From the NCBI GenBank assembly GCA_963971405.1, contig OZ020487.1, positions 16,961,344-17,025,343 on the forward strand: a stretch of 64,000 bases of DNA. Reading direction: 5' to 3'. The translations under genes and the position numbers were made by a program. Origin of the DNA: Psococerastis gibbosa. Taxonomy: Eukaryota; Arthropoda; Insecta; Psocodea; Psocidae. Positions 1 through 64,000 of this stretch are shown in pieces (position 1 is the first letter of the stretch; each line of letters begins with the position of its first letter). The notes beneath the pieces were generated by a model. That model did no database searches. It was not told where the DNA came from and was given only the letters and a program-made list of their open reading frames with translations.

Positions 1-522
1 TTAGGTACTTGTAATTTTAAGCGCTTTGGTCATAAACAATTATTGAATTGAATTATTGAAGTATTCGCACGTATACGTAGAATATTTGTAGAATATGTAG
101 CCTGTTGACAAGGCCAATGGTAGATTGTGTAGTTATTTCGCTTTACTTGTCCATGTATCACCATAGGGTAAAAACCATGTAAAAACAGAGTTGCCTTTAA
201 TGTTTATGTGTTTTGCACTTGTATAAACAAGTCTGGTGAAGTTTCCGGTTTGTGGTACATTTAATCAATGAGCTGGTTATGTGGGGCTAAAAGTTAAAAA
301 AAGCCGCCAAATGTAATTACAAACAACATCCATTTACTTAAACTCCATGTAATTTTTCTTAATGGAAGCTGAAATACCGAAGTGTATTACTTTGCATTAT
401 TGGCAGTCTGTGTAACTCGCATATTTTAAATACAAGATTTCTATCGGTACATTTCGTACTTCGCTTTAGCGGAGCCTTATCCCTTCCATGGGGGGTCGGT
501 GGCTCCGATCTTCACTTTCCAG

Positions 523-662
523 ATGTTCCCGTCTACGCAGCTACTGACAAAGATATCCTCACTCACTTTATTCTAAGGACATCTTTAGTCGTCCCTGTTC
601 AAGCCGAAAGGTTGCTGACGATTAAAAAACGGAATTTACTTCGGCCACGCGATGAGGAATGA
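523..662 (+). pseudogene. AAAP transporter copy, penultimate-type exon, probably broken
   Basis: After a good acceptor (CTTTCCAG, ending at 522) the frame reads D-VPVYAATDKDIL, then THFILRTSLVVPVQAE, and stops at 660-662. The acceptor phase (a preceding G completing GAT) is the same as in the last exon of the complete transporter at 9365-18053, whose matching segment reads DLCWQRCVLRTFIVMSAVLL. The shared LRT followed by a hydrophobic helix and AE suggests the same TM9 region. The similarity fades after VQAE, where a dispersed repeat and a hairpin MITE begin, and no consensus donor follows. I infer a tandem paralogue interrupted by insertions. A functional exon with an unseen donor is possible. 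Confidence 0.42.
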
Positions 663-788
663 AAAGTATCGCCTTCTGCATTTAAAATCCAAGGGAAGAT
701 AGAAGGACTGGCTAGAAGGTTTGCCAAGAGCACAACTTTCCTACTCTCCAAGGTCCAAATTTCCATGAAGATCACCAATCTTCTATTT
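600..788 (-). repeat. Dispersed repeat with ORF remnant, related to 43853-44040
   Basis: Read on the minus strand, this segment resembles 43853-44040 on the plus strand at nucleotide level (shared GAAGATT, ATTTGGA, CCCTTGGA and ATGCAGAAGG blocks in order). It also matches in one reading frame: KIGDLHGNLDL and SFYLPLDF here, KIRDHHDNLEI and SFYLPLEY there. I do not recognise the family. It is probably a fragment of an unclassified mobile element. Confidence 0.45.
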
Positions 789-1174
789 AGGTGCCCATTC
801 CATTGACCGGCTAGGGCTATTTCCAAAAACGGTGACGTGGTAGCAGACATTCAAGACTTAGGTGGCGTTTCCACCGACCTCGCATTGCAGAATTGACGGA
901 AATGTTTATTTTCCTCTATGCTATAGTTAAAATTGATCAATGATCACACAGTAAAATCACAAACAAACAAACTAAAATTAAAAAATGGCGTCATGAGATA
1001 TGTTAAGTACAAACATTTTAATAGATTTCTATAAAAAGAAAAATTCAAATTTCCGTCAATGTCATTTGCATTCTGCAATGCGAGATCGGTGGAGACGTCA
1101 CTTAAGTCTTTAATGTCTGCTACCACGTCACTGTTTTTGGAAATAGCCCTAGCCGGTCAATGGAATGGGCGCCT
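789..1174. mobile_element. Hairpin (foldback) MITE, AGGTGCCCATTCC-type termini
   Basis: Two arms of about 120 bases (789-911 and about 1048-1174) are near-perfect inverted copies. They share CCATTGACCGGCTAGGGC, the GTGACGTGGTAGCAGACATT core and CTCGCATTGCAG. The outer ends, AGGTGCCCATTCC and GGAATGGGCGCCT, match the ends of the element at 27773-27926, so this is a diverged member of the same family. There is no coding capacity. It separates the two recognisable exons of the upstream transporter copy. Confidence 0.75.
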
Positions 1175-1335
1175 AGTGAGGCTTCTAAAGAAGAATTCGT
1201 CGTACTTGTGCTCCCCACCGGATAGTCAGTATAGTTACTCGGATATTGCTGCAGGTGGCATGTCTCATCTTCGAGTGACACCCACCATTCTAACTTCTGT
1301 TATCTGTTACCAACACGTAACTTTTAAATTTTCAG

Positions 1336-1626
1336 GGGCCTCTCAGCGAACATAGTCGGCTTCTAACCCGGGATCAATATCTCCATGAGCTTCTAGATCT
1401 TCAGTACCGCCCCATACGGCATCAACCTAGTCATATTCCCAATCAGCAAAAACTTTTTTTGGTCATGGTGGTTATACTGGGAGTGATTGCTACAGGGCTC
1501 GCGACCTTCTACACCGTTCGCAATACCATTCTATACGCGGATATCACGCCTTCATGCGCAATGAATTTCACTGCTGCATCGCATTTATTAGAGTTACAGG
1601 TCTTGGGTAACTTTACGGGTTTTTAG
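1336..1626 (+). CDS. C-terminal exon of an AAAP (Aa_trans) transporter copy
   Basis: An acceptor (TTTTCAG) at 1329-1335 opens a frame of 96 codons ending in TAG at 1624-1626. It contains a hydrophilic stretch (GPLSEHSRLLTRDQYLHELL), then a membrane helix (KLFLVMVVILGVIATGLATF) and the tail YTVRNTILYADITPSCAMNF-TAAS. The tail aligns with the C-terminus of the complete transporter at 9365-18053 (FFSLRGVVWTSQFVPPCIVD-VKAAS), which supports a tandem duplicate. The TM10-equivalent segment was not found between here and 523-662, so the copy may be a pseudogene. The acceptor phase cannot be fixed without the missing exon. Confidence 0.55.
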   Translation, partial: GPLSEHSRLLTRDQYLHELLDLQYRPIRHQPSHIPNQQKLFLVMVVILGVIATGLATFYTVRNTILYADITPSCAMNFTAASHLLELQVLGNFTGF

Positions 1627-1844
1627 TTATCTACAGTATTTATAGTAATATTGAATCGAAAAAAACGTAATTATATTGAACACGTTATGTGTGTTTCATG
1701 AAGACTTTTTATTTTGACCCTCGCTCAAGATACCTACTAATGTGCAGTATATAATACTAGTAGTATATGTATTGTAGGTATGTATAGGTATATTTACGGG
1801 GATATTTAATATTTTAGCATATTATGTGCTTCCGGAAGATAAAA

Positions 1845-2074
1845 AAATAAATCAAATAAATAAATATTGACTTTTTGTTCTAATACTAGGCCATTAACCT
1901 AGCTAAGTTAAGGCTATAAAACCCTCTCTTACACTCAACTACGAAAGCCCTTGACCGCCTGCTTTACATGCCCTCCAAAGCATGCCCAGAGAATGTAGCA
2001 AGTGTGGGACTCGAACTAACAACCGTTCGGGTGAAAGTCGGAGCCTGTACCGCTATTCTGCATGTCCTCACTGA
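1845..2074 (-). mobile_element. tRNA-derived SINE (family A), copy 1
   Basis: Read on the minus strand, this copy starts with a tRNA-like head. An A-box-like stretch is followed by CTCCGACTTTCACCCGAA, which resembles a tRNA-Glu anticodon arm with TTC in the loop, and a B box at 2007-2017 (AGTTCGAGTCC). The body matches copies at 6338-6574 and 24040-24245. The 3' end is an A/T-rich AATAAATAAATA tail at 1845-1870. RNA polymerase III boxes and this tail are standard for tRNA-derived SINEs. Confidence 0.8.
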
Positions 2075-2250
2075 GTATGTGTCAGATTTCCAATAGAGTT
2101 CGCAATATTAAAGATTTTTCTTTTGCTTACCATGTTTTACGCTATCCCAAAGCATTTGGGCAATCCTTCAGGAATGATTTTTAGAAATTAATTCCAACAT
2201 GTACTATATTATGCGTAGGGACTCACCCTTAGCCATATTCGTCGTCACTT

Positions 2251-2360
2251 TTAAAGGTCATGAAATGCGACAGAGATAGAGAGATGGGGCATTTGCCGTA
2301 AGGCGCTTATTCCACATACGTCAATAGTCAATAGCAAATATGGTATTGACGGACATTTCA
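2251..2360. mobile_element. Solo arm of the TA-flanked hairpin MITE family
   Basis: The stretch TAAGGCGCTTATTCCACATA followed by CGTCAATAGTCAATAG matches one arm of the hairpin elements at 27773-27926 and 55605-55748, but no opposing arm is seen nearby. It looks like a truncated or recombined copy. The sequence to its right, up to about 2530, is open on the minus strand for 92 codons but resembles no family I know. Confidence 0.5.
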
Positions 2361-2479
2361 ATTTTTCATTTAGTGTAGTGACAACACGATGCTCTGGCAA
2401 GGCATCGTTGATATCAAGCCCTATCAAGTCCAGATTTTGGTAGATTCTCCAATCTCCTACAAAGAAGCGGTAGTGTATG

Positions 2480-3315
2480 TCGAAAATATATAAAATCGAG
2501 GCTACAAACAACAATTGACTGCCATCCAAGCGTCAAAAAATATTTTTTCTGTAGTAGCCTAAATTTATTACAATTCCGATTTAAGCGAATTCAGTGCTGT
2601 AGCTTTCACGGCTGACCTTGGAGTCGGCAATGACTTTTCTAAGTCTTTTGATTTTAAAAGCCGAAAATACACCAAATCGAGGCTACAGACAACAATTGAT
2701 TGCCATCCAAGTGTCCAAAGTTTTTGGAAGTATTACAATTTTGACTTTATCGATTTCGGTGCTGTAGGCTTTCATGGTTGACCTTGGAGTGGGCAATGAC
2801 TTTTCTAGGTCTTTTGATTTTAAAAGCCGAAAATACACCAAATCGAGGCTACAGACAACAATTAACTGCCATACAAGTGTCCAAAGTTTTTGGTAGTATT
2901 ACAATTTTGACTTTATCGATTTCGGTGCTGTAGGCTTTCATGGTTGACCTTGTAGTGGAAAATGACTTTTCAAGGTCTTTTGATTTTAAAAGCCGAAAAT
3001 ACAACAAATCGAGGCTACAGACAACAATTTACTGCCATAGAAGTGTCCAAAGTTTTTGGTAGTATTACAATTTTGATTTTATCGATTATCGATTTCGGTG
3101 CTGTAGGCTTTCATGGTTGACCTTGGAGTGGGCAATGACTTTTCTAGGTCTTTTGATTTTAAAAGCCGAAAATACACCAAATCGAGGCTACAGACAACAA
3201 TTAACTGCCATACAAGTGTCCAAAGGTTTTGGTTGTATTACAATTTTGACTTTATCGATTTCGGTGCTTTAGGCTTTCATGGCTGACCTTGGAGTGGGTA
3301 ATTGCTTTTCTATGT
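2480..3315. repeat. 166-bp tandem array, about five copies
   Basis: The phrase CCGAAAATACACCAAATCGA recurs with small changes at 2481, 2661, 2827, 2993 and 3166, giving periods of about 180, 166, 166 and 173 bases. The longer last period comes from a short duplication of ATCGATT. Each unit also carries GGTGCTGTAGGCTTTCATGG and a TTGACCTTGGAGTGGGCAAT block. It is non-coding; the inner units are the most alike, as expected from local unequal exchange. Confidence 0.9.
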
Positions 3316-5977
3316 CTATTAATTCACCCCTAGATGCTGCTTAATTATTTTGGTCAACAGGAAAATAACCCCATAACAATTGGAAATCATTTACTATGCA
3401 TGGGGAAAATTTTAACCCCCACACGACCTATGTTTATGCGAGCATAGCGGGAATGACCTAAATCGTCGGTGAGGCTTTACTCATCAAGTTGTTCCCTTGA
3501 TGCACGACTATTACGTAACGTGGCTGATAGAATCAGTTGGCGTTAGGTATGGAATGGAACCTACACTGAGTCCAAGCTACACCAAAATTTCAGTTTCTTT
3601 TGTTTAGTGTCTCGTGAGTGATAAAATAAAACTAAAAATGACATAACTTCAAAATATCAAATTATTTGAAAAATACTGTTTTCCAGCGTGGGACGAACTT
3701 AGCTGGCTTTAAGGTATGGAACTGCTTATAAGTCCGTAGCAAACCCTGTATCAGGTGTAAAGGTCTTTAGGAAATTCATAAATTCTAAAATTGCCCTTCA
3801 GGCTTCGAGTGATTGCTTACATAGTGCATTTGAATGTGCAAATAAATATATTACCATATAAAGCTCAGTGGCTGAGCATATTTTTTGGCAAGGGTGCAGG
3901 CAACGAAATTAATTATTCTTTCATGTACTGTCCAAATTATAGACTCAGCTGCTTACAAAGAAATGTGTATCTATGCGACTTACTTTTATTTTTACCGCGC
4001 CTTGATATCCTCATGGAGGAGCGGCGACACGACAGCAGCGTTTCACTCAGTCCTATTCTGTGCGTCCTCGGTTATCTATTTTTCAAAACCATTTGGAGGA
4101 GATCAGTGAGAAATTACATGAGTTTTGTTGTTCTTCAAGAAAATATACTAATTGCTGGTACCTACTGTTACATATTACGTACAGGGTATTAGTTATATAA
4201 TAATAACAGCTTAACATCAGTTTGAACCCATTTATTAACGTAAAAATGATTAGAAATGGTGATAAGTCAAATACTTGTTTTCTACATATTGAATTTCCAA
4301 AAATTATCAACTAAGCTGGTGAAGTGGAACTGAATAGACTCGCTTCAGGGCGTACAATAGAACGATAAGATTTGGGGACAGCGCTGCAGATAACTTGCGG
4401 TCTAGTATAGTGCCGCTAATTTCAGTATCCGGCGGTGTAGTGATTTGCTCCATTCTACTGCACTTGCGTTTAACTCGAATTAGACCCCATACGAATAAAG
4501 TGCATAAAACCATCCTGACAACTAAATGGAAGCCATAGTGTCGTCTACTTAGATAGGTAGCTAGCTACTGTCAGTTAGCATGGGCAGGGGGGCACTTGCC
4601 CCCTTAATCTTCAAAATTAATTTTATTATTAATTTTTTTTCTATTTGTCATATTATCATATAATTTACAATAACATCCGCCTTATCGGGTTTGTATCCTT
4701 CTTTGCATATTTAAGGATCAGTGCCCCCCCCCCCCCTAAAGGTTGCAAATACTGTGCCCATTCTCCACATTCTTATAAGTTTCGGTCTAAGACTCGGGAC
4801 TGTTCCTTGCATCACTGTAATCAGCAAATTTTATTAATTAATCATAACCACTTGTTTTTTGCCTTGAAAATTGAAAAGGCGTAAACCCACACTATTTCGT
4901 GTTGAAATAATCACCATAGTAGGCCCGCTGGTACTTCGTCTGTAACTTCAAAGTGTTACTGATATCAAAATGCGTATTCCATTATTATTTCAGGGACCTT
5001 TGGGCCACTATAAGTAGGCCTGGATCCATAAAAAGTCCTTCAGGACATAACTTTCTTACTTTGTTCCCATATGGAAACCTTGGAAGGCTTGGATTTGCCA
5101 GTGCTGCAGGAGAGTCTACAGAATAAGAGTTTGTACATACATACAATAGTAGGCCTACTTGTATTAGCCTATACTGTGCGTCTTACAGTCATGTACTATT
5201 GAAGGAAGTAGCCACCTTGAACTTTATGAGCAATTATTTTTGTAGTAGGTGACCTTATTACGGTAAGGCCTGCAAGACGGACTGAATAAGTGCTAAAGGA
5301 GTTTGAAAAATTAATTACTGCCGAAAATAATTTACTGCTAAAGACCTTGCGAATAGGACATCAGACTAGACACACAATTGAAAACATGGCAGCATGCAGG
5401 ATGCACATGGAAAGCTTTGAAAGGCTGGCTGTGCTTGTAGTTATCGTGTTCGCCTAGTTGATAATAATCCCACTCAGAAGCCTGCTGTTGTAGTATTTGA
5501 TTAAATTATGGCAGAGACTCTGTAGCCTGTGGGTGGGTTTATATTTCAATATTGCCAAATGGCTCTACTTTATTATTAAACAATGGTAATTAAATAGGAA
5601 CTATTTTACGAAATAAACCTAGCCTGTGATTGATTGGTACGGAATTGGCACTTGGGTACTTATAACAATAGGCTACATGACAGTTGTGACAATAAAATAT
5701 GCTACTATATCATTTTCAAGAAATCAGAATAATTGGAAGACAATATCTTTTAAAATGGTACGATTTGGCGCAGAGTCAAATAGTAAAATCGAAGATTAAG
5801 GAGCAGCAGTGGAAAATAAAATTATAAGGATGCACCGAAAAAATTACAAAATAACAACATGGAAAAGGAGTCGGCAAACCGCGACTGCAAGAATAGTCCA
5901 TGCGTACTGGGTCTGTGTGTGGCCAGCTTTTATTGAACTACAATAATTATTGTGGAAGCGGAAGTATGGTTATACTA

Positions 5978-6008
<31 letters not shown>

Positions 6009-6337
6009 TATATATATGTATATCAAATTATTCTTGTAAGTTAATAAATAAACTACAGAGCTCAGCGCTTTCGGATCAGCGGCGGCGAGGCTTTTCATTT
6101 CATTGCCACCAGAGATGATACGAGTTTCAAGAGTTTCAGGGTGGCTTGTCAAAGTTTTCTCATGCAGCGGTATGAATGAGGAGCGAATGTTGAGTGCATG
6201 GGAAGGAGTCCGTACATACCTCTTTATTTTTCTTATTAGTATTTACTTATTAATTGTATTGTTTTATAATACCGTATTGTGTGTTAATTGTAAGATTCGC
6301 CCATATGGAAAATAAAGGCAATTTTTTTTCTTTCTTC
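3316..6337. other. Gene-free stretch with low-complexity DNA
   Basis: Only short random open frames occur here. A (TA)n run with interruptions lies at about 5979-6020. G- or C-tract-bearing repeat debris lies at about 4585-4740 (GGGCAGGGGGGCA to a run of C's). No splice-flanked conserved exon was found. Confidence 0.6.
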
Positions 6338-6574
6338 TTTCTTATAAATAAATAAATAATATAAATCTTGACTTTTTTTGTTCAATTACTAAGACAACCT
6401 AGCGTAGTTATAGGGCTATAAAGCCCTCTCATACACTCAACTAGGATGACCCGGGACCGCCTACTTTACAAGCCCTCCGAAGCATGGCCAGAAAATGTAG
6501 CCAGTGTGGGACTCGAACCAACAACCTTTCGGGTGAAAGTCGGAGTCTGTACCACTACTCTACAGGTCCTGACC
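6338..6574 (-). mobile_element. tRNA-derived SINE (family A), copy 2
   Basis: This is a second minus-strand copy of the SINE at 1845-2074. It has a clean B box (GGTTCGAGTCC) at 6509-6519, the CTCCGACTTTCACCCGAAAG arm, and the same body ending in an A/T-rich tail at 6338-6375. It is the best preserved copy for judging tRNA ancestry. Confidence 0.85.
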
Positions 6575-9363
6575 TTATGTAGGATTATTTCATATTTATG
6601 ATTTGAAGATTCCTATACCCTCAACTCAACCTATAAATACAGTATTAACTGGTAGGAATCAAAGTTATCTAGGCTGCTCATCTTCATTTTTAATTCCGGT
6701 GTATAGACAATTTCGATGAACCGCAGTTCACATTATTCCTGGTGTAAAATAGGCTTTATGATGTAATTTTTTTTTATGTCGGGCTAGAATGCTTGATTAT
6801 GGCAGTACTACAGCACTGTAATTAGTGAAGGGCGGGGCGGGACCAAGGACCAGATATTTTGGAATCGGTAACCCCGATTTTTTTTTTTTTTCAAATTTCT
6901 TTGTGTTTTTGGTCATATCAAGGCCTCAGTTCTGTCCGGTCTTCTGTTTTGTCAGCTTCTACCTTCTGTTCTCGGTTCAGTCCGACCAAATCATAATTAT
7001 AAATTATACCTGTATAACATTATTATTATTGTAATTTAACTTTGAATGGAAATACAAATTTATTGTATTGAAAAAAAAAACGCGACTCAGATGAAGTGCC
7101 TACGATGGGTTGTTGGTGGAACAAGGTGGGTCCAAATCCGAAATGACAGCATCACGCAAGACAGCTGCAAATGGATTCCATAGACAGAAGAATGAAGAAC
7201 AAACAGCTGCAATACTTTGGCCACGAAGAAGTAAAAAGAGTAGAAGTAAAAAAAACATGTTAGGATAAGTTATTGTACATTATATAGGCACTGTAGGAAC
7301 AGTTATTGTAACGCAGTATAACGTACGGGTTACGATGAGAATGCGAACATCTCATTAGTGTAAAATTCAATACGTGTATATGCATTAATGAAACACCCTT
7401 GAAGGCTTGAACATAACCTCTATTTCAAGGTTTTGGTTTGACATTCAACATTCGGTTACGATGTAAACATATGCATATGCGATAGAACAAATTATGTATA
7501 ATTATAATTTGATATGAAAAATGATGTTGTCACTAACATTCAATGGCGGATCAAGGGAGGGGTCAGGGGGTCATGATCCCCCCTAAATGAGTAAATTCAT
7601 AAGATACCTAATAAATAAAAATTGAATAAAAACTTACCCTTTAAACTTGCAAAAAACTTGTGACTCCCCCTAAATTTTCAGCTGAATCCGCCCTTGCTAA
7701 CATTGGTATAGCTTATGAAAACTGAGTGCTTCATGTTGGAATTACTGACATGCAGCAACTTATCTGAACTAATGAAGTAATCTGAAAATCCTGCTGCTGT
7801 CATGCTCGATGACCTCAATGACCGTGTACACGATAAGGACTGCCCAAAAACCTGTCAGAGTTTAGAAACTTGCTGGTCTGAAAGGTGTTGGCATGTTTGA
7901 GAGACGGTTGTTGAGTGGTTACGCTAAGGGGACGAATTATACCCGGACTATAACAAAGCATAAATAGAAGCTACCTACCGCAACTAAGGAAAAGTGAGTT
8001 AACCCAGAGGGACGCAATGTGAAACCTTAAGTTATCGTACAATGAACTGTTGAAGGGGCTACCAAGTAAAACCAATTTTGAGCTACCGTAGCATAATAAA
8101 TATCGATCATGTTATGGTTGGTGTGGACAATGGACAGAAAATACTGGAAATGTGTGCACACGGTTCTAGTGACGGAAAAATGTAGAGGAACATTGTTTCT
8201 ATTGCATGCGTTCACAGGTCACAATTTCATAGATTTCGGGTCAGTTGCCCTTAAAATAATTCTTAACTGCATTGCCCCCTTTGGGATGTTTTTTTACTGT
8301 TCTTGCGGACATATTGTATGCGAGTATATTGTAATTGACGTAATTACGAGTAGCCTATTTGTTTTAGTAACACCAAGATAGGTACTAGTGCATGAATTCC
8401 GGGATTAATCCCGGAGTTAATTGTATCAAATCTGGAAATCCCCGGATTGAGAAAAGGTTCGGGATTGCTACCTCCACTATACGTCCTTTCCTCAATGATA
8501 TCGTAGCTCTAAGATCAATACTTCCATATGAAATTATATTTTGCAAAAAATGTTACGTGAAACTCCCCGGCGGAGCCATTAATGACTCACGTCTACTTAA
8601 CACAAATCGGTTCATTACATTGAATCAAATGACTGATCATCCATAGAAATAGAACTGTAATTTTCATCTTGATCGATAATTATACCGTTAGGCAGGTATC
8701 ATCCGCAGGAATTTCATGCTTTAATATTTTCATGGTTAATCGCTCTTGAGACCTCGTTTTGTGTCTAGATTATCATTAAAAAATTGCTGTAGTTACAGGG
8801 GATTACTGGCACTTTAATATTTTCATGGTCTGCTCTAGAGACCTTGTTCTGTGTCGAGGTTATTCTAAATAAAATTACTGTAGTTATAGAGGGGGCATTT
8901 CCTGAGAATATATTATCAGCTCGTCACTAAGAAAGTTACTTCAATACTATTGAATCAATTGAACAGTAGGCTTTGTATATTAATTGTGCAATACTTCTTT
9001 TATTTTGCGTGATCAAGGGTAGCATTCTACCCTTAAGTGCACAGTGTTATTTTTGCCAGAAAGATTGCCTTCAATATTTAAAGAAGTAAGCATTGCTTAT
9101 AAGTGTTGGTAACAGTAATGACGTACCTTTAGGTAGTGGTGTTGTCCAAGTTTGGTGCCATTATCTCAATTAGTTCTGGAAAAAACAGGAAAGTGTTCCC
9201 CGATTTTATTATTTTTTTCCGGGCTAGACTTGCAGCCTAATTTAAGATTGACTATTCCTATTATACTGCATTCGGAAATTTATCAAAGCTTATTATTATT
9301 ATCAAAATTTGTTAACCACCTATTTCATATCTCTTGATTTATTTCATGTCTTTTCAATTTCAG
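6575..9363. other. Intergenic region upstream of the complete transporter
   Basis: It holds one MITE (7541-7696) and a diverged tandem duplication of about 115 bases at about 8700-8895, in which CTTTAATATTTTCATGGT and TGTGTCTAGATTAT / TGTGTCGAGGTTAT recur. The transporter ATG sits one base after a splice acceptor, so a non-coding 5' exon and promoter should lie in here, but I cannot place them. Confidence 0.5.
7541..7696. mobile_element. hAT-like MITE, perfect 8-bp duplication CTAACATT
   Basis: The ends CAATGGCGGATC and GAATCCGCCCTTG form a short imperfect terminal inverted repeat, flanked by identical CTAACATT copies at 7533-7540 and 7697-7704. The 156-bp interior is non-coding, with G/C runs near the ends. 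It is related to 39433-39616 and to the partial copy near 62740-62880. An 8-bp duplication is typical of hAT elements. Confidence 0.85.
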
Positions 9364-9364
9364 A

Positions 9365-12300
9365 ATGTCCCAAGACGAGCAGGAAGGGGACCCCCTTCTG
9401 GGGGCTGGAGCCACCCCTCAGGTGACACTGATATCATCGCCACAGCAGCTGTCTGTCATTTTTGCTGTAGCCTGCATTGTAGATCAGTTTGGAATAAACC
9501 CGATTATTGTTCTTCCTAGAGCGATCATCTTGTGTGGTAAGCACTCGTCCTTCTTCTTATAGTTGTGGATATCTTATAATGCATGTAAAGGGAATGCATC
9601 ACTTTGTCTCGTCTCGTGTTGCAAAATAATTTTTGAGTTGGTGGAATTGTCGCATTGACTGCTACAAAATAAAAATGTTAGTTTGGTGCAAAACGCGTAT
9701 AGTATCAAAAATTATTAATTTAAATATTACAACCCATAACTTAATGTTGTAGAAGCATTTAGATTTTTGAAGTTTTTTGTCTCTCCTACATGTATAGTTT
9801 CAAGTGACTAATTGCTTTTTGCATACATGCTCCTTAATTACAATTTTCTTTAGACTACTGAATGGCTTGGTTTCTTATAGGTTGGATTGGGTTTCCACTG
9901 GCGATATGCGTGTTTGCTTTGTCCATATACACAGCTATGCTGCTGGGCAGATGTTGGGTGATTGCTGAGTCATTAGATCATACCATGACTAGAAAGACAA
10001 GGTAATTGCACTGTTTTTAGCTCACCAGAAGAAGTTAAGTTATACTGTTGAGATAGGCTATTTAATATCGGCTAAAATTGCTTAAGCATCTACCTCAGCT
10101 AACAACCCTCAAAATCAGCTTATATTTAAAAACTAGGTAAACGTTACGTTATCGTAAACTTGCTCAATTCTGTGCATACTACATATTGGTATTTTCTTTT
10201 GCACAGTTTTAAGCTCACCAAGATATTTGGCCAGAAGAAGTTAAATTATACAGTTGAGATACCCAATATCGGCTAAAATTGCTTACGCATCGACCTTAAC
10301 TAACACCCCTCAAAATCAGCTTATATTTAAAAACTAGGTGAACTTTACGGAATTCAAGTGTTACTTTATCGTAAACTTGATCAACTCTGTGCATACTACA
10401 TATTGGTATTTTCTTTTCAGGTATCCTTATACTGCCCTTGTGACATTAGCATGGGGACACACTGCAGGATATTTAGCTAATATTTTTCTCAATTGTTCTG
10501 TGTTTACTAGTAACATCCCTGCTCTAGTCATAGGTATGTTCTGAGCATGAAAATTTTACAGTTTCAAAAACCCCGTCATTTTCTGTATAGAAATCTGCAT
10601 AGTTCTCGTAGTAGGGCCTACACTAGTAGTTGCCGAGTTCAATAGGTACTGTTGCGTGTCACTACTATTGTTGAAAATTAAGTTTTATTTAACAGGTTTA
10701 ACCTTGCATTCAGTGCCGGGTTTGGCTATGGGGCACTGTGGGCCCGGGCCCCAGGGCCCCCACAAAAATGGGGCCCCCACAAAACGAAAAAATACAAATA
10801 AAAAATTGAAAAAATTAAAAAAAATCAAAACAGATAACTTTTTAAATTTTCGCGGGAAATTCGAACGCATCGTGGCATTAATGACTCATTTTTGATAAAA
10901 ATTTAACAAAAAATGAAGTATGTCCACTCCTGCTCTGAAACCACGATTGTTTTGCTTCATTAAATACAAATTGAAAATTTGAAATCAAATTTCTAAATTG
11001 AAACTACTTTTATCAGCACTTTCTGGTTGGTATATTGTTAAGGTAAGTAGCATAAGTTAATTCTTATATTAGAGGCGGAAGTACCTAATAGTTGTTCTTT
11101 ATAAGATAAGGTCCTTATTTTTCGTATTCTGCGCCCATTTACCACAATTCACAGAACGCATCAAAACTTTGTAAGCCTATTAATTTTAATACGAAATGTG
11201 CCCAGCCACGTGGTCGCCACAAAATCGAGCACGTTATAAATATAAAATTCATTGGTCTAAAATGTTATATGTCATAAAATGTTATATTATAAGACGCATG
11301 ATTCGGAATTTTGAGATGTTTTATACAAAAGGGGATAAAAAATAAAATGTATTCGATTTTGTGGTGACCACGTGGCTGCACATTTCATCTTAAGTAGGGC
11401 AATAGGAACAAGTGGACTAGATAATTAGGCTCTGGCTAGTGAGTTCTGAAAAAACTAATTTATTACAATTTTTATTTTTGATTCCGTAGTGAAATAATGG
11501 ATCGTCACAAGGGAAAACGCGAATATGCAAGCGGCAGTGAAAAGCGGAAAATCGCAGCAGATAAAGAAAACAAAATTCAAGATGTTTTATCTAAAACGCG
11601 CCGTATAACGGATTTTGTAACAAAAATAGAGACGGGTCCATCTACTCCTAGTTCTACTTCTAATTTTGTTGAAATGATGAGTGGTGATTCTGATTTTCCT
11701 GCATCTTCTCAAGTTATTGCTAGCCCTACCCAAGAGGTAAGAGTTTGACTTTAATTACTTAATTAAGGTGACCGCAATCAAAAATTACCGACCCCACTCA
11801 CCCCAGTAATTCTTATGGAATTAAAAATGGGGGACTCCTGTTAATTTACTGTATGAATTAAACCTACCTAAACTTGAGTCGGCCATGCCGAAAGGATTGT
11901 TTACAAAATTAATTACAACTGTAATTGTTTTACTTGTAGGCAGTAATTGATAACAATGACGAATCCGAAAATACTGCTGATGATGGATTTTGCAAAGAAA
12001 ATGACGTGGGATTGTGGCCAGCAGTTCTTAGTCAACAACACATCGACTATTGGATCAAGAAAGGAAATTTGGAAACTCAGCATTGTAATGAAGATATTTT
12101 GAAAGAAAAAAGCTTGGGACAAGTAGATGCAGTGAAAAGAAGAAAATGCCATGCAAGTTTATTCCTTCGTCAAACTCAGGCAGGCAAGTCTATAAGCCGC
12201 TCTTGGTTATGTTTTTCACCTAGTACGGGGAAGCTATACTGCTTTTATTGTAAATTGCTCTGCAAATCAGCAAATCAGTTTTCAACTGAAGGGTTTGCTG

Positions 12301-15300
12301 ACTGGAAGCATGCGTCTGAGCGTTTGAAAAGACATGAAACTACCGTAACGCATTTGCAAATAGTTTGCCAATTTAAGCATCTCTCAAACGAGGCAATGCG
12401 TATTGATCGTGAGTTGGCCACACAAGTGAAGGAGAGCATTGCTTATTGGCGAAACGTTCTAAACAGATTGATTTCCGTCATAATATTTCTTTCTGGACGA
12501 GGACTTGCCTTTCGAGGGGACAACGAAATTTTGGGATCAACCAAAAATGGCAATTATTTGGGAGTCCTTGAGCTAATTGCACAATATGATCCGTTTTTAG
12601 TAGGCCACTTAGAGAAGCATGGAAATCGTGGCAGTGGTAGTGGCGGCGTTAACTACCTATCTGCCCACATTTGCGAAGAATTAATTGCGCTGATGTCCAC
12701 CAAAGTTAGCGATGAAATAATTAAACGCTTAAAAGCCTGCAAATATTATTCGGTTTCGGTAGATTCAACAACTGACGAAGGCCATATAGATCAAATGACT
12801 GTGATTGTCAGGTATCTAGAAGAAAGCACACCAAAGGAAAGATTTCTTAGTTTTATGCCAAACCAAGGCCATAAAGCTAAAGAATTATTTGATGGCCTCA
12901 ACAAAGTTTTAAAAAAGTTCGGCCTGGATTTGAAAGATATTCGTGGGCAGTCGTATGACAATGCTTCCGCTATGAGTGGAGAATATAGTGGTCTACGCAC
13001 TTTGGTGCTAAATGAGAATCCTTTGGCTTTATGGGTTCCATGTTTCAATCATTCCCTCAACTTAGTGGGCACAAAAGCGATGGACTCCTGCTCCCAATCG
13101 AAATTATTTTTTAGCTTTCTTGAGCAAATTTATGTATTTTTTACAAGTTCCACAGCTCGGTTCAACGTCCTTTCAAATGTTCTAAAAAGTGCTGCGAAGA
13201 AGTATGGCCACAACATACCAGTGCCCAAAAGAATCAGTTTAACCCGGTGGTCCTCAAGAGCGGAAGCTACTAATAGCCTAGTTTTGGGCTATAACGAAAT
13301 ACGAGAAGTCCTTAAAGATCTCTCCGAAGAAGATGTCCAAGCAAGTGGACTCTATTTGCAAATTACCACGTTGGAGATAGCAATTTACGCTGTTCTTTGG
13401 AACGATATACTGGCAAGGGTGAATGCAGTAAACATCAATCTCCAGAATCCAAGAATCGACATTAATACTTCGATCAGTGTGATGGAGTCCCTTAAGATCT
13501 TCATTGGGGAATTTAGGGATTCTTTCCAAGAATATGAGAAAAAGGGTGTTGAATTGTGTGGGCACAATTCTTATAAATCGGAAACTTTGCGGAAGCGGAT
13601 CCGAAATGTGAGGCTAAATCCTTTGGATTATGGGAAAACTGAGGAAGCTGAATTCAGTCATAGCGAGAAATTCCGAATCGAAAGTTTCATTCCCATAATT
13701 GACCAGTTTATGCAATCATTGGATCGGAGAATTTCAGCATATGAAGACATAAATAGGAAATTTGGATTTTTACAATATTTAGAAAAAATAAGCCCTGATG
13801 ATTTGAAAACTAGGGCAGAGAACCTGGTGAGTTGTTACACAGGTGACTTGGACGGTAACTTGTACTTCGAGCTAGTACAGTTTCGTGAGTTTGTGAAATT
13901 ATTTGTGATAGATGATGCACAAAAAAACAATATAATCGAAGAAAAACGTATCAGTTTTGAACGGTTCATGTACAATTTGATTTTAGAAAGAGGAGTAGCT
14001 GATAGCTTTCCCAATGTAGAAGTACTTTTGAAGATGTACTTAGTTATAATGAGTGGCAACATAAGCAGCGAGCGATCTTTTTCCGTACTAAAACACATAA
14101 AAAATCCTCGTCGCACCAGTTCTTCTGAAGCTCGGCTTAGCCATCTTTCAATGCTGAATATAAATCACGACATAGTGGCAGCGTTAAATTATGACGATAT
14201 AATTGACAGTTTTGCTGTAATAAAGAGTCGAAGAGTGCATCTTTAAATAAATTAAAATTTTGTGTTTATAATTAGGTACCTATTAATTTATTCCTTTTAA
14301 AAATACACCGCAGTGTCTACAGCTTTAGTTGAGTAGCCCTTAGGCTTGTATTGTACTATTGACTTGACTTTATATTACTAAGAATCGCTTTTCTTTTTTA
14401 TAATGATTTTGCAACCTGTGTCACCATTTTATAATTTATTGTGGGATATTCGTCTAAGGGGATTAGAAATTTCTCCCCGAGAAAGGGCCCCCACATAATT
14501 CGGGCCCACGGGCCCCCACAAGCCCAAACCCGGCACTGCTTGCATTGTCCTGTTAACTTATTCCGCAACAGTAAAAACAGTTAAATCATTAAAACAGCTC
14601 GCTCGGCTATATATTGGTTAAATACGGTGCCATACGGCAAAGGGTTGTGTTTTTGATGTAATGTGTCGTTTTTAAATATCCAAACAGTTCACTCATTAGG
14701 TAAACACTCTGAAAAATAATTACAGTAGGCCCTACTATAGGCAACTGAACATTTGGTTTTCCATTTCAGCTTCACAGAATCTCCAATCTCTAGATGCCAA
14801 AGCCAGTGGATACTTTTTTAACTTTCCCTACTGCTACTGGCTTATAATTTTAGGATTATTTTCTTGTCCCTTGACCTGGTTGGGAAGCCCAAAGGATTTA
14901 AAGTAAGTAAAAAATAGGTGAATATTGCGTATTTAAAAAAAAAAATGTACTAGTATATTAAGGTAAAATTGCCCTCAAGGAACTTTTTCAAATTGGATCT
15001 GACGTCATTTTCTTAAGATAGATAAGAAGATTAGACTTTTTATTCGCCCCCACTTCAGAAGTAGGCTCCTTCTAAGTAGATACCAACATCTCTAACGATC
15101 CTAAGTAAATAATAAAGAAATAAATAATAAATAAATCATATATTTTGTTAAAATTGATCAGTTTGCAAAACTTCAATAAAATGTCACAACAAAATTCACC
15201 ATTTCGAACAAAAGTTGCATCCAAGGACTTGTTCAAAATAATAACTGTCACAATAATGGGAAGTATGACTGAGCACCACTGAAGATGTCGACCGCAGCTG

Positions 15301-18053
15301 TTGACGAAGGGTTAGGAAATTCACTATCATATCGACCACGGCCTATCAGCCCGGATTCTACTGGTTCTCCATATACCTATAGAGTATTTTCCTCTTTCAG
15401 ATGGATCTCAGTGCTTTCATCTTCCATTGTGATTTTATGTGCTGTTCTGACTTGGGTCTGCATGTTCTGGGACAATACCAGAGCTTTTTCCTTCAGAGAT
15501 ATCCCAGCGCCCAACTGGCAAAGTGCAGGAATAGCCTATGGAATCCTTGCATTCCAAGTTGCATGCCATCCGTGTATTCTTGCAATCCAGGCTGACATGA
15601 AAAACAAGAAGGAACTTTCTCAAAGTGTTTTGTGCAGTTTTTTTGGTGAGTATGCATTGATCACTGGTCAAAAATTCCGTCATTTTTTATTAAACATCTC
15701 AACTTTTTTTAATCACAAATGACTGAATTGTTGACCAATGGAATACCCGCCTTAGTAATACTTGACGAAAAATAAAAGAAGAATGTCGGCAAAATAAATG
15801 TAGAATGAAATTAATCATAGAAAGCGAGAGATCTTTGACCATATAATACTATATATAACAAAATATTATATGGTCTAAGGGTGAGATGGTACATTTGCAA
15901 CCGCTAAGAATAATTTTTGAAAATCTGGGGTACCGTACGGTATACTTTCAAACATTGACAGATCCCGTCGTGGCTGCCATGCATGCTATGATTCGATTGG
16001 TTGAAAGATTAGGCCTATTTGCTGCTTGGTCGAAGAAGGCGGCACCAGAAATTAAAAAAAAATTCTTTGCCGGGAGTGGGAGTCCCATTTCTTATATTTA
16101 GAGCCGTACTTATTAAACTTAACAATAAGGAGGCAACACAGTTGCATAATCATAATCCTGAAGTGATTGGGGTCTTCCTGGCACCCCAAGAAATATATAA
16201 TTTTGCTACTTAATTCTTTTGGTATAGGCCCTATGCTTCAGTTCAGGTGGGAATCTCCCAATCATTATTGAACTCTAAACACTGCAAGTTACCCTTACTA
16301 GCTTCTGTCCCATGCCCCCCCCCCCCCCTTGACTATATATTGTACTATATATTCATATTTATCTAATGTCTTTCTATTATTTTCCAGTGACTGGAGGTCT
16401 TTTCATGACAACTTCTTTACTGGCAATGTCTCTATATGGTGCGGGAGTGAAGGCCAATTTGACACAGGGTCTGCCAGGGTCACTGGTACTCTATATGGAC
16501 ATCGTTCTCATCACTCTTCAGCTATTTCTGTCGACAATAGTTGGAGGATGCCCTATCTTCCAGGATATTGAAGACAAGTTAAAAATTCCTCAAGGTATAC
16601 CTATAATAATATTATAAGTTGCAACCTACCATAACGGAAAATAATAACGGGCCCGGGGGTTTAGTTTATACCATATTAACATGGTATCATATAGCTGCAT
16701 CATAGAAGAAACCATAGGTTAATCGACCTGGGCACCCAAGAAAAGAATATCTACAACCTACAACAAGTGAATGTAGGAGCCAATACATACTAGGAGCTAA
16801 AGAGGGAGTGCCAGGACCGAGGGGAGTGGAGGCATCGTTGCCTCATAATACCACAATTCAAAACGTCGCTATTTAAACACTCCCAGGCATACATATATTT
16901 CAATAAAGGTCTATAACTCCATCCCTCTATCAATTAAAAAAGCCCCAAGTCTCAATATATACAAGTCCCTTATAAGGAAGTCTATTAAAATTATCATGCG
17001 AAATTACCAGTCCCGAATTGCCTTGCTAAAAAGTTAATGTTAAAAGTTAATGTTCATTTTAAAATTCATTTTATTATATTATATTTTATTTTTGTATTTT
17101 AATAACACGCATGTATTTTAGTAACTTTAATAATTTTAATAATTTAAATAGGTACGTTGTTTTTAATAATGCGACCTGAAGTTAATTGTTTTGTAACAGA
17201 ATTTTAAAAGAATTTATTTTGTATTGTAGATCAAGTGTTTAGAATAAGTTTTAATATAAATGTTATCTATTAGGTCGAGGGGCCCATCACGGGAATTCCC
17301 AAAGGTGCCCCTCTGAACCACTAATGAAATGTATGTAGAATGTATTCCTCGATAAATAAAATTTACTTTACTTTACTTTACATGTTACTGCCAACCATAG
17401 CCAGCCGGATGTAATTTGAAGAAGAAGAAGAACGTGGTGTTAAAACTAATCCGCTGATTTGAAAGTGAAGAAAAAGACATTCAATTGTTTTGCCAAGTTC
17501 AGCATGCGTCTAGAAAATGCAGCAATGAAACAGGAATGAATCTCATTTTAAAATTCATTTTGTTGCAGATCTTTGTTGGCAGCGGTGTGTGTTAAGAACT
17601 TTCATCGTGATGTCAGCAGTTCTTCTGGCAGAAATGCTGCCGAGATTCGACCTAGTCATGGGCCTACTGGGAGGGCTATTCACAGGGCCAATCACCTTCA
17701 TAATGCCGCCTCTTCTATATGCAAAGCTTCGCTCAATGCTTCCGAAGCCTGCAACCGATTCAAAAAGGATTAATATTGCACATGATCCTACAGTAGAAGT
17801 GGTTACAGAATTTAAGTCAAGAAAAGAACTATTGAAAAAGTTTTTTAGGCGGCATTTTTTTACGTTAGAAGTTAATTTAAATGAAGGGGGTCTAAATAAT
17901 CTCGAGAAAACCGTTTCTTTTGGAATCATTATAGTTGGCCTGACTGCAACGATTTCTGCCATTTTCTTTAGTTTGAGAGGGGTCGTATGGACCTCGCAAT
18001 TTGTGCCCCCCTGTATTGTTGATGTAAAGGCAGCCTCAGCCGTTGTAACATAA
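9365..18053 (+). CDS. AAAP-family amino acid transporter (491 aa, seven coding exons)
   Basis: Coding exons are 9365-9536, 9881-10001, 10421-10533, 14770-14902, 15401-15645, 16388-16594 and 17569-18053. All junctions are GT-AG and the frame closes at TAA 18051-18053. The ATG lies one base after an acceptor, implying a non-coding 5' exon. The product has about 11 hydrophobic segments. TM1, broken as in this fold (FAVACIVDQFGINPIIVLPR, about 30-50), is followed by GWIGFPLAICVFALSIYTAM, then LLGRCW; later helices lie near 100-122, 153-173, 182-203, 218-240, 262-282, 294-315, 338-356, 360-385 and 448-470. This order and the GW...YT..LLGRCW signature fit the Aa_trans/AAAP superfamily (SLC32/36/38 and plant AVT/LHT relatives). 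The substrate cannot be read from sequence. It would sit in the plasma or an organelle membrane as a cation-coupled carrier. A hAT transposon occupies its third intron. Confidence 0.9.
10007..10420. repeat. Tandem duplication of an intron end, including the acceptor region
   Basis: Two diverged copies of about 200 bases (10007-10205 and 10206-10420) share AATATCGGCTAAAATTGCTT, CTCAAAATCAGCTTATATTT and CATACTACATATTGGTATTT. The downstream copy ends in the acceptor used by exon 3 (TTCTTTTCAG). The upstream copy ends in TTCTTTTGCACAG, so a decoy acceptor precedes the real one. Confidence 0.85.
10711..14538 (+). mobile_element. Complete autonomous hAT transposon, 3828 bp
   Basis: The element starts CAGTGCCGGGTTTGG and ends CCAAACCCGGCACTG, a perfect 15-bp inverted terminus. 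It is flanked by identical 8-bp copies of CTTGCATT at 10703-10710 and 14539-14546. Next to each end are runs of GGGCCC and GGGGCCCCCACA. Inside is one spliced, uninterrupted transposase gene (11497-14246). It lies in the transporter's third intron in the same orientation as the host gene. Without it that intron would be about 400 bases. Intact termini, an exact duplication and an open gene suggest a fairly recent insertion. Confidence 0.96.
11497..14246 (+). CDS. hAT transposase, ZMYM1-like type (848 aa)
   Basis: There are two exons, 11497-11736 and 11940-14246, with a GT-AG intron of 203 bases in phase 0; the open frame seen from 12006 is the second exon. A basic N-terminus (MDRHKGKREYASGSEKRK) precedes a TTF-type zinc finger near residues 165-220 (SWLCFSPSTGKLYCFYCKLL, then H...H). 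The RNase H-like catalytic core follows, with SVDSTTD near 353, GQSYDNASAMSG near 416 and CFNHSLNLVG near 447. The C-terminal hAT dimerisation region carries NISSERSFSVLKHIKNPRRT near 785 and ARLSHLSMLNINHD. The two Asp motifs and the SER Glu expected of the DDE-type triad are present, and no frame break was seen. It would excise and reinsert this element and could act on related MITEs. Similar proteins are often annotated as zinc finger MYM-type protein 1-like. Confidence 0.95.
17268..17385 (+). mobile_element. Probable non-LTR retrotransposon 3' end
   Basis: A G/C-rich patch (GGTCGAGGGGCCCATCACGG and AAAGGTGCCCCTCTGAACCA) is followed by TTCCTCGATAAATAAA and a (TTTAC)n tail at 17362-17380. 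This matches the style of a LINE 3' UTR ending in a short tandem tail. No reverse transcriptase frame lies upstream, so it would be a strongly 5'-truncated copy in the transporter's last intron. Confidence 0.45.
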
Positions 18054-18061
18054 GATGATAG

Positions 18062-18811
18062 CAGTGGCGCCGACCCGACTTGTATGTTGCTCAGGTGGTC
18101 AAGCACCCCCAACTTTCAAGAGAAGGGGCTGAGCACCGCCCAAATATTTTACATGCTTAATTAAAAGAAAGTTATGCCTCAACAGCCTAATGTTGTAGCC
18201 AATCCAGATTTTTTCCACAATTATTGCACAATTTTATTTATTTACTTATGAGACAATTTGAATTTGAATCAATTTTCTTTATCTATAAAATAGCCAAGAA
18301 TTGATCAACTTGACCGACAAGCTAGACAGTATAACTATTTAAATTACACATAAAGGCAATTAGGCATCTTCATGGCCGTCAAATCATTTTTGGGATTATA
18401 ACTCAAAATTCGGCCTGGCAAGTGGAAAATTGGTCCAAATTGTCTTTCGATAAGTCTCAAGACCTACACATATGCATGCCCCTCGTGACTCTTGTAAACT
18501 AAATACTCCTTCAACTTTTAGAATCGCGATATTTTGGAAATAGTGCCTCCTAGGAAAAAAAAGTAGTTTCACAACTTTTGTAGATAAATTTATGGTATTT
18601 ATCTTTTTAAATAATCTTGACGGGACTACTATAGGCTTCGTTCAAATTTTGAATGATTAGCAGTTGACACTATCAAACAGATATAGGCTGCAACTCATTG
18701 TGGTACCGGCCTGAAAACATCCAAATAATATTAGAATAGACCCCTTAGTAAAAATAGATTACCGGTACTATTCGAGCACCCCCAAAAAATTTTAACAAGT
18801 CGGCGCCAATA
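18062..18811. mobile_element. hAT-like MITE (750 bp) directly after the transporter stop codon
   Basis: The left end CAGTGGCGCCGACCCGACTT and the right end ACAAGTCGGCGCCAATA form inverted termini. The flanks GATGATAG (18054-18061) and GATGATAA (18812-18819) match at seven of eight positions. The left duplication begins at the base immediately after the TAA stop. The interior has no long open frame. Confidence 0.75.
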
Positions 18812-18819
18812 GATGATAA

Positions 18820-21800
18820 AATGTACATGCCAATTAGTGTGATATAGGCTCTTTTACATTTTAGATACGAATGTAATTCTCTATTTTATTTTACAATATG
18901 AAAAAAAAAGTCAAAATTGTAGCTTTTAGGTAATTTTTTAATTAAAATTATATTTATTTTATTTATGTATAGGCACCCTATATAGTAGGGTATGAATTGC
19001 ACTGCTTAAGAAATAAGTATGAGTTTAATTAAATGACAATACAGTGAACCCTGAAGAGTTTATATTTTTTATATTAACTAATTCGCCTTTCGATGTTGAT
19101 GTCTCCGCATCGTCAGTATTAAAAGGGTAAATTAAAACCATAGTTTAAAAATTTAAACCATATTTTAAAAATTAAAACCATATTTTAAATATGCGGTAAA
19201 AATGAACATGAGTGCCGAGTGGTGTTCAGACACAAATCGTCCACGTATTACCAAATGATCCCTAGCTGTGTAAGCTATACAAGTATATTAAATGTGTCTC
19301 AAAAATAATAATAATGACTTGTGTATGTAGGTTCAACCCCCCGCCCTAAGTCGATAATAAATCCTGGGCACGGCCGTTTCCCTATTATATAGGTACATCC
19401 CCCTTCCATGGAAGAGGGTATATAGCCTATCGTTACTTCGGAATAAAAAAGACACAACTCAAAAATTGTCGATTTCAACTTAATAACGCTAAAATATTTT
19501 TAAGAAAATCTGTATTTTGCTAGAAAAACGGCTTTAATGTAGTGTGTATATTTTCTGCGGGAGGGCGTTTATAGTTGGCGGAACTGTCAGGTAATTAATT
19601 ATAAAAAAACTTTAACTTCAATTTCTGTAAATTGATAGATTTAGAGTGTCCTTGTTCCAGAGGCGGACTCAGCGACCGGCACTGCGGGCAATTGCCCCCC
19701 CCCCCCCCCTTAGAAGGCAGTTATATTCTTTGCCAAGTGTTAACTGCACTCAAAATGCGTAAAACCTCACTATTTTAGCCCTATTTTAAAATTAAAAAAA
19801 TCTCCCGGGGGAGTCCCCCTGCCCCCTCCCCTATGCACAATTTTATTAATTCTCTGTAACATAGAAACCTTATTGCTCTGAAAATGAGTATAACCCCAAT
19901 ATTTCAGCCATATTTTTCAAAAGTTCCCGGCCCCATGCATTATTTTAGACCGTGCACTATTTTATTCATTCCCTGTAATATAGAACCCTCTGGCTCATGC
20001 GCAAATGACACTAAGGTCATTAAAGTAATTTAAAGCTGCATACGTCCATGAGAACGGCTTTCCCCATTTTATACACTTTTATGAAAATGGGTGGAGGGGT
20101 GCCAAATTATACACCGCCCCCCTCGAAAACCTATATCATTACGCTACTGACAATTGCCTCCCCCTTTCATGAGGTCTGGGACCACCTCTGCCTTGTTCTT
20201 CCGAAGTAGCGATACGATGTATGTAGTAAACAAAGTTATATGGAATGCGGAACTTGTATGCACCTGCTGGTAGTGAGTAACACGTGTCAACCGTGAGAAT
20301 GAAGCCACCCACGGAGAGCATCAATTATCGGCCTGGATTACACGTGCCACCTTGGGTTGTTGACCTGTTGCGGTTGATCATCCCTTAGTTGCTCGTACCC
20401 GCATCACTTACGCCTGTTACATTGTGTCAATGGTAAGCTTGTCTCATCATGTACATTAACGCTTGTAGCAGGTGTGGGTTGACATTCAGATGTGTACCAG
20501 CTTGTCATTGGCTAAATATTCAAAGATCTACTATCAAGTACAATAGGTACATTAGGTCCATTCCATTAGGAGAAAATTATTTATATAATCCCATGAAAAA
20601 TTATACAATATCGAATTTCATATTTATTATATAAGATTTCTACTCTGGAGGCATGTGCTAATATAATAACAGAAAGCAAAGTTTTGAATGTGAAGAAAAA
20701 AATATTTTTTGAAGAAATGGAGAATCGGTTCACAATGCTTTGCATGTGTCCAATGTCTAGTATTACAATATAATATTGGTCTGTCTAGACAGTCTACAAC
20801 AGACTATGCTATCATCCCATTGATCATTCCAGTGCTTTAGGGTTGGGAAATCCAAGCTGCCGAAATTTAACCCCTGGTCTTTATAACCAGGAGCGACAGT
20901 ACAGTAATAATTATATATTACGGTACCCATATACTAATTGATAAATAGGAAAGCATGAATAGGTACGCGTTCACTCTTAGTGCAAACATCCTTGTAATGG
21001 GCAATGGTATACAGAATAGGCCCTCAATGGGGACAATTTGTATTGGGCAACTTTTTGAAGTTAGGGTTCTAAAATAATATACGGTACTATACTTACTCCT
21101 AGTATAAGTAGTGGTACTGTACAGTATTTAGATCCCTAGTTGGAGTTTTTATGTTGTTTATTGTTAGCATTGTCCCAGGCTTGTCATCAGGATTTAATGG
21201 AGACATTTTCTAGTGGTGGATCCAGGATTGTACAGGATTGTTGTATTTGTTTGGTGCGGGGGAGGGGGGGGGGGCATATTTCCTCATCCTGATATCATAC
21301 AAGGGGCGTATGGTTAACGTTGCTCTCTTAACAAACACTTTTGACATTGTGTAGTCCCTACAGCTCAGGACTCAAGAGCCAAGATGCAGCTTTGAAGAAA
21401 TTGTCTTCTTCTTCTTCTTCTTCAGCGAACGCCCGTCCTTCGCTGGTAGACCTTTTGACGCTGTGCCGCATAGTCGAACTGAGTCATTTGTCATAGTTTG
21501 GTTTTCTACCTCAACGCCAATGCAGTTGAATAGGTGATCAGCATTTCCGTCTCCTTGGAAGCTAATGTCTAAAAAATAATAATAATAATCTATCCGATCT
21601 ATCGTGAAAAAATGGAAAGTGAGCAGAAGATAATACTTAACAAATGAATGGTTTTAGGAGAGAAATGGACTGCCCTTCCGGAGACAATATGGAAAGTCGT
21701 ATGGGAGGCTGGACAATAAAGAAATTACCAACTGATGTTACCTGTCCACTAAATTACAGCAATTATTTGAGCAGGTTCATGTATCTCGATTACACGCGCC

Positions 21801-22759
21801 CATGCACTTATACAGAATTACGTCTCCAGGAGGCCCTCGGGCTCTACGTAACTTTCCTGGTCGGTATGTACGATACTATACTGGATGTCAGCGTCTTGGA
21901 CAGGGGGAGGGTTATTTCGGAATTCATATGCATTACCTAAAAATCCTTAATCCAATCTTTTACACCTAAATTTTCCAAAAATCCCCCCCCCCCAGCCCGC
22001 ATCTTAAATAAACATAAAATTCTCTGTGAGGGAGGAATTTACAGTTTTACAATTATTGGTGTAGTATAATTGTACGGTACCTACTATATTATGCAAAGGG
22101 GGTCCGTTTAGGAGTGATGCGCGCGTGATATGCGCCCCTCTCAGGCTAATGTGCTTAAACTTCCACAATTTTGCACCTGTAGGTGCTGTAGGTACTTGTA
22201 GCTACCTAACGGTTTCAATCAAAAATAGTTCAAATTATGGGTGTTTTAATGCAGTATATAAAAAAAAAACATTGGACATTTAATATTAAGTAGGTACCTT
22301 TCGTTTCTTGATAAGTTATAAGACAGGTTTGAAGTTACCGTATAAACTGTATACCTGTATCCAATACATTATTTGATGAATGACAGTTAACTGAAGATAT
22401 ATAGAAGTTCTACCAGACTAGAAAGAAGGCCATCCGCGGCTCAGTCAATCAATTATTCTGCAGTTGTGACCGAGCGTAATGGGATCAGCAGCCCTCTAGG
22501 TAGAGTAACTGCCCGTCACTACTTTTAGCTGACCACGCCCATTAGCTCATTAGGGGTACACACATTCACACACCTGTGATCAGATCAGGGAGAATCGAAA
22601 TGGAAATAAATGGAGCATAGAAATAAACATGGAATGAAATGAAATTGTTGTTTATTTATTTACTTTCTTTTTTTCTTTCTTACTTCATTACTATCTACTT
22701 TTTTCACTCTACCACAGGTATGTGAGTACGTACGTTGTATTGTCGCAGCGCTGTCTACA
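18820..22759. other. Gene-free stretch with repeat debris
   Basis: I found no supported exon. It includes partial G/C-tract repeats near 19660-19830 and 21215-21310, and a short fragment at about 21413-21470 that, read on the minus strand, resembles the 3' end of the retrotransposon at 37125-37565 and is followed by a (GAA)n-type run. The remaining open frames are short and look random. Confidence 0.5.
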
Positions 22760-22767
22760 ACTTCACC

Positions 22768-22974
22768 CAAAGACGGATCCTTGGGGGGGGGGGGCGGTGG
22801 GGCCGGTCGCCCCCCCTCCCCCCCCCCCCCCGAGAGAAAAAGTTTTATACTAGATAAAATGGACTTTTGAAGGAAATTAAGAAACATTATTACTCAAGTA
22901 AAAGAAACGCGATATTTTTCCGGCCATCGCCCCCCCCCCCCCCCCCCCGAGAACTTTTTCTGAAACCGTCCCTG
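22768..22974. mobile_element. hAT-like MITE with poly-G/C blocks, perfect duplication ACTTCACC
   Basis: The ends CAAAGACGGATCC and AAACCGTCCCTG lie between identical ACTTCACC copies at 22760-22767 and 22975-22982. Blocks of 10-19 G or C residues lie close to both ends. The ends match those of 44193-44366. Non-coding. Confidence 0.85.
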
Positions 22975-23129
22975 ACTTCACCCGACTCTGGGACGACTCT
23001 CGTAACTATTGCTACAGTGCTAAGATCTCGACAAGAAACTAATTTAGAATTTTATTTCGGGTGGAGCTTTCGATCAAAAATTCTAGTTATTGTAGTTTTA
23101 AGTGGCTTCGCCGATTCTACAAATTATGA

Positions 23130-23292
23130 GGGGGGGGGGGTTAAATTGTCCCCCTGATCTCTCCACTAAATTGTTCCCCTGATCCCTCCATAAATTGTTC
23201 CCCTGATCTCTCCCTAAATTTTATTGTTCCCCTGATCGCTCCTTAAATTGTTTCCCTGATCTCTCCCTAAATTGTTCCCCTGATCCCTCCCT
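23130..23292. repeat. Minisatellite, about 27-bp unit, six copies
   Basis: The phrase AAATTGTTCCCCTGATCTCT and close variants recur six times in a row with spacings of about 25-35 bases, alternating CTCTCC and CCCTCC ends. A run of ten G's precedes it. Confidence 0.85.
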
Positions 23293-24039
23293 TTATACGG
23301 CTCTGATCTCATTTCTCATTTCCTATCGGACGGTAAGAGTGTGATCCACATCACCGTACAGCTGGACAACGATAGGAGTAGGCCTCAGGTTCGGCTTGGA
23401 GGAAGAGCTCAGTACAGTCCACAGTGGCCGGAGAAGTGCCGCTAGTTTGTAACAAAGTGCCTGTGAAGTGTACTCAGCCTGGATTGTGTTTATTTTCCCA
23501 GCTAACCGTAAGTCTTTTTTTCCTATATACATCTTAATTATATATTATTTATTATGTTGTATCGGTTGGTTATACATTTAATTGTAAGAATATCTGTTAT
23601 AGGCTACAGTAGTTTCTATAACTTATCTTAGCATAACCTTGTCCTTCACTAATTTACTAAAATACTAAAAAGTATATTTAGTAATGGACTGTCAACCTAC
23701 TGAAAATGCGGCTATACATATACAATATATAGTTTATTTACTCCCATATGTGAAAGACAGGTTTAATATACATGTGTATGATATAGGTATTTTGCGATGT
23801 TTTGGCTAGGTGTCGGTTTTGTATGTAGTACCTGTAGCTACCTTCTAACTGAGTTCGTGAGTGAACTTAGGCTGCATGTATTGTATTTTACTCATATATA
23901 CAATTGATCATTGTTGTGAAGAAATTTTCCGGAAGTAGAACATTGGTCACCGTCTCAATAGGTACCGTAGATGAATCTCCAAAAAAAAAAAAAAAAAAAA
24001 AAATAGGAGATGGGTCTCTGAAAGAATAATTTCATTTAA

Positions 24040-24245
24040 CTTAGTGGTACGGACTTTCACCTTAAAGATATTTTTGGTTCGAGTCCCACACATGCTACAT
24101 TTTCTTGTCATGCTTCGGAGGGCATGTAAAGCAGGCATATTCCTAGTTGAGTGTATACGGGGGGGGGGGGGGTTAATTACAGCCCGAACTCCGGTAGGTT
24201 GGCTTAGTACGGTAATAGACCAAAAAGTCATTATTTATTTAATTA
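24040..24245 (+). mobile_element. tRNA-derived SINE (family A), copy 3
   Basis: A plus-strand copy with TAGTGGTACGGACTTTCACC, a perfect B box GGTTCGAGTCC at 24076-24086, the CATGCTTCGGAGGGCATGTA body and an A/T-rich 3' end (TTATTTATTTAATTAAAG). A run of about 12 G's interrupts the body near 24160. Confidence 0.8.
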
Positions 24246-24289
24246 AAGACATTGCCTTTAATTGGATATTGGCCCACATCCCCCTAAAT

Positions 24290-24601
24290 CAGGGATTCCC
24301 AAACTTTTTGTCCGTGGACCATTAGATTATTTTATGATTTTTCGTGGACCACCATGTTTCTGACAGGAAAATCGTCAAATTCTAGGACCAAGATCAAGTA
24401 ATTTGTGCCTACAATTAGCCTACCTGCTAATACGTATATTGGTTAGATTTTATAGTTCAGTGCCAAAACTTACTGTATTTTACTTCTAATTTCCAATAAC
24501 TAAGCTGTTTTATTTTCTTATTTCTTACTTTGCTTCGTGGACCACCTGATATATGTCGGTGGACCACCAGTGGTCCGTGGACTACAGTTTGGGAACCCCT
24601 G
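24290..24601. mobile_element. hAT-type non-autonomous element (CAGGGGTTCCCAAAC ends)
   Basis: The left end CAGGGATTCCCAAACTTTTT and the right end GTTTGGGAACCCCTG are inverted copies, followed inward on both sides by GTCCGTGGACCA. CAGGGGTTCCCAAAC is a widespread hAT/Charlie-type terminus. The eight flanking bases do not match, so the duplication has decayed or the boundary is off. Non-coding. Confidence 0.7.
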
Positions 24602-25829
24602 CTGGCTACTGGCTATGCATAGAATCATTTCGCAAGAACGGACATAAATGTTTAATGTAGGTAGTAGCAGTATGGTTGAACACAGTCCCAGGGCACGGTG
24701 TGGGCCCATAGGACAGTGGACCTCCTGATTATAGTGGATTCCGAACCACTTGAGAAACACAGTGAAGTCACACGATTAGTTCGGAGGTGACCAGGACAAG
24801 TCCTACCATGTTTCCCTACGGGCACTGTGCACACGACCAAGTTATCTGCAGCTTTGAATCTGCTCTGGTCCACTGGATTCAACTTGGTATGGTGGTCGGC
24901 ATAAATGTAGGTGATGTATAGGAATCAATTTTGCTGCAAAGTGTAGGCTGCCGCTCTCCCCTCACATCACCTTGCCTATTGGTCATAAAACTTTCCATCT
25001 CTTCTTAACGATGTCTCACTGTTTTATGAAGGCAGCCTTATTAATAATGACAGCTACACACATAAAGAAATAAAATCTTAATGTCCTGAAGAACATTTTA
25101 CGGACCTATTCCTACTTATAGTGGCCCATAGGTCCTTTGTCCAATGCCAACGACCCCATGGATTTTGGACATTAATTGTATTGTTTCCGTATGAATTTTT
25201 GGCCATTGACAAACTGGTATAAGTCCTCGATGTCAACCTACACCGGTTACAAGCGATAATAGACAAACTGAGACAAGATTACCATTGACGCAATGAAACA
25301 GGCGAAAGCATGACTTAACCAAGTACAAATTCGAGTCCTGCACCTATTATATTGGCTGTCCATTTAAATATGGCTATTAAAATGAAACTATGCGTATATA
25401 ATGAGACAATGAGTATCTTAGATTCTTAAAAGAATAAAAATCATCAATGTTGAAGCTCCATATAGTCCATAGATGCTAATTACGCTGTGTTGAGCCGTAT
25501 GTCACAGCAGATTAAACTCACGGTAAGTTGATGGAGGCACACTTACAAAGTTACGAATGATATATACGAAAGCTCTATCGTATAAATCAATGGTAAGATG
25601 ACTGTTGTTCGGGTAACACTTGCATGCCTCAGTCAACCTATCGTGATTTTACTGCTGTGTAGTGTGGCTCAACTCAGTGTATAGTTTATGCCAAAATAGT
25701 AATTATAAAAATACTTTGTCAGGTTTGAATTTACTGACTGCTTACTGTTTACTCTGATGACCTATATCGTATGCTTGTAAGTACTTTACCACAATACGAA
25801 GACATGTGACGATGATAATTTTTTTAATG

Positions 25830-26064
25830 CAGGCGTGGCTCTATGGAGACCCCCCATTAGGGTCCTCAAAATGCGTAAAACCCCACTATTTCAGTCCTAT
25901 TTTTCACAAATTTTCTCCGGGGCCCCCCTTGTGCTCGGTAGTATTAATTACCTATAATATTGCTCTGGAAATTCGTAAAACGCCAATATTTCAGCCCTAT
26001 TGTTAAAAAAAAATCGGAATTTAATCTTAGCCCCCTCCTTGGTCTCATTCTAGATCCGCGCTTG
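25830..26064. mobile_element. hAT-like MITE, CAGGCG-type ends
   Basis: The ends CAGGCGTGGCTCTA and TAGATCCGCGCTTG are inverted. The flanks TTTTAATG (25822-25829) and TGTTAATG (26065-26072) match at seven of eight. Internal phrases such as AAATGCGTAAAACCCCACTA and TATTTCAGCCCTATT recur in 33017-33368 (opposite orientation) and in 30545-30809. Confidence 0.75.
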
Positions 26065-26868
26065 TGTTAATGCACTATGTAATAATATTGTTATCTTTCA
26101 CATTGTAAGCGTTTTTATTTATACTTATATTTGCAATTTTTATTTTTTGCTGTCATTATGTGTGGCATTATGCTAATAGTGAAATTGTTCTCATCCTGAA
26201 CACTGTCTATGACAAATGTGCCTTTTCAGCCTGACAAAAATAAACCTCGCTAAGTGTCTTCGTATTGTAGACGGGTAGTAGACCTATTTGCATTTGGTGC
26301 ATGCAGAGCATTTAAATTCACTTTGAATGCGTGTTTGTTTACGAGACCAAGTTCTTTGCGTGACTTTTTCGCATGATTAAAAATTGGTCCACTAGTACCC
26401 ATAATTATCATACATGATATTGTACCTTCCGCGCTCGTGACTCAGAATCAGGCCATACAGGACCTAATCGGTCATGCCAGAATTTCACTTTTATTGTAAT
26501 AAAAAACTAATCTAACGTAACTTTTAGGTTTGTCGTAGCGTTTTTGAACACTGCAATAGTTGAGATGCTTAGAAAACAAGAGATTCAAGTGACTCATTGT
26601 GAATAAAAATAACTTTGTAAAGTTTTTTGATATACCATTATTATAAAAACACACAACCGGTTTCGGCTCACGCCATCGTCAAGTGTAAGAAAACAGTCAA
26701 AACAAAAAAGAATGCAAGATAAACACTAAACTTATTGTCTAGATATGTATGATATAATATAGCATACGTCACTAAATTATACTTATTCACAATGAGTAAC
26801 AGTAAGTTTTGCAAAGTTAATAAGGAGACTATTATGTGTATGGCCAATGGACTCACAACTCGCGGAGG

Positions 26869-27012
26869 TCAGTTTCTAATTAGTCCTTCCAGTGGTTTTG
26901 TGGAGGTCCCTGTATACTTCCTCCCGTCATGCTTGGTTTGTTCATGGTTTGGCATTTTTACTACGTGACCCAGCCTTCTTAGACGCTGCGCTTTTATAAA
27001 ATGAACACTAAA
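26869..27012 (-). pseudogene. Non-LTR retrotransposon C-terminal fragment
   Basis: The minus strand reads FIKAQRLRRLGHVVKMPNHE, the familiar basic segment near the end of LINE reverse transcriptase proteins (K.RRLRWLGHV.RMP). Only about 48 codons are recognisable; the rest is lost. Confidence 0.6.
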
Positions 27013-27518
27013 GGTACTGGGCAATTTATTCACCATTGCTAGTGTACATGTGTAGCCTACCGCGGAGGCATATATTAGTTGTTCACTTAATTGCACTAAT
27101 TAATTGCAATGTTCAAGTGGGATATACATATATAGGCTACCTTATAACAGGTGAATAAACAAATATGTACAATTTTCATTAGCATCTTAATTGGAGCAAT
27201 TCTTATGGTGAAGTGCTGGTGCATTTAACTACTTATGCCTACTGTAGAAAGATAATGCATTAATTAATTGGGTAATTTATAGATGGTTAAGTGTTTTACA
27301 AGGCATTAAATTGCAATGCAATATGATGAAACGGCAAGAAATCTTAAACGGCTCCAACTATTTTTTTTTTAAATTCACATAGACCTGTATACAATATTGT
27401 GCGAGCAGCTGTTATCAATCTAAAAAAAAAACACTAATTAATAAAAACTGGTTCTGGAAACAAAAATGGAGCAACAATTATGGATAATACCCCAATCATG
27501 CGCCAATTTTAATGTGTA

Positions 27519-27685
27519 GCCAGGCTGCAGCCAGAAGTTTTTTCGGGGGGGGGGGGGATCTGACGTCACCGGAGGTGAGGTAACCTCAATATGTTTAAAA
27601 CTCAATTCTATCTAGTGTACGCTGAAAATATTTCGGGGGGGGGGGGGGGTCCGGACCCGCTGGACCCCCCTCCGGCTACGGCCAT
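27519..27685. mobile_element. hAT-like MITE with two poly-G blocks
   Basis: GCCAGGCTGCAGCC at the left and GGCTACGGCCAT at the right are imperfect inverted ends. The flanks AATGTGTA (27511-27518) and AATGTGCA (27686-27693) match at seven of eight. Each half carries TTTCGGGGGGGGG, as in 43613-43792, which is the same family. Confidence 0.7.
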
Positions 27686-27772
27686 AATGTGCAGTATGAC
27701 TGACTTCTTTTTTTTTGTCTTTCTCTGTAGTAGTATTTAATTAGTCTGTTCATGCTAGACTAAGGCGCCCAT

Positions 27773-27926
27773 TCCACATACGTCAATCGTCAATGAAAAA
27801 TTGAAAAATGACGTCAAAATGACGTAAATTGACGTGGTAGCAGAATTTTTAGTATGTCTTTAATGTCTGCTAAACCGTCATTTTTCAATTTTTCATTGAC
27901 GATTGACGTATGTGGAATGGGCGCCT
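27773..27926. mobile_element. Hairpin MITE, AGGCGCCCATTCCACATACG ends
   Basis: The 154-bp element is almost one long palindrome: AGGCGCCCATTCCACATACG and its inverse bound arms of about 50 bases, separated by a core containing GACGTGGTAGCAGA and GTATGTCTTTAATGTCTGC. A TA precedes it at 27771-27772, and the right side has lost one base of the expected TA. A full CRE palindrome TGACGTCA lies at 27809-27816. Confidence 0.85.
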
Positions 27927-28350
27927 ATGCAATTGTCCCATTGATCCAGGATTGGAAAAATTGAGACAGCCAAAATTTGACCCTAGAACTGGTATTTACG
28001 ATGGAACTCCCCAATTAATTACATTACGGTACCAATTATAACTGATAAATATGAGAGCATGTACGGTTGACTCGTACCGGTTCTTGTGATTTGCACTATG
28101 ACACAAGAGATGTGAATCAGAAAATATGCATGTAAGATCTATGGTCCCGAATCTAAGGACTCCGCCCTGTGTCTTATATGCGAATGGAAAGATTTTACTG
28201 TTATTTGCATAAGAAGAGTCTGCGTTGTGTGTGAGGTATGCAGCCAGGGGCGGGACGGGTCCGCGAACCTGACCCCAATATCTTCACCTTGACATTGCCT
28301 TATAGCGGAACCTACCCCGTCATCCTGAAACGTGTCTGCTCTCTGGCTAT

Positions 28351-29160
28351 ACAGATGCCAAAAACAAAACTTCTTCTGTACTTACTACATGTTGTAGTTA
28401 TAGCGATCTGAATCAGGCTTGATCTTTTAGATACGCAAGCTAAGAGCCCATTTATACAAAGTGAGAAGAAGATTAGCTTTCTGCTTGTAGGCCTATATTT
28501 ACAGATGCCGAAAACAAAACACTTTCTGTACTTACTGCATGCTGTAGTTATAGCGATCTGAATCAGACTTGATCTTTAGGTACCTACGCAAGCTAAAAGT
28601 CCATGCATTTATACAAAGTGAGAAGGAGATCAGCTTTCTGCTTGTAGGCCTATATTTACAGATGCCGAAAACAAAACACCTTTTGTACTTACTGCATGCT
28701 GTAGTTACAGCGATCTGAATGAGGGTTTTTCTTTTAGAAACGCAACCTAAGAGCCCATTTATACAAAGTGAGAAGGAGATTAGCTTTCTGCTTGTAGGCC
28801 TGTATTTACAGATGCCGAAAACAAAACACTTTCTGTACTTACTGCATGCTGTAGTTATAGCGATCTGAATCAGACTTGATCTTTTAGATACCTACGCAAG
28901 CTAAAAGTCCATGCATTTATACAAAGTGAGAAGGAGATCAGCTTTCTGCTTGTAGGCCTATATTTACAGATGCCGAAAACAAAACACCTTCTGTACTTAC
29001 TGCATGCTGTAGTTATAGCGATCTGAATCAGGCTTGTTCTTTTAGAAACGCAACCTAAAAGCCCATTTATACAAAGAGATTTTTCGAGCTGCAAAAGCAG
29101 GAGATTAGCTTGCTGTTTGTACGATTTATTTACAGATGTCAAAAAGTTCCATTTGAAATA
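28351..29160. repeat. Alternating 150/157-bp tandem array (higher-order repeat)
   Basis: The phrase ACAGATGCC(A/G)AAAACAAAAC begins units at 28351, 28501, 28658, 28808 and 28966, and a diverged sixth start lies at 29132. Spacings are 150, 157, 150, 158 and 166. Units 2 and 4 share an insertion (ACCTACGCAAGCTAAAAGTC, then CATGCATTTATAC) that units 1 and 3 lack, so the ancestral duplicated unit was a dimer. Confidence 0.9.
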
Positions 29161-30101
29161 AAATTTAAGTTTTAATTTGTTAATATAAATATTATACCCC
29201 TTACAACTTGGAGCCATATATAGTATTCAGACTGCAGCCCGAAAAACAATTTGTTTCCCTCGCCAAACCAGAGATTTAAATTATTTTTTAAAAGTTAGGA
29301 CAGCAGTTAGATGTTGAATTGAACGAAAATGAAATTCTTATAGATTTAAAAAAAAGGTGTTTACTTACTTATTATGTTAACACAGTAGGCTGCAAGAAGT
29401 TTAGATTGTATGTTTCCAGCCTACCACTCGATAAATCGCTCTATAAGAGTTGTTGAAATAAAAATATGGTATGAGTAGCTTTTTGAGCTTTTTGACGAGT
29501 TATTAACTTCTAGCGCGTTCAAAGAACACGTGATACTTTTATCCAGGACAAGCGTACCGGCACTTGACTTGTATAAAATATATAGGGATGTCTGGCGAGT
29601 TCGTGTATATACATAGGTAGGCTATGCCAGATGCTGCTGCATTGAAAGAAAAAATGAATTAATTGTTTAATTGAGATTACACCATATAGGTACTCATTTT
29701 TTTTCTTTTGAAATATTAATTCCTCCTTATGTACTATATGTCTATTTTATATGGTAACAAATTGAAATTCGTTTCACCTCAGCCATCACAAGTGTTTTTT
29801 TTACAGCATATATTTATCTATCTATGTGTACACATACCAGATATCCCTATAGGAGGCACGAATGTGTCAAAGACATATAGTATACCTTTAAAATAACATT
29901 ATTGGGATTTCTTCAAAAGCGACCTAAAATAAATTTTTCGCTTCTTTCAGTGCTCAATAACATACCCAGGCATATCTAGTCAATCCAGTGGCGTATCTGT
30001 GTTGCAAGCTCCCACCGCAATGAGATGACTTTTCAATAAGACGTTGACTAGCAAGAAAACAAAGTGGACCATGTGAACTACCTGTCCGAAGGAGAACCAT
30101 C

Positions 30102-33100
30102 ATGAACGTAGTTCTTATATTAACGGTAAGTTAAAGTCAATAATTACGGTAGCTTAATTAAACAAACAGTTTTGATCTGTGTGAACGGGACTGGCGGCGA
30201 CAAACCTTATGTTACCAGATGAATGGGAATTACCTCCGTCACGTTTTAAATGAGACAATTATGGTAATTTCGATATTGTAGAGGAAGTTAATGTACATAC
30301 TTTAATTCCTTGGGAACTGTATTAGGCTTTCATGACGGATTACATTAGGTGGGCAGGTTCTATCTTCTGTATGGTTTGTACGTTGTACGTCAAAATTGTG
30401 TCCGGGTGGTCCTAAATGCCCTGCGTAAAAGCCAAAAGACAAATTAATTAATTGGCTGATTACCTAATGTATTGTATATTTAATTGCCTGGACAGGTTAA
30501 TATGACACGCATTCCTAATTATGTTGAATTTGCGTAGGTCTACACAGGGGCGTAAAGTTGGGGGGGGGGGCACGGTCCATCTTGCCCCCCAGCCTGGAGC
30601 ATTGTAAGACGTGCTTCATGGAAACCCCCTGGCCCCTTTGCAGCAATATGAATAGAAGTATTCCTTTATTAGCTTTGTAAAATCTACAGCTATACTTTAC
30701 TAGGCCCACTATTAAAATGCGTAAAACCCTACTATTTTGCTCTTATATTTTCAATTTTTCTTTATCTTCGTTTTTTCCCCCGCCATCATTCTAAAACTTT
30801 ACGCCTCTGCGGGTCTACAAATACTCCCTCGCCAGTGACAATTCGGCTGGTACCTACAAATATTTTGTAGACAACGAATGACCGAGTCAATATGGCGAAA
30901 TAGATTCGTTGCTCCTTCCATAGTAAAAATCATATAAAAATGGTCTGATAAAAAAATTTACGAAAAATAAAATATTTTTGAATTAAATTTATTATTACTT
31001 CACAAAACCCGTTACCCGATAAAGTCAAAGGTGCATCAAACTGATTTTATGGAATAGGTATTAGTGATCAGCCTGTTTCTTTGATAAAGTTTTTTTTTTT
31101 AAATTATAAAAAGTTAAATCCCGCACAAACAATTTAATGAACGTATCCAATTAACCTATACAATCGCCTCACTAACTCACCTAATAGGTACTTGTGTCGA
31201 GTTGCGACAAGTCTCTGACCGCAAGGTGTGTACAAAAGTATAAGCACGCTACCACCTTGCCACCACCGAAGTCGCTTGGAACGAGGAGTTAATTAATTTC
31301 GTCCAAAATACAGTCATTCCTTGCTTGCATATTTCTTAAAAATCTGTACCTTAGTCTGTCCGTTCAACTATTGTACAATATTTAGAGCATTTTCTGCTAG
31401 TCATGGAAATGTCTTCAGTGAGACAAAGTACCTACCTGGTACCAAGTGTTACGCTTCATTGGCGTTCTCTGTATTCTTATTTGATGGCTTGATGCAAGTC
31501 ACGTTCAGTTGAGCCCGCTGCCAACTGGCAAGCTATTTACCCATACTATAGTATAATAAAAATGCGCATTTACAAGTAGAAGGTGAAGATGAACCTTTCT
31601 CTACAGAACACTTTGAACCGAACGTACAGCTGTAATTCTGAACAGACGAAAATTATTGGCTGAATTCGCCAGTTGATTTCGCCTATTAGCACTAATTACT
31701 AATAAGAGCTTATACTAAATAGATCTAAAACCTGAATTCGTGGTTGAAGGTTCATAATTTAATATACGATAGATCACGATATACGATACTATAAGTGGTC
31801 AAATAACAAAAATTCCGACAGAGCCAAGTTTTGGCACATATACCTTTACTCAGGGACGCCGAGTTTTAAAAATTCTGGGGGGGGGGCAAGAATTCGGTAC
31901 TCTGGAAAGTATTAGGAAAATGCATTGGTAAATGGTTAACTAAAATAACTATAATGCAGAAAGCATTGACCGACGTACACTCGCTCTTTCTATAAAATTA
32001 TTTACTAAAGCCGTTCTATCAAAAATCATTTGAAAGTTGGCTATACGAACAAAATTGGCGCGAAAAAGTTTCTAAAAGTCGGTGCGGTGCAAGTGCCAAA
32101 TTATGTGATTTATTTTTATCTTAATGTTTGAAATATTAACAGAGACAAATAAATAAACTGCACCAAGGGTTCTTTGCTTCTGGCCCCCCCCCCCCAGAAA
32201 CTAGTCTTACTACTAACACAAGTGGGTTTCTTAGACAAAGTTAATTTCCTAACGATTATTTGGGTTTTACTAATTCGGGTTGTTATAAAAAGTTTTTCTA
32301 AAACTCTAAGTTTTTGTTATTTTTTGTTTATCACATACCTTTGTTTTACCATTATATACCATTATATACAAAATGTCAAAAGTCCCCAAAAATCCCATGT
32401 GTGCAATATAAGTTATTTGGGGTCGAAGGTCACACTTTCCGGTTTTTTGGGGTTTTCTCGAAAACGGTAAGTTTTATCAAAAAACATTTTGCACCAAATT
32501 TGTAGATCTTTAAATTTTAAATAAAGAAGGTATCTATCAGTTGTTTTCCAAGGGCCACCATTCCTGAGATATCGCGCTTGTAAGAGTCACGCCCCACATA
32601 ATAAGCACAAACAGCCACGTAGTACATTCCTATTTAGGTACTTAAGCATGCCTATTCTTCATGTATAAACTATACTATTAATCAAAAATATACACTTAAA
32701 ACTTGTGGCCAATATGATTTACGCTCCGATCCGCGAGATTTTAAGAATCATCTTGTTAGCGGGATATTTCTACAGGAAAATCAATTCTTAATTATCCCAT
32801 TGTTAAATTAGTGAATTTCGTAAATTCGTTGAAATTTATCATCAACCGTGTTTTTTTATTTTTAAAAACATAGCACGTTTTGCCCTATGGTAAGTAGGGG
32901 GAAAGCTGTGACCTAGTTAGAAGCTGCCAGTTTCGACTAATGACCCCCGAATAAAACCATTATTTGAATCTCTACGAAGTTTCTTTGCAATTTCAATCTT
33001 AGTATAGAGGTCTGAGCAGGCGCGGAACTAGAATGAGATCAAGGAGGGGGCTAAGATTAAATTTCGATTTTTTTTTTTTTTTTTGAAAAATAGGGCTGAA

Positions 33101-36100
33101 ATATTGGGGTTTTACGCATTTTCAGAGCAATAAGGGTTCTATATTATAGGTAATTAATACAAATACAAAAAAAAAAACATTTGTGAAAAATTGGACTGAA
33201 ATAGTGGGGTTATGCGCATTTTGAGGACCCTGATGGGGGGGGGGGCTATAGCTATAGTAAAATACAATAGAATATAATATTATTACTATTTATTGTATTA
33301 TTATTACATTTACATGGCGCCCAACGTGGGGCTATAGCCCCCCCCCCCCCCCCGTAGATCCGCGCCTGGACCTGAGCAAAGTTAGAGAAAAATAGGCGCG
33401 ATAAGTACTTGGCCGCTTGAGTGTTAAAGGAGAGGTCGATTCGAGTGTGCGCAACCTGTAGGCACAGAATAGCTAATACAAACAACTTTCTCGTTCTCCC
33501 TACGAATACGCCTAGAAGCACTTTCATTGACACGTCTTCGTCCATCACGCGCACTCATCTCGTTGCCCAGTTGCCCACTACGTTACCTACCTTCAGAAGT
33601 CAGTGGCATATATATGAAATATTTTCGGGAGTGGCTGAGGCCAGATGGCATCTAGCTATAAACGTCTTGCCGCGGGCCAGAGGACTAAGAGGGCATTGAA
33701 TTCTACCAACCAAGCAGTTTACCGCTCACTGTTGACTTGAACATCTATCTGCCATTTTATTATGAATTAGAAAAACTCACATGAGTTAATTTCGTCTTAA
33801 ATTTTCCCATGGGTCCTCTCGCCATTTACACGCCACTGTTAGAAGTTGAAGAGAAGTGAGTCCAGATTTTAAATTTCATTACAATCCACAACAATTTTTA
33901 GGCTCATGATCATCAAAATTTGTGACCCCATCCAGAATTCTTCTAAAATATGATCAAGATTAATTTTCTGCAATAAATCATATTCAATGGCCATTATGGC
34001 TAGTGAACTTAAGTGACCCTGGGTCATTGTGGAGCGACGACAATTTTTTAAAACTTATTAACTTTTAAAAAAAAATTGTGGGTCCTCTAGACAATTGCCT
34101 AGTGTGCCTAATTGGTGATCCGGCACTGATAGTAAGACAGAGATTGGAATTAAATTGAACAGCCTGTCCTGTTCGGTACCTAGCTACATAATGTAGAATA
34201 GGCCTAGAATAGAATAGAATAGAATATCTCTGTATTGAGTCATAAAATGAAACAATAGGCGTTTTAAGACTCAATAACAATAAATAAATTAAAACCTTAA
34301 AAATAGCCTAAAATCTTCACTGAGAATGAAGATTATATCATCATCATCGTCAATAGCCAGCTGCTGTTGCCCGAGTATGATACGTGAGCCTTCTCCACTC
34401 TCCCCTGTATTTTCTGTAATTCGTTTAAAAAAACGCAATTACCGTATTCAAGAAATTTGAAATATGAAAAGTAATAGACTTCATTGCGTGTAATGTTGTT
34501 TTGAAAAGGAACAGCTGTTTATACAACAATACTCATTCGACTTTCGCTTGGTAACATTTGTCTTCATTTTTCTCAGTTTCCACTTTTCCAGCAATGTTAA
34601 TCGTGATAGGAATCGGTAACGATTTTATGCCAGTTGTGAATTGTGATTTCTCTACTAATTAAAGTAGCGTTAGTTGTACTGACTGCATCCAATCATTGAT
34701 AGCAATTTAAATACAACTTCCATTGTAGTATCACCGTATTAATTGTAAGTTACTAGTATAGTCATGTAGATACGGCACTTGGTTCATTATCAGCTATGGG
34801 ATTATGATTTGGGATCATGTAAAGTTTTAAAACATTAGGTCGAAATCAATATAACCGTACCTCATGTGTGTTAAAATTATGTATACATATGGTTGACATG
34901 GTTTGATACCCACATAGTAATGACATACTGTACTGTAAGTACTGTACTGTACTTTCCTTGAATTCGGAAATTGATATTCATTACATACATTTACATTACA
35001 TACAATTTACCGGTCTATGCATCATTATGAATATTTGGACATCATACGAGGAGCGTCTGGAAAAGTTCTAATAATCACATATTTCTAACGCAGTTGCGAA
35101 AATGTGTGAATTATACTAACAAGAACTAGGCACCTTGGTAAGCCAAAAGTTGAAGTTTTAAGCAACCCGATGGAATTAGTCGCACGGCTAAGAGTTTGCC
35201 AAAAGCAAGAAATTGTTTGTATTTGCAAAATTTAGGTTCATGATGTGTTTGACGCCTAAAAATATGAAAGTTCGGGAAACTCGGGATCGGCGGAATGCGT
35301 TTTGTACAAGGGGAGGTGCTATATACATCCCACTGCAATAGGCTACATCTTTTATGAATTACATCTAGGTACATTAGTTACAAACACCATCCACCGCCTA
35401 GTTGAAAAACTGTCATGCTGAGTGGGAACGCTCTTTTTTACAGAGCATGTGCGGTTGTATAGAAAACAAACCTGTGGACTAACCGCACAGTAACGTGGAC
35501 TTAATTTAAAATCATACCGTACCAACAATTGTGGTTGCCTCTAGCCATTCCTTTTTTAAGAATGGTATAGCCTATCTATCTATATATATTTAAAATCATA
35601 CCGTACCATTAATTTTGGTTGCCTCTAGCCATTCCTTTTTTAAGAATCGTATAGCCTATCTATCGTAGATACTTTTCACTCGACTATAATGTTCTGAATA
35701 CGAAATTGAAAATACAATTTAATAAGGGGAAAACATTGAGGTTAAGAGGGTCATTCAAAATAAATATGTAATAATAATATAAATTACATTTATTATTATT
35801 CAACGCCCATAAAATAGTTATCTACAACTCAGGTGTATTACATTTAAATCGGTACTATATTTTCATTGTAGCTTAGTAAAATAAGTAAAATGCATCAGAT
35901 TTTGGAGCCTGACCCTAACATTTTCTCTATAAAACAATTAAATTCTAAGTTACCTCCATATAATTAGTTATTTCCTTCCACTTGTATCAAAATTACTGGC
36001 AATCTTCCAAGTGCTAGCCACTATGTCTATAGTATTGGGTCTGCTTTTGGATTAGCCATGGTTATTTCTAAATTATTTTCACAGTTATATTAAGTATCCA

Positions 36101-39100
36101 AGTGGAACAAGTAGGTAGTAGCCAAGTAGATGATTCGGTAGGCTCAGTTCCGCCTATCTCGTTGAGGTCAATGCCAAGCCCCAGAAATAATTAGGCCAGT
36201 GTACTGTATTGTACTATACATATAATATCAAATATTATTGTGAGGGGGCGGGGGAGGGGGGGAGTTATCAACATTTTGCCGAGGGTATAGGCTCGAGATC
36301 TACTGACCAAACAGATCACCGATCACTGTTGACCCGATCATCTATTAGATCTGGCAAATTATGCATTACGAAAACTCACATTAATTTATTAACGTCTTTC
36401 ATTTTCCTATTTTGGACTATAGCTATGCTTCGACCAGGTGCAGCACTGCCTAGAGTTTACCAAAATAACATTCATGAAGCCAATCTGCAATTGCTATGGC
36501 GTAAAGTGTGTAAATAACGTAAAATACATGTAAATAGAAAATAAACTAAGGCAGTAGATTGTATTAGCCAGCCTTATGGATGAGAGTATGTTTATTGTTA
36601 AGCAGAACACATAATTATACAGAATTCATACAGTGTACATTGTACCCACTTCATCTCTATACTTATTAGAGCATAGCATATAAGCTATTTATTTTACCTG
36701 ACAAATTATCTGATATAATCATATTGGGTTTTTGGCTTTTGGCTATTGCTGCACGAAAAGCTATAAGGCTATACTGAATATTCTACTTGTATGATAAGTA
36801 CGGTACCGTATATATAGTCAGTTCAATTCACATAACAGCAATACACAGTTATTACGGACGGGCGATTGCATAATCTCCTCTAATTTGTGGCTATTTGTCG
36901 TTTCAGGTAATTTTACTAGTCAAAATTGCAGACTGCGGGTTTGCAGATAACGATGCTGGGCTGGACTTTGATTTTGAAGATGATGTTCAACCATCTTCAC
37001 AGAATACCCCTGGTAAGTAGAAATTATACGGTACCTTGCAGCTTTAGTCCCGTTTGATTATACTAGTTGAATTTCACCGAATTTAGAAGAGAAGATACTT
37101 ATTACTTTAGGGTGTGGTCATTACTTACTTCTTACTTCGGCCAACGCCCGTACGTAGCCTTTCGGCCATCCAACGCCGTGCCGCCCAGTATAAAAAAGCT
37201 CGTCCCTCCAAAGTTGCCTCGCAAATGACGTCCTTAAGGCCGTCGCAGGTTGCGAGATGTTCTGCAGTTCCTTTAGATGTAAAACACAGGGGGCACAATG
37301 GTGAGTCCACCACCCCAATCCTGTGCAAGTGCTTCTAAAGAAAATCGTGTCCCGTCGCCATTCGGAAAGTCGCCACTGCCACATCTCTCGGAAGGTCCCC
37401 TGGTTTGTTTGATGACACGATGTGTTCCCAGGGCTTTCCTTCCGCCGCTCTTTTTCTTGCCTTTTGGACGGACTCTCTGAAGACGCTGTTTATGCTGCGA
37501 CAGGTACTGTGGTAGGAGATTGGATGGATTGGTTGCTCCATGGTACATCCCTGTGGTGTGGTCATGGACCAGGAAAAGACTAGAAAACTGACCTAGGATC
37601 TAGGTTCTTCAGTTTTCTAGTCTTCTCCTGGTTTTAGAGGTAGGTATAGTCGTAGTTAGCATGAAATCTGAGGGTTTTCTATGTGGCTACTACTACCTAC
37701 TACAATCGTACCCATACTACCTACTACCTAGATAATAGATAAATTATGTGTTTTGTTGAGGAATAATATTATATTTTATTTTATTATTATTTATTTATAT
37801 TTAATTATCTGACGTAGGTCACACACAACCGTCTATTTAGTTTATTATTACAGTACTATCAGCATTATTAGTTCACATCGGTCCATTTAGTTACACAAGC
37901 TTTGCAAACCGCACTATGATTGATGGCGCAAAAATTCCACAAGGATCCCGCGTCTTAACAAAATATGTAGACGTACCTATATAATTATCCCCTTCGCTCC
38001 TGAGGCACATCAAACTTTACAAAAAAAATTCGGGAAAGTGTGGGCGTGGCAGTGGACGTTGTTGATCACATTGGCTTCTGCTAACCTTGCAAACAACAAT
38101 GGCACCTGCCCTCTGTTGACTTTTGCAATATTTCGGCAAAATATTAGACCATGTCGAAGGGAAGTCAAACAGAATATAAGCACCTGATATTGATTGATTG
38201 ATTGATTGATAGGTAAAAGACAATATTTTAGTACCAGCAATCTGATTTTTTGCGTAGAAATAACTATAAATAATGATTTGAAGAAGGGTTTGAAGCCTAT
38301 ACAAAGTCACAGGTCAGTAATAATTCTAATCTTAAAGTGGGTGTGCCACCCGTGGCACAACGGTTCAGTCACAATAATAAGATGGAATGTATGTATAGCA
38401 TGTTATATATTTGGTTTTATACTGCAAATTGAAGAAGAAGCCAATTCAGTTCAACCCTAATACTCAAAGGGGATATGATACTTTTTTGGAGGCCCTGAAA
38501 AATTCAGATGTAAGTCTGATATTGAAGACGATGAGGAGTTGGAGTTTGATTTTAGAAAAAAATGACGATGTTATCGTTGACGATGGTGGCAAACTTGCCA
38601 GAACTGAAGACAATTATGCAGAAGTACAACGCAATATGAATCAGGTTTTCAAGAAAATACAAATAACGTGCACCTTTGCCTCCAGAAGGAGCGGAACTGT
38701 TTCACCCCATTCCACAATATCTTTATTAATCGTCGATTACACTGCAGGTTGGCTGGTTGGCTTGTCAGTCATTCCATTAAAGGTAAAAAACCGTACTAAC
38801 AGAATAACAGTCTCCAAAACGGTGCAAAAGCTTATAATTCAAAGAAAGTACCAACCAACCTACTGTAGTATGAGCAACACATTACTTCAACTGACTCCCA
38901 GTGTGCCACCAGTGGCACAAGTCATAACTCACAAGCTATAGGCAAAAAAAAAATCGGACTCAAGGACCCGAAAATTAGAATTTTCCACAAACGAGATCAT
39001 AATTCAGGAGCGAAGGGGATACGTGTATATAAATAAATAAAAGTATGGTGTATAAGTACTCATTCATGGCATTTGACATGTTTCTTTCTGGCATGCACCT

Positions 39101-42100
39101 TGTACCGTATGTATGTATGTACACGTATTAAGTGTCAATCAATAAAATCATTTTACAGTACGAGTTTATATTGATAGCCTAGTTATTACCATAATGAAAT
39201 AATATACGACTATTAGGTACCATACAGTTCACCTGTGTCGTGCAATAGGTAGCCTGCAACACTTGCGGGTTGCAGCGATCCTATTTTGTATAGAAATTCA
39301 GAGAGAAATGACGTCAAATCCAAATGCATTGATTGGTTGGACACGGTTGAGTCCATGGGGTGATTGTTTGGGCCCAAGCAAGGCGCAAGGAAAATGTCTA
39401 TGAGCATTAAGTAGGTCCATTTATGAGCATAGCAATGGCGGATCCACAGGGAGGGGGGGGGGGTCATGACTCCCCCTAAATTAGTAAATTCGTATGATAG
39501 AAAAAAAATTAAAAAAATTGAATAAAACTCAAATTTTCTGAGAAAAGAAAATTACCTTTCAAACTTACATACTACTTGTGACCCCTCCCCTAAATTTTCA
39601 ACTGGATCCGCCCTTGGAGCATATCCAGGGAGGCCAGAGAGACAAGGGAGGGGGGGACACGCCCCTTAAATATTTGACGAGTTAATACTAGATAGAATTG
39701 GGTTTGCATTGATGAATTTCCACAACTTCCCTCTGACCCATAACAACTTTTGGTATGTCTTGAAATGTAGGTTTACTGTTAAGAGGATATGTAGTTTTGG
39801 AATACTGTGTGTTTTGAAATGGTTACTATATTTTGTATTGTACTAAATTGACGAATATGTAATTTTAACATTATAACATTTCATTCATTCATTCATTCAT
39901 TCCATAAGATAGAAAAGTTCGGGGAATTTAAACTAGATGTAATGAATAAGATTTTATTGTTTATATTCCAAAAAAAATCAAATAAACCTTCGAAAACCAA
40001 TTGATTTAATTGCACTTTTGCACCCCCCCCCCTGGATCCGAGGTTTACAATAATTTTCAAGTTTCTATTTTCCATGTTCCTGTTATTCCTTTTTTTTCTC
40101 TTTTTTAGCGCACAAGGAGCAGGCATTGCAGGAAACGCTGCTTCGAGCTATGCGAAAGCCAGCGGTTCGCGAGCAGATCGGCCAGGTGATCCCAATATTA
40201 AGGGCTATGTCCCCCCAACAAAGACTGACATTGGCTGCTTTAGTCTCAGCACAAATTATGGCACCACAACATGCAGGTTAGTAAGTCCATTTAATATTAT
40301 GTTATATTTTAAAAGATTAATAAAATAATGTATGAAGTGCACCTCATTTCTAATAGAAACAATGGATTTATGCAATTAAAAGAACCGGTCCGAGTATACT
40401 CGAACATGCTTTCCAATTTATCAATTATTAGATAGAGAAATTTTTGGGAAAGTAACCCGTCCGGGTTTTTCCTCAATTTAACACCTAATAAAACATGTCT
40501 GACGGTAGAAATCATCGATCGATAGTAAGGTTCCACAGAAAAATTATTTTTTCAGTCATATTTTTATGAAATTTTAATTATTTTTCTATTTTTTTTTTTT
40601 ACCCCAAAAGCAAACTTTCAACTGGCAAGCGACCCCACGCATTTTATTAACATTAATATAGACTACAATATATGCGAATTTTAAAGAAATCGTTGGAGCG
40701 GTTTTCGAGAAATAATTTTTTTAGACGTTTTTTTTAGTTTTTTTAGAATAAAACCCCCCAAAATTGAGTTAGCCCAAAATTATAAAAATATTCTCGAGGT
40801 ATGATTTTTGTGGTACATGCTTAATTTCATCAAAATCTATCGAGTAGTTTGCCCGGAAATCGATGAACTGACAGAGCGACAGGCAGGGCGACAGAGCGAC
40901 AGACAGACAGACATTTTGTAAAAACCACTTTTTTGGGTTCCTGGGACCTCAAAACGTGTAAATCTGTTGAAATCTCGGATTCGAAATCACAAACCTTTCC
41001 TTATACTACTACGTATAAATTGGAATGCAATAATATCGATACAGGGCAATGTGGCCTACTAAACAATGTATACTGCAAACAGCAGGAAGTCTACATGATC
41101 ATTGAAAAAACCTTCGTAACCACGTTGCTATTTTTTATCACTATTCCTTAATTGATTGAATTTTATAGCCTAATTCAGAGTTAACTGCATTGTTGTGCTT
41201 GGACTATTGGATCTTTTTCACACTCTTGTGAACTCACAAAGCTGTAATGATTTTTGGTTGGTGCTGACAGAAAAAAGTATAGTTGAAGTATATTTTGGTA
41301 CATTTGAATAAAGTTGCAAAAACGCGCAATCTAGTGTATTTTGTTATTAATTTCAGATCAACAAAATATTAAACAGGTCGCTAGCTTATTTGGGGCTCCG
41401 GGAGAAAGCACGAGAAACGTCAGCGAAAAACTTTTGTTACCAATTAGCATAGATATTGCTAAAATATTCCGGGGAATAGGTATAGTATGATAATATTACT
41501 ATGTATTTTTAGGAATACAGTGGTACAGAGCAATGATGCTCTGATGCCTGCAGACCATGTTCCATGCAGTACTGTTTTACTCATAAAAATTAATCAATAT
41601 CAAATTGATCAATAATTAATAAAATAACAAAAAAATCGCCATTTTGCATATATTTTTTGCGTATTATATTTTGCATTTTACAATATTTCAACTATTTAAG
41701 TACTTACTTCCCTGAGGAAAGGCTATCAACAGTAGGTACATTAGGACTGAATACTAAATCTACTAGCTACTACTAAATACTAAATAACCAACTAAAAAGA
41801 GTGCAGTATTCGTCCTAAAGCCTATCTTTGAGGCCAATATACATACATATATGTTATATGTACATTAGGCCTATCACCGTAGCCATTTCGTCAGGGGTTC
41901 GGATAATACAATATTTTTTTTAATCCTGGGGCCACCTGATGCCAAATTTCCTATGACCAGCTTCAGAAAAGGTGGAAAAAAATATTTTTAGTGCACTCGA
42001 ATGTCCCATCTCTTCTATATAAAAATCTTGGTCCGGATGCCTTGTTCATTAGAATACCTATTCAATTTCAAGCTGGAGATGCAGGTCGTAGTTGGAGATC

Positions 42101-45100
42101 AGCTCCACCAGCGCGGGAACGACGGCCGACGTCAGGCCAGTCATATCGGCCGGATATGTCAGCGTTGGTGCCGTCGGCGTGGGACCGTCGGTCGACGATA
42201 CCCCGTCGGCCAGACATCTCAGTGACGGTGCCACCGACACCGCATACATTCAATTTCACCGTCAGTAAGGGTTCTGTCTGGAAGTCAACTACTGTTGGCC
42301 CTAATGACATCAACAGGAGAAGCGATATTGGTAAATTCAACTAATTTAATTTTCTCAAAATGGATAACTCTTTTGTACGGGTTATCTTCATAAGTATCAT
42401 AGATTAATGTTATTCTAATGTAGAGTAGACATTATTAAGTAGATTTCTGATTGGTCTATGCCAGAAGAAAGTGAGGAATGGTTAAACTATCCGGTGCATC
42501 CATGCTACAGAGGTTTGAAGTGACTAAATAACTCCACTTAAAAAAGGACAATACAGTATTTTGAAATGAAAGGTCAAATATAGCCTAAGCCATCATTCTT
42601 TGAAAGGTACCGGTTAAAAGGTACACGGCACAGTGTCGCTACACGTTGGTAGGAAGCCTGGTAGAGGTGCCGTCAAGTGTATTTCTTACGAACAATATCC
42701 AAGCTTTCATGACTACGACCAACTCTGGGTTTTTTGTCGTAATTGGAATCCGCATGTTTAGGTTTATTTATAATTATGGATGGTCATGTTCTAGTTCTAT
42801 CATATTATATCAAAGTCTGGTGAAAGACTGCGTTATCTGTTGGATTCCTCATTCCATTTATCATAGGAAAACTTTCAGTTAGTGTGAGCCACCGTGAGAC
42901 ATCACAGTCCCACACAAGGCATCCCATTTGTGTCATCAATGGGTCCGTGTTTTCAATCATTTCTACTTAGTATTTCCAAGTATTTATTGGCTTGTCGCGA
43001 CGACGATCAGTGCTATTATTTGTCACTAAGTGCCTACCTGTGTCTGTATAGAGCAGCTTGAAGAGAGTACTTTTAAATTATTTTTGCAGATGAGCACGAA
43101 GAATCACCCCATGTCTCAGATTGCGAATATTTTACTTCAGATATGTGCTTAGAAGTCTCACAGTACCCCGAGTAAGTTTAAAAAAATGTTCTATCTCTGG
43201 AGACGCAATCAGCGTCGAAGTTTCCATTAGTTTAACTGCTTAAAGACCCACCATAATTGTTATAAGGGTATCAAACGAACGCATTAAGGAAAATATAAAG
43301 TATTACAAGGTATGATACATTAACTTCTCCATATAACACCTAAAAAAAAAAAATAGCTTCACAGAATAGTTTCATAGATAACGCACTTGTTGCTGTATGC
43401 ACAGAGCATAGTGAAAAATGTGGTAATTAATTAATTAATTAATATGCGTTTCTTTACAGGGCAGAAATTATGGCCAGCATTAAGAAACAGCAACCGCTAA
43501 TGGAATCTTTCTTGTCAGAATTCGGAGATGTACATGGTGGTGGTATGGGTGACATACAGCCAAGAATTCAAAGGTATACGGGTTATAGCCTACTAGTAAG
43601 TTATAGTGCCGACATGGCCGTAGCCAGGATTTTTTTCGGGGGGGGGGGGCTCAGAAATTTCATTGGTTATTACATAGTAGTTTTTATTTTTCCTCTCAAA
43701 ATCCTAGCTATTCTATCTAGTGTCAAGCCATTTAATTTCGGGGGGGGGGGGGGGTGTTTGAACCCCCATGAACCCCCCTGGCCACGGCCTTGAGTGCCAA
43801 TGAAGAATATGTGGTACTTCTTCTCCTTCAACATGTTATTCTTTAAATGCCTCTTCTATCGAAGATTCGCGACCATCATGACAATTTGGAGATTGCTGCT
43901 CAAAAAAGGGAAGTCGTACTTTTGCCAAACCACTGTCTCAGGGTTTTCAACCAGGATGTTCTTCTGCCGGGAGCCCTCAGTCCTAGCTTCTATCTACCCT
44001 TGGAATATTACATGCAGAAGGTGATAGTTTGCGAATAGGTACTATTTCAATGTAATTCCCCCCACTTAGCCGAAGGCGAAGAAATGTTGAGATCTCTCTC
44101 GCCAGGCCGATGCCATGAAATTGAGACTGCGTATTTGTTAAGCTTGCAGAATACTAATTTATTTGACATTAATAATCGGGGGCGGGTATCGCCCAAGGAC
44201 GGATACATCAGGGGGGGTAGGGGGGTAGCTGCCCCCCCCCCCAAAATTTGGTAAAACTATTGTAAATTAAGTAATTACGCTCTAATTTAGTCGATCCCAC
44301 ATATGTTTTTCCTATTTTGACCCTCAGCTACCCCCCCCCCCCCAAAATAGGCTGGATCCGTCCCTGGTGTCGCCTAGGATGATATCGTATACAATACTCG
44401 TATGAGTCGTAATATTGTAATTGTATGTGATTTCTTTATATGTTCTGGCGTGGGGAACATTTTAAAACAACTTTCCTCCTATTTCTTAGTACCGTGAATT
44501 GTACTTCTTTTTATTCCGATAAATTTCATGTTGAGAATTGTGAAATTTTAATGATGTACGCTGTTCTTTGAATTATAGACGGAGGGATGGAAATGATCTA
44601 GGTTCTGGTGAAGGCTATATGTGTCCCTCTTCCGTCAAATATGCCAAGCCAAAGCGGGCGCGAACTACCTCAGGCCTCTGGAAGTTCGTTGTCAATACTG
44701 GAGAATACACACAAACGCTTCGCCTGGAAATGTGCACGTAAGTACCTACATTGAAAATTATATAGTAGCTTATTGAAGTACTCGTATTTGGCCGAAAAAA
44801 ACATATCATTAAAAAAATAATGCTTACACAATTTATAAGCTTCCAGAATTTATAATGAACAATTATATAGGTTACCATATTTGGCATGTAGGCAGGCCTA
44901 TAGGTAGAGAAACTCCAGGAATTGACCGCAAATAAAGTTGTAGTCGTATGAAAGTAAAGATGCAGACCCGACAAATGGATTGGAAAAAGTCTTTAGCCTA
45001 TAATACTCTAATTCTAATAGTTGCGAAAACTTAGAGGATTAGGTTAAGTTATTTAAAGTCAAATTGTAATTTTGCTTGATTTCAGAAAACCGGGGGCTTC

Positions 45101-48100
45101 TTGTTCGTACCTGAATGATAACTTCCGTTCTGTATGCAATCAGGTCTATAACTATCACAGACTAATGTCTTGGGACGAAAAACGAGGACTACACATGGAT
45201 GTTTTTAAGGTACGGTACTGTTTCATATTTTAAGTAACCTATGCACAGGCACACCGCATGCATGCACGTACATGACGACAGAAATCAACGCCATTATCCA
45301 TGGGCATAGCTAGGATTGAATCCAGAGGGGGGCAGGTGCAAATGTTCGATTAAATCGCTTTGTTTTCGCGCGTTTATTTGAAATTTTTTGGAATACGAAC
45401 ATTAAAATCTTATTCATTAAATCTAGTTTAGATTCCGTGCACTACAAAGAAACCCAATTATGTCTTGTGTTAACTTGTCAAATCTTTAGGGGGGGGGGGG
45501 GGGAGCGGCCCCTCTGCACCTCTCTGGCTACGCCTCTGTCATTCTCAATATACATAATATGTAGGCTATATTATATATTAAATCATAATATCATTATCAA
45601 TATCAATCACTAATGCTAATAACAGTAATATTTTTTTCAATGAAGTCATGATCTGGGAACCTAATACTGTATGTAGTTCTAGAGCGTGTGTCTGCAGTGT
45701 CGCTATTGAATTATAGGACATATAACATGGAAATAAAATAAACCCCGTCGCCCGTAGACTACCTAAATCTTGGTAGCTTGCTTGTACTTGTGCGAGTCTC
45801 TACAAGCCATGTGATAGGAGACGTGTCGTAACTCAACACCTATACAGAGGCGACTGAAGAGGTCAATCGGAATCATTAATTAAACTTTTGCATACGATTA
45901 ACCTTTTTTTAAAATAAAAATAAATAAAAACTAATAAAGAATACCTATTGGTTTTTTGTTCTTTTACATGAAAACGCATAATAAATCAGCCAGTACAAAT
46001 AAATTAATTAAAAATTTAAATTAAACAATCAGTACATTACATATACTCGTATTAATGCTTGCTATCATTTACAGTAATACCTACCTAAAGTTACAAGTTT
46101 CCTACCAAGGTATACCTTGGCCTTTGGTAATTTATTCGAATGAAAGTCACATTGACATAAATTGAGTTGAATTTATACAAGTGCAGTTCTAGATAGGATG
46201 TGATTTCACTTGTTTTCGTATATTACTGGTGTAAATTGAAATGGGAACAATGTAAAGTTGTAATATGGTGATGTTATTGAATTTATACAGGTTCCAAGCT
46301 GTTGCTCGTGCCACGTGCAAGGCTATACAACGCGACTCCCTCCGAACGACTATCCATTCGCTGAAAAGAGAAAAGAAGTTCTTCCCATTGGCCCACCGTC
46401 GGTATGATTATTTATTTATTAGAAGTAGATGGGGTTTAGGTCTGAAAAATGGTCGAGGCTCCTCTTTCTAATTTTTCTTGGCCAATTATGATTTTTTCAT
46501 CCATCCGTCCGCCAGTATGGTTAATTGAGAAACCGTGGGCTTAATGAATACCTAATTATCGATTTCATTAAAAAGGTTCTTAGGCCGTATCTTTATCTGG
46601 ACTTTTTAAAGGGGTGTTGACGAGTTACCTTCAAACGAGTGTTTGTAATTTTAAATTGCTTTCATATTGTGACGAATTCAATTAAGGCTTTAATTTTGAT
46701 ATTGTTACTATAAGTTAGTTTTTTATTATTACATTTGCAGAGCTCTGGGGTGAAGCGAGAAATTCCAAGGCCGGGAAGGCCAGGCGCCTCAACACAATTT
46801 CAAAATATCCATTCTCATGTGCCACCGAAAGAACTAAATACACCCTCCAGTGAATTTTCAATCGAACAATCCATCTCAGAATATCATCATTACCCACCAG
46901 TTCAAAGCCAATCTATAGTCACCCAGAACAACTTCGTAGGTCTTGACGTTCAGCCAACCACACAAAGCATTGCTTTCCCCCAAAATACAAGACTGCGTCC
47001 ACAGCAACAAAGTCAACAGCATCCGCATCCGCCGAAATTACATCAGCAATTACCTCAATTTCCTGCCTCTAATTTTAACTTTAATCGGCCACAAAATTCA
47101 CAAAACTTGCAAAAGCAACCTCCTACTGGTTTCCCACAGCGACCACATTTTACTGACGTCCATGAAAGTGGAAGTATAAAAAACACAATTCATACTCCTG
47201 TGGGGCTGGTTGATCATCTAGTACCTCCTGGTCCGCCTTTACTTTTGGAGCATGAGAAGACGCCAGTCTTTGATAATAGAAGAAGAAATTTTACTACGAA
47301 CAGGTAGGACTAAACTGTGATGCAAAATATACGAAAACTTGCTAAAACTGTAGCTTAGTAGCCTACAGTAAAATCAATAAATAAATATTGACTTTTTTGG
47401 TTCTATTACTAAGCCCGCTTAGCAGAGTTAGTATTGGGGTGCAACACAGTGTTTAAGGAAGTTAATACGATGAACGATATTTAAAATTTAAGTAACGCTT
47501 TCATGTTATTATTTTATTCTTGTTATTAGCCTATTTAAATTATTATTATTGAATCGACTGGTGTATTTAGCCAAAGATTCGAAGATAATAATAATAAAAA
47601 TTATAACTAGATAAGCGTCACTTCGAGCCTAATTCCGTATTAAATAATTTAGGGAAGATTTATATAATTTTATAGCTGATTTTTTCATTGCAAGTCGACT
47701 CTAATATTAATACTTTCTAGAGATGATTAAAAATTATTATTAACAATTTTGTTTAGGTATCAAGAAGGCCAGCATATTGATAAGAACTTCAATAACAAGA
47801 TCCCCATGCTCTCTGAAGAAGCTGCAGCACCAATCTCACCTATTCCAGTGCCTATGCATGAAAGAACGAGCCCTCCGAGCGTTAGGTTTCCTGAACAACC
47901 AAGACCTACACCCAGTCAAACTCAAGAAAATAATAGAGTCACCTTCAAACCAGCCGAGAATCAGATATTTGGCTCTAAGCTCCATACTAAACCACCTCAA
48001 AGGCCTAACAGACCAGTGTTTGTAACTCCAACCCCTTCTTCGAGCGATACCAGAGGAGGCCTAGACAGTGCAATTAAAATTACCCCAAAGCCATACAAAA

Positions 48101-48549
48101 AATTCCCGTCTCACCCATCAAAGAAGATAAACTATAATTACCATCCAATCATAGATTTCTTCTCCAGAGACGCCCATCTGACTGATAGGCAATTTCATGT
48201 TCAGTCTTCTCATCGACATCACCAAAAACCAAAACCATCACATATTCATCATGAAGTCAAGCAACAGCAGAGTCAACACCACGAACATAATGTTTTCCTT
48301 GAGACGGATTCTCAGCATCGTCAGCAAAAGCCCTTTCATCATATGCAGCAAAACATGAACATCCAACAAGACATTAGACTTCATCAACAACCATTGGAAA
48401 GGCACCACCAGAAAACAGTTGGAGTAGAGCCCGCAAATAACCAACACCAGCTTTATGCAGAGCGTAAAATGGACTCAGACAATTTGCAATCTGATATTGT
48501 TCGACAGCCAATTGTGCAAAATAATAACGAATGGACCCCAATGCTTTGA
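30102..48549 (+). CDS. Spaetzle/neurotrophin-1-like cystine-knot ligand precursor (874 aa)
   Basis: There are twelve coding exons: 30102-30125, 36907-37012, 40109-40276, 41357-41479, 42073-42330, 43090-43171, 43460-43573, 44579-44737, 45086-45209, 46291-46401, 46741-47303 and 47757-48549. All are GT-AG and in phase; the exon-5 acceptor could be 12 bases further in. Residues 1-19 (MNVVLILTVILLVKIADCG) look like a signal peptide. Residues 20-291 form an acidic, poorly conserved prodomain ending in basic RIQRRR, a likely furin-type site. The Spaetzle domain spans about 305-405, with WKFVVNTGEYTQTLRLEMC and VYNYHRLMSWDEKRGLHMDV, and seven cysteines at 307, 344, 351, 362, 390, 391 and 393, including the SCCSC signature. 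Residues 424-874 are a cysteine-free Pro/Gln/His-rich tail. A C-terminal extension after the knot recalls Drosophila NT1 (spz2) rather than spz. The family binds Toll receptors in immunity and neural development. AATAAA follows at 48622. Confidence 0.93.
30545..30809. mobile_element. hAT-like MITE, CAGGGGCGTAAAGTT ends
   Basis: The left end CAGGGGCGTAAAGTTGGGGG and the right end AACTTTACGCCTCTG are inverted. GGTCTACA flanks the left side (30537-30544) and recurs two bases beyond the right end (30812-30819), so the exact right boundary is uncertain. Internal AAATGCGTAAAACCCTACTA is shared with the 25830 and 33017 elements. Confidence 0.75.
32213..32331 (+). repeat. Single arm of the foldback repeat seen at 48748-49083
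   Basis: ACTAACACAAGTGGGTTTCT and the following 100 bases match 48966-49083 with only a few changes. Here it occurs once, not as an inverted pair, next to a C tract at 32184. Confidence 0.85.
33017..33368. mobile_element. hAT-like MITE, CAGGCGCGGAACTA ends
   Basis: The ends CAGGCGCGGAACTA and TAGATCCGCGCCTG are inverted. The flanks GGTCTGAG (33009-33016) and GACCTGAG (33369-33376) match at six of eight. The interior shares AATAGTGGGGTTATGCGCAT-type phrases with 25830-26064 in the opposite orientation and has runs of G, C and T. Confidence 0.75.
35500..35662. repeat. Tandem duplication, about 86 bp, two copies
   Basis: TTAAAATCATACCGTACCA, GGTTGCCTCTAGCCATTCCT and TATAGCCTATCTATC occur twice in a row, with copies beginning near 35503 and 35589. 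Confidence 0.85.
37125..37565 (-). pseudogene. Non-LTR retrotransposon pol C-terminus, one stop codon
   Basis: One minus-strand frame encodes ATFRMATGHDFL, a TAG at 37335-37337, then KHLHRIGVVDSPLCPLC, FTSKGTAEHLATCD and a basic tail. The order of an RNase H-like segment (TGHDFL..HL.RIG) followed by a CxxC...H....C finger is typical of the end of many LINE proteins. The internal stop and the missing upstream domains mark it as a dead fragment. It lies antisense in the second intron of the spaetzle-like gene. Its 3' end resembles the fragment at 21413-21470. Confidence 0.8.
37988..39019. mobile_element. Non-autonomous DNA transposon, TCCCCTTCGCTCCTGA termini
   Basis: Perfect 16-bp inverted ends (TCCCCTTCGCTCCTGA / TCAGGAGCGAAGGGGA) are flanked by TA at 37986-37987 and 39020-39021. 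Two internal palindromes of the form TGTGCCAC-NN-GTGGCACA occur near 38341 and 38899. A degraded frame at 38411-38941 encodes acidic fragments but no recognisable transposase. The CCCCTTCGC-type end recalls piggyBac-like elements, but the TTAA target is not intact, so the superfamily is uncertain. Confidence 0.75.
39433..39616. mobile_element. hAT-like MITE, CAATGGCGGATCC ends
   Basis: The ends CAATGGCGGATCCA and TGGATCCGCCCTTG are inverted. The flanks GAGCATAG (39425-39432) and GAGCATAT (39617-39624) match at seven of eight. It is the same family as 7541-7696, sharing GTCATGACTCCCCCTAAATT-type phrases, with a run of 11 G's. Confidence 0.85.
40560..41030 (+). repeat. Dispersed repeat with GACAGACAGAC run and TTTGGGTTCCTGGGACC
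   Basis: A GACAGAGCGACAG / GACAGACAGACA run is followed by CATTTTGTAAAAACCACTTT, TTTGGGTTCCTGGGACCTCA and a block ending TATACTACTACGTATAAA. The same order recurs at 63195-63425, and the last block recurs near 60650-60730. Its family is unknown to me; it is probably the end of a retroelement. Confidence 0.6.
43613..43792. mobile_element. hAT-like MITE, CATGGCCGTAGCCAGG ends, two poly-G blocks
   Basis: The ends CATGGCCGTAGCCAGG and CCTGGCCACGGCCTTG are inverted. The flanks AGTGCCGA (43605-43612) and AGTGCCAA (43793-43800) match at seven of eight. TTTCGGGGGGGG occurs twice, 110 bases apart. It lies in the intron after coding exon 7 of the spaetzle-like gene. Confidence 0.85.
43853..44040 (+). 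repeat. Dispersed repeat with a 60-codon open frame
   Basis: This is the plus-strand counterpart of 600-788. One frame, open from 43847 to 44038, reads KIRDHHDNLEI, KREVVLLPNHCLRVFNQDVL and SPSFYLPLEYYMQK. Conservation of KI.D.H.NL and S.SFYLPL between the two copies suggests descent from a coding sequence. It lies within a spaetzle intron but has no splice sites in the right phase to be an exon of that gene. Confidence 0.5.
44193..44366. mobile_element. hAT-like MITE, CAAGGACGGAT ends
   Basis: The ends CAAGGACGGATACA and GGATCCGTCCCTG are inverted. The flanks GTATCGCC (44185-44192) and GTGTCGCC (44367-44374) match at seven of eight. Runs of C lie near both ends. It belongs with 22768-22974. 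Confidence 0.85.
45299..45538. mobile_element. hAT-like MITE, CATGGGCATAGC ends
   Basis: CATGGGCATAGCTAG and TGGCTACGCCTCTG are imperfect inverted ends. The flanks CCATTATC and TCATTCTC match at six of eight. It has a run of 14 G's and lies in the intron before coding exon 10 of the spaetzle-like gene. Confidence 0.6.
45770..45920 (+). mobile_element. SINE-like repeat (family B), copy 1
   Basis: It shares GAGACGTGTCGTAACTCAA, CAGAGGCGACTGAAGAGG and a CGATTAACCTTTTTTTAAA 3' end with 57445-57617 and 58655-58825. About 150 bases, non-coding. Confidence 0.75.
47372..47440 (-). mobile_element. SINE family A, 3'-end fragment
   Basis: AATAAATAAATATTGACTTT, GGTTCTATTACTAAGCC and CTTAGCAGAGTTAG match the 3' portion of the SINE at 1845-2074. 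The head is absent, consistent with 5' truncation. Confidence 0.65.
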
Positions 48550-48621
48550 TAGTTCTCTCGTCAAATTTTATTGGAGAAAATGAGAATTGTTGCACCTATT
48601 GATGGCATGCAATTAAGTTAC

Positions 48622-48627
48622 AATAAA
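48622..48627 (+). terminator. Polyadenylation signal of the spaetzle-like gene
   Basis: AATAAA occurs 73 bases after the TGA stop and is the first canonical signal downstream of the last coding exon. Confidence 0.6.
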
Positions 48628-48747
48628 CCAAACCAAAAAATGTTTAAAGTCACAGAATGTACTGTGCCATGGGTGCTATACTGTACCACATACATACAGA
48701 GGTTAAATAATTAGATTACTCGTGACTTCGTGGTATTTCATTTTAAT

Positions 48748-49083
48748 AAACAAAAAATAACAAAAACTTAGAGTTTTAGAAAAACTTGTTATAACAACCC
48801 GAATTAGTAAAACCCAAATAATCGTTAAGAAATTAACTTTGTCTAAGAACATTTGCATCTTCTCCTCGAGTTAAGCAAGTCTCAAATCGCAGATAAGGTG
48901 TAACTGTGCTAGTGGGTTTCCCTCTGTAGATGGCAGTTCTTGCCGAAAGCGCTCAGGGTTTTATACTAACACAAGTGGGTTTCTTAGACAAAGTTAATTT
49001 CTTAACGATTATTTGGGTTTTACTAATTCGGGTTGTTATAACAAGTTTTTCTAAAACTCTAAGTTTTTGTTATTTTTTGTTTA
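48748..49083. mobile_element. Foldback element with identical 100-base arms
   Basis: The arms 48748-48848 and about 48983-49083 are inverted and appear identical by eye over about 100 bases (TAAACAAAAAATAACAAAAA ... ACTTTGTCTAAG). The spacer is about 135 bases. A single copy of the arm lies at 32213-32331. No coding capacity. It lies just beyond the polyadenylation signal of the spaetzle-like gene. Confidence 0.85.
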
Positions 49084-50115
49084 TACAGAGGTTTATTGTT
49101 TCACTTTCTTCCTTCTATACAGCAACAACGGTTGTTGATCTGACTGACGGATTATAGAGAATATTAAAATTAACAACATTAATAAATTCAAGTCTGAATT
49201 CAAATGGATAAAATAGGTACAATAGGCAACGGTACATCCAATTTTAACTATATGCTCAGGGACTGAATGTACGGTACGCTTTTCCAAGAAATGCAATACA
49301 ACTATTGTACTGTGTTATTACATGTTTTGTGAAACTATTCTTCTTCATTGCATGGTAATTTATTATATTATTTATTTAACATGTTTTATTTCAATGTCTT
49401 TTTTATAATACTTCTGGTGACGCGATGCCTAAAACGCCATTGCTACGACAAAGAAATTGACATTTTCATTGGCAGAATAATCGTGCTGTGCAATACTGTA
49501 AATATAGGCTATGCCTATAGTAGTATTGACCAGCATTAGGCGTACTCCATACTACAGCATATTCTTTAAGCACCACGCCACAGCATGCCTGCTCGCAAGA
49601 AGTACGGTGCCCTATGCCTACATACTGCACAATTCGACATAACGCAATGCCTATAATCGCCATTAGCTGATGTCAAAACAGCCCAAGCCGCAAGTGCGTA
49701 TTAATTCCAATGTAGCCTATATATAATAAAGGGCTCAAAATATAGTATAAAAAAGAAGTACTTTGGGGCACTTATGATTTACCAGATAGGTATGGGAAAT
49801 TCAGTGGTTACAAAATTGTGGCGTGAATTTATAAAATTGTATAATTTATGAACAGCCAGAACTGAATACTCAAATAACAATGCATAAAATACATACTGTA
49901 CATTTTAAAAACATGTATAATTTTCAATTATTCACTAGCTCGGCTTCAAATAGTTTGTGGGCAACACATACCGTAATAAAATATATTAATTAGGGATCAG
50001 GGGCGGTATTTCAACCAAGTAGGTAGGTATGTTCTATGGCCAAATGGTCGTATATAATGTATCTCTCATGAATAATGTAGGTACTGTACGTAAATGTACA
50101 TTTTCATTATTTAAG
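49084..50115. other. Convergent intergenic spacer
   Basis: The spacer between the 3' ends of the spaetzle-like (+) and acidic-repeat (-) genes is AT-rich, with only short open frames. I see no conserved feature in it. Confidence 0.6.
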
Positions 50116-53100
50116 TTAGTTCATTTCAGATGGGCTGGTAGTGAGCCTTGGAAATATTGAGCTTTCGGAAGGAAATGAGGCGTAAGTCTGACTGGCCTGT
50201 ATATTAACGGTTTCTTCTTCCCCTGCTTCCTCAGTGTCTTCAGAGCTACTGTCGTCGACTTCAGAGGGAGATAATGTTGATTTCAAAGCAGGATGAACAT
50301 ATTGGTTTTGTATATTAGGCTTATGTTTCGATTCTTCAGAACTAGCAGAAGCGCCAGCAGAAACAGATGTAGAACTAGTGCGTTTTGGAGGCCTTGAAAG
50401 TTTTTTAGTCACACTGCCAGCTAGTTCTTCCTTTTCACCGATATCTTCATCAATCTTTGTAGTTAGTTTTGGACCAGTCGTCAGTGAGTTTTGCTTGTGT
50501 TGAGCTTCAGTACTAGGGATAACGGGGCATGGTGAGCTGGTCTCAATGCTTGATACATATTCTTGTTCGCTACCTTCTTCCTTGTCGGTCCCCTTTGCTT
50601 CTTCATATGTTCCTTCTTCGTTTTTGCGTGTTGTGTACTCATTACCATCGCAATCTTCAAAGTATTTGCCCTTTGATAGTAGTAGTCGAAGATATGCGCA
50701 CAATTTGGGGAACTTTTCTATGCTGACTTCTTCCCCGTGAATAATTTTTGATACAATTTGAAAAGCATTCCAACTGTCAATGTCAGGAAATTGTGGATAT
50801 TCTAGTGTTGGTAGAGAGTCCTGTTCATGCTCCATGTCTGACACATCTTTCTCGGATGGTGATGTTGTGTCAGCGCAGCCTGCTAAATTGTCGTTGTTAA
50901 ATGAACTTGGTAATTCATCTTGGGGCTGAGCCGCTGTGTTGCCGTCCCATTCACTACTAAACTGTTCTGAATATAGGGGAGCCGGTTTATACTCCAATTT
51001 GGGGTACATTTCATACTTCTGAACGTTCTGTTCATCATATTCTTCGCAGGATGGTTTAGTTGTTTCTTCGTTGTTGTAATAAGAAGTCTTTAAGGAATCG
51101 ATTAAAGCAGTTAATATTCCCCAGCCTGATTCAGGCTGCTCTGACCCAATTGGATCTCCTGTATTAATTAAAGGAGTACTATCTGTGAACTGTTGAGGGT
51201 TGTCAGTGGAACAATTTTCACATATTTCGCTTTCTGTTAGAAGTTCAACAGGAATCGAAATGTTATGCTTTACATCGTCAGTCCCTTTTATGATGTTGAT
51301 AAGGTCGAAAATACTATCCCAAATGTTCGATGTTTCTTGAGTTTGAATTGTTACTTCTTCTGTGGTAGAGCAGTGTTCACAACTATCTCCACTTTCAGGC
51401 TTGTCAATTTTTTTAGGAGATGGTATAAAGGCACCATTAATACTGGGCTGTCTATCGTCAGGTTCTTCTGTACCAAATATGTTCATCAGTTCAAAAAAAT
51501 TCTCCCAGTTACTTGCAGGCTGATCTATTTGTGTTTGTGATTTGTCAGTGGTTACTTCGCTCTCAGGGAAGCTATCGGTTAAACAATCTTCACAAATCTC
51601 ACTTTTTGTTGATTGCTTATTAAGCTTATTTTCCAATTGCAATACATCAATATTTTTTGTTTCAGGGGCAATTGTCTTAATTATTTTGATTACGTCGTTA
51701 AGTTTCACGCATTTGTTATCTATTTCTGGAATTTGAATAAATTCATCTGTTATAACTTCAGGCAGGTTCTCAGCTACTTTTTCAGGAGTTGGTTCAGGCT
51801 TATGATGGTTTTTTGATATTTTGTTTCGAGGAACTATTGTCTTTATTGTATCAATAATTTCTATAAATTTCCACAAGTAACTCACTGTCTCTTCATTTTG
51901 AGTCGCAACTTCCGTAGTAATCTCTGGTAGATAATCAATTGCTACTTTAGAATCAGAAGCAATGGAACAATTTTCGCACCTCTCTTCACTTTCAATTCCA
52001 ATATTGTCATGAATTGTTGGCGTTTTTGCTTCCGGCGCTAATGTCTCTTTTGTGTCACGTATTTTAAAAAGTGGTCCCCATGGATTTTGTGACTCATTTT
52101 TGAACGTAGCTTCATCTATGGCAATTTCAGATGCATCATCAGTAATTAATTTAGAATTAGTAACTTTTCCGTTGACACAATCTCCGCAGCTATCATTTGC
52201 AGTAATATCGTCATTAAATATCGGTGTTTCACTCTCCTGAATAGTTGACTTTATTAAACCAAGTAGCTCTAAAATATTCCCCCAGTTGCTCGCAGACAAT
52301 TCTGTTTGATTCACAAAGTCTCCTGTAATGTCGGATGAATCATCAGTCGTAACATGAGAATTGTTGGCTTTTTCACTGGAACAATCTCCACAGCTCTGAT
52401 CACTTTCAGGTGAATGACCTGAAGTAATATCGTCATTGATAACTCGTGTTTCGCTTTCTGAGATGGTTGACTTTAATAAGTCAATTAGTAGCTCAAAACT
52501 TTCTCCCCATTTGCTCGCTGACTCTTCTGTTTGAATCGCATTGTCTGTAGTATTATAAGGTAGATTGTCAATCGTTTTGGGAGAATCAGAGACTTTTTCA
52601 ATGGGGCAATCTTCACAGCTCTTATTACTTTCAGTTTTATGGTCCCCATCCTCAAGTAACAATTTATCATTATTTCCTTGTGCTTTGTTTCCAGGATCTG
52701 TTGTCTTAAAAATATTGATTAATTCTATAAATTTACCACCCCAGTTACTCACGAAATCTTCTGTTCCGTCTGAAACATCGGGCATAGTCTCAGATGAATT
52801 ATTAACCGCAAGTTGAGAAGCATCAACTTTCTCCAAGGCGCAATCATCACAATTACCACCATGGCTTACAACATTTTTTATATTGTCGGAAACGTCTGGC
52901 CTTATATGTCCATCTCCTAGGGGATACACATGGTGAATTAATTTTATGGCGTCAGCAAGTATTTTCATATAATCCACACTCAAAGGGGGTTGGTTAATTT
53001 CGGTATTTGATTTTATTTCGTTCAATGGAAGAATAGCCTCTTCATTATCCGAGTCTGTTGGTAAACTTATTGAATTTCCTGGGAAACAGTCATCACAGTC

Positions 53101-55366
53101 CTCTTCAGTAAAAATGTCTTCATCTTTCGTGTTCAATTGTGTATTTTTGTCTGAGCAATATTCAGAATCACACATCGATGCAGTTAAATCGTCTAATTCA
53201 GGTTTAGGCTTGTTGCCCGATTTATGACTATTACTACATGGGTGAAGGCTGGACTCACTCATAACTGCAGATAAAATTTTGGTAAGTAATGAGTAGGTTC
53301 CCTTCCTTGCATGAGATTCGTCGTTTTGTTGTATGACTGTTATAATGTTTTGAATTGGTGATAAGTTGTGTCCGTATCGATTGAGCTGATTCTTGGCTGA
53401 TTGGTTGCTGTCGCCACTGCCAGGGTTTAACAGTGATCCCAGTAGACATGGGAAGTTTTGTGAGACTGAAATTAAATAATAGCTCGGTCATAAAAATGTC
53501 GATAGTTGAATGTAAAATCTAACATAAGAAAAATTACGTTACAGCAATCCAGCAGGCAATCAAATTTATGCGAATTGTATCTCCACCAAATGGCGCAGTT
53601 TAGCTATATTGGATACAGTATTTATATATTACATAAAGTGCTTATTCTAATTCTTATAGTATGGTCTTCTTATTCACTGTAAATGAAAGCCCGCATATAC
53701 ACTTTCATATTTTACAATATTATGAATGTATGAAAAGAGAAATACAATACAGAGTGAGCCAATGTTATTGTACAATATAAACCTCGATACCGAGATTCCT
53801 ATATAGGCTCACTCACATTTGAATATTTGATAGAACAACTGGATGGTTCATACAATCGTGTAGACTCCGCATACATTTGATACATGATACAAATGAACAA
53901 AGAATTGAATAGAATAGAATGACTTACGCCACTTTGGAGTTTTGGGGTGCTTGGGGCATAAACTGTCGGAGTAAGTATTAGAGTCTTCCCCCAGGACAAT
54001 GATGGCGACATTGGGCTTGCAGATGTGTTCCTGAGCATATTCACATTCACTCTTCCTTTTTTGTGATTGACTGTGACCTGTGGATATCCGTTCAGTCACC
54101 ATTAAAATGATTGCAGCCTAAAACATGATTTACTTCATTACTAACAAAACCATTTTGAATATGTATAGGCTACAGTACCTACTCTACATTACAATATCTT
54201 CGCGGGTTTTTACTTCTTTGTAGCGAATATCATGGAACCATACTGCAAGGATTCAATAGCAGGCCAGCTTATTATAACTTATAGTAGTTTACAAGAATAC
54301 GTAGAAAGGAATTCGTGGTGGATAAACGGTTCAAATATTTTGTAGATGTCACAGGCTTTCTGTGGAATGGCCAATAGTCCATTTGCAAAATTTCGTAGAC
54401 TTAAAATAAATTGTCGTAACAATCATTTATAAAAATGTTGTATCAAAATGTTTACATAATAGGCTAATTGTCAGTAGTGGTAGGTATAGTCTAACTTAAC
54501 CTGTCCAAGACCCAGAGCATTATTCACCTTTATAACTTCCTCCTAATTTTCTACAGTTCCAGAAAGATGACCTACCAGCACAAAATCGTGTAGGCGTTAT
54601 TGAGTAGGATACACTGTATCATAATTGCTTCAAGGGTAGAAGGTTGATGAAGTTAACGATATCTATAACCTACTGTGCACTGTGTACACTATTTTCATCC
54701 ATTTCCTATTTGTCTCTCTCTCTCTTCAAGTTACAGCCGGATGATGGCTGGTTGGCAGCAACATATTGCAGCGATGTCTCCAGTCTCCGCGATTTTGACA
54801 TGCCCTCTTCAGCTCCACATAGGACGTTATCCCCAAATCATTTTTAACTTGTTGGAGATATTCGTTTCGTGGCCGTCCCCGTCGATTTACGCCTTCTATT
54901 GTCCCTTCAATGATGCAGCTGACTAAGTTATCATGCCGAAGTAAATGTCTGATCCAGCGTGTCTAGACCCACCTTTTACTCGTCTTCGAAGGAAGACCTT
55001 ATATTGTAGCCTACTTCCTTTTATGAATTGCACTCAATAATGATTTTTTTTAAATTACGTCAATTATACACAATAAAGGCCAACACTACTTGCAATATTC
55101 AGGAATATTTAGAACGAAATAAATGAATAAATAATATTGATTCGCAATATGTATAGTACTAATATATAGTACAATACATTAAATTAATGCTTTGTCGAAA
55201 GACTCAGCATTGTAGTGTTGAACTAAAGCCTGTACGATCCTATAGCCAGTAGGCTGTCTAATATACAATAGATTACTCTAAATGATTCTGCGTTAAAATG
55301 CCTTTTCATCTGACAATTTGGTTTGCAAAATGAAATACAAAGACAACTCACATGAAAAATCCACAT
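50116..55366 (-). CDS. Secreted acidic CxxC/W repeat protein (1117 aa), unrecognised
   Basis: Three coding exons on the minus strand, 55366-55352 (MWIFH), 54117-53928 and 53264-50116, have GT-AG junctions and close exactly in frame (3354 bases). The methionine at 53262 is therefore internal. MWIFHAAIILMV resembles a signal peptide, implying secretion. Residues about 25-60 hold CEYAQEHIC and LGEDSNTYSDSLC, reminiscent of a Kazal domain but lacking one cysteine. From about 110 to 810 the chain consists of about nine degenerate 75-90-residue repeats. Each has a CxxC (CDDC, CEDC, CGDC, CENC, CEHC), a Ser/Thr/Asp/Glu-rich stretch, and a segment such as SNWG-KFIELINIFKTT or SKWGESFELLIDLLKST. The C-terminus is Ser/Glu-rich. 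I know no family with this layout. The first exon is inferred from phase and hydrophobicity; the other two are firmer. Confidence 0.8.
54726..54959 (-). pseudogene. Non-LTR retrotransposon C-terminal fragment
   Basis: The minus strand reads RWIRHLLRHDNLVSCIIEGT, then IEGVNRRGRPRNEYLQQVKN and YVELKRACQNRGDWR, ending in TGA. This is the standard C-terminal segment of many LINE endonuclease-reverse transcriptases (W.GH.LRHD.L...IEG...G.RGRGRPR). It is related to but distinct from 56548-56934, and lies in the first intron of the acidic-repeat gene in the same orientation. Confidence 0.85.
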
Positions 55367-55604
55367 ATCCGCAGTCTAATTTACTTGTAGGCAAGACTCT
55401 TATACGTACACTACAACATTTCATAAGCAATGAAAGAATTTAGCAGGGGCGACCATATCTACGGAATGATTATGCAATTACTATTACAATATTATTAAAA
55501 AGTGAGAGATTAAAATACTAATATACAACAGGCACCTCCTAGTCTCCTACGCCGCAAAGTGATACCAATTATTTTTTTTAATAAGTAAGCTGACGCCTGA
55601 CCTA

Positions 55605-55748
55605 AGGCGGGGTTTACACATACGTCAATGGTCAATGGTAAATGTGGTATTGACGTTTTAGCAGACATTAAAGACATACTAAAAATGTTTGCTACCACGT
55701 CAAAACCATATTTACCATTGACCATTGACGTATGTGGAAACCCCGCCT
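55605..55748. mobile_element. Hairpin MITE with TA duplication
   Basis: The ends AGGCGGGGTTTACACATACG and its near-inverse, with TA on both sides (55603-55604 and 55749-55750), bound a 144-bp near-palindrome. The core GCAGACATTAAAGACATACT matches those of 27773-27926 and 789-1174 in one orientation or the other. TA duplication and long inverted repeats fit a Tc1/mariner-type non-autonomous element. It lies about 240 bases upstream of the acidic-repeat gene's inferred first coding exon. Confidence 0.9.
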
Positions 55749-56547
55749 TACGCAATTAAAACCGTCACAAACAGGAAACATCATCATCAAAATTAAGCAA
55801 TTAACTGGGTCTGAAAGGCTTGAAAATTGGTGGTACGATTTCACATTTTTCACATTACAGAAAAAATTCAAATTACAAAAGAAATATCGCCGACATAGCA
55901 AATGAAATAAAATAATTTTGTCAAGTATCACTAAAAGCGTCAGGCTATAGACATACAATACAATATTACTGAAATAGTCTACATAGGTTGTAATTTGTTG
56001 AGCAGTTCTGCTGCCCCCCTCCCCCCCCCCTTAAGACCTTTGGTGCGCCCTACCTTGTCTCATTATTTCATATTTTTTATGAGTGATAGTCAATAGTTGA
56101 AAGAGAAGAAAAACAGTTTGTAGCATAAATAATAAAAAGTAAGCTAATGGAAAACGTAGGTACCAGTCTACTACCCTGGTACTACCAGAATAAAGTAACA
56201 GTAGAAGTAGCATGTCATTGTCTCAAACTTTTATTAAGACATATCTCAGTACAACAGATTTTAGATGTAAGATCAAGCATAAAGCTGAAATACTGGGATG
56301 ATTTAAATTCAGCTCTAAGTTTTTTTTAGCACAAGCCTGGAACTAGGAGTAGAAGTGCGCCCCCAGCAATCTTCCCCCCCCCCCCTGTGCACCCCGGGGG
56401 TTGCGGGGGGTGTTATTTATGCCATTGCAAGAGCGCCCGCACTACAGCCGAGAGCCGATAGTATTGGTCGCACTGCTACAGGACCAAACTTGGTAATGTG
56501 CACAGCGTTGGCAGGAGAACATGGTGGGACATGATAACGCGCTGAGA

Positions 56548-56934
56548 CTAAACCAGTCCGGTATGCAGCAAACCTTTCCACCTCCTTCTCCACTCCTCCC
56601 TGTCTTGGGCCGTTCTCTTGAGTTCCAAGTAGGTTCCGCATCTCATATCTTTCTTGAGGTCTTCTGCATACGCCTTCTTTGGTCCTCCTCTTGCATTGGT
56701 GCCTTCGATTGTGTCTTCTATTATGGTCCTTAAGAGTCCTTCTTGTCTGATCAGGTGACCCATCCATTTTGCTCTTCTCACCGAAATGGAGGTAATGAGG
56801 GATCTTTTATCGTTGATCCTTTGAAGTACCTCTTCGTTCGTTATGTGGTCTCTCCAAGATATTTTCAACATTAAAAGAAATACTCGTCTAAATTCTGTTG
56901 TACAGTATGTGGTCGTCACACCTATTGGCCCCAA
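56548..56934 (-). pseudogene. Non-LTR retrotransposon C-terminal fragment
   Basis: One 128-codon frame reads ISWRDHITNEEVLQRINDKR, then RRAKWMGHLIRQEGLLRTII, then ARGGPKKAYAEDLKKDMRCG and AQDREEWRRRWKGLL. This is the typical LINE reverse transcriptase C-terminus. It is open to its natural stop, but the polymerase and endonuclease domains are absent, so the copy is 5'-truncated. Confidence 0.9.
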
Positions 56935-57155
56935 TAGCTTAACTTAATTTACGTTTGCCTTTATTTTGCTAGCATTATTGAATAATATCTTAATCTCGGA
57001 CATGATACATTTTTTTCTGTTCCTGCGGGGGCGTATACTAAATTTCCAATGAGTCAGGCCTGAAGCAGTTGCCTCAATGACCTCATGGCGCCCATCAGAA
57101 CCAAAATTCTACTTTGAATAGTCCACAATGTTTGCAAGAGCCTATTAAGAGTGTA

Positions 57156-57431
57156 CAGCCCGTAGGAAATTGGCAGCCCGAAATTTATTACTTTTATTTT
57201 TTATTTAATTAACTAAGCAAGTCGATCGATTATACGTGAAAAGTAATTGTTTATCAAATATTATCATGTTTATGAAAAACCTACAATTTCGAATACTAAA
57301 AATACCTCATTATATGATTCATGAAGTAGTCTTCTACAACTTTAATGAGCCAAATCATTAATAACATGCGTAGTTCATTAAATAAATAATAAAAAGTATT
57401 AAATTTCGGGCTGCCAATTTCCTACGGGCTG
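57156..57431. mobile_element. Non-autonomous DNA element with inverted CAGCCCGTAGGAAATTGGC ends
   Basis: CAGCCCGTAGGAAATTGGCA and CCCGAAATTTA at the left are exactly inverted at the right end (57398-57431). The 276-bp element is AT-rich and non-coding. No clear target duplication was seen. A family-B SINE lies directly downstream. Confidence 0.8.
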
Positions 57432-57444
57432 CACACACTTAAGT

Positions 57445-57617
57445 CGACTTCGATGGCCAGGTGGCAACGTACTTGCACTTGGGCGAGTCTTAACACGCCA
57501 TGCGATCGGAGACGTGTCGTAACTCAAGACGGGCACTAACCTACAGAGGCGACTGAAGAGGCCAATCGGATACATTCATTAAATTGTTCGTATGCGATTA
57601 ATCGTTTTTTTTTTTAA
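57445..57617 (+). mobile_element. SINE-like repeat (family B), copy 2
   Basis: TGGCCAGGTGG at the start could be an A box and GGGCGAGTCTT a diverged B box. The body (ATGCGATCGGAGACGTGTCG, CAGAGGCGACTGAAGAGG) matches 45770-45920 and 58655-58825, and the 3' end is a T run followed by AAA. tRNA ancestry is only suggested. Confidence 0.75.
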
Positions 57618-57948
57618 AGCTAAGTAGAGTAAGTTTTCTGTGGTAGCCTACAATGATCATTTTTGCAATACTCTTTGAATGAATGTCTTCTCATTTTCTA
57701 TAAAAGGCTATATTTCCTATTTTTGTTAATTATAGCGCACGACCATTTGGGCGTTTCATTTCTGTCTTGTTGCTTTTTCGCCTGACGACGGAGACATGTT
57801 GCTCATTTTCTAGGAAGGGTTAGGAAGGGAGGGGTAGCAGCCGCACCCTGTCCAACCCTGTTGACGGTATTGGCTACAATATGATACGGTACAAAAAAAA
57901 TACATTCTTCTAATTTATTTATTCAGCATATGCAAGCAGCTCAAAATT

Positions 57949-58339
57949 TTACCCTACATTAACAGCGTTATGGATATTCATATTCTCCCGAATTGACCCT
58001 CTCAATCGCGTTATCGACGCATCGCGATGCATTTCCCTCGCAGCTTCTGTTTTCTCCTGCAAGTGATCTTTTTCACGCCTTGCTTGACCTAACTCCTGCT
58101 TCAGTTGATCTAACTCTAATTGCCGCTTTAGATCGTCTAATTCTCGCTGCTGTTGCTGCTCCTTGAATTCATCCAAGCTCGATTTAACTCGGTTTCTAGG
58201 CTTTTTCATTCGAGTACTGGGCTGTATTTCATGTACAACTGGGACAGGTAGAGGCTGGTAGCTGCGCTGTTGATGTTTCTCAAGTGGTACGCCCAAATGG
58301 TAAGCGGCTCCGTTTAAAAAGCCCCCGGGAAGGATATAT
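57949..58339 (-). CDS. Terminal exon of a coiled-coil protein gene (paralogue of 61574-62174)
   Basis: A minus-strand acceptor (TTATCTTTCAG) opens an exon of 130 codons entered in phase 2. It starts YILPGGFLNGAAYHLGVPLE and ends in TAA at 57949-57951, with AATAAA about 30 bases further on (57923-57918). After a short Pro-rich link comes a charged helix (SSLDEFKEQQQQRELDDLKR, QLELDQLKQELGQARREKD). The G..L.GAA...GVP.E start and SLDE.K.QQ.QR..D.LK helix both match the exon at 61574-62174, so the two are paralogues or alternative ends. The upstream exon of this copy was not found. Function unknown. Confidence 0.75.
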
Positions 58340-58654
58340 CTGAAAGATAAGAATTTAGAAAGTAAATTAGAGGAAATTAAATAAGAAATATACTGTTGAA
58401 TGCCACCTCTCTTTCCATCTGCTGAACTGTAAGGAATTAACTTACAAAAAATAAGGATCTTGGTGTCACATGAGATGGTTTTTAGAACAGTTTGTAGGCT
58501 GTCATTATTGACGCTTTAAGGAGGTAAGTATGATTATAACGGTAATATTAGGGGTTAACAGTGCGAAAACTCTCAATAATTAAGAGAGTACCTACCTAAT
58601 TGCGTTTTATTTCTATATACACGTTTTTATAAACCCCTTATTAAATTTCAGCAT

Positions 58655-58825
58655 AGCAAGGTGGTAGTGAGCTTGTACTAGTGCGGGTCTTTACACGCTA
58701 TGCGATCGGAGATGTGCCGTAAGTCAACACGGGTATTAACCTACAGAGGCGACTGAAGAGGTCAATTGGATACATTAATTTAATTGTTTCTATGGGATTA
58801 ATCAACCGTTTTATTTAAAAAAAAA
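58655..58825 (+). mobile_element. SINE-like repeat (family B), copy 3
   Basis: It shares TATGCGATCGGAGATGTGCC, CAGAGGCGACTGAAGAGGTC and the GGGATTAATCAACCGTTTTA 3' end with copies 1 and 2. It lies between two terminal exons of the coiled-coil cluster. Confidence 0.75.
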
Positions 58826-58970
58826 GTTAAGTTTGCCTACTTATTATATTAACCTATGTCATATATTACACGTCTGACGTCTCATGCTGAATAATATGTG
58901 TAGTTATCCTACCTAAATGTATAAGCTACTGGAGTGAACTATGAAGAAGGGAGATTAGTTATTGGTGAAA

Positions 58971-59607
58971 TTATATGGAATAATGTTTCATCTTGCCATT
59001 GTTATATTCAAAATCAAATTTCTCGCCATTTCCGATTACTGAAGGAACATTTTGGCCCATGGATACATCTCTGGCGCTTCGCATATATTCTTTCATTTCA
59101 TTCAGTTGATTTTCATCAATAACAGGTTTATATTCATCATGTGTGTGTTCGTTTTGAGAATTAAGCATTCGGGAACCGTAGAAACTTCCTCTGTGCTGTA
59201 AATGCTTGGGAATGTTCTGTTCCTCCAATAAGGATTCACTTGCTTCTTTCCATTTAGATAAAATATTGCCTTCCTCAATATCATATTCGTCGGATGGCAT
59301 TGGTTCACCTTGAAAACGTATATCTTTATTGTTCATACTGCGGAAATTTTCATTATCACCAATCATGAAGTTTGAGGAAATGTTGTTTTTATTTAGTGAC
59401 TCCTCCGCCAAATTGCTAGCCGTCTGCAGTGCATCTGAGTAGATTTTATCTTTCGAATTCGAATTAAAGGCACGCGATCCCTTGCGACGAATACTGTTTG
59501 GGGGTTGGTCCAGTTGCAAACTATTCTTGTCAGTATAATTTTTCAATCCCAATTTTTTTAATATATCATTGAGGTCGTCTTCGTAATTGCCAGTATTAGT
59601 GTTTCCC
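58971..59607 (-). CDS. Terminal exon of an unrecognised hydrophilic protein
   Basis: A minus-strand acceptor (TTGTTTCAAG) opens a frame entered in phase 2 (one G, then GGA AAC ACT). It runs 211 codons (GNTNTGNYEDDLNDILKKLG, then a Ser/Asn/Glu-rich chain) to TAA at 58971-58973. The start GNTNTGN loosely resembles AGTNTTN in the small exon at 63857-63914, and the entry phase is the same as in the other two terminal exons of the cluster. There are no membrane segments or known domains. It may be a separate gene or an alternative end of a shared gene. Confidence 0.6.
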
Positions 59608-59747
59608 CTTGAAACAATATAAAATACATTAGAAAGACGTCAAGTGTATTCGAACAAGATAGTCATTTTACTTACGTTTGAAGTAAGTAGAAATTATTGC
59701 AAATAATTGACAATTATATTATATTCTACATAGTCGAACCGGCATTG

Positions 59748-59782
<35 letters not shown>

Positions 59783-61573
59783 AATATAATATAAAATAAA
59801 AATAAAATAAACATTATAAATAAATAACAAAAATAAATGATTAAGCCTTGTTTAGCAGCACTGTATGAGTCTTTTGTCCCAAATAAGCGCTAGCTTGGGG
59901 ATGCGGGATGGTATTATTATGTATTGTATTTTTGTAATATATGCTCCTTGTCCAGGAAATACTGAACAAGGAAAAGAAAGAAAGAAAGAAAAAAATTATT
60001 ATTATTATTATCTGATCTGATAATGTACTAGTAGTAACCAGTATTCCACGACATCTAAATCAGAACAGTGGTCCGGTCTACCAGTCCACAAGCCTAAACT
60101 CTCAATTAGTTGTCAGGTCACGGAGTTTATTTTGATCTGAAAATGTAAGAAACTAAAATCTGGGGTTTCATTGATAAACTGCACAGAAATATTGATATTA
60201 CAATAGAAATAGCCGATATATGTAGTTAAAATATGTAGACCCCGAAACACAATATTAGAATATTATTCAAGTAATTTAAAACGACACACGACAAATGACA
60301 CATACGTAATTTAAAATGTGTCTTCCCATACAGAGTTTTACTGTTGCTACTGCTGATTAGTAACCCTGGTCAATCAGGCAACTCACAAGATATTTAGAGG
60401 GTTCATCTTTTGTGTTTAAAATCTAATTATGTTAGTGACTCCAAACCCCTTACCTAGTGAAACTGGGTGCAGTGGCACTTTAGCTGCAGTGAAATGTTAA
60501 AAGGCTCACTCATGGTGAAATATACCTTAAGCTGCATTCATTGTAGTCACAATGAATAAAATTGCAAATTGTGAAGAACAAAAAGGATTTGAAAAGTAGG
60601 CTACCTTGTGAACGATTATTAATATTAATATTATGTTATCTGTTATGGTTAAAATGGTGCCTACTGAAAAAAATTGACCTCAGATTCCAAAAACAAAGCT
60701 TTTCTTATACTACGTATAAATAGGAAAACAAAGAGGCTAACTTTCAAAAACTAAAATAGTATTAATGGTGTAGATTAGATATTATTTTATTGCAATCTTT
60801 TTCAAGTTAAATATGCTGCTTGCATCAATCTGAGCCATGGGCGTCGCCTGCTGTGAATGAATGAATAAATTATTTATTTATTTCCAATCTCTACCTCCCC
60901 CCCCCTCCTATAGGTGCAAACATTACTTATAAAAAATTAGGTGCAGACTATTTCAATTGTTTCATTTTATTTCACTTCTTTCAGTAATTTTTTAGGAGCA
61001 TTACAACCTACAGTACATACCCTAAGTCCAGATTCATACAAACAGTCTGTATCATGAAAATGGTAGCAACGATTAGGGCTTTTCTATTGTCAACCTCCTG
61101 ATGAATTAAAATTAACAGTGAAGTATGTTGTTAAAAGGTATTTCGAGTGTGATATGTAATACAATTGAGACATTATTTATTGTACTAGAGAATGTAGCCT
61201 AGTGAGTGAGTTCTTCTCATTCGGCATTCTAGAATTAAAACCATTGCAGTCGTGTTGCAGGCTATATAGACTGCGGCAGGAATAAGTATAGAGAATTAAA
61301 TTTATTTGACGGATTCATTATCAATGATAATATAGCCTTAGTGGGTGAGTCTTTTTCATTCGAAATAGAATGAAAACCATATAGTTGCAGGCTAATATAT
61401 GGACTGTGGCAGGAATAAGCATAGAGAATTAAATTCATTCAACGGAGTCATTATCAATGATAATATAGCGTTAATCATCCGGAAATTGGTCGGATCTCTT
61501 GAACACTGATACAAAGGATGAGGCATTAAACTATTGCCCGAGTAACCGTATTAATTTTGAATTTTTATCACTT
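59608..61573. other. Spacer with simple repeats and a tandem duplication
   Basis: It holds (ATT)n at about 59748-59778, an (AAAG)n-type run near 59977-59992 and a two-copy tandem duplication at about 61190-61470. In the duplication TAGTGAGTGAGT / TAGTGGGTGAGT, GGCAGGAATAAG and ATTATCAATGATAATATAGC recur about 135 bases apart. Any upstream exon for the 58971-59607 gene should lie here, but none was convincing. Confidence 0.6.
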
Positions 61574-63914
61574 CTATGAAGCAACAGTGCCGACAGAAGT
61601 ACTTTTTGCTTTGCTCTTTTTCGGCTTTTTCGCAACATTTCCAGTCTGCACGTTGACGCTTTGCTGAATTACTGTCGCCGGTGCCGGAGGAGGAGCCACC
61701 ATTACAAATTTATCTTCACGCGGTGCTTCATGAATATGAATTTCTGTATTTTGAGTACTCTTATGGGTCTGCTGGTTGTTGAGGTTCCAATTCCGATTTT
61801 GCTGTATTAGATACTGCATGTCATCATATTCTATATCACGAGCCCTATCCCTTATATTGTTATAAGCACCGGTCACGCGCTCTTTCTTGTATTCATCTTG
61901 TAATAATTCTTGTTTTAATTTATTCAATCGGAGTTTATGCTTCAGTTCGTCAATGTCTCGTTGCTTTTGCTGGCGCTTGTATTCATCCAGCGAAGCTTTT
62001 TGTTCAGCAGATTCGAATTCGTCCTCATTACCCATGTCCCTGTCATTTCCGTCGTTGTATTCAATATGATCCCTTTGATAGTAGTACTCATGACCAAGGC
62101 CATGCTCGCCCCCATGTTGTTCTATGGGTACCCCAACCATACCAGCTGCTCCAGTTAAGGCACCACCGAGGAGCCTGAAAAAGAATGTTACACTATAGGG
62201 GGCCCATTCAAATTTAAGTCCATCAGTCGATACTCTTTTGATTCCTTGCTGCTGTTCGCTGTTTTTCATATTGCTGGTTGTTGTCCATCGTAAATGGCAG
62301 CGCAGGTTTGCCATCGGTCATTAGGTATCGTACTTAGTTATTGCATTATTTCCCAAGATGTGATAGATTAGTTTTTCTGCTTCAAGACAGTTAAGATTTA
62401 TGAAAAGTGTTAATCTTACAGCGATAGTTTAGGTAGGTACTTGTTTTATATTGCCATGAATTTATTATGCCAATATTGCCTACCATAGCCTATCATTGTA
62501 CCTCTCCATTGATATAGCAACTACACTTACCAACATATGTACTGTGCCATGCAGTTGGTTTGTTTTTGGCAAAAACTATATTATTTACACAATTATTTCA
62601 GCAATGTCCATAATTTAATATAGCCCTGTATTATTTTGTCGAAAAATATTATCTGATTTATCTAGCTAGTTTATAATGCCCTTAGGCGGCTATTCCACTT
62701 GTCCATATTCCGTCATTTATTCATCAATAATAAGTCTCTACCATGTTATATTTTTTGTTGAAAAGTTGAGTTTTATTCAATTTTTTTACTAGGTATCTTA
62801 TGAATTTACTATGAATCAACTCATTTAGGGGGGGGGGTCATGACCCCCCTGCCCCCCCCCCCCCATGGATTCGCCATTGCGTAATAGAGTCTCAAGATAA
62901 AAATAATCCACCCTTTCATTGTAATGGTTGTTTTTACTATTGAAAATAACCAACTAGGCCTTCAGATTATTCCCATTAAGTGTTGCATTTATAAATGCAA
63001 ATATGCAAACAGCTGCCAAGATTTTTTTTGTTTTTGTTAGTAATGGTTATACCTACTACTTTGCAATTGTACTAGTACAATACTTGCATGAGTAACCTGA
63101 CCTATTGGGTGACTTATAAATTAGTATCATTATAGGTCTATGTGAATTTAAAGGTGAAAAATAAGGGGAAATCTCCCGAAATAAATTATGTTAGCCCGAA
63201 ATAAATAAAAAGTTCCGATTCATGATTTTTGTGAGCATACATGCCAAATTTTTATAAAAATCCACGAAGTACTCATACTTCGCCTACAAATCGATAAACA
63301 GACAGACAGACCGATAGACTACGTTTTTGGGTTCCTGGGACCCCAAAACGAGCATATCCACTGAAATCTTAAAAAATCCAAGCTTTCGAGCAATACAAAG
63401 CTTTCTTTATACTTAGCATTGATAGGAATTCAAAAATGAATGTTTCTCAGGAGTGGGAAGTATGGTAAATAATAAATAAATAAATGTTATAATAAACGGA
63501 AACAGTAAGTAAGTAAGTAAGTAGCTTCTATGATACTGCCGTCAGTTGCGTAGCTTGGATCATCAAGTGCACGCAAATAATAATAAAAAATGAATTAATG
63601 TAAGTTCATCGTTAGAAGCCACCTATTATGGGTACGCCTAATTTTGTAACAGAAAATTTTGAAGCAAACATAAAGCAAATATAAGTTGACTCGGACCAAT
63701 TTAAGCCAGAAAAAATGCAGTGCAACATTGTTTTGAACAAAAATGAAAGATAGTAGACTGACGAGCACACTGCGTATAACCCGAAAGAGTTTCATGGATA
63801 TAATAAATTTCTTTATATTATTACTATTATTATATTATTGTAATGAAAACACTTACCCCAAAGTCCTTCTACCAGTAGGTGGTAGTTCGTTTGTCGTATT
63901 GGTTCCTGCGTCAC
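61574..63914 (-). CDS. Coiled-coil protein gene, last two exons (partial, unrecognised)
   Basis: The exon 63914-63857 (DAGTNTTNELPPTGRRTL plus GG) has an acceptor GTGTTTTAG and donor GTAAGT. It joins 62174-61574 in phase 2, making GGG, and stops at 61574-61576. The second exon starts LLGGALTGAAGMVGVPIEQH, then has an acidic Tyr-rich stretch (EYYYQRDHIEYNDGNDRD), a long charged helix (ASLDEYKRQQKQRDIDELKH, KLRLNKLKQELLQDEYKKER), and a tail with PPPAPATVIQQSVNV and basic KKPKKSKAK. The open frame continuing right of 62174 is intron read-through. The 5' end lies outside the window. It is a paralogue of 57949-58339. No known domain; a structural or scaffold role would be a guess. Confidence 0.75.
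62692..62880. mobile_element. Partial MITEs: hairpin-family arm and CAATGGCG-type element
   Basis: CTTAGGCGGCTATTCCACTT at 62692 resembles an arm of the TA-flanked hairpin family. From about 62740 to 62880 the sequence matches 7541-7696 in inverse orientation (TTTTTACTAGGTATCTTATG, GTCATGACCCCCCTG), ending CATGGATTCGCCATTG. The left terminus of the second element is not recognisable. Confidence 0.55.
63195..63425 (+). repeat. Second copy of the GACAGACAGAC / TTTGGGTTCCTGGGACC repeat
   Basis: AAACAGACAGACAGACCGATA, TTTTTGGGTTCCTGGGACCC and CTTTCTTTATACTTAGCATT occur in the same order as at 40800-41030. It lies in the intron of the partial coiled-coil gene. Confidence 0.6.
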
Positions 63915-64000
63915 CTAAAACACAGCAGCCCTATTTTAGGATAAAAATTACAATAGATACTGTACAATTATTTAAAACTTTGTATCGCCTACTTCCCCGG

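Follow-up and report, generated by a model that had tools for sequence, protein, structure and literature searches.

The long minus-strand open frame of this Psococerastis gibbosa locus raises the question of whether it encodes a true repeat family, and of what such a protein could be. An earlier note on the window (the whole 64-kb stretch of DNA that was analysed) had described a large secreted protein with about nine CxxC...W repeats, and we followed up this proposal. The single open frame lies where that note had placed it, on the minus strand at 53487..50116, and runs for 1123 codons, while the longest frame in 200 shuffles of the same DNA reached 173 codons. Its coding part, exon 3 (50116..53465, minus strand), contains the stop codon, the remaining N-terminal segment, the repeat array and an acidic Ser/Thr-rich tail. 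When two short upstream exons are joined to it, the model grows from the 1117 residues previously assigned to 1184 (131 kDa, pI 4.4).

Exon 2 (53928..54117, minus strand; 190 nt) is flanked by an AG acceptor and a GTAAGT donor, and would encode what is left of the hydrophobic leader together with an N-terminal segment whose three cysteines are residues 30, 38 and 59. Since an in-frame TAG stands immediately upstream of it, translation must begin either in a further 5' exon or at an internal Met. Our candidate for exon 1 (55352..55366, minus strand) has only 15 nt, that is the five codons MWIFH, which would be the start of a probable signal peptide; the frame is preserved from exon 1 to exon 3. 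Its donor, CAT followed by GTGAGT, scores 8/9, the top score among six phase-0 combinations of ATG and donor scoring at least 7 in 54118..57900. Four alternative first exons, one of them a one-codon exon at 55718, end at a donor at 55716 (score 7/9); their best window is slightly more hydrophobic (2.63, against 2.49 for the exon at 55352..55366), which counts against our candidate. With the best-donor first exon the spliced model begins with the hydrophobic leader MWIFHAAIILMV, which has a His in its middle. If the candidate five-codon exon is right, the 1184-residue protein would have a signal peptide and would probably be secreted.

The repeat family is real. The best off-diagonal self-alignment, over residues 181-880, scores 485, whereas 200 shuffles of the full sequence and 200 restricted to 20-residue blocks both peaked at 92. 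The periodicity thus stands well above sequence of the same composition, and the first refuting condition named in the earlier note, no periodicity above shuffled acidic sequence, does not apply. Nine CxxC pairs occur in residues 192-820 (in order CDDC, CDDC, CEDC, CGDC, CGDC, CENC, CEDC, CEHC and CENC), the number previously counted; 20,000 shuffles of region 178-870 gave on average 0.49 pairs and at most 5. No columns other than those of the two cysteines reach 90% conservation in the alignment of single units. The array consists of about ten diverged copies of a unit of about 70 residues; lengths are 53-82 residues and not the 75-90 first given. The distance from CxxC to W is 36, 36, 36, 36, 35, 29, 20 and 33 residues in the eight units having both. 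The motif W-x-x-[FIL]-x-[EL]-[LI]-[IL], as originally written, fits one place only; relaxed by us to a W followed by hydrophobic residues, it has 8 matches along the entire chain, 7 of them within the core, where 5000 shuffles gave a mean of 0.65 and a maximum of 4. The proposed K-[ST]-[TI] is present at 7 places and closes the helix in 5 of the 10 units.

Units were cut 14 residues ahead of every CxxC, and an overlong one was then divided by eye into units 6 and 6b. Leave-one-out profiles support 9 of the 10 units, none of these scores being reached in 1000 shuffles, with the leave-one-out rows drawn from an alignment built with the left-out unit included. The exception is unit 1 (52894..53139, residues 178-259), with CDDC and a Tyr near the place of the Trp, a weak member whose score of 4.6 was equalled by 18 of 1000 shuffles. 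All units are on the minus strand. The highest scores belong to unit 2 (52660..52893, residues 260-337; CDDC, W310; 54.3), unit 3 (52435..52659, residues 338-412; CEDC, W388; 62.3), unit 4 (52231..52434, residues 413-480; CGDC, W463; 54.2) and unit 6 (51826..52020, residues 551-615; CENC, W600; 53.8). Unit 5 (52021..52230, residues 481-550; CGDC, W531) scores 40.9 and has a degraded helix segment, with the lowest hydrophobic moment of the ten (0.16). Lower scores were obtained for unit 7 (51424..51636, residues 679-749, aligned from residue 680 without its first residue; CEDC, W722; 30.6), unit 8 (51265..51423, residues 750-802, the shortest; CEHC, W784; 20.5) and unit 9 (51061..51264, residues 803-870; CENC, W850; 28.3). 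Unit 6b (51637..51825, residues 616-678; 25.6) is supported although it has no CxxC and C654 replaces the W; lacking the pair, it falls outside the CxxC units of the earlier note.

Further units were sought on both sides of the array and rejected: for residues 871-925 and 926-1000 (200 shuffles each), as for residues 60-130 and 131-188, the 25 best profile-score rows were all shuffles. Beyond residue 1000 a profile search of the whole window gave a single non-significant match. The C-terminal region (50116..51060, minus strand; residues 871-1184) is acidic and Ser/Thr-rich, with five scattered Cys and two Trp. Elsewhere in the 64-kb window no other unit or paralogue was found; outside the gene, the profile search reached at best E 2 and tblastn E 3.7.

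That the array arose through tandem duplication follows from the DNA identity of 71-74% which persists between its best-preserved adjacent copies, units 3-5; units 3 and 4 form a DNA repeat of 71% identity over 155 nt. In the single-unit alignment, identities to unit 3 range from 16 to 49%. Synonymous divergence exceeds nonsynonymous divergence in 42 of the 45 unit pairs, and the 36 pairs that gave a finite dN/dS have a median of 0.625 (9 of the 45 were not computable), with 1.05 for the pair 6b/7, values that are rough because synonymous sites are near saturation. Nine of the 10 units retain the two cysteines, with TGT and TGC codons mixed, and 8 of the 10 retain the Trp.

The chain is acidic, as had been noted before, with 214 D/E against 97 K/R (D+E 18.1%), and contains 31 Cys (2.6%). 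The charge-hydropathy score, a composition rule and not a dedicated disorder predictor, is -0.078 for the whole protein and negative for 72% of the core residues, which suggests that the acidic linkers are probably disordered. Two marks of secreted disordered tandem-repeat proteins, which are a kind and not a family, were found here, namely tandem units of common ancestry and a disorder-prone composition; for a third, the signal peptide, the best-donor first exon offers a candidate hydrophobic leader. The W segments are amphipathic: the mean helical moment of the ten is 0.372 against 0.248 in shuffles, 11 of 5000 of which reached the real value, and the best angle is near 110-115 degrees, with moments of 0.16-0.21 at 160-180 degrees. 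Since the Trp is present in only 8 of 10 units and the helix of unit 5 is poor, the CxxC may be the more important of the two features.

The earlier note knew no described domain of this layout, and searches of Pfam, PDB sequences and prokaryotic, viral and phage collections found no relative. Exons 2 and 3 matched no Pfam-A family at E values up to 10, and the ten single units matched three families, with one member each (best E 0.034), which we take as chance. Among PDB sequences, exon 3 found three NSL1 chains (best E 0.083), also taken as chance, and the unit profile found two chains (best E 0.47). No relative of exon 3 was detected by tblastn in a phage collection. Six short back-translated exon 3 peptides gave no match in viral contigs and 8 pattern matches in prokaryotic genome contigs, none of which tblastn confirmed. 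Rfam and tRNA scans found nothing. No description of the CxxC-Trp layout was found among the matches listed in open-licence papers, which says little about print. The second refuting condition of the earlier note, a profile match to a known family, was thus not encountered in the collections covered. These held no arthropod proteome, so that the undescribed family proposed there is not established, and relatives may be present in public databases as uncharacterized proteins. As a side observation, Pfam cut-offs were likewise not reached by the neighbouring exons, one of which is preceded by a leader-like exon.

We tentatively favour, with slightly less than even confidence, an acidic scaffold protein, secreted and largely disordered, which internal tandem duplication enlarged, which disulfides and hydrophobic helices would link, and which is best read as lineage-restricted. 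We infer its oxidation state, cross-linking, tissue and purpose, as well as leader and secretion, from the sequence. In each unit the CxxC pair could close on itself or bridge to another chain by disulfides, and the short Trp-led amphipathic helix could associate with further helices. Acidic linkers rich in Ser and Thr would be spacers, which may bind calcium or be glycosylated. With many units per chain, the product would be a multivalent sticker-and-spacer polymer setting after secretion into a gel, film or coat, such as a saliva sheath, a silk-like or cement-like secretion, an egg coat or a lining.

The earlier note had also suggested metal chemistry, which gained no support, while its multivalent, disulfide-capable scaffold is still the best reading. 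A secreted metal-binding or metal-buffering protein, with calcium on the linkers and zinc or copper held by CxxC pairs of different units, seems quite unlikely: all nine pairs have at least one D, E, N or H between the cysteines, and the acidic content would suit it, but successive pairs start 53-128 residues apart, no conserved His column for a four-ligand site appears among the columns with at least five equal residues, and the Pfam searches gave a single chance-level zinc-finger match (E 0.034, in one of ten units). Extracellular cysteines, moreover, are usually oxidised. The protein could instead be intracellular, its leader exon misassigned and its short linear motifs docking on adaptors, as W-x-x-[ILV] motifs do. 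The minute size of candidate exon 1, the existence of other donors and the fit of W-x-x-[ILV] to 5 of the 8 Trp-bearing units are in its favour; however, the best-donor first exon yields a hydrophobic leader, and the preservation of the cysteine columns alone at 90% or more better fits oxidising surroundings, so that we find this decidedly unlikely.

A fast-evolving secreted effector or decoy, in which the unit would be a short binding module multiplied for avidity towards a target molecule of a different organism or of the mate, appears doubtful to us. The strong divergence of the copies and the lack of a family match, shared by the neighbouring exons with their one leader-like exon, are what it would predict, yet the synonymous excess in 42 of 45 pairs speaks against general diversifying selection between units. 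A polyprotein cut into about ten small peptides would explain repeated units in constant order but is hardly credible, and was rejected, because the 7 dibasic positions in 1184 residues include just one (753) within the array and do not recur from unit to unit.

If the favoured scaffold were a redox-set secreted polymer, it would offer a simple natural design for protein gels, with one covalent sticker, one hydrophobic sticker and an acidic spacer, and its unit would fill a gap in the domain libraries, since no Pfam-A model matched. It is unlikely, in our opinion, that we have before us the full case, an undescribed repeat family with a disulfide and amphipathic-helix "double sticker" that forms a redox-set gel or coat and belongs to a local group of secreted proteins specific to the lineage. 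As merely an orphan repeat protein it would be of modest interest; fast-evolving secreted proteins are numerous in invertebrate genomes.

Among known systems, thioredoxin and PDI share the CxxC spacing of two cysteines, but the present units have 53-82 residues and are predicted to be mostly disordered, and a thioredoxin-like domain around the CxxC was rejected, no thioredoxin-type match being found in Pfam or PDB sequences. The Balbiani-ring silk proteins of chironomids are large and secreted, and their repeats carry cysteines at regular intervals; their cysteine layout and composition appear to differ from those of our protein. The planthopper protein NlSP1, according to its description (PMC7481525), is likewise an acidic repeat protein (pI 4.79) with a predicted signal peptide and no homologue in its authors' BLAST; unlike our model it has 445 residues, four-residue repeats, no cysteine and two predicted domains. 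In two aphid papers (PMC3462764, PMC5156713), gel saliva is presumed to harden through disulfides of the large, high-cysteine sheath protein SHP (ACYPI009881), given as 130 kDa in one paper and as 154 kDa in the second; DTT leaves the sheath incompletely formed. The passages on SHP, which we compared by description, mention no CxxC-Trp unit, and the present host is not known as a sap feeder. Our model is comparably large (131 kDa); it contains 2.6% Cys and would carry a hydrophobic leader if the candidate first exon is right. Aphid gel saliva may be regarded as a functional analogue for a disulfide-set secreted protein.

The minus-strand repeat gene (three candidate exons, 55366..50116) encodes an acidic protein that had been described in the earlier note as carrying about nine degenerate CxxC...W repeats, an observation that is borne out with some corrections. 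Self-alignment of residues 181-880 scored 485; after shuffling, done 200 times freely and 200 times with local composition preserved, the score never exceeded 92. Unit borders were set 14 residues upstream of each CxxC and one long unit was divided by eye, giving ten units that were aligned. In leave-one-out profiles nine units scored 20.5 to 62.3 bits, a level matched by none of 1000 shuffles, while unit 1 scored 4.6 bits, attained by 18 of 1000. Nine units can therefore be taken as firm, eight of which contain CxxC while 6b lacks it; unit 1, which has a CxxC, is doubtful. Unit 6b (51637-51825, minus strand) carries a cysteine at the usual Trp position, so that a single cysteine heads the helix. 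Units 3 to 5 contain DNA stretches that still match their neighbours at 71-74% identity, spaced 204-225 nt apart, and in this the array bears the mark of tandem duplication. Residues 60-188 and 871-1000 were not supported as units, and a search for more units outside the gene found none in the 64-kb window (best E 2).

We also evaluated which features of the units are maintained. The dN value was lower than dS in 42 of 45 unit pairs, with a median dN/dS of 0.625 over the 36 pairs for which the ratio was finite; among the nine adjacent pairs it ranged from 0.45 to 1.05 in six and was saturated in three. The cysteine pair is intact in nine of the ten units, with TGT and TGC codons mixed and inner residues, in order, DD, DD, ED, GD, GD, EN, ED, EH and EN. 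Trp is present in eight units: alignment column 64 is W in seven, and in unit 6 the W is shifted one column downstream. Constraint acts on the layout rather than on the whole sequence. The motif W-x-x-[FIL]-x-[EL]-[LI]-[IL] proposed earlier has a single match as written; a looser pattern, devised after the sequence had been inspected, gave seven matches in the core, the repeat array of exon 3 (mean 0.65 and maximum 4 in 5000 shuffles), and one at 967. The ten 14-residue segments starting at W or its counterpart had a mean helical moment at 100 degrees of 0.372 versus 0.248 when shuffled, a value attained by 11 of 5000 shuffles but somewhat favoured by the choice of segments via the alignment; the optimum among the angles tried was 110 degrees.

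The gene model is built on an open frame of 1123 codons (53487..50116). When this 3.4 kb was shuffled 200 times by mononucleotide and read in all six frames, no frame was longer than 173. An AG acceptor before 53465, a candidate exon at 54117..53928 and a 15-nt candidate first exon at 55366..55352 together give 1184 in-frame residues. First exons were sought across 54118..57900 by requiring an ATG and, no more than 180 nt downstream of it, a phase-0 donor of at least 7 of 9; six options were found, and the candidate at 55366..55352 has the top donor (8 of 9, the other five having 7). In four alternatives, all with donor 55716, the hydrophobicity of the leader window is slightly higher (2.63 vs 2.49 for 55366..55352), so the start chosen here is provisional; the hydrophobic AAIILMV of candidate exon 2 lies near the N-terminus under all six options. 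AATAAA signals follow the stop by 725-751 nt. The product has a pI of 4.4, 214 D/E versus 97 K/R and 19.3% Ser+Thr. Negative charge-hydropathy, a sign of disorder-prone sequence, was found for 72% of residues in the core and 40% of residues 21-160. The N-terminal segment, whose cysteines are residues 30, 38, 59, 75 and 145, may therefore fold as a small domain.

The window has the general look of animal genomic DNA (GC 34-41% in 2-kb steps), with transposon-like frames; the tRNA scan and Rfam at gathering score gave no match in it. Pfam was run on ten frames other than the repeat gene. An amino-acid transporter segment (17529-18053) passed the Aa_trans cut-off (E 1.5e-10), a weaker piece (15273-15722) fell under it (E 1.5e-4), and a DUF4371 frame (11940-14243, E 1e-19) looks like a hAT-type transposon. 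Satellite-like arrays occupy 2566-3324 and 28350-29076, with periods of 166/339 and 150/307 nt, the second figure being the two-unit period. Gln/His/Pro-rich plus-strand frames at 46714-47307 and 47731-48549 (197 and 272 aa, no Pfam family at cut-off) are possibly exons of a single gene convergent with the repeat gene. On the repeat-gene strand, exons 58515..57949 and 62317..61574 are paralogous (29% identity over 172 aa, E 9e-16). Both contain the segment GG-x-L-x-GAA-x(3)-GVP-[IL]-E-[QK]-H together with a stretch that is charged and resembles a coiled coil, and no Pfam family reached its cut-off in them. A 166-nt element in two copies of 80% identity (57453-57618 and 58653-58818) flanks the exon 58515..57949 on both sides. 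Between the paralogous exons lies a minus-strand, stop-ended exon (58971-59607), likewise with no Pfam family at cut-off; upstream of it, near 61097 on the same strand, a hydrophobic, signal-like translation reads into a GT donor, a candidate exon with no assigned start codon. The two possibly encode a further secreted protein, and the area may be a cluster of lineage-specific secreted proteins.

Concerning relatives of the repeat protein, none was found in Pfam, PDB sequences, phages, or prokaryotic and viral contigs, and Pfam gave no profile match to a known family, a result that would have contradicted the earlier note; since these collections are ill-suited to an animal protein, the result is weak evidence on novelty. 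In general terms this is a familiar type of repeat protein; its layout matched no model in the libraries searched.

The most constant features, the cysteine pair and the hydrophobic Trp-led amphipathic segment, are carried on an acidic flexible chain. In an extracellular setting these features would fit a multivalent polymer joined via disulfides and the packing of helices, a reading that we tentatively favour. The interpretation in the earlier note is supported in part: a multivalent, disulfide-capable scaffold fits the constant cysteine pair and W segment, and the metal chemistry proposed beside it is kept as a rival only. That the protein is an effector or decoy seems unlikely, metal binding less probable again, and a role as an intracellular docking protein lower still; a polyprotein is very improbable.

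For the extracellular polymer, a known system offers a comparison. In aphid saliva gel, as described in PMC3462764 and PMC5156713, hardening is thought to be due to thiol oxidation, and DTT leads to incomplete sheaths. The aphid sheath protein would be an analogue in function, with no link of the repeat protein to saliva implied.
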